Positions 1 to 43,322 of a DNA stretch of 43,322 nucleotides are shown piece after piece. The notes under the pieces are model-generated. The model had not been told where the DNA came from. It was given only the letters and a program-made list of their open reading frames with translations, and did not search any database. The translations under genes and the position numbers were made by a program. Within the stretch, counting starts at the first letter, position 1; every line of letters starts with the position of its first letter. Source of the DNA: a virus. The DNA lies in the IMG/VR virus record IMGVR_UViG_3300023242_000348, positions 1 through 43,322 of that record; one strand, given 5' to 3'.

Positions 1-1
1 C

Positions 2-1093
2 GTAGGTTGGGTAGTATCTGATTTATTTATTGCGCGTATGGATAGAGGAGATGCTGACGCTGTAGAGAGATACCGTAGAGCACTCAAGGTAAAAGCATTA
101 ACAGGCAAGGGATACTTCTTCTTCGTAGATAAAGTAAACAGAGCTAACCCTTCTTCTTACAAGGTTCATTCATTAGATGTTAAAGCTAGTAACCTCTGCA
201 CTGAGATAATGCTTCACTCTAGTAAAGAAGAAACCTTTACCTGTGTACTCTCTAGCATGAATCTTAGTAAGTACGATGAATGGAAAGAGACAACGGCAGT
301 CTTTGACTCTACTATATTCCTAGATTGTGTAGCCAGTGAGTTCATAGAACTAGCTAAAGATATACCCGCGTTATCCAAGGCTGTACGTGGTACTAGAAAC
401 GGAAGACCTCTAGGCTTAGGTGCCTTAGGCTTCCACACATTAATACAACAGAAGATGTTACCTTTGGATTCATTGGAAGCATCTAAGTTGAACAAGGAGA
501 TATTCCATCTACTTAATAAAGAAAGCAAAAGAGCGAGTAAGTTCTTGGCTAAAACACTTGGAGAGCCTGCGTACTGCGTGGGACTTGGACTTCGAAACAC
601 TCATCTTATTGCTGTTGCTCCTAACACTAGTAGTGCTTTGCTTTGTGGAGGTGTTTCTCAAGGCATAGAGCCAGTGGTTGCTAACGTGTATAATCAACCT
701 ACGGCAGCAGGAGAGATATACAGAGTTAACCCTGTGTTCCTAGAGTTAGCTAAGAAGCGTGTTGGATGGGATTCTAAGTTAGTCAAGAGTATCATTAATA
801 ACAATGGCTCAGTACAGCATCTAGAATGGTTAACCCCCTTAGAGAAAGAAGTATTCAAGACTGCTTACGAGATTGACCAGTTAGCATTAATACGACTAGC
901 AGCACAACGACAGCCTGATATAGACCAAGGACAATCCCTTAACTTATTCTTTGATGCAGATGAGGATGAAAGAGTTATCTCTAGTGTACATAGAGCCGCG
1001 TTCAAGAATGAGAATATCAAGGCTTTGTATTACATGAGAACCAAGGCAGGCGTATCTGCTTCCAGTGGCGAATGTCTTGCTTGTGAGGGCTAA
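2..1093 (+). CDS. nrdA: Ribonucleotide reductase large subunit (class I alpha, NrdA-like), C-terminal part
   Basis: Reduces ribonucleotides to deoxyribonucleotides for phage DNA synthesis. The reading frame is open from the first bases of the window, so the N-terminal part lies outside. Visible family signatures are NLCTEI (active-site Asn, Cys and Glu of the radical site), CVLSSMNL (partner cysteine of the redox pair), PNTSSALL (substrate-phosphate loop) and a C-terminal tail ending GECLACEG, whose CxxC pair normally passes electrons from thioredoxin or glutaredoxin. The intact tail fits an active class I enzyme. The small subunit is not in the window and is expected upstream. A stem-loop (1106-1132) and a small gene follow. 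Confidence 0.93.
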   Translation, partial: VGWVVSDLFIARMDRGDADAVERYRRALKVKALTGKGYFFFVDKVNRANPSSYKVHSLDVKASNLCTEIMLHSSKEETFTCVLSSMNLSKYDEWKETTAVFDSTIFLDCVASEFIELAKDIPALSKAVRGTRNGRPLGLGALGFHTLIQQKMLPLDSLEASKLNKEIFHLLNKESKRASKFLAKTLGEPAYCVGLGLRNTHLIAVAPNTSSALLCGGVSQGIEPVVANVYNQPTAAGEIYRVNPVFLELAKKRVGWDSKLVKSIINNNGSVQHLEWLTPLEKEVFKTAYEIDQLALIRLAAQRQPDIDQGQSLNLFFDADEDERVISSVHRAAFKNENIKALYYMRTKAGVSASSGECLACEG

Positions 1094-1105
1094 GTAATAA
1101 CAATA

Positions 1106-1132
1106 GTACACCTTAGTTTACCTAGGGTGTAC
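1106..1132 (+). other. Stem-loop after the reductase gene
   Basis: GTACACCTTAG pairs with CTAGGGTGTAC around a TTTAC loop, an 11-pair stem with one G-U pair. No T-run follows, so this is more likely an RNA processing or stability element than a classic terminator. Confidence 0.5.
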
Positions 1133-1151
1133 CAACATAGGAGATTAAGAG

Positions 1152-1313
1152 ATGAGCAACCTAGTACCTTTGTTATATCGTATTTGCACAGAGGATAAGT
1201 TTTGCACTATATATCATGTAGTGTTGGGTGATAAGATAAAAGAAAGCTTTGTTGAAGATTTTGCATCTGCTAACGCTTTAGTAAACAAGCTGAATGGGGA
1301 GATTAAGACATGA
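1152..1313 (+). CDS. Small hypothetical protein (53 aa)
   Basis: Starts MSNLVPLLYRICTED and ends LNGEIKT. The start follows an AGGAG-type ribosome site (ATAGGAGATTAAGAG) by a normal distance, and the stop overlaps the start of the lysozyme-like gene as ATGA, the coupling style used across this genome. No known domain is recognised. It is soluble and mixed-charge with no membrane segment. The overlap and ribosome site are the evidence that it is real. Confidence 0.6.
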   Translation: MSNLVPLLYRICTEDKFCTIYHVVLGDKIKESFVEDFASANALVNKLNGEIKT

Positions 1314-1801
1314 AGTATTCACAGGTCAAAGAGTACATTGTTATTCCTATACTAAAACAAATGTCTATTCCATATTCGGAGGAGGCTGTAGAACTTCTTC
1401 TTATGACATGTGCCCATGAGAGTAACGGAGGGGAATACATAAAACAGATAGAAGGCCCAGCTTTAGGGATATATCAAATGGAACCTGCTACACATGATGA
1501 TGTATGGAATAATTACTTGCAGTACAGACAAGAACTCTCCTTAGACGTGTACACAGCTCTCGGGAACACTAATGCTAATGCTGATTTGATGATAGGAAAT
1601 ATGTATTACGCTACAGCTATGGCTAGGATACATTACTGGAGAGTGAGCGAGGCACTCCCTAAGAGGTTCAATTACACAACAGAACGTAAATTCTTTGTAG
1701 CCCTTGCTCACTACTCCAAAACTTATTACAATACACACTTAGGGAAAGCAATCCCTGAGAAATACTTAACAGATTATTTAAGATGGAGGAATGCAGGATG
1801 A
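1310..1801 (+). CDS. Lysozyme / lytic-transglycosylase-like protein, candidate endolysin
   Basis: A 163-residue protein with a lysozyme-fold signature: CAHES near residue 36, whose Glu would be the catalytic acid, then GPALGIYQMEP about 12 residues later, matching the GxYQ element of transglycosylases, then helices with a late ALAHYSK segment. It probably cleaves peptidoglycan glycan strands during lysis. There is no signal peptide, so it would need a holin to reach the wall. Unusually it is on the plus strand with nucleotide-metabolism genes, while the holin candidate (2617-3063) is on the other strand. It overlaps both neighbours by ATGA. The family call is by motif only; a virion-entry or regulatory role is possible. 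Confidence 0.65.
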   Translation: MKYSQVKEYIVIPILKQMSIPYSEEAVELLLMTCAHESNGGEYIKQIEGPALGIYQMEPATHDDVWNNYLQYRQELSLDVYTALGNTNANADLMIGNMYYATAMARIHYWRVSEALPKRFNYTTERKFFVALAHYSKTYYNTHLGKAIPEKYLTDYLRWRNAG

Positions 1802-1983
1802 ATATTGATATGTTATTTGGAAGACCACTTAATTACTGGCTGGAGTTAGATTTACAGGCTAAAGAAAACAATCAAGTTGATTTAATATTACAGAATGCTC
1901 AGTTGAGAGCTAAAGTCAGCATGTACGAAGAAAATCTTAATAAGATGATTGCCTTTAAAAACCGAGTGGAGATATGGAAATGA
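1798..1983 (+). CDS. Small hypothetical protein with coiled-coil tendency (61 aa)
   Basis: The start is placed at MNIDMLFGRPLNYW, where ATGA overlaps the stop of the lysozyme-like gene and GGAGGAATGCAGG lies just upstream. An in-frame ATG 15 bases earlier has no advantage. The C-terminal half (LQNAQLRAKVSMYEENL) is helical with leucine spacing suggesting a coiled coil. No function recognised. It is part of the tightly overlapped chain ending at the 2568 terminator. Confidence 0.6.
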   Translation: MNIDMLFGRPLNYWLELDLQAKENNQVDLILQNAQLRAKVSMYEENLNKMIAFKNRVEIWK

Positions 1984-2282
1984 ATAGAGATAAAGTAGAA
2001 ACCATGATGGAAGAGTTAAAATGTGTAGCACCTAAAGTAACTAAAGAATTAATACAAACAAGAATAAAAGAAGTAGATTACCAGACTATAACAATAGCAG
2101 GGAAGAAGATGATGTTCTGTGGTATACAAATGAAAGGAGGCTTTGTTGTTGTAGGGAAACCTGCAGTCTGTATCTCCCCTAAGAACTGGAGAGATGAAAT
2201 AGGTAAAGAGATTTCTTATTCTAATTCCTTTGATGAACTATGGCAATTAGAAGCGTACCATATGATGTATGGAGGAGTATAA
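1980..2282 (+). CDS. Hypothetical protein (100 aa)
   Basis: Starts MNRDKVETMMEELK; the ATGA overlap with the previous gene favours this ATG over the one six bases upstream. The protein has an N-terminal helix and a beta-rich middle with GKKMMFCGIQMKGGFVVVGKPAVCISP, then WRDEIGKEISYSNSFDELWQLEAYHMM. No known family is recognised. Its position in a phage operon suggests an accessory role. Confidence 0.65.
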   Translation: MNRDKVETMMEELKCVAPKVTKELIQTRIKEVDYQTITIAGKKMMFCGIQMKGGFVVVGKPAVCISPKNWRDEIGKEISYSNSFDELWQLEAYHMMYGGV

Positions 2283-2285
2283 GTA

Positions 2286-2567
2286 ATGAAAGCGTTTAAA
2301 GTAATATCAGCAAAGACTTCTAGTGAGTTAGAACTAAAAGTAAATATGTATGACTTAGATAAACTAGGTAGTCTTACTATCTTGAATGGTCATTACTTCT
2401 TAGGTATCGTAGGTGCGCTTAAGACTATACATATAATCCCAGATACACCTTGGGTAGCCCAAGAGGAACCATGGGTAACTCCTAAGGAGGAAGAAGTTAA
2501 ACCACAAGTAACAAGGAAGCCTAGAGGTAAACCTAAGCCTACTATTAAAAAAGCACCAGCACTATAA
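2286..2567 (+). CDS. Hypothetical protein with basic, proline-rich tail (93 aa)
   Basis: Last gene of the plus-strand operon. About 60 residues of mixed structure are followed by a tail rich in Pro, Lys and Arg (TRKPRGKPKPTIKKAPAL), which would suit nucleic-acid binding, but no motif proves it. GGAGG (2272-2276) precedes the start. The stop lies one base before the terminator at 2568-2611. Confidence 0.65.
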   Translation: MKAFKVISAKTSSELELKVNMYDLDKLGSLTILNGHYFLGIVGALKTIHIIPDTPWVAQEEPWVTPKEEEVKPQVTRKPRGKPKPTIKKAPAL

Positions 2568-2611
2568 CGCAAGAAGCCCCAAGGGAAACCTATGGGGCTT
2601 TCTTTTTTGCG
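2568..2611 (+). terminator. Strong Rho-independent terminator between convergent operons
   Basis: AAGCCCCA (2574-2581) pairs with TGGGGCTT (2593-2600), and a T-rich tract TTTCTTTTTT follows. Outer CGCAA/TTGCG ends lengthen the dyad. The T-run serves plus-strand transcription, but the stem may also stop minus-strand transcripts leaving the holin-like gene at 2617. Confidence 0.9.
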
Positions 2612-2616
2612 TTGTG

Positions 2617-3063
2617 TTACTTTACTTTTGTAACACTCTTGTTTGCAAAGGGGTTCATAGCCCGGAACAAACGCATCAATCCAAATACTGATACAAATAT
2701 ACCTACTATAATAAACTCAAGCCACCAAGGTGTACTTGTGTAGCCCATCGCAGACCAGCCAGCCGCTAGTTTCTCAGGTACAAAGAAGTGAGCGCCTACT
2801 AACACGATAGTACATAAGATAAGTATCTCATCTGCTATCGTGTGTCGTTTCTCTAGTTGCGCCTGTTTATCATAATCTGAATCAGACACATCGCTTACTA
2901 ATGCTCGCTGTGCTTTACCTTCTAACTCTGCAATCTTAAAGGCTACCTCCGCTTTAGCTAAGAGATGCGCTCCTTCTTCCTTGAGATACTTACGTTTCTC
3001 GGTGCCTTCAATGTATGCTGTAACAGGGGCACTTAGGAAACCTATAACTGTATCAATCCACAT
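2617..3063 (-). CDS. Two-helix membrane protein, candidate holin
   Basis: A 148-residue protein with an N-terminal amphipathic stretch (MWIDTVIGFLSAPVTAYIEG), a charged helical middle of about 65 residues, and two hydrophobic segments near residues 80-96 (EILILCTIVLVGAHFFV) and 114-131 (WWLEFIIVGIFVSVFGLM), then a basic tail. The layout, with a soluble helix then two C-terminal membrane helices and short ends, fits several phage holin families. It is the last gene of the minus-strand late operon, where lysis genes often lie. A membrane-associated virion or superinfection protein is the alternative. Confidence 0.55.
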   Translation of the reverse strand: MWIDTVIGFLSAPVTAYIEGTEKRKYLKEEGAHLLAKAEVAFKIAELEGKAQRALVSDVSDSDYDKQAQLEKRHTIADEILILCTIVLVGAHFFVPEKLAAGWSAMGYTSTPWWLEFIIVGIFVSVFGLMRLFRAMNPFANKSVTKVK

Positions 3064-3064
3064 G

Positions 3065-3238
3065 TTACTTACCTTTGGGCACTTGGCCTACATTTAGAGC
3101 AAGTATATCTAAGAAGGGTTTTATTTTGTTAAAGATAGCATCGTCTTTCTTAGTAGGAGTAATAGCAACAATGGCACTAGCTACTGTTACTAAGGCAGTT
3201 AGAGTGTTAAGTATTAAAAATAAAGTATCTAAATTCAT
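3065..3238 (-). CDS. Small one-helix membrane protein (57 aa), lysis-cassette type
   Basis: Reads MNLDTLFLILNTLTALVTVA, then ASAIVAITPTKKDDAIFNK and a short amphipathic tail ending GQVPKGK. One N-terminal transmembrane helix is followed by the TPTKKDD turn and a short helix, a pattern I recognise from small proteins in other phages' lysis or tail-end cassettes. AAAAGGAAAC precedes the ATG by six bases. The stop ends one base before the start of the 148-residue membrane protein, implying translational coupling. It is a candidate second holin, antiholin or pinholin-type protein; none of these is proven. Confidence 0.72.
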   Translation of the reverse strand: MNLDTLFLILNTLTALVTVASAIVAITPTKKDDAIFNKIKPFLDILALNVGQVPKGK

Positions 3239-3265
3239 AATGTTTCCTTTTAAAGTGTTGGTTAG

Positions 3266-3700
3266 TTAATGAGAATACTTAAGTAAAGTGTGTTCTACTT
3301 TGTATCTAAACTTATCACATTCTTCTCTTATGTTTTTAGCAGTAGCCAAAAGACTAACTCTTGTGAGTAACTGCTGTATACCTATGGGCTTAGCTATATA
3401 ATCCGCAACACGTAAGTGGACTGAGCTAAGAACATCAGCTTTGTTTTCAGAGGCAGTCATAAATACAACCTCACTCTGAGAAGTGCTAGGGTTTTGTCTT
3501 AGTTGTTCACATAGCTTCAATCCACTTAGGTGTGGCATGTTTATAGCTAATAAGATAATAGTGGGATTAAATTCAATAGCGGCTTGTAACGCTAGTTGAC
3601 TATCAGAAACTATCTTGTATTCAATATCTGTGTGCGAGAGAGCCTCCCTAATAATAGCTAATTCAATCTCACTATCATCTACTACCAAAAGCTTTATCAT
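3266..3700 (-). CDS. CheY-like receiver domain lacking the phosphoacceptor Asp (pseudo-receiver)
   Basis: A stand-alone 144-residue response-regulator receiver. LLVVDDSE gives the acidic Mg-binding pair D8-D9, VVFMTAS gives the switch Thr T82, and YIAKPIG gives the invariant K104-P105. The phosphoacceptor position, in LLAINMPHLSG, is Ala52 (codon GCT on the coding strand) instead of Asp, so normal phosphotransfer cannot occur there. A helical extension of about 30 residues follows the domain; there is no output domain. Its ATG overlaps the stop of the membrane coiled-coil gene (3697-4011) as ATGA. It may act by binding a host histidine kinase, response regulator or the neighbouring membrane protein. 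Confidence 0.88.
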   Translation of the reverse strand: MIKLLVVDDSEIELAIIREALSHTDIEYKIVSDSQLALQAAIEFNPTIILLAINMPHLSGLKLCEQLRQNPSTSQSEVVFMTASENKADVLSSVHLRVADYIAKPIGIQQLLTRVSLLATAKNIREECDKFRYKVEHTLLKYSH

Positions 3701-4011
3701 TTGTTTCCCCTGTCAGTTATGTTTAAGCTTAAAGCGTTCAATTGACCATAGATTTTCTGTGTCATATCTAAGAAACTAGAATTGATAACTTTAAAGTCTT
3801 GTTTTAATTCACGTACCTCTTGTTCCAAGGTGATGATTCGTTGTTGCTGTACATCTACTACCTCTATTATTATTTCTTTTATCTTGTTCTCTGTAGGTAT
3901 TTCTTTTACTTTATTATTCAAGGAGACTACCCACGCGATAGCCCCCACAATAACTCCTATAACAGAACCTACTAGCATAATGGCCTCTAACTCTTGCCCT
4001 TCCAGTACCAT
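3697..4011 (-). CDS. Membrane-anchored coiled-coil protein (104 aa)
   Basis: An N-terminal membrane helix around residues 9-29 (AIMLVGSVIGVIVGAIAWVV) is followed by about 70 residues of heptad-like helix (IITLEQEVRELKQDF) ending in a polar tail. The single N-terminal anchor plus coiled coil resembles inner-membrane spanins or small phage membrane regulators. No lipobox partner was seen, so spanin is only one option. AAGAGGAAT precedes the ATG. It is first in the cassette that includes the pseudo-receiver, and its stop overlaps the receiver start, so the two are probably co-translated and may work together. A shared control motif lies just upstream (4026-4042). Confidence 0.65.
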   Translation of the reverse strand: MVLEGQELEAIMLVGSVIGVIVGAIAWVVSLNNKVKEIPTENKIKEIIIEVVDVQQQRIITLEQEVRELKQDFKVINSSFLDMTQKIYGQLNALSLNITDRGNK

Positions 4012-4025
4012 CCCATATTCCTCTT

Positions 4026-4042
4026 AAGTAACCCTAGTATCT
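4026..4042 (-). promoter_or_regulatory. Copy of the TACCTWRGGTTACTT motif upstream of the lysis-like cassette
   Basis: The minus strand reads AGATACTAGGGTTACTT 15 bases before the start codon of the membrane coiled-coil gene. Fifteen bases (4023-4037) are identical to 28984-28998 in the main control region. The orientation agrees with transcription of the cassette. The role (promoter, operator or processing site) is not known. Confidence 0.45.
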
Positions 4043-4057
4043 TAATAACGATTATAA

Positions 4058-7000
4058 CTACTCTCCATACACTCTATTAAACGCTCTTAGTAGAGGCCCA
4101 AAGACTTCTCCTAGTTCGTAACGGCTATCAATAGGGAGCATTTTACCTGTGCTATCTTTGTTTTTCTCAAGTTTACTTATGTATTTAAAAGCAGAAAGAG
4201 CTTCTTCTCTTGTCCAACCCGCGTTCTTAATCTCTTGCATACGACTAATAATTCTATCATCAGCAGTTTCTCCTTCTTTCAAAGGTTCTTTCTTCTTATT
4301 AATTACACTTTGTTTCTTTAACATAGTAGAAAAACTTACATCATCTGGTGTTGCTTCCCCTTCTACTTCATCCTCTTCGGCAGGAGGAGAACTTCTTTGT
4401 AACTCCTCTAAAGGAACAATGTTCTGCTGCCCCAACAACATGTTCGTTATATTTTCATCTACTGACATTTTCGTAGGAGGTGCAAATCTTTCTTCTTGTT
4501 CAATAGTATCATCTACCTGAGATTCCCTATCTTCCCTAGCCATTTGTTCTAAGAAAGCAGCATCTTCTTCTTTACTAGGTTGCTCAGAAACATCTTTCAA
4601 CTCCGCTGATACCTCTGGTTTTACTGTAGTAGTTGCTTTGAATAAAAACTTCTCTTCAGAATTAGCTTGTTCTTCTAGTATAGCTTGGGCTTTCTCTTCT
4701 TCTCCTTCTTCTTTAAACTCTAAGTATCTTAAGTAGGAGTCTAAAGCATTAGTTCGTAGGCTGTTACCCGCATACATGTAGATAGAAATAGTCCTGAGTT
4801 TTCCCCTTGGACTCATATTTGATGCTTCTATTAACTCTAGTTTACCTAGGAAAGTAGGGTCAACCAAAGAATGAGCTATTATCTCTTTAGGTATCTTACT
4901 AGATAAAACATTCATTCCTTTTATAGATTGTATAGCAATACGTGTAGCGGAGTTAACTACAGCATACTCCATACTTATTATATTCTTGTGGGCTAGAGTT
5001 ATGTTGGAGAAAACCATAGGTAGGAAACCAAGTGCCTTATTAACTACCCCTTTCATACCAGTGGCTTCTTTACTATCTGCAGGTATCTTCTTCTTGCCTA
5101 CTCTAGATTTTAAATCACTAACTTTATTTGATACAGATATTAACCCTTCTATATTATTTATTAACTCAGGACCCCCGGGTAACATAGATATACCTTCTTT
5201 CAATATATTTAGTTTAGAAGCAGTACCTTCTACGTTAACCTCTCCTTTACTATTCATACTTATGATATCTTTACTAGCTATCTTAAGAAGCACAGGTGCC
5301 ATTAGACCTAAGGAACCTTGGGAAGCAGCCTCTGCTATAGATAATGTAGTATCATTAAGATTAGTAAGCATAGACAAAGCAGCGGCACCATCATCATTGG
5401 TAAGATTATATAAACTCTTATTGAATCCCTTCTTGTATCCTTCCTGAGATTCCATTAAGCCATTAACGATACTCATGATATCATTGTTATCTGTGGTCTT
5501 AACGAGTAAGTCTATTTTACTTTTTAACTTGCTGTCTTTCATATTCTTATAAGCTAGAGAAAAAAACTTATTATCCATTAAAGTAGCCACAACAGTAGAC
5601 ACATGTTTAACGGGGTCTTTATCCGTACCTACCATGTTTGCTATGTCACTAAAAGCATTCTCTACATACAGATGAACTACTGCATCATTTATAGTCTTAC
5701 CTTCCTTCTCAAGTATCCTATTTAAATCCTTATCAGAATCCATAAGTTTACCTAGGTTGTTCCTTACTACTATATCATTAAATCCATTCAATATATTATT
5801 AGGTGACGCACCAATAGTTTCTTTAAACTGTGAAACCATTTCGGGAGTAGACTCTACTTCCCCTAGTAAACGAGAGATGAAATTGGTGTAGGTACCATCC
5901 TTTTCTTTCTTAGTACCTTTACCTAACACACTATTCTTATCACTTCTTGCAGGTAGTATATCATTCTTAAATAAAGAATCTATCTGAGTCTTGAGAGTTT
6001 TCTTAGTTGTACCTCCTTCGCTAATTTTACTTAAGACCATATCTACATCTGCGTTTAACTCTGATATTATATTAGTCAAGGACATAAACCCTGCATAATC
6101 ACCAGCGGCTTTTAAATCCGACGCTCTCTTACTAAGCTTTGTTAACATTGACTGAGTTTGCTTATAAGGTAACTGTATCTTAGTAAGGTCAATCATAGGC
6201 AATACTTTATTAAACATAGTTAAACCTGCTTGTACAGTACTCTCATTCTTACTAAGTCTTACTGATTCTAATAGGGTATGAAAGATAGCCGCCTTAACCT
6301 TTGCGTTATCGTCTCTTGCATTCTTGTTCAAATCAATATCAAGGGCTACTTGCTTTTCCCCAAAGCGAATAGAGTTAAGACCGCCCTCATTAGTTATATC
6401 TGCCAATCCTCTCATGTCAATAGGAATCAAAGGTATATCTAAATCAAGTACTCCTTTAGGTGACTTTAAGTTAAACGCCTCTATAGTTACTACACCTGTC
6501 TTCGAGTCTGTAACATTCCTAACTGTAAAAGAAGGTAAAGTCTTCTTACTATTCTTACTATTCTTATTAGGCTTAGTAGGAGTAGCATTAGGGTCCACAG
6601 GGAACATGGTTCTGAATTGTTCCTGAGTTATATAAATAGTACTGCCTTTTATACTGTTAACATCAAAGTACTTAGGCAGCGGTGAATCAGGTAACGTATT
6701 AAATATATCGGGAACAGCAATATTATTTCCTGTTACAGAAGATTGTAGGTAAGTAAATAAGTTGTCCTTGTATTCTCTTGAAAGTATGTTACCTCCCTCT
6801 GATTTGGAAGTTAACTGAGTAACAACCGCATTCATCTTAGAAAGAACTTGAGGTATCTTTATAGAATTATTAGGGTCTACTTGGTTATACATAGTAGTTA
6901 AGTTATCTTTTATTCCTGTCATTACCGACTGAACACCTTCTCTAATAGAATTTAAAGAGGAGTTAGTAGTAGCTCCTGTAGGATTCATAGAGTTAAGTTG

Positions 7001-9034
7001 GATATAAGCAGATAGTTGATTCTGAGCTTGAGTAAGTAAGTCTCTTTGCTGTACGTCTATATCAGAAGATACCTTTATAGCGAGGGCCGCATAAGTACTT
7101 CTGTCTGTATCATTCAAGTCTTCTGATTTAAGTTTCTCATCTATAAAAGAAAGGTATCTTTCTCTTGTCTTTAGAACTTCTTCAGGGGTAATAGTAGCTT
7201 GTATATTTTGAAACTCAGAGTTATAGTTACCTTCATAAAAATCTAGTATATGAGTCTTAAACTCAGGGACACCTAAAGCGGCTGCAAATTCCTCTGCTTT
7301 AGTTATAGCCTTAACATACTCCGTATCTTTACTTAAGAAACCACTAACATTAGAAAGTAGATGAGCTGACCTACTATATTTATCATTAGTAGCAAAAGTA
7401 AGTAGGGTATCAATGGCTCTAGTTTTTTCTGAAGCATCCATATCCTCTTGTGCCAATATATCTAAAGCCCAGTCCTCTTGTCCATAGGTATCATTGTTCT
7501 CTTTGAACCATTCGTTTAAGGCTTCATTCCTTGTCATTTCAGGATTTCTTTCCATAGTTCTTTCTATGTACTTTATTTTACGAGTTTCCCTAGTTAGATT
7601 AATGGTATTTCTATGTATGAACTTACCTGCACTCGCAACTACACTAATGCTACTTATCTTATTAACTACAGTACCTGCAACTTCTAATGCTTTAGGAACA
7701 GCAACTGATATTCCTACATCTCCTAGTACATTAGCAAGTGCCTTCCCTTCTTTAGTTTCTATTCCTAGAATCTCTATTGCTTTAGGTAATAGCACAATTG
7801 AAGTCGCACCAGAGGCAGCTAGTTTTGTTGTATCTTTAGCTTGCTTTATAGAAGTAGCTTTTTTGGTTAACTGGAAAGGACTACTTACTTCTCTACCTAG
7901 AAACTTAGATGCTTCTTTAGTAGATAAAGTAACACCTCCTTTAACTAGGTTTCTTAGTAAGCTTGCCCCCCCTAAAACTAAAGTCTCACTTATAAAGTTC
8001 TTTAAAGCTACATCCCTTTTATAATCTTCAGTTAAGGTAACACCAAAGTTATCTAAAGCAGTCTGAGTTATCTTTTGCTCGAACTCTGCATCTACAGTAG
8101 TTCCATCTACAACAGGGTCTACTACGTTATCATAATATAAACCAGCTACAGCATAAAAAGGAGAAGCTAAAGTAGAGAGGATAGCAGACTCAGCTAAAGT
8201 ATCTTCCAACTCCCTATTCCATTGAACTATCCGTGCTAACGATTCATTCTCGGATTCGTCTACATACTGCTTACCTATTCGCCCTGCTATACCGGGGATA
8301 GAAGCTAGGTATTGAGGCAACGTAACCACACCTAATCCTATTTTAGTTACTTGGTTCTGAAGTGAATCATACTCTTCTCTCGCTCTCTCTAAAGAAGTTT
8401 CTTTATTAACAAGATAATTCATCTTTTCTTCTGGATTCAAAGCAGCATAAAAAGCTTCATCAGGAGACACTACCTTTTGTAATACAGGTGACATCCCTTC
8501 TTCATCTTCTTGTTCTGTTAGATAAGTAAGTTGCTTAGTTAATCCCTCAACTTCTTTAGTTCTTTGCTTATTTCTACTCTGTGAATTATTACCACTAAAG
8601 TACCTCTCGATAGTAGCGGCATCTATATCTTCGTATTCTTGTTCTTCTTCTAATTCCTGTGGTGTTACCCTTCCATTTGCAGCATAATCTATATTGTCTA
8701 CAGCATTTAGTGGTTCCGCATCTTCCTCTTCTACTTCGCGAGGGAACATATTAGTTTCTGAAGTATCTTCTATCTCTTTGCCCATAGGCTCTGGAGTATT
8801 AAGAGTGGCCTGTTCTAAAGTACTCACTGGTGTAGGAGAGGTTGCTTCTTCTTCTACAGGAGCATTACCTGAGTTAACTAAGGGTACTTGGGGTACTTGA
8901 GGTACTTGGGGTACTTGGGGTACTTGGGGTACTTGGAGTTCAGCGGGGGTAGGAGAAGCAACGCTAGCTATATTTAAAAGCTCGTCTTCGTCTTCCTCCT
9001 GAATACCAGTCATATTTAAAGTTGGAGATTGCAT
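4058..9034 (-). CDS. Giant internal virion / DNA-ejection protein (about 1658 aa)
   Basis: The largest gene in the window, at the distal end of the virion operon where T7-like phages keep their largest internal virion protein. ATG at 9034 is chosen; a TTG one codon upstream is possible, both served by AAGGAAT. The acidic N-terminus has a VPQ tripeptide run near residues 37-50, encoded by 9-bp DNA repeats. The rest is mostly long helices with a few hydrophobic stretches (residues 230-310) that might enter a membrane. I see no lysozyme, polymerase or protease motif. Assignment rests on size, composition and gene order. It is expected in the capsid core and ejected with the DNA. Confidence 0.7.
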   Translation of the reverse strand: MQSPTLNMTGIQEEDEDELLNIASVASPTPAELQVPQVPQVPQVPQVPQVPLVNSGNAPVEEEATSPTPVSTLEQATLNTPEPMGKEIEDTSETNMFPREVEEEDAEPLNAVDNIDYAANGRVTPQELEEEQEYEDIDAATIERYFSGNNSQSRNKQRTKEVEGLTKQLTYLTEQEDEEGMSPVLQKVVSPDEAFYAALNPEEKMNYLVNKETSLERAREEYDSLQNQVTKIGLGVVTLPQYLASIPGIAGRIGKQYVDESENESLARIVQWNRELEDTLAESAILSTLASPFYAVAGLYYDNVVDPVVDGTTVDAEFEQKITQTALDNFGVTLTEDYKRDVALKNFISETLVLGGASLLRNLVKGGVTLSTKEASKFLGREVSSPFQLTKKATSIKQAKDTTKLAASGATSIVLLPKAIEILGIETKEGKALANVLGDVGISVAVPKALEVAGTVVNKISSISVVASAGKFIHRNTINLTRETRKIKYIERTMERNPEMTRNEALNEWFKENNDTYGQEDWALDILAQEDMDASEKTRAIDTLLTFATNDKYSRSAHLLSNVSGFLSKDTEYVKAITKAEEFAAALGVPEFKTHILDFYEGNYNSEFQNIQATITPEEVLKTRERYLSFIDEKLKSEDLNDTDRSTYAALAIKVSSDIDVQQRDLLTQAQNQLSAYIQLNSMNPTGATTNSSLNSIREGVQSVMTGIKDNLTTMYNQVDPNNSIKIPQVLSKMNAVVTQLTSKSEGGNILSREYKDNLFTYLQSSVTGNNIAVPDIFNTLPDSPLPKYFDVNSIKGSTIYITQEQFRTMFPVDPNATPTKPNKNSKNSKKTLPSFTVRNVTDSKTGVVTIEAFNLKSPKGVLDLDIPLIPIDMRGLADITNEGGLNSIRFGEKQVALDIDLNKNARDDNAKVKAAIFHTLLESVRLSKNESTVQAGLTMFNKVLPMIDLTKIQLPYKQTQSMLTKLSKRASDLKAAGDYAGFMSLTNIISELNADVDMVLSKISEGGTTKKTLKTQIDSLFKNDILPARSDKNSVLGKGTKKEKDGTYTNFISRLLGEVESTPEMVSQFKETIGASPNNILNGFNDIVVRNNLGKLMDSDKDLNRILEKEGKTINDAVVHLYVENAFSDIANMVGTDKDPVKHVSTVVATLMDNKFFSLAYKNMKDSKLKSKIDLLVKTTDNNDIMSIVNGLMESQEGYKKGFNKSLYNLTNDDGAAALSMLTNLNDTTLSIAEAASQGSLGLMAPVLLKIASKDIISMNSKGEVNVEGTASKLNILKEGISMLPGGPELINNIEGLISVSNKVSDLKSRVGKKKIPADSKEATGMKGVVNKALGFLPMVFSNITLAHKNIISMEYAVVNSATRIAIQSIKGMNVLSSKIPKEIIAHSLVDPTFLGKLELIEASNMSPRGKLRTISIYMYAGNSLRTNALDSYLRYLEFKEEGEEEKAQAILEEQANSEEKFLFKATTTVKPEVSAELKDVSEQPSKEEDAAFLEQMAREDRESQVDDTIEQEERFAPPTKMSVDENITNMLLGQQNIVPLEELQRSSPPAEEDEVEGEATPDDVSFSTMLKKQSVINKKKEPLKEGETADDRIISRMQEIKNAGWTREEALSAFKYISKLEKNKDSTGKMLPIDSRYELGEVFGPLLRAFNRVYGE
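8884..8936. repeat. Nine-base tandem repeat encoding Val-Pro-Gln
   Basis: About six units of GGTACTTGG with one- or two-base variation. On the coding strand this gives repeated VPQ near the N-terminus of the giant virion protein. It is prone to slippage, so length may vary between relatives. Confidence 0.8.
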
Positions 9035-9047
9035 CAATTATTATTCC

Positions 9048-10931
9048 TTAGTTTATAACGGTACCATCGAGTAGAACCTTTTTTGTATAGGTAGAACGAA
9101 GAATATCTAATCTTCTAAGACTATTATTAGTTCCCTTAGGGAATTGTCCTTTATCATTCATCTTTAAGTCAATAACATTAATAGCACCTCCTTGTGTATT
9201 AGTCATAAAGTATCTAACAGGGTCCCCGTTCTTTTTGTACCCTGACTTTATTACTAATGTAGAACCCTCTGGAGATATAAATCTTTCCTCCGCAGGGAAC
9301 ACCTGACTAAACCCTTTTACTTTCATTTCTTCTTGGTAGAAGTTACCGTTACTCTGTGCATAAATAGATGCATTATGTAAATCGTTTAAGTGCCTAAAAG
9401 ATTCACTAATGAAGCCTTTTCTAAACTGTGAAACCCTAGCTAAGAATTCATTAGCAGAACCTGTGCCACCAAGGTCTGCAATCATATTCTCTGCAGCAGC
9501 AACTGATATTTTGTTCTCTCCCTGAGTGTAAGCGCGTAAAGCCATACGAACAAAACGATGCCTTTCTGATTCAAAAGCACCAACAGAAGATTGTTGTAAA
9601 TCTTTTCTTGCTCTGGTTACAAAGGCTTTTGCTTCAGGATTTCTTTTTTCTAGTGCAGCAAGTTCTGTCATTGTAGCTTCCCTCCCTAGTTCCTCAGTAC
9701 GTGCTCGTACATCTCTTACCATAGTAGGGCCTCCTTCCGCGACTAGTCCTCTTATCACCCCATCTCTTATGCCATCTAAAGCTACTGTATCACCTCTTAA
9801 TTTATCTAAGGCAGTCCCTAGGTCTGTGTTTAAAGCATTGTTTCTCGCTTCTGTATCTTTTAAATCATCAAAGACGTTAAAAAAGTTACCTAATGCTGCA
9901 GTAACTGTATTATAAGCACCACTACCACCAAAAGCAGAGCTAACAAAAACTTGGTTTAAGGCGTAGGAAGATTCTATTGCGCCTGTAACAACACTGAGAG
10001 CTTTTACAGAACTCTCTTTACTGCTTTTAGCACCTGCATAAGGGTCTACAGCCTTTGTTTCTACTTGACTTACATTAGATAACTCAACAAACTGACCATC
10101 CGTAAATTTCTCATATTGTTGTACGGTGTTTCCAAAAGAATCAGTAGTTGTGTTAACGTAAACCCCCGCTGCTTCAATGGCACCTCCGTCTGTATCATAG
10201 AGAGGAAAGTCTACAAGAACTCTTTCTTTTTTGTTAATATCCCTACGAATACCTTGTAGCGGTGTAACTTCATTAAGTTCGTCTTCTGAGAAACCCTGAG
10301 AAACATTAGGTAAAGCATTGAAATTAGTAGGTGTAGTATCTTCAAATTTCATTTGATTGTTTATCTCTGAGACACTCTCTTCAGCCCCAAAGAAACTATT
10401 GGTACTTTTAGGTTTACTCTTATCTCTAAAGGTGTTAATAAAAGAACTACCCGTTTCCTTAACGCCTCCCATAATAAGATTCTCAAAGTTAGTAGCAACA
10501 CCTCTACCTGCATTCTTCTGCTTCTCTCGAATACCACTTAAGGTTTCATTTAAATTATTATCAATAGTAGCCTTATCGTTGTATTGCCTCTTAAATCCTT
10601 TAGGTTTTCCACTTATATAATTATCTACATCAACTTGACTAAATTCCTTTTTCTTCCCACTTATAGCCCATTCTGCTTTAGCTTGTTGTCGTTGATAGGC
10701 TTCTCTATAAAGATTTGTTTTAGGGTCAATAGCCCCTGATTCTAATAGTTCCTCATACTCCTCTTGTTCTTTTCTCATTTTCCCTATGTTATATGAGTAC
10801 TCACTATTAGCTCTTTGCTCATCTGCAAGAGCAGTATTATCCGCTAACGATTGAACTCTCTCTTTTAATCGGTCATGCCTTCTATTATTATTATTTAAGA
10901 AACCAGTAGCTACACCTTTAAGAAACGACAT
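9048..10931 (-). CDS. Putative internal virion protein (627 aa)
   Basis: Between the 277- and 1658-residue virion genes. The N-terminus is strongly charged and helical (RRHDRLKERVQSLADN), and the middle and C-terminal parts are mixed, with a serine/glycine stretch around residue 320 (VFVSSAFGGSGAYNTV). No enzyme motif is visible. The position matches the second of the three internal core proteins in T7-like phages (inference from order). Genes on both sides are within 0-13 bases, so it is co-transcribed with them. Confidence 0.6.
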   Translation of the reverse strand: MSFLKGVATGFLNNNNRRHDRLKERVQSLADNTALADEQRANSEYSYNIGKMRKEQEEYEELLESGAIDPKTNLYREAYQRQQAKAEWAISGKKKEFSQVDVDNYISGKPKGFKRQYNDKATIDNNLNETLSGIREKQKNAGRGVATNFENLIMGGVKETGSSFINTFRDKSKPKSTNSFFGAEESVSEINNQMKFEDTTPTNFNALPNVSQGFSEDELNEVTPLQGIRRDINKKERVLVDFPLYDTDGGAIEAAGVYVNTTTDSFGNTVQQYEKFTDGQFVELSNVSQVETKAVDPYAGAKSSKESSVKALSVVTGAIESSYALNQVFVSSAFGGSGAYNTVTAALGNFFNVFDDLKDTEARNNALNTDLGTALDKLRGDTVALDGIRDGVIRGLVAEGGPTMVRDVRARTEELGREATMTELAALEKRNPEAKAFVTRARKDLQQSSVGAFESERHRFVRMALRAYTQGENKISVAAAENMIADLGGTGSANEFLARVSQFRKGFISESFRHLNDLHNASIYAQSNGNFYQEEMKVKGFSQVFPAEERFISPEGSTLVIKSGYKKNGDPVRYFMTNTQGGAINVIDLKMNDKGQFPKGTNNSLRRLDILRSTYTKKVLLDGTVIN

Positions 10932-11765
10932 TTACTTCTCCTGTCTTATAGGTTGACCTTGAGGAACCATAGGTTGACCTTGAGGAACCATAGGTTGGCC
11001 CTCTGGCATCATAGGTTGACCTTGAGGAACCATAGGTTGGCCCTCTGGCATCATAGGTTGACCTTGAGGAACCATAGGTTGGCCCTCTGGCATCATAGGT
11101 TGACCTTGTGTTTTCATTGGTTGGCTTTCACTTTCCACTGAACCTACAGCTTTTTTTGCTCTTGCTAATAAACTCCTAGGTGCATTAGAGGGAGCCTGTA
11201 CATCATCTACAGTTAACTTCCCCTTCTCTTCTATATCTTGCTCCTCGTACTTCGCCATTAGGTCTCTGCTAGCTTGCTTATACATCTTAGTTTTAGAATC
11301 AGTTTCTTCATCGTCAGCCATATCATCTTCAGGATACAGAACAGGGTCGATGTCAGCATAAGTAGCTAAAGCAATCATAGTGTAGATAGTAGGTTCAATA
11401 GCTAACATAAGTAAATCAGCACTAATCTCACCTTTACTAAAAGAGTTCATTAAGTACTTCTCAGTTATATACTCTATAGGTATTCCCTTTCTTAAGGAAT
11501 CCAAGAGTAAAGGGAGTTTCTCTGGAGTAGTCATTGTTAAAAAGCTCTCCTCCAGGAACTCCTGTAAGTCTGTGTACTCTGCAGGTCTCTCATAAGGAGC
11601 AGGATTATCAGGGTTTTGCGTAAGAGACTGCCCTGGTATAGGAGCTGTTTCCATAACCTGCCCTAACTCCTTTGCTTCAGGACTACTCTCAGGTAACCTA
11701 GGACGTTTATAAGGAGTGGTACCTTCGTCACCTGCATATTTCTTTAGTTCTGCCATTATACTCAT
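10932..11765 (-). CDS. Putative virion protein with a Gln-Pro-Met repeat tail (277 aa)
   Basis: The first two thirds are acidic and helical; the C-terminus is a low-complexity tail built of units such as GQPMMPEGQPMVPQ. The repeats are encoded by a 42-bp DNA unit (10948-11105). The start overlaps the stop of the upstream gene by ATGA. The 140-220 segment is strongly charged (EDDMADDEETDSKTKMYKQ). A similar acidic protein with a disordered tail could be a core or scaffold-like component; no named family is recognised. Confidence 0.6.
   Translation of the reverse strand: MSIMAELKKYAGDEGTTPYKRPRLPESSPEAKELGQVMETAPIPGQSLTQNPDNPAPYERPAEYTDLQEFLEESFLTMTTPEKLPLLLDSLRKGIPIEYITEKYLMNSFSKGEISADLLMLAIEPTIYTMIALATYADIDPVLYPEDDMADDEETDSKTKMYKQASRDLMAKYEEQDIEEKGKLTVDDVQAPSNAPRSLLARAKKAVGSVESESQPMKTQGQPMMPEGQPMVPQGQPMMPEGQPMVPQGQPMMPEGQPMVPQGQPMVPQGQPIRQEK
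10948..11105. repeat. 42-bp tandem repeat in the tail of the 277-aa virion gene
   Basis: Alternating 21-base modules (ATAGGTTGACCTTGAGGAACC and a variant with GGCCCTCTGGCATC) repeat at least three times almost without change. They encode alternating QPMVPQG and QPMMPEG. Near-identity at DNA level points to recent expansion or gene conversion. Confidence 0.85.
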
Positions 11766-12913
11766 ACACTTAATCCTAATAATCTAGTGGAGTTCATTAC
11801 ACCCTCCTGTAAGCCAGCTATAGGGTTTAGTAACGAGTAGCCAGAGCCACCTACACCTCTACGTTGATTTAATGCACCTGTATTAATATTAGAAGGAGCA
11901 TCTGGTGTTGCTACCCTACGTGTTCTTACAGGTTCTCCTGTACCCGCGCCGCCACCAAGGAAAGACTTAGCTGTTCTTGCATTAGATATAGCTTTACTAA
12001 TATTAGGCTTACCTGAGTTATAAGTAGGATTCTTTATAGCGTTTACGCCTTCTTTACCATATTTCATGAAAGCATCTTGGTCTGATAAGGTAGAAGGAAT
12101 GCTATCCATACCATACAAAGCTTGACTTGCTTGTTGCTCTACTGTTGCTAAAGGCGTATTTAAATTAGAAAACTGTGGTCCTGTGTTAGACAGCCCGTTA
12201 CCTAAGTTACTACCTACGTTACCTACGTTTGTAGTAAGAGAAGGATCTAAAGGCATTCCTGTTACAGGAGATAAAGGTCCTCCAGTAATAGCAGTAGGGT
12301 CTAATCCCATATCTATTGCTTCAAAAGAACCACCCGGGGTTGCTCCCATTACTTGAGAAGGGTCTGCTAACAAAGTACCAGCACTTTGAGCCGCAGTAGC
12401 AGCAGCAGCATTAACACTCGCCATACCCGCTTCACCAGATAAAGCACTCATCATATTATTACCGAAGGAACTGGCAGCAGCACTAAAGTTACCTGATGCT
12501 AAGTTACTTGCTCCTTGAGATACAGCATTACCTAAAGCACCTATAGTACCAGCAGCGAAATTACCAGCAGCAAAAACACCTGAACCTACGTTACCTAATG
12601 TAGACACTAGAAGATTTCCACTAGCAGCCATACCAGCAGCCCCTGCCCCAAAACCCGACCATAAAGCACCCAAAGCTGGCCCCACGATAGGGGCTAACAC
12701 AAAGGAAAGAGCCATCATACCTATAGGGCCAAGCTTACCTGCTAGCTTACCAAACCCCGCCATTACTTTAGTTCCTAAGCGTCCTCCTTCTTTCCATAGT
12801 TTTTGACCACCGGGAATAGAAGTAATTACACCTTTAGCTACCTTCTTTATCCCTTTCGCCACTCCTTTAACAGCTCCTTTAACGCCTTTCCACGCTTTAC
12901 TTAACCATCCCAT
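11762..12913 (-). CDS. Putative membrane-active internal virion protein (383 aa)
   Basis: The N-terminus is a run of amphipathic, Lys/Gly-rich helix (GWLSKAWKGVKGAVKGVAKG), followed by a small-residue hydrophobic region around residues 60-130 (IGMMALSFVLAPIVGPALGA). This layout is typical of peptides that insert into bilayers. The C-terminal part is polar and Gly/Asn-rich. Among the internal virion genes, this fits a protein that helps open a path through the cell envelope during DNA entry (inference). The stop overlaps the next gene by ATGA. Confidence 0.55.
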   Translation of the reverse strand: MGWLSKAWKGVKGAVKGVAKGIKKVAKGVITSIPGGQKLWKEGGRLGTKVMAGFGKLAGKLGPIGMMALSFVLAPIVGPALGALWSGFGAGAAGMAASGNLLVSTLGNVGSGVFAAGNFAAGTIGALGNAVSQGASNLASGNFSAAASSFGNNMMSALSGEAGMASVNAAAATAAQSAGTLLADPSQVMGATPGGSFEAIDMGLDPTAITGGPLSPVTGMPLDPSLTTNVGNVGSNLGNGLSNTGPQFSNLNTPLATVEQQASQALYGMDSIPSTLSDQDAFMKYGKEGVNAIKNPTYNSGKPNISKAISNARTAKSFLGGGAGTGEPVRTRRVATPDAPSNINTGALNQRRGVGGSGYSLLNPIAGLQEGVMNSTRLLGLSV

Positions 12914-12917
12914 ATTA

Positions 12918-15900
12918 TTATCCTCCTACAAATTCGTTTACTTTCAAAATACCATCTAGGATATTACCTAAGGTATCACCTGCTACATTACCTAATGCAG
13001 TATCATTTGCTAGGACTGCAGCATCTAACATTGATTTACGATTCTTATCATTCTCACTCATGGTGAAGTTGTTGTTAGCTTCATCACGCATCTCTTGCCA
13101 TAACAAGGCAGTACCATTAGTCTTAAGGTTAAAAGCAGATAGAACGTTAGCAGCATTGACAGCGTTTTGACCCGCTGTTTCCGCTGTATTAATATTGCGT
13201 CTCCATGTAACATTAGATTGCTCTATTATGGAAGCGTTCTTAGCGTTAAAAGCAGCCCTCTCATTTTCAGCAGCAACATTAAAACGGACCATTGCATTAG
13301 CTTCTTGAGAGTTACGCGCATTAATCATGTTCCTCTCAGATACTCTTGCTCGCTCCATTGCATTAACTTCTGCTACATTCTGTAAGGATACTTTATTTAA
13401 CTCTAGAGCACGTAATGCATCTCTCTTGTTTTCTTCTGAACTGTTAGCAGAGTTTATTATGTTCTCTTGATTAGCAACAAACTCCTGTCTTTGGTTACTC
13501 GCTTGTGAATTAAGAACTGAGATTCTATTTTGCTCACTAGCAGTAAACTCACCACGTCTATTACTTGCTTCTATGTTAGCTAAGTTTATAGAGTTCTCTT
13601 GTGTATTGTTATATTCGCCTCTTCTGTTGTTCTCGGTTATATTCTGAGATTCCATTCGGTTTAATTCAGAAGCACTAAACTCACCACGTCTATTAGTGGC
13701 TGCTGCATTAGCTAAGTTTATAGAGTTCTCTTGATTACTATTGAACTCTCCTCGCCTATTACTCTCAGTTATATTCTGAGATTCCATTCGGTTTAATTCA
13801 GAAGCAGTAAATTCACCTCGTCGGTTCATCGCTTCGGTATTAGCTAAGTTTATGGAGTTCTCTTGAGTAGTATTAAACTCACCACGTCTATTACTTTCAG
13901 TAACATTCTGAGCTTCCATTTGGTTTAACTCAGAGGAACTAAATTCTCCTCTTCTGTTTATTGCCGCTGTATTAGCTAAGTTTATGGAGTTCGCTTGATT
14001 ACTATTGAACTCTCCTCGTCTATTACTTTCAGTAACATTCTGAGCTTCCATTCGATTTAACTCAGAAGCATTGAACTCTCTTTGTCTATTTATTGCTGCT
14101 GTATTAGATAAACCTACAGTGTTCTGCTGATTAATATTAAATTCATCACGTTGATTCTGAGCAGCTAGATTCTGAGAAGTCATACGATTCTCTTCCCCTA
14201 CGGAGAACTCAGTGCGTCTGTTAGTAGCCGCTGTATTAGCTAATCCAATAGTATTCTGCTGATTAATATTAAATTCAGCGCGTTGGTTTCTAGCCGCTAC
14301 ATTCTGTGCTTCCATTCTATTTCTTTCTTGGGCAGCAAACTCATTTCTTGTATTAATAGACTGAGCGTTAAACTGTGATATAGCATCCCTACGAGAAGCA
14401 TTACTCATGTCAACCTGAGCTGATAAGTTAGACATGAATTGATTCTTCTGGTTTATAGAAGTAGCATTAAACTGTCTACCCGCGTAATCTTGAGCAACAT
14501 CAGATAACATAACCTGTACTCTAGTTTGGTATGTTGTCTTTCTACTATCTTGCTTAAGAGTAGCATTCTGTTGAGCCATAGGCATTGCACTTTGTATAAT
14601 AGCATTGAATAGAGAATCCCTTCCAACACTAGAGGCGCTGATACCTCTTCCAGCTAACATTTGTTCTACCTTAGTTACAGCGGGTCTTGCCCACATGGGT
14701 ACGTTACCTTTGTCCATACCCTCTAATAAATCATTCATCTCGTCTGTCATAGAGGCAGCATTGAAAGGGTCAATTTTCTCTAGTTCATCAAGACCTTTCG
14801 ATACTGATTCCATATCAATAAGAGATGCTTCAAAGTCTTTAACAAGAACATCACTAGCTGCCTTAGCTAACTCAATAGCTTCTATAGGAGTAACCTTTCC
14901 TTGTGCAGCTTCTTCCGCTATCTTAGCAAGGGTTTGTGCTGCTAGACCTGCAGCTTTCGTTGTCCCTTGCGCAGCATCCCCTGCTAAAGAAGCTATTGTC
15001 TGGGAAGCTTCTCTTAGTTGTTTAGCTTCTCCTCTTGCTATATCTCCCGCTAGTTGCGCTTGGGTAGTACTAGCGTTTCCTAGCGAATCAGCAGTACCTT
15101 GAGCTGCAGTACCCGCTAGTTGCGCTTGGGTAGTACTAGCGTTTCCTAGCGAATCAGCAGTACCTTGAGCTGCAGTACCCGCTAGTTGCGCTTGGGTAGT
15201 ACTAGCGTTTCCTAGAGCATCAGTAGTACCTTGAGCTGCAGTGCCTGCTGTAGCGGCATTAGCTTGAGCTGCCTTTCCTATATTTAGCGCATTAGCTTGA
15301 GCTGCAGAGACTACGCTAGCTGCTTTTGTATTTGTTGTTTCCCCTAGAGGAGCAGCGTTACTTATCTCCGCTTCTCTTGTTTTAGTATTAGAAGCGTCCT
15401 TAGCACTCCCTTGCTGTGTTTGACCAAGAAAACCAACAGTAGGGTCAATATCCCCAGCTTCTATTTCTTCCTTACTCATACTCTGGTATTCTTGCTTTAA
15501 CTTGTTATCCTCTAGGTACTGCCCAGGGCTATTCATTGACTCATCAACAAGTCTTCTAGCTTCAGCTTCTCTAGTTTCAGCAGCAGTAGGACCTAAGGGA
15601 GTCGGAGGTACTAAAGTACTAGGTTCTAAATCCGCTTCAGGTTCTCTTGAGACATCCTCTGTACCTGTGCTTACCCTTAATCTTCTTTTGTAATCATTCC
15701 CCATGTTCCCTTTAGTATTATAAATAGGAGGTTCATCGAGAACCTCAAGAGGCTGTCTATTAGGGTTACTGGAACTATTGTTAGGAGTAGCCCCTGTTGA
15801 AGCATAGAATCTATCGCTATCTCTATTTGTATTAGTTACGGGTTCTCTTCCGTTGTAATTACTTACAGGCTGCTGTATAATTCCTCCTTCTATAGTGTCC

Positions 15901-15980
15901 TTGGTATTTTTAAGGATTGTCCCTGTTTCTGAAAGGTTAAAAGGAACCTGTGGCTCTCCAAATCTTTTAGGCTTGTACAT
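12918..15980 (-). CDS. Long repetitive alpha-helical virion protein (1020 aa)
   Basis: Three parts. Residues 1-200 are polar and disordered-looking. Residues about 230-365 hold 22-residue units such as TAAQGTADSLGNASTTQAQL. Residues about 530-880 hold at least 15 further 22-residue units that alternate two types, roughly RRGEFNSNQENSINLANTAA and RRGEFSASELNRMEAQNVTE. A 22-residue period equals two hendecads, a pattern of long right-handed or straight coiled coils, so a long rod or helical bundle is likely. No enzyme motif. It lies among the tail and internal virion genes; a trans-envelope conduit or elongated fibre/core protein is possible. Confidence 0.6.
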   Translation of the reverse strand: MYKPKRFGEPQVPFNLSETGTILKNTKDTIEGGIIQQPVSNYNGREPVTNTNRDSDRFYASTGATPNNSSSNPNRQPLEVLDEPPIYNTKGNMGNDYKRRLRVSTGTEDVSREPEADLEPSTLVPPTPLGPTAAETREAEARRLVDESMNSPGQYLEDNKLKQEYQSMSKEEIEAGDIDPTVGFLGQTQQGSAKDASNTKTREAEISNAAPLGETTNTKAASVVSAAQANALNIGKAAQANAATAGTAAQGTTDALGNASTTQAQLAGTAAQGTADSLGNASTTQAQLAGTAAQGTADSLGNASTTQAQLAGDIARGEAKQLREASQTIASLAGDAAQGTTKAAGLAAQTLAKIAEEAAQGKVTPIEAIELAKAASDVLVKDFEASLIDMESVSKGLDELEKIDPFNAASMTDEMNDLLEGMDKGNVPMWARPAVTKVEQMLAGRGISASSVGRDSLFNAIIQSAMPMAQQNATLKQDSRKTTYQTRVQVMLSDVAQDYAGRQFNATSINQKNQFMSNLSAQVDMSNASRRDAISQFNAQSINTRNEFAAQERNRMEAQNVAARNQRAEFNINQQNTIGLANTAATNRRTEFSVGEENRMTSQNLAAQNQRDEFNINQQNTVGLSNTAAINRQREFNASELNRMEAQNVTESNRRGEFNSNQANSINLANTAAINRRGEFSSSELNQMEAQNVTESNRRGEFNTTQENSINLANTEAMNRRGEFTASELNRMESQNITESNRRGEFNSNQENSINLANAAATNRRGEFSASELNRMESQNITENNRRGEYNNTQENSINLANIEASNRRGEFTASEQNRISVLNSQASNQRQEFVANQENIINSANSSEENKRDALRALELNKVSLQNVAEVNAMERARVSERNMINARNSQEANAMVRFNVAAENERAAFNAKNASIIEQSNVTWRRNINTAETAGQNAVNAANVLSAFNLKTNGTALLWQEMRDEANNNFTMSENDKNRKSMLDAAVLANDTALGNVAGDTLGNILDGILKVNEFVGG
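13392..14390. repeat. Coding repeats: 66-bp (two alternating types, 132-bp super-unit)
   Basis: DNA encoding the 22-residue units of the 1020-residue protein. Neighbouring units of the same type share long stretches, such as TTAGCTAAGTTTATAGAGTT and its variants, at about 132-base spacing. Confidence 0.75.
15046..15243. repeat. Three 66-bp near-perfect tandem repeats
   Basis: Units start at 15046, 15112 and 15178, each beginning CCCGCTAGTTGCGCTTGGGT. The first two are identical and the third differs by a few bases near its end. They encode AAQGTADSLGNASTTQAQLAG-type units in the 1020-residue virion protein and look recently expanded. Confidence 0.9.
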
Positions 15981-16252
15981 TAGGTTTCACTCTCCTTACC
16001 ATCTTTCATAATTTCTGCTATACGTTCTTTACTAGGAAGAATTTCTAAGTACAGAAGGTATTGTAAGCTTTGGTATACGTCTGGATTATCAATGTCAATG
16101 TAAGAAGAAAGTTCTAAATCCTTTTGCATATCAATTACAATATCATCATTACTACTATAAATATCTACACGCTCAGGAGGTGTGAATCTCATGCGGTATG
16201 CACGAGGTGTTATCTTTCGTATTCTTGCTTTTGGTGTTACTATTAATGACAT
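15980..16252 (-). CDS. Small hypothetical structural-operon protein (90 aa)
   Basis: Begins MSLIVTPKARIRKITPRAYR, with a basic N-terminal third and an acidic, leucine/tyrosine-rich C-terminal two thirds (DVYQSLQYLLYLEILPSKER). Its ends abut or overlap both neighbours by one base, so it belongs to the virion operon. No family recognised; perhaps a fibre chaperone or small tail component, without direct evidence. Confidence 0.6.
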   Translation of the reverse strand: MSLIVTPKARIRKITPRAYRMRFTPPERVDIYSSNDDIVIDMQKDLELSSYIDIDNPDVYQSLQYLLYLEILPSKERIAEIMKDGKESET

Positions 16253-17157
16253 TATTTAATCCTTAGGTATATTGGAAGATTTGTATCTGTTTCTAGTTTA
16301 GCATTAAATAAACCTACCGCTTCAAAATCACCCATATACTCAGATACTTGATCCTTTGTACCTGTAACAATAAATAAATTACTACCATTAAAAACTATAC
16401 CCTGACTTGAAGTGTCTTCACTAGAATTAGAAAAGCTCTCCCCTGTGTAAACACCTTCTTTTGTGAATTTGAAAGTCTGATTACCACCTAAAATATAGAA
16501 ATTAAAGACATCCCAAGTAATACCTGAAGGTGATCTAGTCCTTTCTGCAACACTAAAACTAAACCCTGTGTAGACCCCAGTTGCTGTATATTTATGTACA
16601 GAAGCTGAGCCGCTCCCTGCAATATAGAAATGAGTTCCGTCCCAAGTTATACCTGAAGGTACTGTTTCTTCATTTCTGACACTAAAACTAAACCCTGTGT
16701 AGACCCCAGTTGCTGTATACTCAAATACAGAATCTGACGCAACACCCACAACATAGAAATTATTATCTTTATAAAGAAGACCCCTAGGAGTAGCCACCTC
16801 AGCGGAAGTATTAAACTCAAAACCCGTAGGGACCCCTTGCGCTGTAAACTGAATTACTTTCTCGCCAGTATCTTCTAGTATATAGAAATGTGTACCATCC
16901 CAAGCAATGTCTTGAGGGGAAACTGATTCAGGACTAGTACTAAAAGTAAAGCCTGTGTGTACCCCAGCACCTCCTCTAACCCCTTTAGCATCTGGGTACT
17001 CTGTTAAATCCGTACTAACCACTCCACTTCGAAGATAAATTTCACCATTCAAATCAACAAGACCGTCTGTGTCATCCACTTGTAGTGTGCGTATGTCACC
17101 TATTACAGAACCACCTCCCCCACTTCCTTCTACTTCTGATAATGGAAAGTTAGCCAT
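16252..17157 (-). CDS. Beta-propeller-like repeat protein, candidate tail-tip or receptor-binding protein (301 aa)
   Basis: After a short glycine-rich N-terminus, residues 65-285 are five to six repeats of about 43-44 residues with the pattern PSGITWDGTHFYI, then a Ser/Asn-rich strand, KYTATGVYTGFSFS. This resembles NHL/WD-type propeller blades. The gene follows the fibre gene (17157-18149) in the tail module, so a role at the distal tail contacting the host surface is likely. Two blades are encoded by DNA with a 41-bp perfect direct repeat (16550-16590 and 16679-16719). No depolymerase motif is visible. Confidence 0.6.
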   Translation of the reverse strand: MANFPLSEVEGSGGGGSVIGDIRTLQVDDTDGLVDLNGEIYLRSGVVSTDLTEYPDAKGVRGGAGVHTGFTFSTSPESVSPQDIAWDGTHFYILEDTGEKVIQFTAQGVPTGFEFNTSAEVATPRGLLYKDNNFYVVGVASDSVFEYTATGVYTGFSFSVRNEETVPSGITWDGTHFYIAGSGSASVHKYTATGVYTGFSFSVAERTRSPSGITWDVFNFYILGGNQTFKFTKEGVYTGESFSNSSEDTSSQGIVFNGSNLFIVTGTKDQVSEYMGDFEAVGLFNAKLETDTNLPIYLRIK

Positions 17158-18149
17158 TATATAATCTCCAATACTGTTGTGGAGATAGCTTCTAATACAA
17201 CTATTTCTCCTGAAACTAATGTAATCCCGTTACCTGATGTTAACGTAAGTTTATCACCTACGATACTAAAGTTAGGGTTGTTAATTGTTACTGTCTTTTC
17301 TGTAGCGGAAGAGAAGGTTCTTATGGTAAATCTTCTTCCTTTAACTAATTCAGTGGGTAGAGTTAGATTACCATTTCCCTCGAAGACCACATCCGCAGCA
17401 ACCGCTGTATTAGCTATAACGAAAGTACCACCTTCTACTACATATGTAGGTACTCCTAAAGCCATAGCAGCCGCTTGTGCATCAGTAGCTGATTGTTGTG
17501 CTTCATCTGCACTAGCACTAGCGGCCTGTGCGGAAGCTGTGGCTGTACCTACATCGGTTTCTAAACCATCTAGAAAGGTTTTCATGTTTTCTGTGTTGTG
17601 AGTGAAGTTAGTACTATCTAGAGTAGGTGCTGCGTTTAAATCACTATAGTTACCTGTGGTTGCAATAGCTACTAAAGCAGGTTTATTTAAAAGGTCGCTA
17701 TACTCTCCTGTGTTACCTATGGTAGCTATACCTGTTAAAGAAGAGAAATCAATAGTAGCACTAAAGTCTACTTCACTTGATGTTGCATTCCAACGAAAGA
17801 AACCATTGTTAACTGGGGTGTTTACATTGGTTAACTCTTGTATCTTTACATTCAAGTTAGTAAAAGAGAAACCTAATGTTTCTGACATTTCACCTACAGT
17901 TACTCCATCAATCTTAAACTTAATCTTATGGTTAGCAGTATCTATAGTATCAATGGATACACTGGTTGTATTAGTTAGATTAGCAATAAGAGGAACTAAA
18001 GCACCCTTACCTACATCTCCATTATGTAAGTGACCTACTGTATTACTAAAGGCTGTGGTTAACTGGTCAAACTCAGCATTAACTAAGTTTGCATCAGCAA
18101 CATCCCCATTGGAAAAACTACTCTGTCTTGTATATGAATTGGTAGTCAT
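17157..18149 (-). CDS. Tail fibre / adaptor protein (330 aa)
   Basis: The N-terminal part (SFSNGDVADANLVNAEFDQL, then GHLHNGDVGKG) has the pattern found at the virion-binding end of short-tail phage fibres. The middle carries short beta repeats (TGNYSDL, NKPALVAI) and an alanine-rich coiled coil (ASAQAASASADEAQQSATDA) that probably trimerises. The C-terminal 90 residues are beta-rich. At 330 residues it is short for a complete host-binding fibre, so the binding tip may be supplied by the next gene (16252-17157), which overlaps by one base. Confidence 0.75.
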   Translation of the reverse strand: MTTNSYTRQSSFSNGDVADANLVNAEFDQLTTAFSNTVGHLHNGDVGKGALVPLIANLTNTTSVSIDTIDTANHKIKFKIDGVTVGEMSETLGFSFTNLNVKIQELTNVNTPVNNGFFRWNATSSEVDFSATIDFSSLTGIATIGNTGEYSDLLNKPALVAIATTGNYSDLNAAPTLDSTNFTHNTENMKTFLDGLETDVGTATASAQAASASADEAQQSATDAQAAAMALGVPTYVVEGGTFVIANTAVAADVVFEGNGNLTLPTELVKGRRFTIRTFSSATEKTVTINNPNFSIVGDKLTLTSGNGITLVSGEIVVLEAISTTVLEII

Positions 18150-19795
18150 TAGACTTTACCTCCTCCTGTTAAATCTATTTGTAAACTCTGGATATCAAAG
18201 GGGAAATCATCTATCTCTCCTAATGATTTCATTCGGAAACTAACTACGAAGGCTGACCCCTCTGTGAAAACATCTCTATTTGGTATATCCGCAGAACCCC
18301 ATTTAATTAAAGTATCTCCCCATAGTGTTCGTGGGTCTCCCCAAATAAACGGAAGTGTCAAAGGTAACAAAGGATACAAAGTAGGTTGGTGTACATCAGA
18401 ACTCTCATAGTCATATCTCAGCTCTATACCTAGCTGTACATCACCTTCTGGTTTAGTCTGAACAAATACTTTATGTATATTCTTTCTAACGCTAATGTCA
18501 CCAAAGTCAGTAAAAGGAGATTGGTATACATAAGGTATCCTATCACCTCCAAAGGTATTACCTTGTTCTTGAACGCATATCTCCCCTGCTTGATTACCAT
18601 GTATTATTCTTTCTCTAGTATTCAAGTAAGTATTATCTACAGAGGTAACACCTAGTGCCTCTAGTTCGCTATAAGCCCAAGCAAACTGTCCTGTCCCCGA
18701 GTCAAAAGTGTAAGCAGCAATTATCCCTCGTTGCGAGGAATCTATGTTAGATAAATCGGTAAACCATAAACGGTATTGGTTCTTCTCTCGTATGATAGTA
18801 GAATTAAACTCAAAGTCCTGTCGGTTCCTTACTCTAGGGTCAATGAGTTTACTCACTTTCCTGCTGACCACCCCTAACTCTATATCATCTAAACGTTGAG
18901 TTTTAGCAATGTTCCTCAATCCATCAGGGGCTAAGAATAATAAATCACCTCCTATCTCTTGTATTGTGAAGCCATCAATGCAACCAATGTTTCGAGTTAA
19001 GTTAGTCACCACAGGATTCCCTGTCTCTGTGCCTTCTATCTTGTGTATACTATTTTCACAAAAGACATAAAGAGTCTCTCTGTGTACTTTAACGCCTGTT
19101 ACAATATCACCGACAGAAATAAAACCAGCAGTACTGCCATTGAAATTCTCTTGAGGTATTTCTTTATCATCATCTTCAGGACTGAGTAAATCAGTAGTAG
19201 CATGAGAGCTGTAAAAAATAGAGCTTTGGTCATTCAACATACCACCTAGTATTAATTGGTCTTTAAAGATAGTAACGTAACGAGCGCCAATTAAAGCAGT
19301 CCCTTCTATTATTTTTTTATATCTATAAAGGGGAGTAGTATCTTCATCTATAATACTAAATACAGCAGGATTATTTTTACCATCTACTAAAAATACATAT
19401 CTCTTGTTAGCTAGCAGGTGTGTCTCAAACATGTAGCGAGTTGCATCCGTCCTAGGTAACTCATTACCTGATGCCACAGAAGTAGCATTAACATTATCAG
19501 ATTCCCTATTAACTTGTACCCAGTTAGTATCATCAAGAGTATGATAAACCCCTGTTCCTCTACACGCTAACACTCCCTTGTAGTTAACAACGCCTAAGAC
19601 CCTTCCTATTTGAGGTAAGGAATCATTAAGGATAGTGTACCCTGAGATACGTCTGTAACCTCCTTGCTTACTACACTCAAAGTTAGTTAAACGGATAGCT
19701 TCATTAGGTTTCCCTAGTAACTCCTGTGTATTACTACTTAAGTTAAGACCTCCTCTACAAGGGAGTGTTAGTGTTTTCATCTGAGGACCAGCCAT
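18149..19795 (-). CDS. Tail tubular protein B-like / tail stabilisation protein (548 aa)
   Basis: Follows the tail tubular A-like gene with a TAATG overlap and precedes the fibre gene, the position of the nozzle gene (gp12-type) in T7-like phages. The N-terminus LPCRGGLNLSSNTQELLGKP and the following beta-rich segments (ECSKQGGYRRISGYTIL; RDVFTEGSAFVVSFRMKS near the end) fit this family of beta-propeller-like nozzle proteins. T7 gp12 is longer, about 790 residues, so this is a shorter form. Confidence 0.72.
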   Translation of the reverse strand: MAGPQMKTLTLPCRGGLNLSSNTQELLGKPNEAIRLTNFECSKQGGYRRISGYTILNDSLPQIGRVLGVVNYKGVLACRGTGVYHTLDDTNWVQVNRESDNVNATSVASGNELPRTDATRYMFETHLLANKRYVFLVDGKNNPAVFSIIDEDTTPLYRYKKIIEGTALIGARYVTIFKDQLILGGMLNDQSSIFYSSHATTDLLSPEDDDKEIPQENFNGSTAGFISVGDIVTGVKVHRETLYVFCENSIHKIEGTETGNPVVTNLTRNIGCIDGFTIQEIGGDLLFLAPDGLRNIAKTQRLDDIELGVVSRKVSKLIDPRVRNRQDFEFNSTIIREKNQYRLWFTDLSNIDSSQRGIIAAYTFDSGTGQFAWAYSELEALGVTSVDNTYLNTRERIIHGNQAGEICVQEQGNTFGGDRIPYVYQSPFTDFGDISVRKNIHKVFVQTKPEGDVQLGIELRYDYESSDVHQPTLYPLLPLTLPFIWGDPRTLWGDTLIKWGSADIPNRDVFTEGSAFVVSFRMKSLGEIDDFPFDIQSLQIDLTGGGKV

Positions 19796-20532
19796 TAGGT
19801 AGCCCTCATTCTTTCTTCTTTATTACTAAGAAGTATTCTTTTCATATTAGTTAAAGCATCCCTATATTCCCCTTTAGCCATATTAGCCTGCTCTAGGTTC
19901 TCCCTAAACTTCCAAAGGTAGTAAGCACATCTACTAACTAAAACATTTAGGTAAGCTTCAGGAAAAGGAATTTCAGTGTTAGGTTCTGTGAAACGTATGG
20001 CACTATTACTTACATTGTATTCTACCCAATAGTCTTTATCAGGAGAGGGAGACATTCCAAACTTACCAGAAGGGTACCTAATGACATAACTAGGAACGCC
20101 TGAGTTCTGCTTGTCAAAGTCTTTAGCTCTATAAGTAGACATCCACTCTTCATAAGTAATATATTGTAAAGACCTTGCTATCTTAGGAACACTAGCGATT
20201 ACTAAGGGGTCTACGCTTTGTAAATCTTTATCTGTAATCAAGAAAGTATCCCACTCTACCTCTACTTTATTACCAATAGTTAAAGGGTTTATTTCATACC
20301 ATACCTGCCCTTTGTTAACCTTAGTAACCTCAGTGTTAGCAGTGTTAGCTACTTGGTCTTGCAACCAAGGCCATTTTGTACTCTCATTACTAATATCAAA
20401 GAAAGACCTATTAACAGCTTCCTTAGCAAACTGTTGTAAACCACGGGAAGTAAGGAATAACTGTTGAGTAAGGGGAACTTCGTTTACTTCCCTTAACGCA
20501 AGATTAGTTATTTCTAAAAAGGTGTAAGCCAT
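19795..20532 (-). CDS. Tail tubular protein A-like adaptor (245 aa)
   Basis: Forms the ring joining portal to nozzle in short-tailed phages. The N-terminus TFLEITNLALREVNEVPLT, then AKEAVNRSFFDISNESTKWP, and the later YLNVLVSRCAYYLWKFRENL segment match the gp11-type adaptor pattern in sequence order and length. TATAACAGGAGAAAACATG provides the start. It lies just after a terminator that separates it from the coat gene, so its expression is probably lower than that of the coat. Confidence 0.82.
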   Translation of the reverse strand: MAYTFLEITNLALREVNEVPLTQQLFLTSRGLQQFAKEAVNRSFFDISNESTKWPWLQDQVANTANTEVTKVNKGQVWYEINPLTIGNKVEVEWDTFLITDKDLQSVDPLVIASVPKIARSLQYITYEEWMSTYRAKDFDKQNSGVPSYVIRYPSGKFGMSPSPDKDYWVEYNVSNSAIRFTEPNTEIPFPEAYLNVLVSRCAYYLWKFRENLEQANMAKGEYRDALTNMKRILLSNKEERMRAT

Positions 20533-20547
20533 GTTTTCTCCTGTTAT

Positions 20548-20581
20548 AAAAAAAGGGACCCGAAGTTTCCTTGGGTCCCTT
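20548..20581 (-). terminator. Rho-independent terminator after the major capsid gene
   Basis: On the minus strand AAGGGACCC pairs with GGGTCCCTT around an 11-base loop and is followed by seven T. It lies between the coat stop (20608) and the tail adaptor start (20532). With no obvious promoter after it, partial read-through must feed the tail genes. Confidence 0.9.
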
Positions 20582-20607
20582 AGGATTACTGTTTAAGTAA
20601 AACTATA

Positions 20608-21615
20608 TTATGCGTAGATTACGTAGGCAACCGCTAATGACTCAGGACGTATAATTGCACGACCGTATACATGGAGACCACGAACGATATCAGCAAAAGT
20701 AGTCTCAGAACGTAGCTTCTCAACCTTGTCTAAACAACTTACCGTAGCAACTGCTGACATGTGACCAGCGATTATTACGTCACCAGCTACACCATCATCA
20801 TTACCACCACCAATAGTAGTAGGACCATCTGCAGTATCAGGAGCAGCAGGAGTACTATCTGCGGTATACTTAGGTGAATTATTAGTCTTATACACCTTGA
20901 AACCACGTAGCATACCAGACATAGCTAGACCATTCTTTAGGCCACCTTCACCTTGGTTATAATCCGTAGATAACAACTTAGAATCAGTACGCGCCAGTAA
21001 TTCCATAAACTTAGGAGAAACTACAACATAACGACCTTCTTCTGGGACTTCTGCTTCATCTAGTTTTAAAGCTAGTAAAGACAATAGGTTCAACGGGTCA
21101 GTCTCATCGGCACCAAAGCCTAGAGTGATTGCGTTATCAGTATCCTGTGCAGTTGAATGTGTACCACCATTTACGATGTTACCTGCCTGAGCACCAGTAG
21201 CCATAAACTGTAGAACTTCTTTATCATAAGAGTTCTTTAGTGCATAGGTAGCTGAACCAGTAGCTAACGATTCCCAGTTTACATGAGAAAGTTTATCTTC
21301 AATATCATCTACTTTAAAAGCAAACTTATTGGCTTTGCTGATTTCGATAGTTACTTCATTATCAGCTAAGGCTTCATGGGCAACAGTAGCACCACGAGTG
21401 TAAGCACTGACAGTAATAATAGGTTCTAGGATAATTCGTACTGAATCACCGAAAGAAGCTAACTCACCGTAGTAGTCATTGTTAGTAATACCTTCGACAA
21501 CAGAAGAAGTTCGAAAGAACATAAGTACACGTTGTGAAAAGATTGTAGGGCTAAAAGCACCTGAGGGGCTAGTACCACCATAGTTAGTACTCGCTGAACC
21601 TGTAAAAGTTGACAT
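20608..21615 (-). CDS. Major capsid protein (335 aa)
   Basis: Length and position directly after the scaffold gene match the T7-type HK97-fold coat (T7 gp10A is about 345 residues). Family-like segments include the N-terminal SGAFSPTIFSQRVLMFFRTS, the DSVRIILEPIITVSAYTRGA strand region, EVPEEGRYVVVSPKFMELLA, and a C-terminal strand ending RPESLAVAYVIYA. The start has an AAGGTAAATAAAC ribosome site. Codon use looks like that of a high-expression gene (many GTA, GCA, ACT). The following terminator would raise coat mRNA relative to tail mRNA. Confidence 0.93.
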   Translation of the reverse strand: MSTFTGSASTNYGGTSPSGAFSPTIFSQRVLMFFRTSSVVEGITNNDYYGELASFGDSVRIILEPIITVSAYTRGATVAHEALADNEVTIEISKANKFAFKVDDIEDKLSHVNWESLATGSATYALKNSYDKEVLQFMATGAQAGNIVNGGTHSTAQDTDNAITLGFGADETDPLNLLSLLALKLDEAEVPEEGRYVVVSPKFMELLARTDSKLLSTDYNQGEGGLKNGLAMSGMLRGFKVYKTNNSPKYTADSTPAAPDTADGPTTIGGGNDDGVAGDVIIAGHMSAVATVSCLDKVEKLRSETTFADIVRGLHVYGRAIIRPESLAVAYVIYA

Positions 21616-21636
21616 GTTTATTTACCTTAAAATTAT

Positions 21637-22479
21637 TTATTGACCATTAGCAATACGGCCTTCTCTTTGCGCTAACTTAATATGTTCATCCCATTTAGCA
21701 AAATCTGTAGGACTCATCTTCCGAATCTCACTCTCTTTCCATATATAGGCAGGGTGGTTGCGGTCAACTTCTCCTTCTAAATCTGCTCTATTACGAGCTC
21801 GAACATCAAGGTCATTACCTTCGTTAACTTGAGTATTAGTATTGCTAGCATTTGATTTGTTATTTCCCCAACTCGTTTCGTACTTAAACAAGGACAGCGC
21901 TTTAATGGCTAACTGTGGGTTATCAGGATTATTATATATCCAATCTTGAACTGTCTGCTCTTGCTTCTCTGCCCAACCGTGGAAATCATCACTCTGGGTG
22001 ATTTGTTCGAAATCTGGGTGTGCTTGTTTGATTGCTAAAGTGGAACGTTCTATCTTGGTATCGAGTAAATCACCCTGTACTGTAGCTAACTGTTGGTCGT
22101 AATTACTCATTTGTGATTGAACCATAGTAGCTGCAATAGCTTCGATTCGTGAGTATCCCTCAGGGTCTGCCCGTTTCATGACTGCTAGTTCTTCTGCTGT
22201 CTTAGGCACTTTGAGTGGAGCTACTTCTTGTTTATTGGCCTTCTCTAACTGTTGTGTTAGCTCGTTAATCTTTCGATTATTATAAGAGTGAAGGTCGCGG
22301 TAACGTTTTTCCCAATTATGAACGGGTTGTTTCTCTTGTTCAGCAGTGTCTGAAGCTGGTTGGCCTTTTGCTTCTACGAGTGCTTTATCATGAGCAGCTA
22401 ATTCTGCAGCCTCTTGTTCGTGTCGAGGGTTGCGGTAAGCGGTCTCACCAAGTAAACTACGTTGTTTGGTTGAAGTCAT
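21637..22479 (-). CDS. Capsid scaffolding / assembly protein (280 aa)
   Basis: A highly charged, helical, Gln- and Glu-rich protein immediately upstream of the coat gene. The segment NWEKRYRDLHSYNNRKINEL followed by coiled coil (TQQLEKANKQ) and a later AHPDFEQITQSDDFHGWAEK segment is typical of the T7 gp9-like capsid assembly family, as is the small basic C-terminal end (KLAQREGRIANGQ) thought to touch the coat. It would guide procapsid assembly and leave before DNA fills the head. Confidence 0.88.
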   Translation of the reverse strand: MTSTKQRSLLGETAYRNPRHEQEAAELAAHDKALVEAKGQPASDTAEQEKQPVHNWEKRYRDLHSYNNRKINELTQQLEKANKQEVAPLKVPKTAEELAVMKRADPEGYSRIEAIAATMVQSQMSNYDQQLATVQGDLLDTKIERSTLAIKQAHPDFEQITQSDDFHGWAEKQEQTVQDWIYNNPDNPQLAIKALSLFKYETSWGNNKSNASNTNTQVNEGNDLDVRARNRADLEGEVDRNHPAYIWKESEIRKMSPTDFAKWDEHIKLAQREGRIANGQ

Positions 22480-22564
22480 AAATTATCTCCTGTCTAGGTC
22501 TTTGTACATAGGTGTCCGAGGAGCTTTGTATGAAGAGTACTAGGATTGTATATTATATGAGAGG

Positions 22565-22792
22565 TTACCGAGTGGTTCTCTCTTCTGTTTGAAGTTGAGT
22601 GTGTAGACTAAGGAGTGAGTCAAGTACTTCTATAGAGCCTTGAATCTTTCTTATTTCTGCAAACTCGTTGCAACTTATTAGTCGGGTAACGAAGCGTTCT
22701 TTCTGAACCGTCAGTACCCCTTCAAAAGCCCCGCGTAACGCAGGGTCCTTGAGTATATCCTTAAGTTGGTAAGCATAGGACTTGGTAGTCAT
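22565..22792 (-). CDS. Small helical head-module protein (75 aa)
   Basis: Begins MTTKSYAYQLKDILKDPALR and is almost wholly helical with a LeuLeu-rich C-terminal half. The start overlaps the stop of the 41-residue gene upstream as TAATG. It lies between portal-associated small genes and the scaffold. No function recognised; the conserved location suggests a head-assembly helper. The 85-base gap after it (22480-22564) is AT-rich with TATAATATAC on the minus strand and may hold a promoter for scaffold and coat. Confidence 0.65.
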   Translation of the reverse strand: MTTKSYAYQLKDILKDPALRGAFEGVLTVQKERFVTRLISCNEFAEIRKIQGSIEVLDSLLSLHTQLQTEERTTR

Positions 22793-22917
22793 TACTTTTT
22801 CTTTTTACCATAAGTACTACCCATAGTACCTTTAGTAGTAGTAATTGTCTTAGTCATAGGCTTCTTAGCTACCGCTTTCTTACCCATAGGCTTTTTGTCC
22901 ATCTTAGAAGTATTCAT
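22792..22917 (-). CDS. Very small basic protein (41 aa)
   Basis: Reads MNTSKMDKKPMGKKAVAKKP, then MTKTITTTKGTMGSTYGKKK and a final Lys. It is extremely rich in Lys and Thr. GGAAAGAAATAAT upstream provides a ribosome site, and its TAATG overlap with the 75-residue gene is the same coupling as for its neighbours. Basic micro-proteins in this place are common in T7-like and related marine podoviruses; their role is unknown, perhaps DNA or capsid contact. Confidence 0.65.
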   Translation of the reverse strand: MNTSKMDKKPMGKKAVAKKPMTKTITTTKGTMGSTYGKKKK

Positions 22918-22918
22918 A

Positions 22919-23089
22919 TTATTTCTTTCCTTTGGTTGGTTTCTTCACTGGTTTAGCTGTCTTAGCCGCTTGTTTAAACTGTTTATCTGTAGGAGCACCT
23001 GGTGCGCCTTTCTTACGCATTGCTTCTTTACTGCCAGCTTCAATACGTTTTTTCTTTGCATGTATGTTTGCGTATAAACCTTTACTCAT
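22919..23089 (-). CDS. Small basic conserved podovirus protein (56 aa)
   Basis: Begins MSKGLYANIHAKKKRIEAGS and continues with KEAMRKKGAPGAPTDKQFKQ. This GLYANIxAKxxRIxAGS plus RKxGxxGAPT pattern is one I recognise from many T7-like and marine podoviruses next to the portal gene. Function unknown. The start overlaps the stop of the upstream gene as TAATG; the next gene starts two bases after this one stops. Confidence 0.8.
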   Translation of the reverse strand: MSKGLYANIHAKKKRIEAGSKEAMRKKGAPGAPTDKQFKQAAKTAKPVKKPTKGKK

Positions 23090-23367
23090 TACCATTTTTC
23101 CTTATCAGACCAATACGCTGCAGACATCTTACCTTTAGATATATTGCTAGCGTGACGTGCTTTAAATGATTTCTGTCTAGCTTTATCCTTATCACTACTA
23201 GGGCTACTACCTGCACCACTAACTCCTTGTTGTCCAAAGCGAATTGTCTTTATCTTGTCACCTTCCTTCGCCACAACAACATGGGATTTCGTAGGATGCT
23301 TAGGGGTTTTCTTCGGTTTATTGAAACCTTCTACCCCTGCTTTTTCTAACCTTGAATCTTTAGCCAT
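23089..23367 (-). CDS. Conserved small podovirus protein, portal-adjacent (92 aa)
   Basis: The start is set at MAKDSRLEKAGVEGFNKPKK, one base after the portal stop; the longer open frame upstream overlaps the portal gene and is not needed. The pattern SHVVVAKEGDKIKTIRFGQQG and the C-terminal KARHASNISKGKMSAAYWSD are recognisable from a small-protein family found beside portal genes in podoviruses. The protein is basic and its role unknown. GGAAGGGGTTTAAG precedes the start. Confidence 0.85.
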   Translation of the reverse strand: MAKDSRLEKAGVEGFNKPKKTPKHPTKSHVVVAKEGDKIKTIRFGQQGVSGAGSSPSSDKDKARQKSFKARHASNISKGKMSAAYWSDKEKW

Positions 23368-23368
23368 C

Positions 23369-25498
23369 TTAAACCCCTTCCACGTTTCCTGCACCTGCAG
23401 TATTAGCTGTAGCCCCTGATGTACCTGTGGGACCCTCGGCCCCTTCAGTAGGCTGTTGTGCCGTGTTAGCTTGTTTAGATTGAGGAGTAGCACCGCCAGC
23501 CATTCCTATGATTTCAGCGTATAGCTTAGCTTCTGACATATCATTAATCACAGCGTCAGGGTCCATATCCATACCCTTGACTAACTCACGTATAATGTAA
23601 GGTAACTTAACCATAGGAGCTAATGCAGGATTCTGTAATAGACCTAGTAGTGTCTGTAGTCTTTGTACTTTTACTTCTTGTTTTGTGTAGCTTCGGATAC
23701 CTGTAGCTATAACATCAAAGTCACCCTCAGGTAAGTTCTCGTAATTAAACTGGTTGTTCCAATAGAATAACATGCGACCCATAGGCTGTAGTAAATCATC
23801 ATCGAGGTTACGGATTACTGTCTTTATATTTAGACTAGCATTTTCTAGAATCATGTTTAAACCTGAGGAAGTACGACCAACACCAGAAACTCCTGTTTGA
23901 CCATGAGATACACTGGGTATCCCTGTGGCTTCATCAGCTTGCCTACGGAACTCTTGGAACATCTGTAAGTTCTCATTAGCAGTAGAAGGAAACTTAACTC
24001 CATGAACTGCAGCACCGGGTTGGCCTCCTTGTCTACGGAATATCTTTCCAGGATAAATGCTCATGTCTTGTCCAGGAACCAACATAGTTTCATCTACATC
24101 GAATATCATATTACCTGCCAAAGCTAGGTTATCAATAGCTAAACGAGCAAAACCGTTCATCATGCTTTGAGAATCTTGCATGGCTTCAGGTACACCAGTA
24201 CCGTAGATGTTGTAAGGGTCAATCTCGTAGTTAAATAGAAAGTAAGGTAAACGCTGAGGTAAGAAAGGATTAGTAATAATACGTAGTATATCTTCTCCAC
24301 ATACCCAACAGTTAACTTGGATTTGGTCAGTAGTAGCTTCATCCACAGGTAACCCTGCAGTCTCTGCTTCGTCGACACTCATGTAACCCCAGTACTCAAA
24401 GACTTCCCAGAGTTTACCTTTGTCCATAATAGCATCTTCTTCTCTGACTACATGTTCAAAACTCTTGTTACTATAATTAGCACCTGCCTCTATACAACGG
24501 TCAATAACATCTACTCTAAAGTTCTTTCGAGCCTTTAGGTCTCTCATTTGTTTAGCTGTCATACGATGTCTTTCTATAGCCCATTCTGCATCATCAATGA
24601 CCATAGCATTAGGGTCTAGGTATACATCCCATATAGAAACAGAACGTACTTTAGGTACCTTACGAGTTTCTGGTGTGTATACACCTTTGACCCATTTGTG
24701 CATTGTTTTTGTTTCAGAGAATACGCCTTTCATCATACCAGAACCTAACAGACATGCCTCGAACACAGCTTTTCTTAATTCTGTGTGTGCATTGGATTCT
24801 TCTAGTTGGTCTAATATTACTTTGTTCATCTTCTCAGCAGCCCTATCAGCAGGACGGACCTCAGCGTATTGACCTCCAGACCTATCAGGACCCTCATTTA
24901 CATTTTCGTATAAGGTATCATCTTCTTTCCACGAGAGTTTATCAGAGGTGGCCCCGGGAGCGAGTGTCTTACCATCTCCTTTATACCCTATACCAAAGTC
25001 TTCTTGGGACTCAGGCCCACTAGGTTTATTCTTTAGAGAAGGGTCATTACTTGCTACTTCAGGAACGCCTTCAGGTGTAGGAGTAGGTTCAATCATTAGA
25101 GGGAAACGAGAGTTCTGCATCAGAGATTCCATAATCTGAGAGAACGCTGCTTTAGTTTTTACAGTGGTAGTTCTTACGTATGTCTTAGATATCTCACTAT
25201 CTCGATTAAGACCAGAGTCACCGTTTGAACTAGCCATATTTGAATCTTTAGCGCGGTAAGCAAGTAGGTTCTTTATCCATTGGCTTTCGGAAGCAAGGCG
25301 TGAAGTCTCAGCAGAACTAAAGTCAGCTTTGATACGAGACAATAGAGGAGCTAATTTTATACGTTCTTCCATTTCAGCATCTAATGCCATCTCATCCATA
25401 TTCAAAGGAATAGGTTCTACCTCTACTTCTTCTACAGCTTCTTCTTTCTTAGCTGATGGTTTCTTAATTAATGAACTAGGTTTTTGTTTATCAGGCAC
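23369..25498 (-). CDS. Portal (head-to-tail connector) protein (709 aa)
   Basis: The dodecameric DNA entry ring. The GTG start at 25498 (VPDKQKPSSLIKK, read as fMet) is chosen because AAGGAGGACATT lies directly upstream, whereas the ATG 42 bases earlier has no ribosome site. Portal-like features are the order between terminase and scaffold, the helix KTKAAFSQIMESLMQNSRFP, the SIWDVYLDPNAMVIDDAEWA segment, the TGVPEAMQDSQSMMNGFARL stem helix and a Gly/Ala/Gln-rich tail. It is about 170 residues longer than T7 gp8. Confidence 0.88.
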   Translation of the reverse strand: MPDKQKPSSLIKKPSAKKEEAVEEVEVEPIPLNMDEMALDAEMEERIKLAPLLSRIKADFSSAETSRLASESQWIKNLLAYRAKDSNMASSNGDSGLNRDSEISKTYVRTTTVKTKAAFSQIMESLMQNSRFPLMIEPTPTPEGVPEVASNDPSLKNKPSGPESQEDFGIGYKGDGKTLAPGATSDKLSWKEDDTLYENVNEGPDRSGGQYAEVRPADRAAEKMNKVILDQLEESNAHTELRKAVFEACLLGSGMMKGVFSETKTMHKWVKGVYTPETRKVPKVRSVSIWDVYLDPNAMVIDDAEWAIERHRMTAKQMRDLKARKNFRVDVIDRCIEAGANYSNKSFEHVVREEDAIMDKGKLWEVFEYWGYMSVDEAETAGLPVDEATTDQIQVNCWVCGEDILRIITNPFLPQRLPYFLFNYEIDPYNIYGTGVPEAMQDSQSMMNGFARLAIDNLALAGNMIFDVDETMLVPGQDMSIYPGKIFRRQGGQPGAAVHGVKFPSTANENLQMFQEFRRQADEATGIPSVSHGQTGVSGVGRTSSGLNMILENASLNIKTVIRNLDDDLLQPMGRMLFYWNNQFNYENLPEGDFDVIATGIRSYTKQEVKVQRLQTLLGLLQNPALAPMVKLPYIIRELVKGMDMDPDAVINDMSEAKLYAEIIGMAGGATPQSKQANTAQQPTEGAEGPTGTSGATANTAGAGNVEGV

Positions 25499-25553
25499 AA
25501 TGTCCTCCTTGTTGTAATAGAAAATAAAGTAAGGATGCATTGCACATCAAGGG

Positions 25554-25569
25554 GAGGGGTCGACTCCTC
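25554..25569. other. Near-perfect 16-bp palindrome between terminase and portal genes
   Basis: GAGGGGTCGACTCCTC lies in the 113-base gap between the terminase stop and the portal start. GAGGAG also pairs with CTCCTC about 40 bases away (25600-25607), so two alternative stems are possible. There is no T-run. It may fold in the mRNA leader of the portal gene. Confidence 0.5.
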
Positions 25570-25611
25570 GCAGGGTGCTGTTCTTATGGATAGCAGGAGG
25601 AGCCTATTAAA

Positions 25612-27642
25612 CTATTGAAAATAACTGCGGTACTGGTCAAAGGAACTAGAAGCGGTCTTATGTTGCATAGCTCTCTCTTGTATACTTACGTGAGAGGGTC
25701 TAGACATACATAGGTATCTTAAGCAATCTAATAAGTCCCAATGATGAACTCTTCCATGTGATTTAATGCGTTTATCATCTATATCATCTGGTTTCTTTTC
25801 GTTTATCTTGGCACTCTGTATTTGTTCAATGAGCCGCTTACATGATGAATGAACGAGTAGCCCTACAGCGCCCGACTCAGGTGTCCGGTACAGTCGTTGG
25901 TGTATTTGGTTCCAACCAGCTTCTCTGTTTCTATCTGCAGGACGAGGGCTAATATGTAACTTAGCAAGCTTCTCGCGTACACCGGGTCCTGTGTGTCCTG
26001 TGTTATTGAATACAGTATGGTCTATTACTCTATCTATGCCTTGAGGTATGTATCCTTCCTTCTCTTTAATATGAGCACCCCATGCTTCATGATGTAAACC
26101 TACTTGCTCATCTTCCATATAAACTATAATTTGATTAGTATGAGGGTCGACTGCTGCCCATAAAGAAGCTGCAGGGTCCCTATAACCATAGTCTAATGCG
26201 TTAGATACAGCCCAGTGTTCAGGAGGCATTGTATCTGTAATATGTAAATCAGGAACAAAGGTAAACATTGAGTCTTCACCTACTGTCCAGTCCCCTTCTA
26301 GTAGTTGCTTACGTTGAACCTCAGGCATAGCCATAAGCATTCGTCGGTAAGGACTCATAGACTCTCCTTCCTTAGGAGTATCTAGGTGAGGGTTGTCTGC
26401 TAAGCTGGCAGGTATGAACTTATAACTTAGTCCATCCTTGTAAAAAGTAGTGTTAGGTTCAGCAGGGTCTATAAAACGTTGCTTAACCCAAGGAGCACCA
26501 CCTGGGTTAGCAGAGGCTCTTATGTAACAATGGATATTAGGATTAGCACTACGGAGTCTAGAAAGTAAGTAAACAAAACCTGCGTCACTTCGCTGATGTT
26601 GTATCTCATCGAAACCAATGTAAGCATAGGGTATACCTTGGTAGTTTTCTAAGTCTTCAGGTCTATCTAGGTACCCAAATTGTATAGTAGCTCCTGATGG
26701 GAAGTACCATACGTTCTCACTCTTGTTATACTTTGCACCTGGGAACGCTTTTGCATAGAGTATACGAGAGACACCTATTAATTCTTTAAGCATAGGAGAG
26801 GTTCTTCGTATAATTAAGGCTCTATAGTCCTCAAACATACAGTAACGTAGGGCATCTATTAGCATAGCGTAGGATTTACCCCCACCAGCGGCTCCTCCGT
26901 AGAGTACTATGTCTTCTCCTGCACTATGAAACTCTTCTTGCTTAGGAGTTGGCTGGTATAGAATCTTTTTGTTCTGTTTAGTGGCAGCTTCTACTGCTTC
27001 TGCTATCTTACCTCTCTTTATTTCCTTCTTTTCCCTAGTTTCTAGGACTTCTTTGTTAGTCATACCCCTTTTAGCTGCAATTCTACCTACTTTCTGAAGT
27101 ACCAACTGCTTTTCTTTCTCTAATCTAGCTAATCTATCTCTAGTATCCTTTAAATCTCTGGCAGCTTCGAACTGTTTCTTTTTCTTTTCGGTGTAAGGAG
27201 TTATCCTTTGTTTACCTAGTGCCTTTGCTTTCTCTCTTGTCTTATCTGCGGATACCTGAAGCGACCTTCTCTTGTCTTTTAGTCCTAGTCTAGTCTCTAT
27301 TCGGTCCCATATGTTACCAAGTTGTCCTTGAGAAGACACAGAGTACCCTAGTGACTCTAGTTTTTCCCTTGCTTCTCGTATGGTGTAGGCTTTCTTATAT
27401 CTAACTGTTAGCATTATCTGTATGTAGGGAACATAAACCGAAGGCTCAGATATGTAGAATCCCTTGGTATCAGTTACAACGTGACCCAAGGGTGCTTTGA
27501 CAGAACGTACAGGCTCAAACAAGAGGGTATTTACCAAAGCATCTAGATTATTACTGTTCGTGTATAGTGTAGTAAGTAGTTTCTCATTAGGATACCCTAG
27601 TACCTCCTTACCATATTGTTCTAGTATCTCTAAAAAGGTCAT
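25612..27642 (-). CDS. Terminase large subunit (676 aa) with a long N-terminal extension
   Basis: The ATP-driven DNA packaging motor. The ATPase core starts near residue 230: Walker A GGAAGGGKS at 249-257, Walker B YIGFDEIQ at 341-348, coupling motif SANPGG at 377-382. The nuclease part has LDYGYRDP (D484) and the late HHWDLLDCLRYLC element. Residues 1-228, unlike typical T7-type enzymes, form an extra region: a small folded part, a possible helix-turn-helix (YTIREAREKLESLGYSVSSQ), then a long charged coiled coil (130-215). AGGAG precedes the start at 11-12 bases. Confidence 0.93.
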   Translation of the reverse strand: MTFLEILEQYGKEVLGYPNEKLLTTLYTNSNNLDALVNTLLFEPVRSVKAPLGHVVTDTKGFYISEPSVYVPYIQIMLTVRYKKAYTIREAREKLESLGYSVSSQGQLGNIWDRIETRLGLKDKRRSLQVSADKTREKAKALGKQRITPYTEKKKKQFEAARDLKDTRDRLARLEKEKQLVLQKVGRIAAKRGMTNKEVLETREKKEIKRGKIAEAVEAATKQNKKILYQPTPKQEEFHSAGEDIVLYGGAAGGGKSYAMLIDALRYCMFEDYRALIIRRTSPMLKELIGVSRILYAKAFPGAKYNKSENVWYFPSGATIQFGYLDRPEDLENYQGIPYAYIGFDEIQHQRSDAGFVYLLSRLRSANPNIHCYIRASANPGGAPWVKQRFIDPAEPNTTFYKDGLSYKFIPASLADNPHLDTPKEGESMSPYRRMLMAMPEVQRKQLLEGDWTVGEDSMFTFVPDLHITDTMPPEHWAVSNALDYGYRDPAASLWAAVDPHTNQIIVYMEDEQVGLHHEAWGAHIKEKEGYIPQGIDRVIDHTVFNNTGHTGPGVREKLAKLHISPRPADRNREAGWNQIHQRLYRTPESGAVGLLVHSSCKRLIEQIQSAKINEKKPDDIDDKRIKSHGRVHHWDLLDCLRYLCMSRPSHVSIQERAMQHKTASSSFDQYRSYFQ

Positions 27643-27703
27643 TACTCTATATGCTCCTGTAAGGCTCTGTAATCAATTTTAAGAAGTAGGTAGTACATTG
27701 GCC

Positions 27704-28102
27704 CTACTCGGTGTCTTTTATGTCCGTCTCGTCTTGCTCTGTAGGCACAACAGCTTTAGCAGGTAGTATGAATAAACCATTCTCACTTTCTACTTGCACT
27801 TCCACTGATGTATGGCGTGTGATTCCTACTCTATCCATTACTTGTTCTGCAGCTTTCATACGTAGCTCTCCTTTTTCTGTATTTGCATTTGCGTCCAATA
27901 GTTCTACTACGGTATTAGCAGCTTTCACTGCAGCGAAGGTTAATCTATCTCGTGCTCTCTCTAATACTTCATCCTTAAGTTTATCTTTGTACTTGCGAAT
28001 ACTAGAGTAAGAGATACCCATAGCCTCCGCGATTTGTTGCATGGTTAATCCTTTCTCAACATGAGTTAAGAAGATGTAATCTAGTTCTGATAGGTTAGAC
28101 AT
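27704..28102 (-). CDS. Terminase small subunit (132 aa)
   Basis: Recognises phage DNA for packaging. An N-terminal helix-turn-helix (TMQQIAEAMGISYSSIRKYK, residues 20-39) is followed by a helical oligomerisation region (KAANTVVELLDANANTEKGE, then LRMKAAEQVMDRVGITRHTS), an order typical of small terminases. The tail is acidic. It lies directly upstream of the large subunit. A terminator (28146-28180) separates it from the sigma gene, so it needs its own promoter or read-through. Confidence 0.85.
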   Translation of the reverse strand: MSNLSELDYIFLTHVEKGLTMQQIAEAMGISYSSIRKYKDKLKDEVLERARDRLTFAAVKAANTVVELLDANANTEKGELRMKAAEQVMDRVGITRHTSVEVQVESENGLFILPAKAVVPTEQDETDIKDTE

Positions 28103-28145
28103 TATATTTCCTGTGTAGTAGTGTAGTTATTAAAAACGTATAGGC

Positions 28146-28180
28146 AAAAATAAACCGTCAGTACCAGAGGCAAGACGGTT
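28146..28180 (-). terminator. Rho-independent terminator after the sigma gene
   Basis: On the minus strand AACCGTC pairs with GACGGTT around a 14-base loop, and TATTTTTG follows. It begins 18 bases after the sigma-factor stop and lies before the small terminase, so the sigma gene can be a separate transcript. Confidence 0.8.
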
Positions 28181-28197
28181 GTTGTCTGTGTATAGTA

Positions 28198-28776
28198 TTA
28201 GTCTTTCTTAAGTATCTCTTCTACTCTATCTTTGAGAAGCCTTACCTGTCGTTCCAAGGTTCTGACTGAAACATCCAATTGTTTAGCTACATCAGCATAA
28301 AGGTTATGTTGTAGAAGTATTAGGTAAAGCTCTAACTCTTTCTCTTCTAGGTTGTTCAGTACATATTCCTCTAGTTCACTAATGTAATCATAGGAATCCC
28401 CTATTAATAAACTCTCTAGTGTTCCTTTGTTTGGGTCGCTAGGGTCATTGAAAGCTGTTACATCTTCTATCTCAGCTATCATAGGGTTCTCAACAGTAGT
28501 CAACTTACGTTTCTTATATAGTAAATCAATGAAGACACAACGGGCTGCTGTGTAGATATAAGAACGTGTTAGGTACATAGGATTAGCTCTGACTACCTTC
28601 TCTACTGTATCCATAACTAAATCTTCAATGGTGTAGTGGGTACCAAAGTGTCTACGTAGTACATGATTCTGAGAGCCATTGATTAACTTCTCGAAAGCCT
28701 TAGTAGCTATCTTGATGATATCCTTAGTCTCTACGGTACTTACTCTCTTATTTAGGGGATGTATAGAAGGGGTCAT
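28198..28776 (-). CDS. Phage-encoded RNA polymerase sigma factor (192 aa)
   Basis: Resembles small sigma70-family (ECF-like) factors. Region 2 spans about residues 25-91: HYTIEDLVMDTVEKVVRANP, then the RSYIYTAARCVFIDLLYKKR helix with the typical I-L-rich motif and basic end that contacts the -10 element. Region 4 spans 133-188, with helix-turn-helix ADVAKQLDVSVRTLERQVRL. An acidic linker lies between. It would redirect host RNA polymerase to phage promoters, most likely those of the minus-strand virion and lysis-like genes (inference). It is the first gene left of the control region; AGGAGACTACCT precedes the start. No single-subunit phage RNA polymerase is visible. Confidence 0.85.
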   Translation of the reverse strand: MTPSIHPLNKRVSTVETKDIIKIATKAFEKLINGSQNHVLRRHFGTHYTIEDLVMDTVEKVVRANPMYLTRSYIYTAARCVFIDLLYKKRKLTTVENPMIAEIEDVTAFNDPSDPNKGTLESLLIGDSYDYISELEEYVLNNLEEKELELYLILLQHNLYADVAKQLDVSVRTLERQVRLLKDRVEEILKKD

Positions 28777-28853
28777 AGGTAGTCTCCTTTGGGTATTGGA
28801 TGTGTATAGGTATACGTACTAGTGTATACTATTGTTTACATTTGTCAATACTT

Positions 28854-28870
28854 AAGTAACCTAAGGTATA
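28854..28870 (-). promoter_or_regulatory. Copy of the TACCTWRGGTTACTT motif upstream of the sigma gene
   Basis: The minus strand reads TATACCTTAGGTTACTT about 80 bases before the sigma start, matching the plus-strand site at 34937-34953 in 16 of 17 bases. TTGACA follows 6 bases downstream on the same strand (28843-28848), with TATAC-type sequences after it. Confidence 0.5.
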
Positions 28871-28951
28871 TACTCTATAGCAGGTATTAGAGACATAGGT
28901 GTAACTAATGTTGTAGCAGATTGTTCTTTTAGATTACCTAGAGTAACTTAT

Positions 28952-29096
28952 GTACCTACTCTTAGTTATTAACAAGTAGAGTACTTAAGTAACCCTAGGT
29001 ACTTACTCTTAGTTAATTACTAGTAGAGTACCTAAGTATTAACTTAAGTACTTACTGATTGTAATTAACGAGGAGAGTACCTGAGTTTTACTTTAG
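28952..29096. repeat. Three imperfect tandem repeats (47-49 bp)
   Basis: Units begin at 28952, 28999 and 29048 with GTACYTACT, continue with TAGTTATTAAC-like sequence and end with AGAGTACYTRAGT. The junction of units two and three forms an inverted repeat: AGTACCTAAGT (29027-29037), spacer ATTA, ACTTAAGTACT (29042-29052), with 10 of 11 positions complementary. Likely a binding array for a phage protein. Confidence 0.8.
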
Positions 29097-29712
29097 TTTA
29101 CCTTTGTTTTTCTCTTGTTTACTTATGTTACTAATGTAACGAAGAATAACATGGATTTCGACATCTGACTACCCTATTTGCGACGAATGACATACAAAGG
29201 CGACGAAGCGGACTTTTAGAGGGAGATGATAGGGTGCTTGGGTTGGAACTGTTCGAGCATTTGTGTCGCATGTAACTCCATGTACCCCTTAGTGCTCTAT
29301 GTATAACCCTAGTTATCCCTTGTGGTACCCTAGCATCTACTTTTTATAATTTCAAATAGAGGGGTACCTTGGTTTACATAGGGAGACATGGGAGACATGA
29401 GTTTACATAGGGAATCCCTAGTTTACATGTGGTAACCTAAATCTTGTTTTCTACCTGCTACACGCTATAATAATATTTGAACCCCCCAGTGTCCCTTCGT
29501 AAATCCACGAAACCCACTGTAAACAATAGTTTCCACCTCCACAGCCCGGGGAATACGTGGCCTCTAGTGATAGTACCTACTAACTACTGTACATCCCTAC
29601 AGTAATACGTACGTTTACCATACGATTAGGTATACACCTGTATATATGGTTGTAATCACACTTGTATATACACTTGTAACTACTGTATACACTGGGGACA
29701 CTGTATATCCTT

Positions 29713-29812
29713 AGTAACCATGTGGTTAATATTGTTACCCATGTAAACAATTGTATAGCCCTAGTAATCATAAGGTTAATATTGTTACCCATGTATACCC
29801 TTGTTACTATGG
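29713..29812. repeat. Two 50-bp direct repeats
   Basis: A 22-base core beginning GGTTAATATTGTTACCCATG is perfectly repeated at 29724-29745 and 29774-29795, inside a less conserved 50-base unit. Each unit also holds AGTAAYCAT at its left edge. Confidence 0.85.
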
Positions 29813-30484
29813 TTATAACTATAGATTCAATTGTTCTAGTCAAATGGTTGACAATTGTTGACATAGGGCGCGGGGCTCCGCCATTCCTTGTCCCTTGTAA
29901 ACAAATGTATACACCCTATAATTACCACTGTTAACACTGGTATATCACACCGTTATACTAATACCCTCCCCATTCATACAATTGATACTACTGTATTAAC
30001 TACTGTATAGGCCCTTGTTCCCTACTGTTTTACACTAGCACCTACTTTTAGAGTACTTTTCTACCCTTGTTTACTCCGGTATTGCATAGGTATTCACTAT
30101 TTTATGCAGGTTATGGTCTACAGGCCGCATTCTATGGTTTAGCTATTTGCATATTATTCACTATTTCTAAAAGTTGTGTCCAATTCTATGGGCCTATACA
30201 GCTCACTACAGCGTTTTAACGTTTTCTTGAACACTGGTATACCTATTGATTGCATATACTCGCCACGTTGATTACAGCATTTTTCGACTTTCTGGGATTT
30301 CAGCTAATTTCTATAAAATATTAAATATTTCTTTACTTATGTAAACTATTGTGCAACACGTGCGTGCGGTTCTTCTATAGTACACTTGGGTTACCTTTCG
30401 TATATCCCTTGTTTACATAGGCTTATTATTAATAGGTGCATTAGTATTATAGGTAACCTATTTATATTTAATTGTGATTAGTAC

Positions 30485-30513
30485 TTGACGGCATACCCTA
30501 ATTTTAGTACTGT
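30485..30513 (+). promoter_or_regulatory. Possible sigma70 promoter for the first early gene
   Basis: TTGACG at 30485-30490 and TACTGT at 30508-30513 are separated by 17 bases, about 80 bases before the first early start codon. The -10 box is a weak match. Confidence 0.4.
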
Positions 30514-30593
30514 TTTACCAACGGACAAAAACACGATAAATTAACTCTAAACAAGAATCATTCTCAACTAGATAACAATAGGATAACATTACA

Positions 30594-30923
30594 ATGGCTA
30601 CATCATACGAATTCGCAACTGCTAAAACTACTTTTAACTTCTCAATCGAAGCATCTAAACTAGTAAAAATTAAAGCCGATGATTTTAGTGTGTACGCAAT
30701 GATATTTTCAGATTACCACTTTATCAGTCTGAAGGATGCTGTTATTGAAGTGCTAAAAGATAACCTGAATTATGAATGTAATTGTCTTTTGTATCCAATG
30801 GGTACTCAGGATGAAAAACTAAGATTAAAAGAGAAGAAAGCAGAATCTACTACCCTTAAGGCATTGCTTAAATCAAAAGCGTTTCACCGTATCGCTGACA
30901 ATGAGATAAAAAACTACGAATAA
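30594..30923 (+). CDS. Early hypothetical protein (109 aa)
   Basis: First gene right of the control region. It reads MATSYEFATAKTTFNFSIEA and ends NEIKNYE. Beta-rich N-terminal half, helical Lys/Glu-rich C-terminal half (DEKLRLKEKKAESTTLKALL), two cysteines close together (YECNCLLY). AACAATAGGATAACATTACA precedes the ATG. Unknown family. Position suggests very early expression, so a host-takeover role is plausible but unproven. Confidence 0.65.
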   Translation: MATSYEFATAKTTFNFSIEASKLVKIKADDFSVYAMIFSDYHFISLKDAVIEVLKDNLNYECNCLLYPMGTQDEKLRLKEKKAESTTLKALLKSKAFHRIADNEIKNYE

Positions 30924-30927
30924 ACCA

Positions 30928-30956
30928 TTGACATCAATGTAATAGGGTGATAATTT
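30928..30956 (+). promoter_or_regulatory. Sigma70-like promoter upstream of the 217-aa early gene
   Basis: A perfect TTGACA at 30928-30933. The -10 may be GATAAT (30949-30954, 15-base spacing, 5 of 6) or TAATTT (30951-30956, 17-base spacing). It lies in the short gap between the first two early genes. Confidence 0.6.
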
Positions 30957-31017
30957 GCTGCCCTTACATCGAAAAACAACTTTATAACTACTTTACAACT
31001 AACGGAAAACTTAAAAA

Positions 31018-31671
31018 ATGACTAATTCAACTGCTGCAACTTCAACTGCTCCCATTACTTCTATCGCTTGGACAAAGGCCCAATTAACTACGGCCCTTAA
31101 GTCCCTCGATTCTAAAACAGATAGTGCCCTTCTTTCTAACCTTGTTTTAAATTCTGCTTATCATGCTTTGATTAAAGGTAATCTTAACATATCAGCAATG
31201 GTTAAAATGCTAGACGGTAATAATGCTGCTCTTTCGCTTAACCTAGGTTTACAAAAGTATACCATGAAAGCGGCCCTTCTCGCTGTAATGCCAATGGTCA
31301 AGGGTAAAGACGGTACCATGACGTATTGCGCCCAAAAAGCTAAGCTAAAGCTAACTAACCTAAACAAAAAAGTACCTGATAGTAAACTAGCCTTTCAATC
31401 TGCTAGCTTTGAAGACTTCGCTAACCTACTAGAATTAAACTATCCATTATTAACGCCAAAAGTTAAAAAACCTGCTGAGTTCAAAGCACATAACTTTAGT
31501 GGATTAGTTAAGAAAAATAATGAGCTAACTAAGACGCAAGCCCAAGCTAACTATGCCGCAATACTGCTAGCAGCGGCCAACATGCTTAAAGATATAGAAT
31601 CACGCGACACAATAGCAGTGACGGTTGAGGGTGATATCGACACTACTAAGGCTACTGCTAATACTATTTAG
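31018..31671 (+). CDS. Early hypothetical protein, alanine/lysine-rich (217 aa)
   Basis: Begins MTNSTAATSTAPITSIAWTK. Mostly helical with many Ala, Leu, Asn and Lys and few aromatics. A central KGKDGTMTYCAQKAKLKLTN segment is the only Cys-containing part. Repeated LNLGLQ and LLAAANML-type stretches suggest a helical bundle. Codon use favours CTT and GCT more than its neighbours. It has its own sigma70-like promoter and a hairpin after its stop (31683-31706), so it may be a highly expressed single-gene unit. Function unknown. Confidence 0.68.
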   Translation: MTNSTAATSTAPITSIAWTKAQLTTALKSLDSKTDSALLSNLVLNSAYHALIKGNLNISAMVKMLDGNNAALSLNLGLQKYTMKAALLAVMPMVKGKDGTMTYCAQKAKLKLTNLNKKVPDSKLAFQSASFEDFANLLELNYPLLTPKVKKPAEFKAHNFSGLVKKNNELTKTQAQANYAAILLAAANMLKDIESRDTIAVTVEGDIDTTKATANTI

Positions 31672-31790
31672 TTGATACTACACTAACCATTAGTAATAGT
31701 GGTTAGAATAGTGTTTATTAAATGCAAGTTAACATGGTTTAACCTGAGTGGCCCACGGGTACGCTTTAATCTAACCTAGTTATCTTGTAC

Positions 31791-31840
31791 AAGGTGTACG
31801 GCGCACCTTTATCAAATCGGCCTTTGTTCTTTAACAATTT
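31791..31840 (+). promoter_or_regulatory. boxB-like hairpin followed by boxA (antitermination-type element)
   Basis: AAGGTG (31791-31796) pairs with CACCTT (31804-31809) around TACGGCG. Fifteen bases later TGTTCTTTAACAATTT (31825-31840) matches the boxA of gammaproteobacterial rRNA leaders, core TGYTCTTTAACA. The order hairpin then boxA is that of rRNA operons, not of lambda nut sites. boxA recruits NusB and S10 to make polymerase resist termination. A terminator-like hairpin lies further along (32858-32879). Confidence 0.65.
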
Positions 31841-31938
31841 GAATTATGTTTTAATCTGCTTAGTACTTGCGCCTATGCGATAAGTAAAGTGCAAGCAATC
31901 TAATAGTTAAATAGTATTAGTATGGTGGAATCCATAGT

Positions 31939-31974
31939 TAGCGTATGTAAGCCCCTCAAAGCTTACGTACGCTA
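31939..31974 (+). ncRNA. 14-pair RNA hairpin
   Basis: TAGCGTATGTAAGC pairs with GCTTACGTACGCTA around an eight-base loop CCCTCAAA, with one G-U pair. There is no T-run, so it is a processing (RNase III-like) site, part of a small RNA, or a protein-binding site, rather than a simple terminator. Confidence 0.5.
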
Positions 31975-32371
31975 TTCGTTGATATCATGTCTAGTGTGAA
32001 GTTATGTAAAACAGTTAACCGCAAGGGTTAGCTTATTAATAACCTGTAACAATGGCAATTCAATCTAGAATACGGGAACCGACAAAAAGAGACTAAAACA
32101 TACATGGTAAATTGTAGAAACGTTGTAAAAGACCACTACAGCCCAGAACAAAAGGAATCTAAAGCGTTCTAACCTACCCTTGAATACTAGTATAAGTACA
32201 TGAACCTGCTATGCATAACACTTGTATACGCTTGTTTACATACGAATTTCAATAATAATTAGAAGAGATACCGTAAACGGTCGGGATATAACCGTTAAAC
32301 TTGTAAGACTATGCAACAAAGCAAGTGCATTTTAGTTGATACTTCTATCAATGTAACCCAAAGGATAACTA

Positions 32372-32704
32372 ATGTTATTAAGAAATACGTACGAATTACA
32401 CGATACTACTACATCTAATCTATACAAAGTAGGCGATGTGTTCAAAGTAACAGGGACTACTGCCTCTTCTTTCCTTAATGGCTTAACTTGTACGCTTTTA
32501 TTGGATGATAATTCATCAATGCCTCATTTTGAGTTTTTAGAGATAGAAGGAGGGGATAAAACATCGTATTACGTAGGATGGGCTGATCTAAGTAGGGTAC
32601 CTGTGAAGAAACCTAAGAAACACAAGAATAGTAAAGCTATTCGTAGTTTAGAATTAGCTATGACTTGTATTCAAGTGGAAATAGAAAGGCTTAAAGCAGA
32701 ATGA
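32372..32704 (+). CDS. Early hypothetical protein, small beta-barrel-like (110 aa)
   Basis: Begins MLLRNTYELHDTTTSNLYKV. Residues 10-75 are beta-rich with GDVFKVTG and TSYYVGWADLSRV, an SH3/KOW-like rhythm; a basic stretch KKPKKHKNSK and a short C-terminal helix follow. Nucleic-acid binding is possible but unproven. CCAAAGGATAACTAATG gives a good start, and the stop overlaps the next small gene as ATGA. Confidence 0.65.
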   Translation: MLLRNTYELHDTTTSNLYKVGDVFKVTGTTASSFLNGLTCTLLLDDNSSMPHFEFLEIEGGDKTSYYVGWADLSRVPVKKPKKHKNSKAIRSLELAMTCIQVEIERLKAE

Positions 32705-32832
32705 GATTCGCATTTGAGAAGGTTGATGCAAGTAGGAACCAATACAAAATATATGACTATTGTATGTATAATGTTGAGTTCATAGGAACATTTGCTGAGT
32801 GTGTTTTATATATGTCAGACTGGGAGGTCTAG
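32701..32832 (+). CDS. Very small hypothetical protein (43 aa)
   Basis: Reads MRFAFEKVDASRNQYKIYDY and ends LYMSDWEV. It starts in an ATGA overlap with the previous stop, the usual coupling here. Rich in Tyr and Phe. No family recognised. The overlap is the only support. Confidence 0.5.
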   Translation: MRFAFEKVDASRNQYKIYDYCMYNVEFIGTFAECVLYMSDWEV

Positions 32833-32857
32833 ATAATTGTAGTCTATAATAAACTAT

Positions 32858-32879
32858 AGGGTATTCTCGCGAGTACCTT
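32858..32879 (+). terminator. Terminator-like hairpin
   Basis: AGGGTATTC pairs with GAGTACCTT around a TCGC-type loop and is followed by ATGTTTTATT. Weak T-run, so moderate support. Confidence 0.4.
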
Positions 32880-32889
32880 ATGTTTTATT

Positions 32890-32916
32890 AATGTAACCAA
32901 TGTAACCAATGTAACC
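32890..32916. repeat. Three perfect 9-bp tandem repeats before a start codon
   Basis: AATGTAACC three times, directly followed by AAAGGAAAACTAATG. Similar single copies (AATGTAACCCAAAGG) precede other start sites, so the repeat extends the common leader and may have grown by slippage. Confidence 0.85.
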
Positions 32917-32928
32917 AAAGGAAAACTA

Positions 32929-33156
32929 ATGATAATAAATATCTCAGGTGCAAATCATACTAATTCCCATCAAATTGAACAAATACTGGGTATGTGTGGG
33001 TTAGCTCAGTTTGGAGAATGGCTAGAAGAGGGTACATATGAAACACTAGACGTACTCCAGTCTACCACAGGCGCATTGGATGCTGAATTGATAGGGATGT
33101 TAACCATACTTAGTAGGCACTTTGTAATCACCATTAAACATAGGGATAACTTATGA
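32929..33156 (+). CDS. Early hypothetical protein (75 aa)
   Basis: Begins MIINISGANHTNSHQIEQIL and ends ITIKHRDNL. Helical middle (FGEWLEEGTYETLDVL) between strand-like ends. The N-terminal G-A-N-H loop followed by a helix looks like a small alpha/beta fold, but no family is recognised. AAAGGAAAACTA precedes the start; the stop overlaps the next gene as ATGA. Confidence 0.6.
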   Translation: MIINISGANHTNSHQIEQILGMCGLAQFGEWLEEGTYETLDVLQSTTGALDAELIGMLTILSRHFVITIKHRDNL

Positions 33157-33359
33157 AAACTAAGTTCGTAGCACCTGCTATTGTATTGATATTCTGTTTT
33201 ATGTACACCATGGTAGTTACTGCTCGTATCATAGCGGCAGATTACTCCTTGTACCTAAGTGAAAGTAAGTGTGTACAAGAAAACATTGTCCTAGGGATTC
33301 CTAGGGCTTCCATAGTAACAAACAACGGTACTTGTGTAGTATCAAAGGAAAACAAATGA
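33153..33359 (+). CDS. Small membrane or exported protein (68 aa)
   Basis: A basic start (MKTK) and a hydrophobic helix, residues 6-26 (VAPAIVLIFCFMYTMVVTAR), give a signal anchor or signal peptide; the remaining 42 residues hold two cysteines (SKCVQ, GTCVV) that could form a disulfide if exported. Candidate inner-membrane or periplasmic early protein, for example a superinfection-exclusion type; no homology is claimed. Overlaps both neighbours by ATGA. Confidence 0.6.
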   Translation: MKTKFVAPAIVLIFCFMYTMVVTARIIAADYSLYLSESKCVQENIVLGIPRASIVTNNGTCVVSKENK

Positions 33360-33547
33360 GTCACCACACTAAGCCTTTTAAGATGAGTAAAGCATTAAAT
33401 ACACAATCAGGTGGTAAAGGTTTGTATGATAAGGCCGATGCTGCTTATGTAGGTACAGTCAACACCGCTGATTACCTAACTGATAGTTTCATTGAGGATA
33501 TTAGCAAAGAGCTACATGAGGAGGGAGCGTGGCAGTACTCCAATTAA
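33356..33547 (+). CDS. Early hypothetical protein (63 aa)
   Basis: The start is set at MSHHTKPFKMSKALNTQSGG, whose ATG overlaps the previous stop (ATGA); the open frame 24 bases upstream is ignored. It has a Gly/Lys-rich start and an acidic end (DISKELHEEGAWQYSN). Function unknown. Confidence 0.55.
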   Translation: MSHHTKPFKMSKALNTQSGGKGLYDKADAAYVGTVNTADYLTDSFIEDISKELHEEGAWQYSN

Positions 33548-33560
33548 ATGTAGCGACTTC
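33543..33560 (+). repeat. ATTAAATGTrrCGACTTC intergenic element, copy 1
   Basis: ATTAAATGTAGCGACTTC; 16 of 18 bases recur at 35394-35411, and a looser copy (CAAATATGGCGACTCT) at 41095-41110. Copies 1 and 2 are each followed at once by a strong hairpin and then a ribosome site. Confidence 0.55.
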
Positions 33561-33567
33561 CCTTTAC

Positions 33568-33602
33568 AAGCCCGTGGTTAACCAATGTGTTACTACGGGC
33601 TT
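33568..33602 (+). terminator. Terminator-like hairpin
   Basis: AAGCCCGT pairs with ACGGGCTT around a 19-base loop that can itself fold. TTCTTATG follows, a weak T-run. It may act as terminator or as a 5-prime mRNA stabiliser for the next gene. Confidence 0.5.
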
Positions 33603-33625
33603 CTTATGTTAACAATAGGATAACA

Positions 33626-33961
33626 ATGATGAATAAATCAGTAGCAGAATTATGGGTAGTAGCTTTACGTAGTGGAGGGTATACGCAAGGTAAAGGTTGT
33701 TTGGAGGGCAGAGAAGGTATGTGTTGCTTAGGTGTCTTGTGTGCTGTGGCTGATAGGAATAATGTTGATGTTAGTATGCAAGAGGGTACAGGGTATATCT
33801 CAGGGTCTACCCTAGCGTTACAGCAGCCTACTAAAGCTTGGTCAGGTATTAAAGGCGATATGGGCCAGTACCTAGATGGTAACCTCGCTAACCTAAATGA
33901 TAATGAGTATTCATTTGAGTTCTTAGCTAACCTGATAGAAAAGAATTGGGAGGACTTATGA
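33626..33961 (+). CDS. Conserved phage hypothetical protein (111 aa), LWVxALRSGxYxQGKG family
   Basis: AELWVVALRSGGYTQGKGCL followed by MCCLGVLC and a late LANLIEKNW segment match a pattern I recognise from many unrelated phage genomes, where function is unknown. Two ATGs (33626, 33629) are possible; AATAGGATAACA lies directly upstream. The conserved Cys pair in CCLGVLC might bind metal. Its stop overlaps the kinase-like gene as ATGA, which suggests co-expression. Confidence 0.7.
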   Translation: MMNKSVAELWVVALRSGGYTQGKGCLEGREGMCCLGVLCAVADRNNVDVSMQEGTGYISGSTLALQQPTKAWSGIKGDMGQYLDGNLANLNDNEYSFEFLANLIEKNWEDL

Positions 33962-34458
33962 AACTCATAGGTAAAGGTACATTCACTAAGTGTTACTTAA
34001 ATGATGATGGTAAGACAGTTACCTTGTTCTCGTCTGACCCAATCAAAGAATGTATGGCTAACGGTTGGTTCCCTAGGAGTCGATTGTTTCCTAAGATTAC
34101 ATACGACAATAGTAACGAGTGTTACAGGATGGAGTACTACCCAAAGGTAACAAGCCTTAAAACATCCTTAACTACTGCCCACTATACAATCTATAAAGAA
34201 CTTAAGGAGGTAGCTGATATATGTGCCCCTAGGAATCCCTATGAATGGTACGTTTTCTGGTATGAGAGGTTCGAGACACTCATAACTAATAAGAGAGTTA
34301 AGGAAGCATTACTTGAAGCCTTAGATGCTTGTACGAACTATGGGCATGACATAGGTTTCGAGGTAAGCCCAGGAAATGTAGCAGTGAAAAAAGGTAAGTT
34401 AGTGTTACTTGATTGTTTCTTTATGAGAGAGCACTTAATTAAGGTATGTGGTGGATAA
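33958..34458 (+). CDS. Small kinase-like protein with degenerate active site (166 aa)
   Basis: The start MKLIGKGTFTKCYL is a glycine-rich loop like that of protein kinases (GxGxxxxxY); the start ATG overlaps the previous stop and follows GGGAGGACTT. A hinge-like MEYYPKV lies near residue 60. The C-terminal FEVSPGNVAVKKGKLVLLDC resembles the catalytic-loop-to-DFG region: N140 and D152 are in place, but the HRD aspartate position is Glu135 and no clear ATP-binding Lys is seen. The C-lobe is very short. It could be a minimal phage kinase or a pseudokinase. The fold call is by motif only. Confidence 0.5.
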   Translation: MKLIGKGTFTKCYLNDDGKTVTLFSSDPIKECMANGWFPRSRLFPKITYDNSNECYRMEYYPKVTSLKTSLTTAHYTIYKELKEVADICAPRNPYEWYVFWYERFETLITNKRVKEALLEALDACTNYGHDIGFEVSPGNVAVKKGKLVLLDCFFMREHLIKVCGG

Positions 34459-34459
34459 T

Positions 34460-34579
34460 ATGAATAAACCTAAGAAACCTTTGTACATCGAAGCAATACT
34501 AGTAGTTATTCTCATTATGTTTCTAATAGAAGTGTATCAAGAGAAAATACAAGGTACTCAATTCTCACAACAACAATAG
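34460..34579 (+). CDS. Very small membrane protein (39 aa)
   Basis: MNKPKKPLYIEAILVVILIM followed by FLIEVYQEKIQ and a Gln-rich tail: a basic start and one hydrophobic helix, residues 9-25, then a polar end. It starts one base after the kinase-like stop. Possible small early membrane effector; no family recognised. Confidence 0.55.
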   Translation: MNKPKKPLYIEAILVVILIMFLIEVYQEKIQGTQFSQQQ

Positions 34580-34587
34580 GAATACTC

Positions 34588-34743
34588 ATGACTAAGAATA
34601 CTAAGCAGTTAAAAGCATTTGTTATAACAGGTACAACTGAGGAGAAAGGGAGCAAGAAGAGAACACTAGTAGCTCGTGCTATAGATAAGGGCAGATATGG
34701 AATAACCCTAGTATGTTTGGGTTTCGTAAGGTGTTTAAAGTAG
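34588..34743 (+). CDS. Small basic hypothetical protein (51 aa)
   Basis: Begins MTKNTKQLKAFVITGTTEEK and ends LGFVRCLK. Basic, with a GTTEEKGSKKRTLVARAIDK middle. AATAGGAATACTC upstream is a fair ribosome site. Function unknown. Confidence 0.5.
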   Translation: MTKNTKQLKAFVITGTTEEKGSKKRTLVARAIDKGRYGITLVCLGFVRCLK

Positions 34744-34762
34744 AGGGATAAGCTAGGAGGGT

Positions 34763-34780
34763 ACATATGTATACATATGT
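34763..34780. promoter_or_regulatory. 18-bp perfect palindrome, operator-like
   Basis: ACATATGTATACATATGT is its own reverse complement. It lies 20 bases after a stop codon. Symmetric sites of this size usually bind dimeric regulators, but alternating purine-pyrimidine AT DNA can also arise by chance. Confidence 0.5.
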
Positions 34781-34936
34781 TAACTAGTGAAAGATTACTT
34801 AGGTACCTACTTGAAGTAAATATCTAAGAGAAGGTGCCTTAGACTTCCTAAGTAAACATAGGTTATAAAATAGCATGGATTTACGAATCTGTCAAGTACC
34901 TAAGTATACTTAAGTTGTATTTAATCTGCTTAGTAG

Positions 34937-34953
34937 TATACCTAAGGTTACTT
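34937..34953 (+). promoter_or_regulatory. Copy of the TACCTWRGGTTACTT motif upstream of the 125-aa gene
   Basis: TATACCTAAGGTTACTT in plus orientation, 58 bases before the start codon at 35011. It matches the sigma-gene copy (28854-28870, other strand) in 16 of 17 bases. Confidence 0.5.
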
Positions 34954-35010
34954 GTGTGTAAACATTTCAAGGTATTGCGCTTTTGTAGTGCCAATCAACA
35001 GGATAAACAA

Positions 35011-35388
35011 ATGAAATATTCAATAGGCGATATAGTAACGATAACTAACGAAGGGGCTACTTATGTTGGTTATTATCAGAAAGCGGAAGAGTTATTAGCA
35101 ACCAATTTCGTACCTTCATCTCTCCCTTCTATAGGTGAAGCTTATGTAATCCGTAACAAAAAACCAACAAGCAAGGTGGATAGCCTCGATAAATTTTATT
35201 ACCTTGTAGAAGGATGTGATGGGAAACAGTACGTAACAGGGGCTTGTTACTTCGAAAACTATTTACCTGCTGAACCTAAGTTCCCTATGTTACCCTTATG
35301 TAAACGACCACAGCTACGGCTACGAGAGATAACCCTAGAAATAGAGAAGTTAAACAATGAGGCTAAACTAATAGCAGCATTACTATAA
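35011..35388 (+). CDS. Hypothetical protein (125 aa), SH3-like N-terminus
   Basis: The start MKYSIGDIVTITNEGATYVG is preferred because CAACAGGATAAACAA lies directly upstream; the open frame extends 96 bases further up through the control motifs. KYSIGDIVTITNEG is like the first strands of small barrel domains. The C-terminal part is a charged helix (LRLREITLEIEKLNNEAKLI). No function recognised. Followed by a strong hairpin. Confidence 0.6.
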   Translation: MKYSIGDIVTITNEGATYVGYYQKAEELLATNFVPSSLPSIGEAYVIRNKKPTSKVDSLDKFYYLVEGCDGKQYVTGACYFENYLPAEPKFPMLPLCKRPQLRLREITLEIEKLNNEAKLIAALL

Positions 35389-35393
35389 TCTCT

Positions 35394-35444
35394 ATTAAAT
35401 GTGACGACTTCTGGAATACTGGCGTTACTAAAGGGTAACGCTAG
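35394..35444 (+). other. Repeat element plus stem-loop
   Basis: ATTAAATGTGACGACTTC (copy 2 of the intergenic element) is followed by a 10-pair stem: CTGGCGTTAC (35419-35428) with GTAACGCTAG (35435-35444), loop TAAAGG, one G-T pair. No T-run, so processing or attenuation is as likely as termination. Confidence 0.55.
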
Positions 35445-35461
35445 TTAACTCAGGAATTATT

Positions 35462-35956
35462 ATGGAATCAACTCACAAAACATGCACAGGTACTAAAGGG
35501 TGCAACACAAGTAAACTCATGTCGGCTTTTAGTAATAATAATAGTAGGAAGGACGGTAAGAGTAGCCTATGTAAGCAATGTGTACGACTAGATAGGTTCT
35601 TAAATCGTAGTACACGACTGGAGAACGATAAGAAGTATAGAGATAAGCCTGAGGTACGTTTTAAGACCTACAAAGCATCAGCAGCTTCTAGGGGATTCCT
35701 ATGGACACTTAACTTCCGACAGTTCATGACGTTCTGGAAGAAACCTTGTAGTCACTGTGGTGTAGACATAGAAACCATAGGACTCGATAGGGTAGATAGT
35801 AAAGTTCCTTACCAGATGGATAACCTAGAGCCTTGTTGTTCTACTTGTAATAGATTAAAGAGTGATTGGAGTACCGCTGATTGGTATGAGCACATGGATA
35901 CCATAATTCAGTTTAGAGGTGAGCATGTTAAACTAGGTAACTGGGGTGACATATGA
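35462..35956 (+). CDS. HNH-type endonuclease with extra N-terminal zinc finger (164 aa)
   Basis: The C-terminal half has the zinc-stabilised HNH pattern: CSHC at 96-99, GLDRVD at 107-112, MDNLEPCCSTCN at 119-130, then K133. The first half has four further cysteines (C8, C14, and CKQC at 37-40) that could bind a second zinc and target DNA. It could be a homing-type free-standing endonuclease or a phage nuclease for host DNA or packaging. No intron or split gene is visible beside it. The stop overlaps the next gene by ATGA. Confidence 0.8.
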   Translation: MESTHKTCTGTKGCNTSKLMSAFSNNNSRKDGKSSLCKQCVRLDRFLNRSTRLENDKKYRDKPEVRFKTYKASAASRGFLWTLNFRQFMTFWKKPCSHCGVDIETIGLDRVDSKVPYQMDNLEPCCSTCNRLKSDWSTADWYEHMDTIIQFRGEHVKLGNWGDI

Positions 35957-36201
35957 ACAGAGATGAAGTGATACGTAAGATTAATGAAGCTGACTTAGTA
36001 ATATCAAGAGATGATATGATGCGTACATTCCCTAGGTACACATTATATAAATATACTAAACAGTTGGAGCTTAAGGTAGCAGAACTAGAATCTAAGGTAG
36101 ATAGGATATCCCACTTAGAAAGATACTACGCTGCTGATTTCGATGATAGCACTAATGTATATCGCGCTTCCGATGTAGAATATATATTAAAAGATAAGTA
36201 A
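35953..36201 (+). CDS. Small coiled-coil hypothetical protein (82 aa)
   Basis: Begins MNRDEVIRKINEADLVISRD. A coiled-coil stretch (YTKQLELKVAELESKVDRIS) covers about residues 34-55. The acidic end is FDDSTNVYRASDVEYILKD. Its start overlaps the HNH stop by ATGA. Function unknown. Confidence 0.65.
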   Translation: MNRDEVIRKINEADLVISRDDMMRTFPRYTLYKYTKQLELKVAELESKVDRISHLERYYAADFDDSTNVYRASDVEYILKDK

Positions 36202-36230
36202 GTAAACAGTTAAACCAAAGGATAACAAAG

Positions 36231-38366
36231 ATGAAAATGTCACACTTAGATTCAACCCCCGCAGAAACATCAGGCTTCACTTCATCAGGATTTGGTTTCG
36301 AGATGAACGCCAAGATGTATAGTATCTTCCTTGATAAGATGTACAAGGATAAAGCAGGCGCAGTGATTAGAGAATTATCTGCTAACGCATGGGACTCCCA
36401 CGTAGACGCAGGTAACACTCTAACACCTTTTGAAATACAGCTACCCACTTGGTTAGATAAAACGTTTAGTATCCGTGACTATGGTACAGGGATTCCTCAT
36501 GATAGCTTTGAGCATGTCTATACCAACATAGGTAACAGTACTAAAGAACACTCCAATGATTTCATAGGTAGTTATGGTCTTGGTTCTAAGTCACCTTTCT
36601 CTTTAACAGATACCTTCATAGTAGATAATATACACGATGGTATCAAGAGTGTCTGGGTATGCTTCAAGAGTGCAGGGTTTCCCCAAGTAACAAAGGTATC
36701 CTCGGAGCCTACTGATGAACACACAGGTGTTAAGGTTTCTTTCTCTCTCGAGAAGTGTATGGAGAGAGACTTTAGACAATCCGTTGTACGTCAGTTGAGA
36801 TTCTACACTCTAAAGCCTATTGTCACAGGGGCTGACTTACCTATTGTGTTCCCAGAGATGCCCAACTTAGAAAATGGGTATGCTTACGACGGAGAAATAA
36901 GAGAGAACCTATTGGTCATGGGTAATGTTAACTATCCTATAGACTTAGATAGCTTAGGTGCATACGACAAAGGAGGTAAATACTTAGATGCCTTAGGTGC
37001 ATACGACAAAGGAGGTAAATACTTAGATATCTTCCGTACTAACATAATACTTAAAGCAGAGTTAGGTGATGTAGATATTCCACCTTCTCGTGAATCATTG
37101 GAATACACAGAAAAGACTAAAGAGTGGGTATATGCTAAAATAGATAGAATCATAGAGGAACACAAAGCTAATTTTATATTATCCTTAAGTGAGTGTACTA
37201 CAGTAGTAGAAGCAAGTATCTTAACGAGTAAAAGTAACTCTAGGTTACTAGATTTTACACAGGATAGGGTTTTTGAAATAGGAGGATTTCCTATTAAGTG
37301 GACTGCTCTAGTAGCTGGTAGGGTTTCTTTCCTTCCTTTACATAGTAAGAAGTATTTTACACCTAGTAGAGCAAACAAGTTTCCTGAGCACAACCAAGAG
37401 TTTATACAGGTAGAACACTTACAGCAGACTCTAATACTTATTAACGATTACACTAATAATCAAGTGCCTTTCTTTAAAGAACACATAGAGGATACTATCC
37501 TTCCTTACTTTAGGAACTCAATCCCTTACAGTAAAATGATAATACTAAAGGCTCAGACTACTTACGATAAGCTAACCTTGGAAGAGGACACAGTATTACT
37601 TAAAGACAGGTTACTTAAAGAATACAATGTAAAGGCTGTTACGTTCACGGAAGTACTAGGTATCCCTCCTATTAAACTTAAGACCACTAAGCAGTATAGT
37701 AACTCCGAGCCTAATCAAGTGTTCACTATTAATAACTATGATGCTTTTGAGACACGACAGAAAGAACAGTTTACTGAGTATAAAGAGAAAGACCTCCCTA
37801 CCGAAGGTTATTACATAGAGTTATCTAACTGGAGTTCTCTTCCAAATCAGTTATCTATAGCTTGGATAGCTAACCTTGTTTCCCTTACAAACACTACGAT
37901 ATACGCTGTTCGCAGTAAAACAGTAAAGAAACTACCCTCTACCTTAAAACCTCTAGTCAAAGGTCTTACTACTTTCAACAAAGCCATAAAGAAACACCTA
38001 CAGAACTCTCGTGACTATGATGCAATGGGTACTCAGGTGGTAAGGCGTATTCCTCTCTATGCTTTCACTCTCTTAGCCGAAGGAGACAAACATACAAAAC
38101 CTTTACTTTCATACATTAAGAAGTACTCAGAGATGTATGTACTTACTTCTTGTAACAATAATATACTAAGGGCTATATTAAGGAAACAGGAGCCAACGTG
38201 GGAAGAAGCACCATTAGTAATACCTACTAAGGTAGTTGCTTCCTTATCCCATTACAATATAAACTACAGGAAACTAATTGACACTCTAACTTATAATGTT
38301 GTTACACTAAGAGATATCAATAGCAACATCGCAACCATCCGCAAACTATCTAACTTCATCAAATAA
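36231..38366 (+). CDS. rIIA: rIIA-like protein with GHKL-type ATPase domain (711 aa)
   Basis: The N-terminal 130 residues carry the Bergerat ATP-binding motifs: VIRELSANAWDSHVDAGN (E48, N52), IRDYGTGI (D83, G85, G87) and IGSYGLGSKSPF (G113-G118). This with the large helical remainder and the neighbouring rIIB-like gene identifies the rIIA family. In T4, rIIA and rIIB act at the membrane and decide exclusion by lambda Rex and lysis inhibition; the biochemical role is not settled. A 39-bp in-frame tandem duplication (36953-37030) repeats LGAYDKGGKYLDA around residues 241-266. AAAGGATAACAAAG precedes the start. Confidence 0.88.
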   Translation: MKMSHLDSTPAETSGFTSSGFGFEMNAKMYSIFLDKMYKDKAGAVIRELSANAWDSHVDAGNTLTPFEIQLPTWLDKTFSIRDYGTGIPHDSFEHVYTNIGNSTKEHSNDFIGSYGLGSKSPFSLTDTFIVDNIHDGIKSVWVCFKSAGFPQVTKVSSEPTDEHTGVKVSFSLEKCMERDFRQSVVRQLRFYTLKPIVTGADLPIVFPEMPNLENGYAYDGEIRENLLVMGNVNYPIDLDSLGAYDKGGKYLDALGAYDKGGKYLDIFRTNIILKAELGDVDIPPSRESLEYTEKTKEWVYAKIDRIIEEHKANFILSLSECTTVVEASILTSKSNSRLLDFTQDRVFEIGGFPIKWTALVAGRVSFLPLHSKKYFTPSRANKFPEHNQEFIQVEHLQQTLILINDYTNNQVPFFKEHIEDTILPYFRNSIPYSKMIILKAQTTYDKLTLEEDTVLLKDRLLKEYNVKAVTFTEVLGIPPIKLKTTKQYSNSEPNQVFTINNYDAFETRQKEQFTEYKEKDLPTEGYYIELSNWSSLPNQLSIAWIANLVSLTNTTIYAVRSKTVKKLPSTLKPLVKGLTTFNKAIKKHLQNSRDYDAMGTQVVRRIPLYAFTLLAEGDKHTKPLLSYIKKYSEMYVLTSCNNNILRAILRKQEPTWEEAPLVIPTKVVASLSHYNINYRKLIDTLTYNVVTLRDINSNIATIRKLSNFIK
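36953..37030. repeat. 39-bp in-frame tandem duplication inside rIIA
   Basis: Two copies starting at 36953 and 36992, identical at 37 of 39 bases. They add 13 residues between the ATPase core and the following strand region. Confidence 0.92.
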
Positions 38367-38377
38367 AGGAAAACAAA

Positions 38378-39400
38378 ATGTTTATATTCACAGGTAATAC
38401 AATAAACTTTCATTACAACGGTAAGTTCCACACAGCACAGAAAGACCATCCTAAGTTCCATCAGATAAAAGCAGCAGCTATGGAGAAAGACTATGGTCTT
38501 GCGGAGTCATTAATAGACAATGAGAAAACAATCCTTAACTTAGTCATAGGTACCGACCTAAGTTTCATCAACAGTGTTCTATACTATAAAGGAGACGTAG
38601 TACATGGGGTACTAGGGGAGAGAATCCTGGATATGGTGGATGGAGGGTATGATGCTAGTCCTCTAATACTATTCATGGAGAACTTACTTAACAACCCTAG
38701 TAAACGTGCGGTAGATGAGTTGTATGGTTTCATGGAGGTCTCAGGACTCCCTATAACAGTTGATGGTCACTTCCTAGCATACAAGTCAGTACGTAATGAC
38801 TTCACTGATAAACACTCAGGTACCTTTGATAATAGTGTAGGCTCTACTTGTGAGATGATAAGAAACAAAGTAGATGAAAACAAAGATAGAACCTGTGCAC
38901 AAGGGTTACATTTTGCTGCCCATGAGTACGCTAAGGGTTTCGGTGGTGGTGATGATATCATGGTAGTACTCAAGATTAACCCTCGTGATGTTGTTGCTAT
39001 ACCTAGTGATTACAATAACCAGAAAGGGAGATGTTGTAAGTATACAGTGGTTTCTCAGGTAGCTAGGGAAGACGGTAGCTTAACAGGTAAGTCCTTTGTT
39101 GGTAGCAAGAGTACATATGTCCCTCCTGTTAGTAACTATGCAGACTCAGCTATATGGGGTGATTTGTTTGACACGTTTAACTCTGACAAGAAAACTGACT
39201 TCCCTATAGATAGAGACATGGAATATGAGTTACGCAGAGAGTCCACAGGTAAGGTATATTCTAGATTTGTGTTCTCTCACTATGATGAAAAGAATGATAA
39301 CCTTATTTTTAAATCACTAAAGACTGACCCCAAGTATTGCACTGTTAAAGACTTAGAAGATTGGACTATAGAGTATACAGGTCGCTTAGTAGGACAGTAA
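38378..39400 (+). CDS. rIIB: rIIB-like protein (340 aa)
   Basis: Twelve bases after rIIA, with AAAGGAAAACAAA before ATG. Family features: N-terminal small region followed by the conserved FMEVSGLPITVDGHFLAYKS block, VRNDFTDKHSGTFDNSVGST, and CAQGLHFAAHEYAKGF with DVVAIPSDYNNQKGRCCKYT. These match phage rIIB proteins. It works with rIIA, probably in a membrane-associated complex. A terminator follows (39419-39447), so rIIA and rIIB form the end of one transcription unit. Confidence 0.88.
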   Translation: MFIFTGNTINFHYNGKFHTAQKDHPKFHQIKAAAMEKDYGLAESLIDNEKTILNLVIGTDLSFINSVLYYKGDVVHGVLGERILDMVDGGYDASPLILFMENLLNNPSKRAVDELYGFMEVSGLPITVDGHFLAYKSVRNDFTDKHSGTFDNSVGSTCEMIRNKVDENKDRTCAQGLHFAAHEYAKGFGGGDDIMVVLKINPRDVVAIPSDYNNQKGRCCKYTVVSQVAREDGSLTGKSFVGSKSTYVPPVSNYADSAIWGDLFDTFNSDKKTDFPIDRDMEYELRRESTGKVYSRFVFSHYDEKNDNLIFKSLKTDPKYCTVKDLEDWTIEYTGRLVGQ

Positions 39401-39418
39401 ATAAGTAAGCAAAAATAC

Positions 39419-39447
39419 GACACTTAGGGTTCCTTAAGTGTCTCTTT
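39419..39447 (+). terminator. Rho-independent terminator after rIIB
   Basis: GACACTTA (39419-39426) pairs with TAAGTGTC (39435-39442) around GGGTTCCT, followed by TCTTT. Confidence 0.75.
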
Positions 39448-39468
39448 AGTAACCCAAGGATAACAAAT

Positions 39469-39702
39469 ATGAAAACAATAATACACGTTAACCAACACAT
39501 CATTAAGGCTAATAGAAAGAACAACACAGAAGAACCTGTATTAACTTGTAAGACTTACAAAGAAAACAACTATACCAACACAGCGGTTGTCTTAGGTTCC
39601 AACGGTGAAGAGATAGGTAGGTTTGTTTATCGCCCTAACAAGCCGTTATCCTGTGGGGCTCATGTATGGTTTGAAACAGATAATAAGGTTGTTGTATTAT
39701 GA
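39469..39702 (+). CDS. Hypothetical beta-rich small protein (77 aa)
   Basis: Begins MKTIIHVNQHIIKANRKNNT and ends FETDNKVVVL, with strand-rich composition including IGRFVYRPNKPLSCGAHVWF. This type, a short strand protein with NTAVVLGSNGEEIGR, is familiar as an uncharacterised phage protein. CCAAGGATAACAAAT precedes the start. Stop overlaps the next gene by ATGA. Confidence 0.68.
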   Translation: MKTIIHVNQHIIKANRKNNTEEPVLTCKTYKENNYTNTAVVLGSNGEEIGRFVYRPNKPLSCGAHVWFETDNKVVVL

Positions 39703-39905
39703 GTAACTACCCTGATGATATAAATATGTATAATGACGACCCACGTAGTCCTTTGTATGACCACGGCCTTATATGTGATGAATGTGAACAAGAGATGGAA
39801 CAAGACATTGATTGCGATGATGATGGTTTCTACATAGCATCTCTTACTTGTGTCAATAGTGAGTGTAGTGTTAACAACGAGGAAGATGATGATGATGAAA
39901 AGTGA
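39699..39905 (+). CDS. Small acidic zinc-ribbon-like protein (68 aa)
   Basis: Two CxxC/CxxxxxC-type pairs (LICDECEQEM and LTCVNSEC) around an acidic stretch suggest a small zinc ribbon. The end is a run of Glu and Asp (NNEEDDDDEK). Such very acidic early phage proteins often mimic DNA or bind polymerase or nucleases, but no specific target is shown. The gene overlaps the next one. Confidence 0.62.
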   Translation: MSNYPDDINMYNDDPRSPLYDHGLICDECEQEMEQDIDCDDDGFYIASLTCVNSECSVNNEEDDDDEK

Positions 39906-40044
39906 TTACTTTGTAGACGAAGGTTCAGTAGCAGGAGAGTGGTATGTGTTTGACAACGATTCTTGCTCTTGTGTCGCTGGACCTTATGATGAAGAACGTG
40001 CAATAGAGGAACTGTTACGACTACAGCAACTAGAGAAACAATAG
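39895..40044 (+). CDS. Small acidic hypothetical protein (about 49 aa)
   Basis: Reads MKSDYFVDEGSVAGEWYVFD and ends LLRLQQLEKQ. Four consecutive in-frame ATG codons (39886-39897) make the exact start uncertain; ribosome-site spacing from GAGG favours the last two. It overlaps the end of the acidic zinc-ribbon gene in another frame. Function unknown. Confidence 0.5.
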   Translation: MKSDYFVDEGSVAGEWYVFDNDSCSCVAGPYDEERAIEELLRLQQLEKQ

Positions 40045-40045
40045 A

Positions 40046-40111
40046 ATGCTTGAAGAAGACACAGGATATGAACATAACGAAAACGAAGACCCCTATGGTA
40101 GTATTAACTAA
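40046..40111 (+). CDS. Possible micro-protein (21 aa), acidic
   Basis: MLEEDTGYEHNENEDPYGSI plus a final Asn, starting one base after the previous stop. Very acidic like its two neighbours. Weak support: no clear ribosome site other than GAGAAAC. Confidence 0.3.
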   Translation: MLEEDTGYEHNENEDPYGSIN

Positions 40112-40135
40112 ACTTAAACAACAGGAAGAAAACAA

Positions 40136-40861
40136 ATGAATACAACAGTAAAACGTCCAGCAAAACTATTAGGTGTAGGTACTAACGCGAAGACAGTCAA
40201 GGGGGATAATCTAGGTGAGTACCTAACAGCTATCATGTACCTATCACCTCACAAGGACAACACATCAGGTATGAACCTATGTCCCAAGGCCTCCAAGGGT
40301 TGTGTATCTGCTTGCTTATATACAGCGGGACGCGGTGCTTTCTCTAATGTTCAGAGAGCACGTAGGGCCAAGTCTGATTACTTCATAGAAGACAGAGCCA
40401 GCTTCCTTACCCAACTAGATTTAGAGTTACGTATGTTCTCCTTCTTAGCTAAGAGAGAAGGAAAGAAACCAGCGGTACGGCTTAATGGTACATCTGATGT
40501 AGACTGGGGTTCTTTATTAAACCTTAGTTCTTACCCCGAGATAGAGTTCTATGATTATACTAAAGTGGAGTATCGTATGGGTAAGTACAGAGATACACCT
40601 AACTTACACTTGACCTTTAGTAAAGATGAGAACTCTAAGGAAAGTCAACTAGAGTACCTGCTGTCTAACAAGATGAATGTAGCAGCGGTTTTCTCTGGTA
40701 AGACCCTGCCTGATACTTACTTAGGTTACCCTGTAATAAATGGTGACCTTACGGACCTTAGGTTCCTAGATGAACGTGGGGTTATCGTAGGTCTTCTAGC
40801 TAAAGGCCAAGGTAAGAAAGATACCAGCGGCTTTGTTATACACCAACAGAAGGTAGCTTAA
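40136..40861 (+). CDS. GP88-family phage protein (241 aa)
   Basis: A widespread phage family of unknown function, named after a mycobacteriophage gene product. Recognisable parts are LSPHKDNTSGMNLCPKASKG with C49, C56 and C60 (Cx6Cx3C), YTAGRGAFSNVQRARRAKSD, PAVRLNGTSDVDWG, IEFYDYTKV, LHLTFSKDEN and GDLTDLRFLDERGVIVGLLA. The cysteine cluster could hold an iron-sulfur centre or zinc. The strong conservation of Arg/Asp-rich strands suggests an enzyme. The stop overlaps the next gene as TAATG. Confidence 0.8.
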   Translation: MNTTVKRPAKLLGVGTNAKTVKGDNLGEYLTAIMYLSPHKDNTSGMNLCPKASKGCVSACLYTAGRGAFSNVQRARRAKSDYFIEDRASFLTQLDLELRMFSFLAKREGKKPAVRLNGTSDVDWGSLLNLSSYPEIEFYDYTKVEYRMGKYRDTPNLHLTFSKDENSKESQLEYLLSNKMNVAAVFSGKTLPDTYLGYPVINGDLTDLRFLDERGVIVGLLAKGQGKKDTSGFVIHQQKVA

Positions 40862-41070
40862 TGAGTATAACTATGAGTTACAACCCACAAGACAAAACGT
40901 TTACACAGGGTTTTAGAGACGACCCTGATTGGTCTATTGCAGAAGAATACCATCAAGATAGCCTATGGTATGTATTATATGAACATATGTCCTATGGTGG
41001 TAAATCGTACGAAGCCTGTAAATACCAAACCATGTCAGCCGCCTTAGAAGCAACTAAAGATTTAACATAG
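40861..41070 (+). CDS. Small hypothetical protein (69 aa)
   Basis: Begins MSITMSYNPQDKTFTQGFRD; rich in Tyr, Asp and Trp (DSLWYVLYEHMSYGGKSYEA). Its start shares bases with the stop of the GP88-family gene, so the two are coupled and may act together. No family recognised. Confidence 0.6.
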   Translation: MSITMSYNPQDKTFTQGFRDDPDWSIAEEYHQDSLWYVLYEHMSYGGKSYEACKYQTMSAALEATKDLT

Positions 41071-41113
41071 GAATACTATACACTCAAATATGGCGACTCT
41101 CAGTTATTACTCC

Positions 41114-41141
41114 TTGACTTCACAACAAAGTAGGGTATACT
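41114..41141 (+). promoter_or_regulatory. Strong sigma70-like promoter for the single-strand-binding protein gene
   Basis: TTGACT (41114-41119), 16-base spacer, TATACT (41136-41141), each 5 of 6 to consensus. A small hairpin CTAGGGT/ACCCTTAG lies at the start of the leader (41149-41165). The coding region starts about 70 bases after the predicted start of transcription. Confidence 0.7.
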
Positions 41142-41219
41142 TCTTCTCCTAGGGTACACCCTTAGTAACAATAGTAAATCAAATTAAACCTAACATTAAT
41201 CACAAGAGGCAACACCCAC

Positions 41220-41645
41220 ATGGCATTATTACGCAAAGTATCAGTTTTATTCTCAAACGTTAGTAACATCGACACCTTCTCTAATAAGTTTCAGCTAGTA
41301 GTTTCCTTAACAGAAGACCAAGCAGCCGATGCAGAGCAAGAAGGTATCAAAGTTAAGACTAAAGAGTACGATGGTAAAACACAGTACCAAGCTACATTCA
41401 AGACCAAGTTTCCAGTACGTATCGTGGATGCTTCTGGCAAGAAAGATGTCCCTTTAAATGGGTCTGAGATTGGTAGAGGTTCTCTTGTTAATCTCTCGTT
41501 CAAGATGCGTGACTTTGTTACGCCTAGTAAAGAGACAGGTGTTTCTCAGGACTTAACAGGTGTACAAATCTTAGCTATGGAATCAGTCAATGCTTCCGAG
41601 TTCGAAGCGGAAGAAGGCTTTGAAGATGCTTCTGGTGACTTCTAA
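41220..41645 (+). CDS. ssb: Phage single-strand DNA-binding protein (141 aa)
   Basis: Begins MALLRKVSVLFSNVSNIDTF; a compact beta-barrel-like core rich in strands and basic/aromatic residues (KTKEYDGKTQYQATFKTKFP), and a strongly acidic C-terminal tail ending EEGFEDASGDF. The acidic tail ending in Phe is the hallmark by which phage and bacterial single-strand-binding proteins touch replication partners. It has its own strong promoter, fitting high demand, and a terminator follows. Not an EcoSSB-type sequence; family call is by composition, tail and position before replication genes. Confidence 0.72.
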   Translation: MALLRKVSVLFSNVSNIDTFSNKFQLVVSLTEDQAADAEQEGIKVKTKEYDGKTQYQATFKTKFPVRIVDASGKKDVPLNGSEIGRGSLVNLSFKMRDFVTPSKETGVSQDLTGVQILAMESVNASEFEAEEGFEDASGDF

Positions 41646-41674
41646 GTAACCCAATTAAATAAGTAGTAGCACCC

Positions 41675-41706
41675 AAAGGGAGTCTTAGGTAACTAAGGTT
41701 CCCTTT
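41675..41706 (+). terminator. Terminator-like hairpin after the single-strand-binding protein gene
   Basis: AAAGGGA pairs with TCCCTTT and CTTAG with CTAAG across a small internal loop; TTTCTTA follows. Confidence 0.65.
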
Positions 41707-41727
41707 CTTACATCTAAAGGAAAACTA

Positions 41728-42120
41728 ATGCAAACTAAATACAAAACTGAATTATGTGACTTCTTCAACGCCCCCTTAAACACAGGTGATTTAGTACTAG
41801 GTGCCATAGGTTCCAATAAATACCACCAAACTAAATTCAAAATAGCTGTCGTAGTAGGTAGGACTGCTAAAATGGTAAAGATAGTACAACTAATAGCACA
41901 ACAGACTGACGTTAGCACTCTTACTCCTGATGTTGTATGCGACATGGTATTCTCTCGTTTCGTAGGTAAAGGAAGGATAGGCGCTCGTTTCTTTAGTGAC
42001 GAACTTGTTAAATTTAAACACCAATTGATTAATCAACAGGATATTGATAGAATACTTTTAGAAGCTGAGGAAGAAAATAAAAAACACCCTCAGTTATCAT
42101 CTAACCCTTTTTCTTTTTAG
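41728..42120 (+). CDS. Hypothetical protein (130 aa)
   Basis: Begins MQTKYKTELCDFFNAPLNTG. The first part, NTGDLVLGAIGSNKYHQTKF followed by KIAVVVGRTAKMVKIVQL, is a strand-rich barrel-like domain of a type often seen in small phage proteins; the C-terminal third is helical and acidic. AAAGGAAAACTA precedes the start, and the next gene follows after nine bases. Function unknown. Confidence 0.68.
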   Translation: MQTKYKTELCDFFNAPLNTGDLVLGAIGSNKYHQTKFKIAVVVGRTAKMVKIVQLIAQQTDVSTLTPDVVCDMVFSRFVGKGRIGARFFSDELVKFKHQLINQQDIDRILLEAEEENKKHPQLSSNPFSF

Positions 42121-42129
42121 GAGATACCA

Positions 42130-43155
42130 ATGAAACTAGCAATAATAATAGGCAACTTCCAACCTTTACACAATGGTCATGTTACCCTTATAAACAAAGC
42201 AGTAGAAGATAATGATAGAGTCTTGATTCTAATAGCAGGTATCAACAAGTTACCTAATTACGTTAGACCTTTTAGTTTTCAAGATAGAAAGGTTCTTATG
42301 GAGAAAGTAATCCAGAGTAATAAGTTAGATATCCGAGGGTTACCTGACTCCCCTACTAAAGAAGAGTGGGTATCTAATGTTATAGCCCATCAATGTAGTA
42401 TCGAAGAAGACCCTACCCATGTAACTCTATACACGAGTGAGAAAGAGAGAGACTTTTACTCTGAGGCACTATTGTATACCGTGGAAACAGTAGATGAACT
42501 ACCTATAAACTCAGTTGACATAAGAAACTTGTTTTACGCTGCATCCTCTGATTTAAAAATACTTTCTTCGCTAGTACCCAAGGATACATTATCTTTCCTA
42601 GGTGACATAGAAGTAGGGGAGTTGTGGAGATTATCACAAGAGAAAACAAAGTGTGAAGAGTTATCCTTAAGTAAGAGACAAGAACATTCACATAACAATT
42701 CCATAGAACCTGTAGCACACGCTATTATAGTTCAGAACCAGAAAGTATTAACAGTAATACGTAAGTCTGTTAGAGGGTATGGACAAAGAGCATTAGTAGG
42801 AGGTTACATAGATTACAAAGAAGAATCTATGGGCGCTGCCATGCGAGAAGCACTAGAAGAAACAGGGGTAGACTTGATAGACTTAAGTAAACAAGGAAAA
42901 TGCAAGTGCCTTGTTAGGTCCATAGAAGAAAACCTTAGTGATATAGGCTCCCGCACACTTGGTATTAATTACCTGTTCATTATCAAAGAAGACTTAGAGT
43001 TAAAAATAGTACCTTGTCCTAAAGAAACACTAGGTTATGAGTGGGTAGTCTTAGACGATATACTTAGGGAGAAAGAGCTATTGTTCTTTAATCATAACTT
43101 AGTAGTACAGAGGGTGTACAGTATGTTAAGCTCTAATGCGACAACAAAAAAGTAA
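42130..43155 (+). CDS. Bifunctional NMN adenylyltransferase / Nudix hydrolase (341 aa)
   Basis: Makes NAD from nicotinamide mononucleotide and ATP. The N-terminal domain has GNFQPLHNGH (8-17) with the HxGH nucleotidyl-transfer motif and INSVDIR (126-132), the ISSTxxR-like motif. The C-terminal Nudix domain has a complete GX5EX7REUXEEXGU box: G225, E231, R239, E240, E243, E244, G246; it probably cleaves ADP-ribose or a related product. The same architecture occurs in NadM-Nudix enzymes and the phage NatV type (KVP40). In a phage it can refill host NAD, including NAD removed by defence systems. AGGAGATACCA gives the start. Confidence 0.9.
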   Translation: MKLAIIIGNFQPLHNGHVTLINKAVEDNDRVLILIAGINKLPNYVRPFSFQDRKVLMEKVIQSNKLDIRGLPDSPTKEEWVSNVIAHQCSIEEDPTHVTLYTSEKERDFYSEALLYTVETVDELPINSVDIRNLFYAASSDLKILSSLVPKDTLSFLGDIEVGELWRLSQEKTKCEELSLSKRQEHSHNNSIEPVAHAIIVQNQKVLTVIRKSVRGYGQRALVGGYIDYKEESMGAAMREALEETGVDLIDLSKQGKCKCLVRSIEENLSDIGSRTLGINYLFIIKEDLELKIVPCPKETLGYEWVVLDDILREKELLFFNHNLVVQRVYSMLSSNATTKK

Positions 43156-43168
43156 GTAAGGATTAAAC

Positions 43169-43322
43169 ATGAGTGGTACTATAATTGAGTACGGCTTACC
43201 ATGTACAGCGAAGGAGGGGTCATGTGGCTCCTCTAACGCTATGGTACGCTACGAGGATAACGGCATGTTCTGCCATAAGTGTCAAGGTCATAACAACTCT
43301 GAGAAAGGAGGTGACTACGTAC
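43169..43322 (+). CDS. DNA primase / helicase (T7 gp4-like), N-terminal zinc-finger fragment
   Basis: Only the first 51 residues are inside the window. C12, C19, C35 and C38 (GSCGSSNAMVRYEDNGMFCH) form the zinc-binding domain of T7-type primases, which reads the priming site on single-stranded DNA. The first cysteine pair is spaced x6, whereas T7 has x2; this may reflect an altered first ligand. AAGGATTAAAC precedes the start. The gene continues beyond the right end; polymerase and other replication genes are expected next. Confidence 0.82.
   Translation, partial: MSGTIIEYGLPCTAKEGSCGSSNAMVRYEDNGMFCHKCQGHNNSEKGGDYV

Follow-up and report, generated by a model that had tools for sequence, protein, structure and literature searches.

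A stand-alone receiver lacking its phosphoacceptor aspartate in a phage lysis-like cassette, and aspartate-bearing receivers in Alteromonas phage lysis cassettes

The window, that is, the whole 43,322-nucleotide stretch of marine phage DNA analysed here (IMG/VR record IMGVR_UViG_3300023242_000348), encodes in a lysis-like cassette a stand-alone CheY-like receiver in which alanine occupies the phosphoacceptor position, and receivers of this stand-alone kind turn up again in lysis cassettes of Alteromonas phages, in five groups unrelated to one another. Our preferred reading, to which we give a probability of roughly 45%, is that the window protein is a lysis-cassette receiver that works near the membrane through contact with another protein and independently of phosphorylation. 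The time of lysis in most phages is usually ascribed to holin accumulation, and few inputs from the physiology of the host are known. The recurrence of a receiver in the lysis cassettes of five groups makes it a candidate for such an input, and one that can be tested in the cultured phages R8W, H4/4, R9Y, PT11-V22 and PT15-A5. The window variant is in this respect a natural counterpart of the Asp-to-Ala substitution with which an experimenter would probe the importance of phosphorylation. The receiver module of lysis cassettes appears to be undescribed in the open-access papers searched, in which we found no description of a lysis role for phage receivers; subscription literature lay outside the search.

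The 144-residue reading frame of the receiver, which starts with ATG and is preceded 6 nt upstream by AGGGG, is not a chance one, as Pfam, PHROG and the AlphaFold2 model agree. It matches PF00072 (Response_reg) over residues 5–115 with E = 1.3e-20, its 74 bits exceeding the gathering score of 30, and PHROG receiver families with E-values down to 3.8e-22. An AlphaFold2 model computed from 34 sequences of the window and other loci has the (beta-alpha)5 receiver fold that the earlier note had supposed from the letters, with a mean pLDDT of 94.9. In this model, the final 36 residues prolong alpha-5, which runs as a single helix from 108 to 143. The closest solved structures found by Foldseek were PleD and other receivers, including RR468; among the top ten matches were 6rh1 and 6rh8, in which the Thermotoga maritima kinase HK853 is bound to the D53A mutant of RR468.

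The active-site residues that the earlier note had read in this protein are all present in the translation: the Mg-binding DD pair (D8 and D9), T82 and K104, together with P105. Further signature positions of receivers are also kept, namely P56 (D+4), G60 (D+8), A83 (T+1) and Y101 (K-3). At position 52, the GCT codon likewise stands as noted before, one base away from the GAT of aspartate (Table 1). The protein thus has the profile, fold, DD pair, Thr and Lys of PF00072 but lacks the phosphoacceptor, and by sequence it is an aspartate-less receiver (ALR). ALRs are a described class that makes up ~4% of receivers (PMC4395418, PMC12632262), and 9% of their substitutions are to Ala (PMC4395418). 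Unlike such known cases, the window receiver is phage-encoded, carries no effector domain, has an otherwise complete active site and lies in a putative lysis cassette.

Table 1. Positions of the window features discussed in the text and of stand-alone receivers in other loci (TM, transmembrane segment).
Feature	Sequence	Positions	Strand	Basis or context
Likely endolysin, phrog_3108 (4e-42)	Window	1310–1801	+	Same family as annotated PT15-A5 endolysin (phrog_3108, 1.7e-28)
148-aa 2-TM protein, phrog_2524, holin candidate	Window	2617–3063	-	PHROG; tblastn 2e-7; alignment
57-aa one-TM protein, phrog_9685 (E 1.6e-9), between receiver and 2-TM gene	Window	3065–3238	-	ORF; PHROG
Stand-alone CheY-like receiver domain protein, 144 aa, Ala52 at phosphoacceptor	Window	3266–3700	-	ORF; Pfam; AlphaFold2; Foldseek
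Codon GCT, Ala52 at phosphoacceptor position (Asp = GAT)	Window	3545–3547 (+ strand numbering)	gene on -	Sequence; Asp in relatives
104-aa one-TM coiled-coil protein, TM residues 11–29, stop overlapping receiver start (ATGA)	Window	3697–4011	-	ORF; hydropathy/charge; AlphaFold2
Stand-alone receiver	L001	5001–5462		Lysis cassette
Stand-alone receiver	L002	6001–6453		Lysis cassette
Stand-alone receiver	L124	2044–2457		Lysis cassette
Stand-alone receiver	L126	2501–2950		Lysis cassette
Stand-alone receiver	L128	3001–3444		Lysis cassette
Stand-alone receiver	L130	4001–4450		Lysis cassette
Stand-alone receiver	L131	4001–4444		Lysis cassette

The ATGA overlap with the gene of a 104-residue membrane coiled-coil protein, also pointed out earlier, is real. 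Positive charges past the TM of this protein predict an N-out, C-in topology (hydropathy and charge count), and AlphaFold2 places helices at 3–32 and 41–103 with a pLDDT of 68. The 148-residue 2-TM protein shares phrog_2524 with gp45 of the Foturvirus H4/4, whose gene immediately follows that of the receiver there, with E-values of 3.8e-8 and 1.9e-29; its identity with GTA_holin_3TM was considered and rejected, the comparison giving no support. The gene at 1310–1801, whose product has no Pfam match, is likely the endolysin of the window phage, lying on the opposite strand about 1.5 kb from the receiver and convergent to the lysis-like cassette. No Rz was identified near the window receiver, and PADLOC returned no defence match.

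Using tblastn against annotated phages, we found the best credible matches of the receiver in Alteromonas phages; many further matches in records labelled as 'Listeria', 'Salmonella' and 'Acinetobacter' phages were left out, being judged likely host DNA. A scan of genome contigs returned bacterial receivers, mostly as parts of larger proteins. The five Alteromonas phage groups are Foturvirus (H4/4 and R8W), the R9Y siphoviruses, XX1924/PB15, the myovirus PT11-V22 and the schitovirus PT15-A5; for Alteromonas phages, the earlier note's view of such receivers as rare is not borne out. Their receivers consist of the receiver domain only (132–153 aa), and each is encoded after a membrane coiled-coil gene, with genes for Rz/Rz1 spanins, holins or endolysins next to it. 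The notion of a lysis-like cassette in the window is partly borne out by these findings, since the same kind of gene sits in genuine lysis cassettes of other phages and phrog_2524 is shared with H4/4.

In H4/4 and R8W, a class II holin is followed by a one-TM coiled coil, the receiver and the phrog_2524 protein. The receivers of these two phages (gp44 and gp48, respectively) resemble that of the window in their identity (31–36%), their C-terminal tail, the ATGA overlap with a one-TM coiled-coil gene and the phrog_2524 gene next to them, but they carry Asp, come from phages of the Autographiviridae and have the holin gene upstream of the coiled-coil gene. In the R9Y siphoviruses (vB_AmaS-R9Y1-3), the gene of a one-TM coiled coil overlaps that of the receiver by ATGA, and the receiver gene in turn overlaps that of a GH108 lysozyme; this receiver, 35% identical to that of the window and likewise near a lysis enzyme, differs in its Asp and in the type of phage. 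XX1924 and PB15 encode a coiled coil with a C-terminal TM, the receiver, a DUF5675 or M15 endolysin and a GTA_holin_3TM holin.

PT11-V22 (ORF30) and PT15-A5 (a CheY-like protein) likewise have a stand-alone receiver after a one-TM coiled coil, followed by an Rz-like spanin and a 2-TM holin-like protein, and in PT15-A5 by an endolysin of the family found in the window; unlike the window receiver, theirs carry Asp, and identity is ~18–24%. Two IMG/VR contigs (L130 and L131) repeat this order, L131 with an endolysin, and in both a second ORF bearing a lipobox is nested in or overlaps Rz, as expected for Rz1.

As in this grouping, which is our own, the window receiver comes directly after a one-TM coiled-coil gene. 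The coiled coil of the partner proteins is predicted to be cytoplasmic from hydropathy and charge, whichever end bears the TM. Because the coiled-coil sequences show no significant similarity (window partner against the others, hhalign probability 0.7%), the correspondence of the partners is one of architecture and position; sequence homology of the window coiled coil with the others found no support in this figure, nor in a C-terminal motif that was matched in 217 of 1000 shuffles. A membrane coiled coil beside a holin recalls the XhlA/XhlB-type pair of haemolysin-like coiled coil and holin, and the XX1924 partner belongs to phrog_937 ('hemolysin'). The window coiled coil differs from XhlA in bearing its TM at the other end, and we know of no receiver in XhlA systems.

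Asp stands at the equivalent of position 52 in all 11 relative receivers read, namely those of H4/4, R8W, R9Y2, L023, L027, XX1924, PB15, PT11-V22 and PT15-A5 (alignment A12) and those of L130 and L131; of the R9Y1 receiver, only its match of 47% to H4/4 gp44 was observed. Among the best 96 places in the loci tested, the phosphoacceptor position is Asp in 93, Val in one and Ala in two, one of which is the window. Given these counts, Asp is most likely ancestral and would have been lost on the lineage of the window. The survey of position 52 in related phages proposed by the earlier note thus returned Asp throughout, an outcome that the note had named as refuting and that counts in part against its reading. 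The window receiver is, however, only 18–36% identical to these relatives, which therefore indicate the likely ancestral state but are no proof of a recent mutation or an error. The only other Ala case seen is an Oligoflexia receiver (L080, 6001–6393) that keeps the DD pair, Ser, Tyr and Lys.

The retention of the other active-site residues (Mg-binding pair, Thr, Lys, Tyr and a small residue at T+1) points to a recent loss or to a geometry that is still needed, since in about 80% of pseudo-receivers from bacteria the second residue of the DD pair is non-acidic (PMC12632262). The window receiver departs from the consensus at 6 of 34 family-conserved positions, and its most distant relatives do so at 5 of 36; besides Ala52, the departures concern G25, D47, E62, P77 and a hydrophobic residue at 121. 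Excess decay was considered as proof of an old pseudo-receiver and set aside, as this difference is only mild.

In a tree of 82 receivers, those of phages are set apart from the others by a single branch (91/81; 94% of bootstraps), and the receivers nearest to that of the window by path are phage receivers. In a smaller tree to which PT11-V22, PT15-A5 and L130 were added, the phage clade was not recovered (14–18% of bootstraps). Judged from these trees, a single origin of the phage receivers and repeated capture from hosts are equally possible; if capture was repeated, the recurring position in the cassette would be all the more telling.

Under the preferred reading, the receiver with its extended alpha-5 would dock on either the coiled-coil anchor or the holin-like protein as its membrane partner, and docking would bias the timing of membrane permeabilisation. 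In the relatives, phosphorylation by a host kinase or by acetyl phosphate could switch this contact. In the window phage, Ala52 would remove the phosphate switch and fix the protein in one state, leaving the contact to be set by protein level alone. Against this reading stand the fact that Ala52 is peculiar to the window's record, a single metagenomic sequence, the place of the endolysin candidate on the other strand, the lack of significant sequence similarity between the window coiled coil and the other partners, and the disagreement of the two trees on a single origin. The cassettes with intact Asp suggest a link between host signalling and the time of lysis in these Alteromonas phages. More speculatively, and we hold this stronger version to be doubtful, the receiver could be a phosphorylation-gated clock in phages of Alteromonas and relatives, in which host two-component signalling or acetyl phosphate advances or delays holin triggering through the membrane-anchored coiled coil; the window phage would then have escaped host control by removing the phosphoacceptor.

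The alternative that survives best, although unlikely, is a recent private loss: either a receiver otherwise competent for phosphorylation would have acquired a mutation of neutral or slightly harmful effect, or the metagenomic assembly would contain a wrong base. The single-base distance between the two codons, the otherwise intact active site, the Asp of all relatives and the occurrence of Ala52 in one sequence only agree with it, as does the finding that a DNA pattern around codon 52 with its second base left free retrieved the exact surroundings in no other viral contig. Assembly errors, however, are rare per base, and the five further departures, slightly above those of the relatives, indicate that the protein may have drifted under altered constraint.

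Rather improbable is a decoy, in which the Ala receiver would bind a host histidine kinase, accept no phosphate and so block the signal to the host response regulator by dominant-negative capture. All of the kinase-docking geometry is kept, and in the HK853/RR468 D53A complex an Ala receiver is still bound by its kinase (PMC7005713). A precedent exists in PIT4 of Pseudomonas phage LSL4, a phage protein that acts on host two-component systems by binding several host kinase domains and is encoded outside lysis cassettes (PMC10714779). On the other hand, a local partner is more to be expected for a protein whose gene lies in a lysis-like cassette and is translationally coupled to that of a membrane protein, and the relatives keep an Asp that a decoy would not need. 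Moreover, PIT4 is reported to be an early gene, while lysis cassettes are usually late.

We regard with similar scepticism the idea that the fold serves purely as a structural adaptor for the assembly or stability of the coiled-coil membrane protein, with no signalling in the window phage. The loss of Asp from an intact fold and the extended alpha-5 helix would suit such a role, and a parallel exists in the FrzS pseudo-receiver of Myxococcus, which acts through protein contact and likewise carries Ala in place of the phosphoacceptor (PMC4395418, PMC12632262); the retention of D8, D9, T82 and K104 would nevertheless be left unexplained.

An auxiliary regulator without a lysis role, such as the PhoB-like transcriptional effect proposed for R8W gp48, published as the auxiliary metabolic gene PhoB (PMC8228385), is very unlikely, since these receiver-only proteins have no DNA-binding domain and the gene recurs in the lysis cassettes of unrelated phages. 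The PhoB model is matched over the first 118 of its 226 positions, far under its cut-off. This holds for H4/4 gp44, 92% identical to R8W gp48, and for the window protein (63 bits, cut-off 296), both matching in the receiver part and lacking the C-terminal winged-helix DNA-binding domain. Annotations of the Alteromonas phage receivers vary between DNA-binding response regulator, hybrid histidine kinase (the deposited label of the receiver-only PT11-V22 gene), CheY-like and hypothetical; the published PhoB and hybrid kinase labels are corrected here to receiver-only.

The terminase of the window is closest to that of Pseudoalteromonas phage Slicky01 (45%), then Vibrio phage CHOED (37%); as these phages measure ~65 kb, the window is probably a partial genome. 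No receiver match was found in 15 IMG/VR records with terminases 56–63% identical (~62%), most of them fragments, and the receiver is absent from those of their lysis cassettes that could be read. Nor did the window receiver, scanned on its own against viral contigs, retrieve a relative. The 148-residue 2-TM gene was found at six places in the window's phage group, with 53–69% identity. In the window, the order is coiled coil, receiver, 57-residue one-TM gene and 2-TM gene. In two members of the group that have no receiver (L031 and L035), a one-TM protein directly precedes the phrog_2524 gene, and the window receiver therefore looks like an extra gene added between an existing pair of membrane proteins. 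In L030, a one-TM coiled coil comes after the giant protein, with three other genes in between.

Upstream of the lysis-like genes, the window encodes a 1659-residue protein (4058–9037, minus strand) that bears a tract of VPQ repeats close to the N terminus; it shares only 22–29% identity with its L035 counterpart, compared with 59% for the downstream 2-TM gene. Two proteins of the structural region, of 1020 residues (12918–15980, minus strand) and 277 residues (10932–11765, minus strand), contain many internal repeats (NRRGEF... and QGQPM.P...). Finally, the 341-residue product of 42130–43155 (plus strand) reads by eye as a fusion of NMN adenylyltransferase and Nudix domains (NadM/NatV-like).

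Follow-up and report, generated by a model that had tools for sequence, protein, structure and literature searches.

A putative ECF-type sigma factor beside the terminase genes of a podovirus lineage and its alternation with a T7-like RNA polymerase among relatives

In podoviruses lacking an RNA polymerase of their own, control of the late genes often remains unexplained, and a conserved gene next to terS, hitherto without annotation, offers a probable explanation for one such lineage, the relatives of phages CHOED and Slicky01. The stretch of DNA under study (hereafter the window) is a 43,322-base IMG/VR fragment and not a whole genome. A first-pass annotation had read one of its minus-strand genes as a sigma factor of a podovirus with T7-like virion genes, with recognizable regions 2 and 4, with its own terminator, nearest to the control region and expected to be switched on before the virion genes, no single-subunit polymerase having been seen. 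The features that bear on this reading are collected in Table 1.

Table 1. Features of the sigma factor locus and of the virion and packaging genes in the window
Feature	Position	Strand	Remarks
ECF-type sigma factor gene (predicted)	28198..28776	(-)	192 aa, ATG start
Domains of the window sigma protein (predicted)	residues ~17-96; ~91-118; ~120-191		sigma2; low-confidence linker; sigma4
Promoter of host sigma70 type, 5' of the sigma gene	28821..28848	(-)	TTGACA, 16 bp, TACACT; predicted
Hairpin and U-run, likely intrinsic terminator	28146..28180	(-)	right after the sigma stop codon
Terminase small subunit (terS)	27704..28102	(-)	directly follows the sigma gene, in the window as in relatives
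Terminase large subunit (terL)	25612..27642	(-)	Pfam, PHROG
Portal protein, SU10-like	23369..25540	(-)	PF23899, 89.6 bits
Candidate late promoter region, 5' of the scaffold gene	22480..22564	(-)	conserved non-coding block, CTAGNACTC-like word in relatives; weak
Major capsid protein	20608..21615	(-)	PHROG 267
SU10-type adaptor / tail protein	19795..20532	(-)	PF24175, 47.2 bits
Non-coding control region, ~1.8 kb	28777..30593		repeated TTGTTTACATA-like words

The window protein is matched over residues 22-191 by PHROG 1740, 'RNA polymerase sigma factor' (E 7.7e-9), and over residues 38-187 by the sigma70-ECF profile TIGR02937 (35.5 bits, E 7.4e-9), the latter below the curated cut-off of 42.9 bits, which is an NCBI naming threshold and stands for no biological trait. 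Pfam Sigma70_r2 matches it weakly (E 0.015), and a Pfam region 4 was not found in it. The window protein taken alone stays below the curated cut-offs, whereas its family is clearly recognizable: among the 18 aligned positional orthologues, the window included, TIGR02937 matches 17 and Sigma70_r4_2 matches nine (E 0.01 or better; best 2.6e-9 for the latter), and the L017 orthologue, with 55.0 bits, exceeds the TIGR02937 cut-off. The stretch EDLxMDxxEKV in region 2, the part at which sigma factors touch the core polymerase, belongs to the best-conserved part of the family alignment. ECF-type sigma factors are defined by the presence of sigma2 and sigma4 only, joined by a flexible linker, with neither sigma1.1 nor sigma3, a layout that fits the 192 aa, the two helical domains and the low-confidence linker of the window protein. 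Plain tblastn with the window protein against 50,697 records gave no phage match, the same search with the L003 orthologue gave weak matches only (best E 0.4), and a genome-contig scan using a closer alignment found no cellular relative. Weak TIGR02937 matches in MQM1 and RHph_N3_19 lie inside annotated HNH endonuclease genes and were not counted as sigma factors.

The AlphaFold2 model of the window protein (pLDDT 74.2, pTM 0.43) likewise shows a pair of helical domains and, between them, a linker of low confidence. Judged by their titles, the 50 PDB matches listed by Foldseek are all sigma factors; SigE, SigL and E. coli sigmaE rank high among them, and one match only has an E < 0.001. VIA-align of the whole protein to SigL gave Z 9.7 over 142 residues with an rmsd of 20.6, a large value that is expected if the two domains differ in orientation, and sigma4 alone aligned to SigL sigma4 (3hug_C) with Z 9.3 over 72 residues and an rmsd of 3.7; the tool warns that an arrangement with Z < ~13 may be common among helical bundles. 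Among viral structures, too, the matches are mostly to sigma factors of phages, including the ECF-type sigmas named for Salinivibrio phage CW02 and Cronobacter phage GAP52, at low identity (14-18%). Taken together, profile comparison and predicted fold bear out the sigma assignment and indicate that the reading frame is real and that its product is a two-domain sigma2 and sigma4 protein of the ECF type.

The minus-strand virion cluster starts with the sigma gene, which is also the closest gene to the control region, as had been claimed for it, and this region separates the sigma and virion genes from the early genes on the plus strand. The gap to terS is 95 bp in the window. Over 18 loci compared, whose terminases are 56-68% identical, a sigma homologue lies directly upstream of terS in all 16 related contigs that contain terS, the remaining two ending before it. 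By terminase and portal, the closest cultured phages are Pseudoalteromonas phage vB_PtuP_Slicky01 (Slicky01), Vibrio phage CHOED and Aeromonas phages 1233 and MQM1, followed by Pelagibacter and HMO-2011-type phages. In Pfam, the best matches of the portal and the adaptor are SU10 families, so the T7-like label given to the virion genes is not supported. The helix-turn-helix of TerS (27959-28075, minus strand), adjoining the sigma gene, matches region 4 of TIGR02937 with 19.5 bits, and an Rfam scan returned 0 matches.

We next consider how the sigma gene itself may be expressed. An exact TTGACA, searched from -160 to +45 of the start codon, precedes the sigma gene in 15/15 window-clade loci including the window (L018, with too little upstream sequence, being left out), ~16-18 bp upstream of a -10-like hexamer and against a chance rate of 0.04-0.065 per gene. 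By the same test, TTGACA precedes only one of 99 virion or packaging genes (terS 0/22, terL 0/22, portal 0/20, scaffold 0/13, capsid 1/12, adaptor 0/10). Outside the window clade it is present in three of eight loci (L076, L077 and the poorly spaced L090), and an exact copy was not found in L017, Slicky01 (TTGACT instead), L080, L081 and L082. In the orthologues L005:8920 and L014:119 the longest-ORF starts overlap the TTGACA promoter, so that the true starts probably lie further downstream.

At the other end of the gene, the hairpin following the stop codon folds with -12.7 kcal/mol in the window (z -2.5; 3/200 shuffles fold as well), and its counterpart at the same place in G002 is stronger (-19.3 kcal/mol, z -4.4); although it is not listed by a generic terminator scan, it agrees with the terminator that the first-pass annotation had assigned to the gene. 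Sigma gene and terS overlap in G003 and are ~10 bases apart in G005 and G006, which leaves no room for a terminator. On sequence grounds, the host-type promoter and the hairpin support an early expression of the sigma gene by the host polymerase, in keeping with a regulator that is on before the virion genes, and the latter would, read-through aside, be without an evident host promoter.

The search for a late promoter used intergenic-enriched 9-mers, sense/antisense 6-mers, spaced dyads and pairwise words; no recurring motif emerged from the 25 late intergenic segments that were taken from six genomes, nor from the pairwise words. The pairwise words gave no motif above shuffles in the window and its close relatives, a null that carries no information because the same method missed the published phiEco32 motif; according to the phage 7-11 paper, such promoter motifs escape standard searches (PMC4331800). 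The block preceding the scaffold gene was considered as a promoter (CTAGAACTC) and appears weak, occurring in one copy per genome and being partly kept in polymerase-bearing phages. Separately, the CHOED genome (L038) carries a dispersed near-palindrome, CAAATCCGACASTGTCNGATTTG, with 31 strand hits, mostly both strands of one site (e.g. 12447, 40806, 45243), and similar sites precede the scaffold gene in L083, L084 and L087; CHOED_083 is annotated as a StrR-like regulator.

The distribution of the sigma gene and of a phage polymerase was compared over whole records. In the first 19 of these, the sigma profile matched seven (the window, five close contigs and Slicky01) and the T7-like polymerase family PF00940 matched three (CHOED, MQM1 and 1233); in 50 further contigs the respective numbers were three and one, and both genes occurred together in 0/69 records. 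The sensitivity of the sigma profile is incomplete, as inspection of the ORFs preceding terS, together with a TIGR02937 scan, added G013, G014, G015 and G021. Among the lineage records of at least 30 kb, nine have the sigma gene without PF00940 (the window, G002, G004, G005, G006, G009, G010, G021 and Slicky01), four have PF00940 without the sigma gene (CHOED, MQM1, 1233 and G019), and none has both or neither. The multisubunit polymerase beta family PF00562 was found in 0/19 records, with 14/14 control genomes positive.

The Slicky01 sigma gene (OQ508958, 57956-58465; L029:6782-7291), annotated as a hypothetical protein, was also matched by a profile built without Slicky01 (E 1.9e-10), a row of that phage having been part of the original profile. 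As in the window, it lies directly upstream of terS in a genome in which a phage polymerase was not found; it differs in being only 18% identical and in having the TTGACT promoter noted above. CHOED, MQM1 and 1233 belong to the same lineage, with homologous terminase, portal and capsid and the same two-strand layout, but they carry a T7-like polymerase on the early strand and a sigma gene was not found in them.

Regarding the completeness of these records, G002 and G004 (63 kb) have 127-bp identical ends and are thus complete, Slicky01, CHOED, MQM1 and 1233 are complete-genome records, and G009, G010 and G021 have no identical ends. The earlier statement that a single-subunit polymerase, as known from T7-like (Autographivirus-type) phages, is missing can be extended from the window to relatives: PF00940 was not found in the 43-kb window, and the same holds for the complete genomes G002 and G004, for Slicky01 and for the contigs G009 and G010 (64-66 kb); pieces of the CHOED polymerase have no relative in G002 and G004. 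The G002 stretch that matches the missing part of the window encodes NrdB, ThyX, an exonuclease, a ligase, a DNA polymerase, a primase-helicase and NAMPT, and no RNA polymerase. In the window, an NMN adenylyltransferase/Nudix gene lies at 42130-43155 (plus strand), and its G002 homologue neighbours a nicotinamide phosphoribosyltransferase gene (L065:6997-8355, minus strand); the two are possibly an NAD salvage pair directed against NAD-depleting defence.

In a tree built from 48 TerL rows, the sigma and polymerase labels need three changes, the minimum possible, so that the mutual exclusion rests on few events and not on many independent ones. The polymerase phages form one well-supported clade (together with two fragments without sigma gene), the sigma phages form two clades, and the outgroup consists of HMO-2011-type phages in which the searches used found neither gene, which implies that the wider lineage can live without both. 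The position beside terS in two of three clades suggests that the sigma gene is ancestral there and gave way to the polymerase in the CHOED clade, a reading limited by the unresolved base of the tree and by the weak mutual similarity of the two sigma clades. We lean towards a scenario in which one lineage exchanged its whole transcription switch, with a sigma factor in two clades, a T7-like polymerase in the third and the virion and packaging genes they would drive otherwise kept. The alternation within one lineage is the part that we regard as new: it was not found in print among open-licence papers, to the extent of their available text, and the accessible portions of the papers on HMO-2011-type phages (PMC9038755), MQM1 (PMC10410586) and Slicky (PMC10507051) mention neither an RNA polymerase nor a phage sigma factor.

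The use of a sigma factor by a podovirus is itself known. SU10 and phiEco32 are podoviruses without own polymerase; their ECF sigma factor is preceded by a promoter of the host type and drives late genes from promoters with tAATGTAt (PMC4281155). In one database, 86.6% of phage genomes are without sigma factors (PMC9429907), so that a phage carrying one is not rare. The strategy being established by phiEco32 and SU10, the window sigma represents a sequence-distant member. It resembles phiEco32 gp36 and SU10 CDS32 (Kuravirus) in being an ECF-type sigma with its own host-consensus promoter in a podovirus in which no own polymerase was found; virion and functional genes lie on opposite strands (PMC4281155, PMC4331800), and portal and adaptor of the window are of the SU10 type. 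It differs in that the family matches gp36 marginally, in region 4 only (12.8 bits), in its location beside terS, the phiEco32 sigma lying in the functional-gene cluster, and in that a late promoter motif was not found in the window lineage, with a method that missed the phiEco32 motif too.

According to these results, we consider it likely that the phage sigma is made via host sigma70, redirects the host polymerase to the virion and packaging genes and thereby replaces the role of a T7-like polymerase. In this model, the host sigma70 holoenzyme would transcribe the sigma gene early from the consensus-type promoter ~70 bp upstream, as its sequence indicates; the phage sigma would, we infer, bind the host core polymerase, and the sigma-bound enzyme would transcribe the virion and packaging cluster, which is without host-type -35 boxes, from promoters specific to the phage. 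What the T7-like single-subunit polymerase does in the sister clade (CHOED, MQM1 and Aeromonas 1233) would here be done by the sigma factor.

With the sigma gene at the head of the virion cluster, the virion genes could also be transcribed by read-through from its promoter, and a true sigma factor might then serve other genes, middle or host. The same-strand arrangement at 95 bp from terS, the overlap or ~10-base gap in G003, G005 and G006 with no room for a terminator, the late promoter motif not found and the HMO-2011-type phages, in which virion genes are expressed and no sigma gene or polymerase was detected, would all be compatible with this, but the terminator-like hairpin directly 3' of the gene in the window and G002, an alternation with the T7-like polymerase that suggests the same job, and the phiEco32/SU10 precedent make it unlikely in our estimate. 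A degenerate sigma-like DNA-binding protein, acting as a repressor or as a packaging partner of terS after loss of core binding, is in turn quite improbable: the conservation of EDLxMDxxEKV, the sigma matches in 17/18 members and the lack of such a gene next to terS in polymerase-bearing phages with homologous terminase argue against it, even though the gene adjoins terS in all relatives reaching there, region 2 is weak in the window protein and the helix-turn-helix of TerS resembles sigma region 4. That the sigma factor is merely accessory to a T7-like polymerase encoded in the unseen part of the window phage we hold to be extremely improbable; the window is a fragment and CHOED, MQM1 and 1233 carry such an enzyme, but none was found in the complete genomes G002 and G004 or in Slicky01, G009 and G010, and the missing part corresponds to replication and NAD genes in G002.

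The sister clade with the T7-like enzyme allows the two takeover strategies to be compared like for like on homologous virion genes, and cultured phages are available on both sides (Slicky01 versus CHOED, MQM1 and 1233). The switch exchange, if true, would amount to a natural swap experiment in which the two strategies are interchangeable modules.

Further features of the window were also noted. A terminator-like hairpin lies 3' of the major capsid gene (20535-20605, minus strand; -22.4 kcal/mol for the stretch), with a similar element in relatives. Tandem repeats of 132, 21 and 9 bp (13444-14336, 10906-11136 and 8868-8939, respectively) fall within large putative tail/virion proteins. Tandem rIIA-like and rIIB-like genes are present at 36231-39400 (plus strand), here in a podovirus. 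Finally, near the end of the virion cluster, a gene at 3266-3700 (minus strand) encodes a stand-alone receiver-domain response regulator of 144 aa (PF00072, 74 bits; PHROG 731), which is unusual for a phage.

Follow-up and report, generated by a model that had tools for sequence, protein, structure and literature searches.

We consider there to be about an even chance that the window (the whole stretch of DNA that was analysed, 43,322 bases long, which is one whole viral record and a fragment of a genome) holds a NAD-salvage locus of the NARP2 type that has lost its first enzyme, NAMPT, and whose second enzyme, a NadM-type fusion of an NMN adenylyltransferase (NMNAT) and a Nudix hydrolase, has undergone changes in its NMNAT pocket and has kept its Nudix domain. 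NARP2 is made up of NAMPT and an NMN adenylyltransferase. Passages in four papers are consistent with this make-up (PMC6715854, PMC9503650, PMC12300627, PMC11984713), and a passage in the first of them describes the NAD-salvage pathway of KVP40 as functional (PMC6715854). As in the NadV-NatV/NARP2 systems, a NAMPT partner is present in the close relatives of the window, whereas none was found in the window's 43 kb or in the syntenic slot.

The NMNAT-Nudix gene opens with an ATG that is preceded by a ribosome-binding-like GGAG stretch, and its reading frame is intact (Table 1). Two Pfam profiles, NUDIX (41.7 bits) and CTP_transf_like (29.6 bits), match the product above their cut-offs, and seven NCBIfam NMNAT/Nudix models match as well, the best of them with 92 bits (E 3.6e-26, residues 4-329), which lies far below the 397-bit equivalog cut-off of that model. 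The protein also matches FtNadM (2qjt) by sequence. A structure model predicted from 59 aligned sequences reached a mean pLDDT of 94.2 and a pTM of 0.88, and the solved structures nearest to it are the NadM entries 2qjt, 2r5w and 2qjo (Z 34.0-34.4 over 323-324 residues). The similarity is far beyond chance, and judging by the model the protein is full-length NadM-type, with the NMNAT domain followed by the Nudix domain. With NadM of Francisella (2qjt, 2r5w) and of what we take to be Synechocystis (2qjo) it shares the two-domain fold, the HxGH motif, the arginine of the second motif and the Nudix box, but it is 19-21% identical to these proteins and reads GNF, AG and RP where they read GRF, GS and NP. 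Among annotated phages, 331 records match the window protein, all at below 60% identity; the best 60 of the 331 lie at 22-27% and include the homologous NatV of KVP40 (25%).

The window ends inside a gene on both sides, its left edge truncating a ribonucleotide reductase gene and its right edge a primase-helicase gene. Terminase, portal, RIIA and RIIB genes of phage type are present, no tRNA genes were found in the 43,322 bases, and from the relatives of the terminase we infer a podovirus-like phage. On the minus strand, at 3266-3700, a response-regulator receiver domain protein (Pfam, 74 bits) is encoded among small genes beside a 1659-aa ORF, all in a minus-strand block. The RIIA protein (36231-38366) contains a 12-residue stretch, LGAYDKGGKYLD, that is tandemly duplicated at residues 242-253 and 255-266, with one residue between the copies.

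Table 1. Features at the two ends of the window and at the NMNAT-Nudix locus (positions in the window)
Feature	Position	Strand	Remarks
Ribonucleotide reductase large subunit, C-terminal part	2..1093	+	Truncated at the left contig end; far border of the unseen segment
gp2.5-like single-strand DNA-binding protein	41220..41645	+	Syntenic anchor in 8/9 relatives; L013 begins downstream of the anchor
130-aa protein of unknown function	41728..42120	+	Upstream of NMNAT-Nudix; match at the equivalent place in 5/9 relatives
NadM-type bifunctional NMN adenylyltransferase/Nudix hydrolase, 341 aa (predicted)	42130..43155	+	ATG ORF, family profiles, structure model
NMNAT domain, about residues 1-167	42130..42630	+	H14, H17, R53, D73, W80, R132 kept; R9N, G36A, S37G, N46R, D106E changed
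Nudix domain, about residues 187-331	42688..43122	+	Nudix box complete
13-bp gap in the NAMPT slot	43156..43168	+	AAGGA ribosome-binding-like stretch just ahead of the primase start
Primase-helicase start, Cys-rich zinc-finger-like N terminus	43169..43322	+	Matches the L012 primase-helicase at 73% (49 aa); truncated by the contig end

A search for close relatives with the single protein found none; alignment searches did recover a clade, consisting of the window protein and nine closer relatives from uncultivated phages (L012, L013 and L092-L098) that are 37-46% identical to it. Two of these, L092 and L093, are near copies of each other, and a search with the single-strand DNA-binding protein returned four loci, all in records already known. 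As mapped by tblastn with proteins of the window, L012 and L013, the visible gene order in the relatives is RIIA, RIIB, a gp88-like gene, the single-strand DNA-binding protein, a small gene and NMNAT-Nudix; the window shares with them, where visible, the operon order of single-strand DNA-binding protein, small gene, NMNAT-Nudix and primase-helicase. Downstream there follow, in the relatives, an RNA-ligase-like or 87-aa gene (in some only), NAMPT, the primase-helicase and a DNA polymerase. NAMPT is encoded on the same strand and starts between -4 and 930 bp past the NMNAT-Nudix stop in all nine relatives, and it stands between NMNAT-Nudix and the primase-helicase in all eight in which the primase-helicase is visible. 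The NAMPT of L012 has its best matches in 7yqo (pre-B cell enhancing factor related protein, 325 bits) and in chains named as NAMPT (up to 299 bits), and is less close to Namat (9W5W/9W5X, 194 bits). We would also like to note that in L013 the match of the primase-helicase ORF (3133-5790, 885 aa) to that of L012 is interrupted by a long insertion that may be an intein.

In the window the NAMPT slot is empty, and the NAMPT profile PF04095 has no match in the 43 kb. The same profile was found in 9 of the 10 clade records, the exception being the window, and in each of the 58 larger records (at least 87 kb) with an NMNAT-Nudix gene. In all, NAMPT is present in 67 of the 67 other NMNAT-Nudix records searched, which cover the nine relatives and, outside the clade, full matches in records of at least 87 kb; these records are partly non-independent (besides the near copies L092 and L093, several of the large ones are close kin). 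According to a passage of a published survey, NadM is always accompanied by NadV in phages (PMC9503650). A tree of 55 rows (the window, the nine relatives and 45 of the 122 distant rows picked at random; midpoint root) places the window gene with L092-L095 at a support of 100/98, within a ten-member clade supported at 100/100. Outside the group of the window and L092-L095 lie L012 and the L013/L096-L098 group, all of which bear NAMPT. Because the window gene is nested inside a NAMPT-bearing clade, the absence of NAMPT looks derived, and since all nine other members have NAMPT, it is simplest to assume one loss, on the branch of the window.

As the contig is a fragment, however, NAMPT may have been relocated to the part of the genome that lies beyond its ends; with an active NMNAT, NAD would then be rebuilt from nicotinamide as in NARP2. 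We regard such a full pathway as unlikely. The presence of NAMPT in 67 of 67 other records and the strict co-occurrence reported in the survey passage (PMC9503650) both speak for such a move, and KVP40 has natV at 94.5 kb and PF04095 matches at 134.7 and 138.7 kb (L027 record, 244,834 bases), which means that partner genes need not adjoin. In contrast, NAMPT and NMNAT-Nudix are less than 1 kb apart in nine of nine close relatives, so that a relocation would be novel for the clade, and among the clade the pocket changes described below are confined to the member without NAMPT. The unseen segment, from the primase start to the ribonucleotide reductase, spans about 9.8 kb in G003 and 12.7 kb in G009, two 63-kb relatives; by synteny, and assuming a shared gene order, the unseen part of the window's genome would thus come to about 10-13 kb. 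Both of these relatives have a single NAMPT, located outside the segment that is unseen in the window, and in G009 one small gene of the unseen-segment region is placed elsewhere than in the window.

The second line of evidence for the reading that we favour, loss of NAMPT together with an altered NMNAT, comes from the pocket. The NMNAT half keeps the two histidines of HxGH (H14, H17) and the arginine of the second motif (R132), plus R53, D73 and W80. Five further pocket residues, which are strongly conserved though not established as NadM-defining, are replaced: R9, present in 120 of 122 distant members, is N in the window, G36 (122 of 122) is A, S37 (118 of 122) is G, N46 (114 of 122) is R, and D106 (118 of 122) is E. 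All nine relatives retain each of these five residues and have NAMPT, unlike the window. N9, A36 and R46 are unique to the window among 132 rows (the window, the nine relatives and 122 others), and also over 134 rows; S37G and D106E are each present in two of the 131 other family members. The solved enzymes 2qjt, 2qjo and 1f9a have GRF, GS and NP at the changed positions, and position 9 of the window protein is the equivalent of Arg11 in the archaeal NMNAT, of which R11A and R11K mutants have been crystallised (1m8f and 1m8g, per their structure titles). A further candidate lesion, T129V in the second NMNAT motif, was dropped, since V is also found in 13 of the 122 distant members; an early count for this position had lost 45 of 154 rows because sequences were filtered by length and by Nudix box. 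Going by these residues, the ATP/NMN pocket of the NMNAT half appears altered. The first-pass annotation, made from the sequence alone, had named the gene an NMNAT-Nudix enzyme with both active sites complete; the family call is borne out by the Pfam and NCBIfam matches and by the Z of 34 of the model to NadM structures, and completeness holds for the Nudix box but not for the NMNAT pocket, with its R9N, G36A, S37G, N46R and D106E.

We call the pocket altered and not proven dead, because the lineage is divergent in general and because counting all events gave no significant result. The family set was drawn from 154 matches, from which 8 (<290 aa) and 2 (span <250 aa) were removed to leave 144, of which 134 are distinct, including the window. 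Two of these, L138 and L140, have a Nudix half that looks unrelated to NadM and were excluded from the tests, with 122 distant rows and the nine relatives remaining. Breaks at columns conserved in at least 90% of the 134 rows were counted leave-one-out. For NMNAT, the window has 7 breaks in 19 columns and its nine relatives have 1-3; for Nudix, it has 5 in 19 and they have 3-7. The next-highest NMNAT breaks in the 134 rows are those of L138 and L140 (7, not NadM-like), L156 (6) and L068 (5, all N-terminal gaps). Against reading the pocket as specifically altered, the lineage is divergent overall: no branch of the clade is longer than that of the window, be it for NMNAT (0.94) or for Nudix (0.60), and the window has the lowest mean identity in the clade for Nudix (43.8%), gp88 (58.8%) and RIIB (54.7%), though not for NMNAT. 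Private changes of the window at the 90% threshold number 7 at 30 conserved Nudix sites and 6 at 22 conserved NMNAT sites. When all events in the clade tree were counted, conserved sites showed no significant excess of change, either in NMNAT (P 0.26 at the 90 and 95% thresholds, 0.16 at 85%) or in Nudix (P 0.79, 0.68 and 0.87). If the count is restricted to single-event NMNAT sites, the window branch holds 5 of the 7 (P 0.001), but this restriction was picked post hoc, with the data already seen. An excess of change at the pocket is not statistically secure. The gene is not a plain pseudogene, given that its ORF is intact and that its NMNAT domain is as clade-like as that of L095 (mean identity to the clade 44.6% vs 44.5%).

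An NMNAT that works without a phage NAMPT could account for the same residues, its NMN coming from the host or from NAD consumers (e.g., an NAD-dependent ligase) and R9N and N46R compensating for one another. H14, H17, R53, W80 and R132 are all kept, the ORF is intact, and the reciprocal exchange, R to N at position 9 and N to R at position 46, could preserve charge; such a compensating swap, retaining a pocket arginine, would also count against the altered-pocket reading. We doubt this explanation, as there is no obvious compensation for G36A and S37G, and none of the 67 other records searched has the gene without NAMPT.

The protein may also have been repurposed, a reading that we put forward only tentatively. 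The pocket would then have been rewired (R9N/N46R, GS to AG) for another nucleotide or as a scaffold, and the Nudix domain alone would act on ADP-ribose-type signals or NAD derivatives. The Nudix box, GX5EX7REUXEEXGU, is complete (G225-x5-E231-x7-R239-E240-x2-E243-E244). Where other NadM proteins have FDxPxRSxRGRT, the window reads EENLSDIGSRT and the clade is similar in outline; across the whole clade the Nudix half has lost the FDxPxRS motif that is present in other NadM proteins, so ADP-ribose is not to be assumed as the substrate. The window's Nudix domain might clear ADP-ribose.

Elsewhere in the family, the first glutamate of the Nudix box (the column of window E231) is absent from 29 of the 122 distant phage proteins as aligned here (K in 18, R in 6, another residue or a gap in 5), and the Nudix half may thus be inactive in some phage NadM lineages, unlike in the window. 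The NMNAT-Nudix protein of L156, a 332-kb phage record (9986-11119), has both HxGH histidines and the second-motif arginine replaced and breaks 0 of 19 conserved Nudix columns; a NAMPT gene adjoins it (11384-13054). Going by these residues, its NMNAT site may likewise have been lost.

An assembly artefact that deleted NAMPT between NMNAT-Nudix and the primase would undercut the loss, which after all depends on one metagenome contig, but we think it quite improbable, as the junction is clean and intergenic with a ribosome-binding-like site ahead of the primase start, and the pocket changes are intragenic and independent of the junction. A search of viral contigs with the 30-base junction gave no match; it missed the window's own record as well, and so tells little.

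A different NAD-rebuilding route known from phages, NARP1 (Adps and Namat), was also considered: neither PF04095 nor the pyrophosphokinase profile PF13793 has a match in the window's 43 kb. PF13793 does match in the phage Slicky01, whose terminase was the top-listed match to that of the window (44.7% identical); a further terminase search returned mostly distant phages. Slicky01 encodes a NAMPT-like protein beside a ribose-phosphate pyrophosphokinase gene (OQ508958.1 49629-51910; L004 1630-3911), and this protein scores 444 bits against Namat 9W5X, 379 bits against 9ke8 (labelled NAMPT) and at most 169 bits against the other chains listed. Judging by these scores, the two genes are likely a NARP1 pair that has been annotated otherwise. 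A search for NMNAT-Nudix in Slicky01 and two other terminase relatives, run without a positive control, did not find it. Given the NARP1-like pair of Slicky01, related phages seem to carry different NAD-rebuilding routes.

Under loss of NAMPT with an altered NMNAT pocket, the ancestor would have been a podovirus-like phage with a NAMPT-NMNAT pair for NAD salvage (of the NARP2/NadV-NatV type) in its replication operon, and NAMPT would have been lost from this locus in the window lineage. The protein appears to have kept its fold, as modelled; going by sequence, the adenylyltransferase retains its catalytic His/Arg and the Nudix box is complete. NMN from a phage NAMPT would no longer be supplied, and the window protein would no longer perform the second step of phage NAD rebuilding. 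The NMNAT half may then have been weakened or retuned; selection may be keeping the Nudix half, whose substrates would be compounds linked through pyrophosphate, of the ADP-ribose, NAD or a similar type; or host NMN may be used instead. The first-pass annotation had suggested that the gene may be half of a NAMPT plus NMNAT pathway that counters NAD-depleting defence. The link to such a pathway is strongly supported by the relatives, with NAMPT in 67 of 67 other records searched; for this phage, with its empty slot and unusual pocket, and with an unseen part in which the two 63-kb relatives do not keep NAMPT, the evidence points away from a complete NAMPT plus NMNAT pathway.

The NMNAT-Nudix family, its NAMPT partner and the counter-defence idea already appear in passages in print (PMC9503650, PMC6715854). 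In the open-licence literature, with searches that were aimed more broadly, we found no phage NMNAT-Nudix that stands without NAMPT and has such a pocket. NARP pathways are described, in passages of two papers, as countering NAD-depleting defence (PMC12300627, PMC11984713), and the NMNAT-NAMPT pair of the relatives, placed beside replication genes, would fit a role in the upkeep of NAD during DNA replication or during NAD-depleting defence. The window gene, as an apparent exception to the rule that NadM always comes with NadV, and with its pocket changes, offers a natural test for a separate role of the Nudix domain; repurposing, if true, would convert a NAD-rebuilding enzyme into a signal-clearing one. 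The gene also bears on how phages exchange or dismantle NAD-rebuilding pathways.
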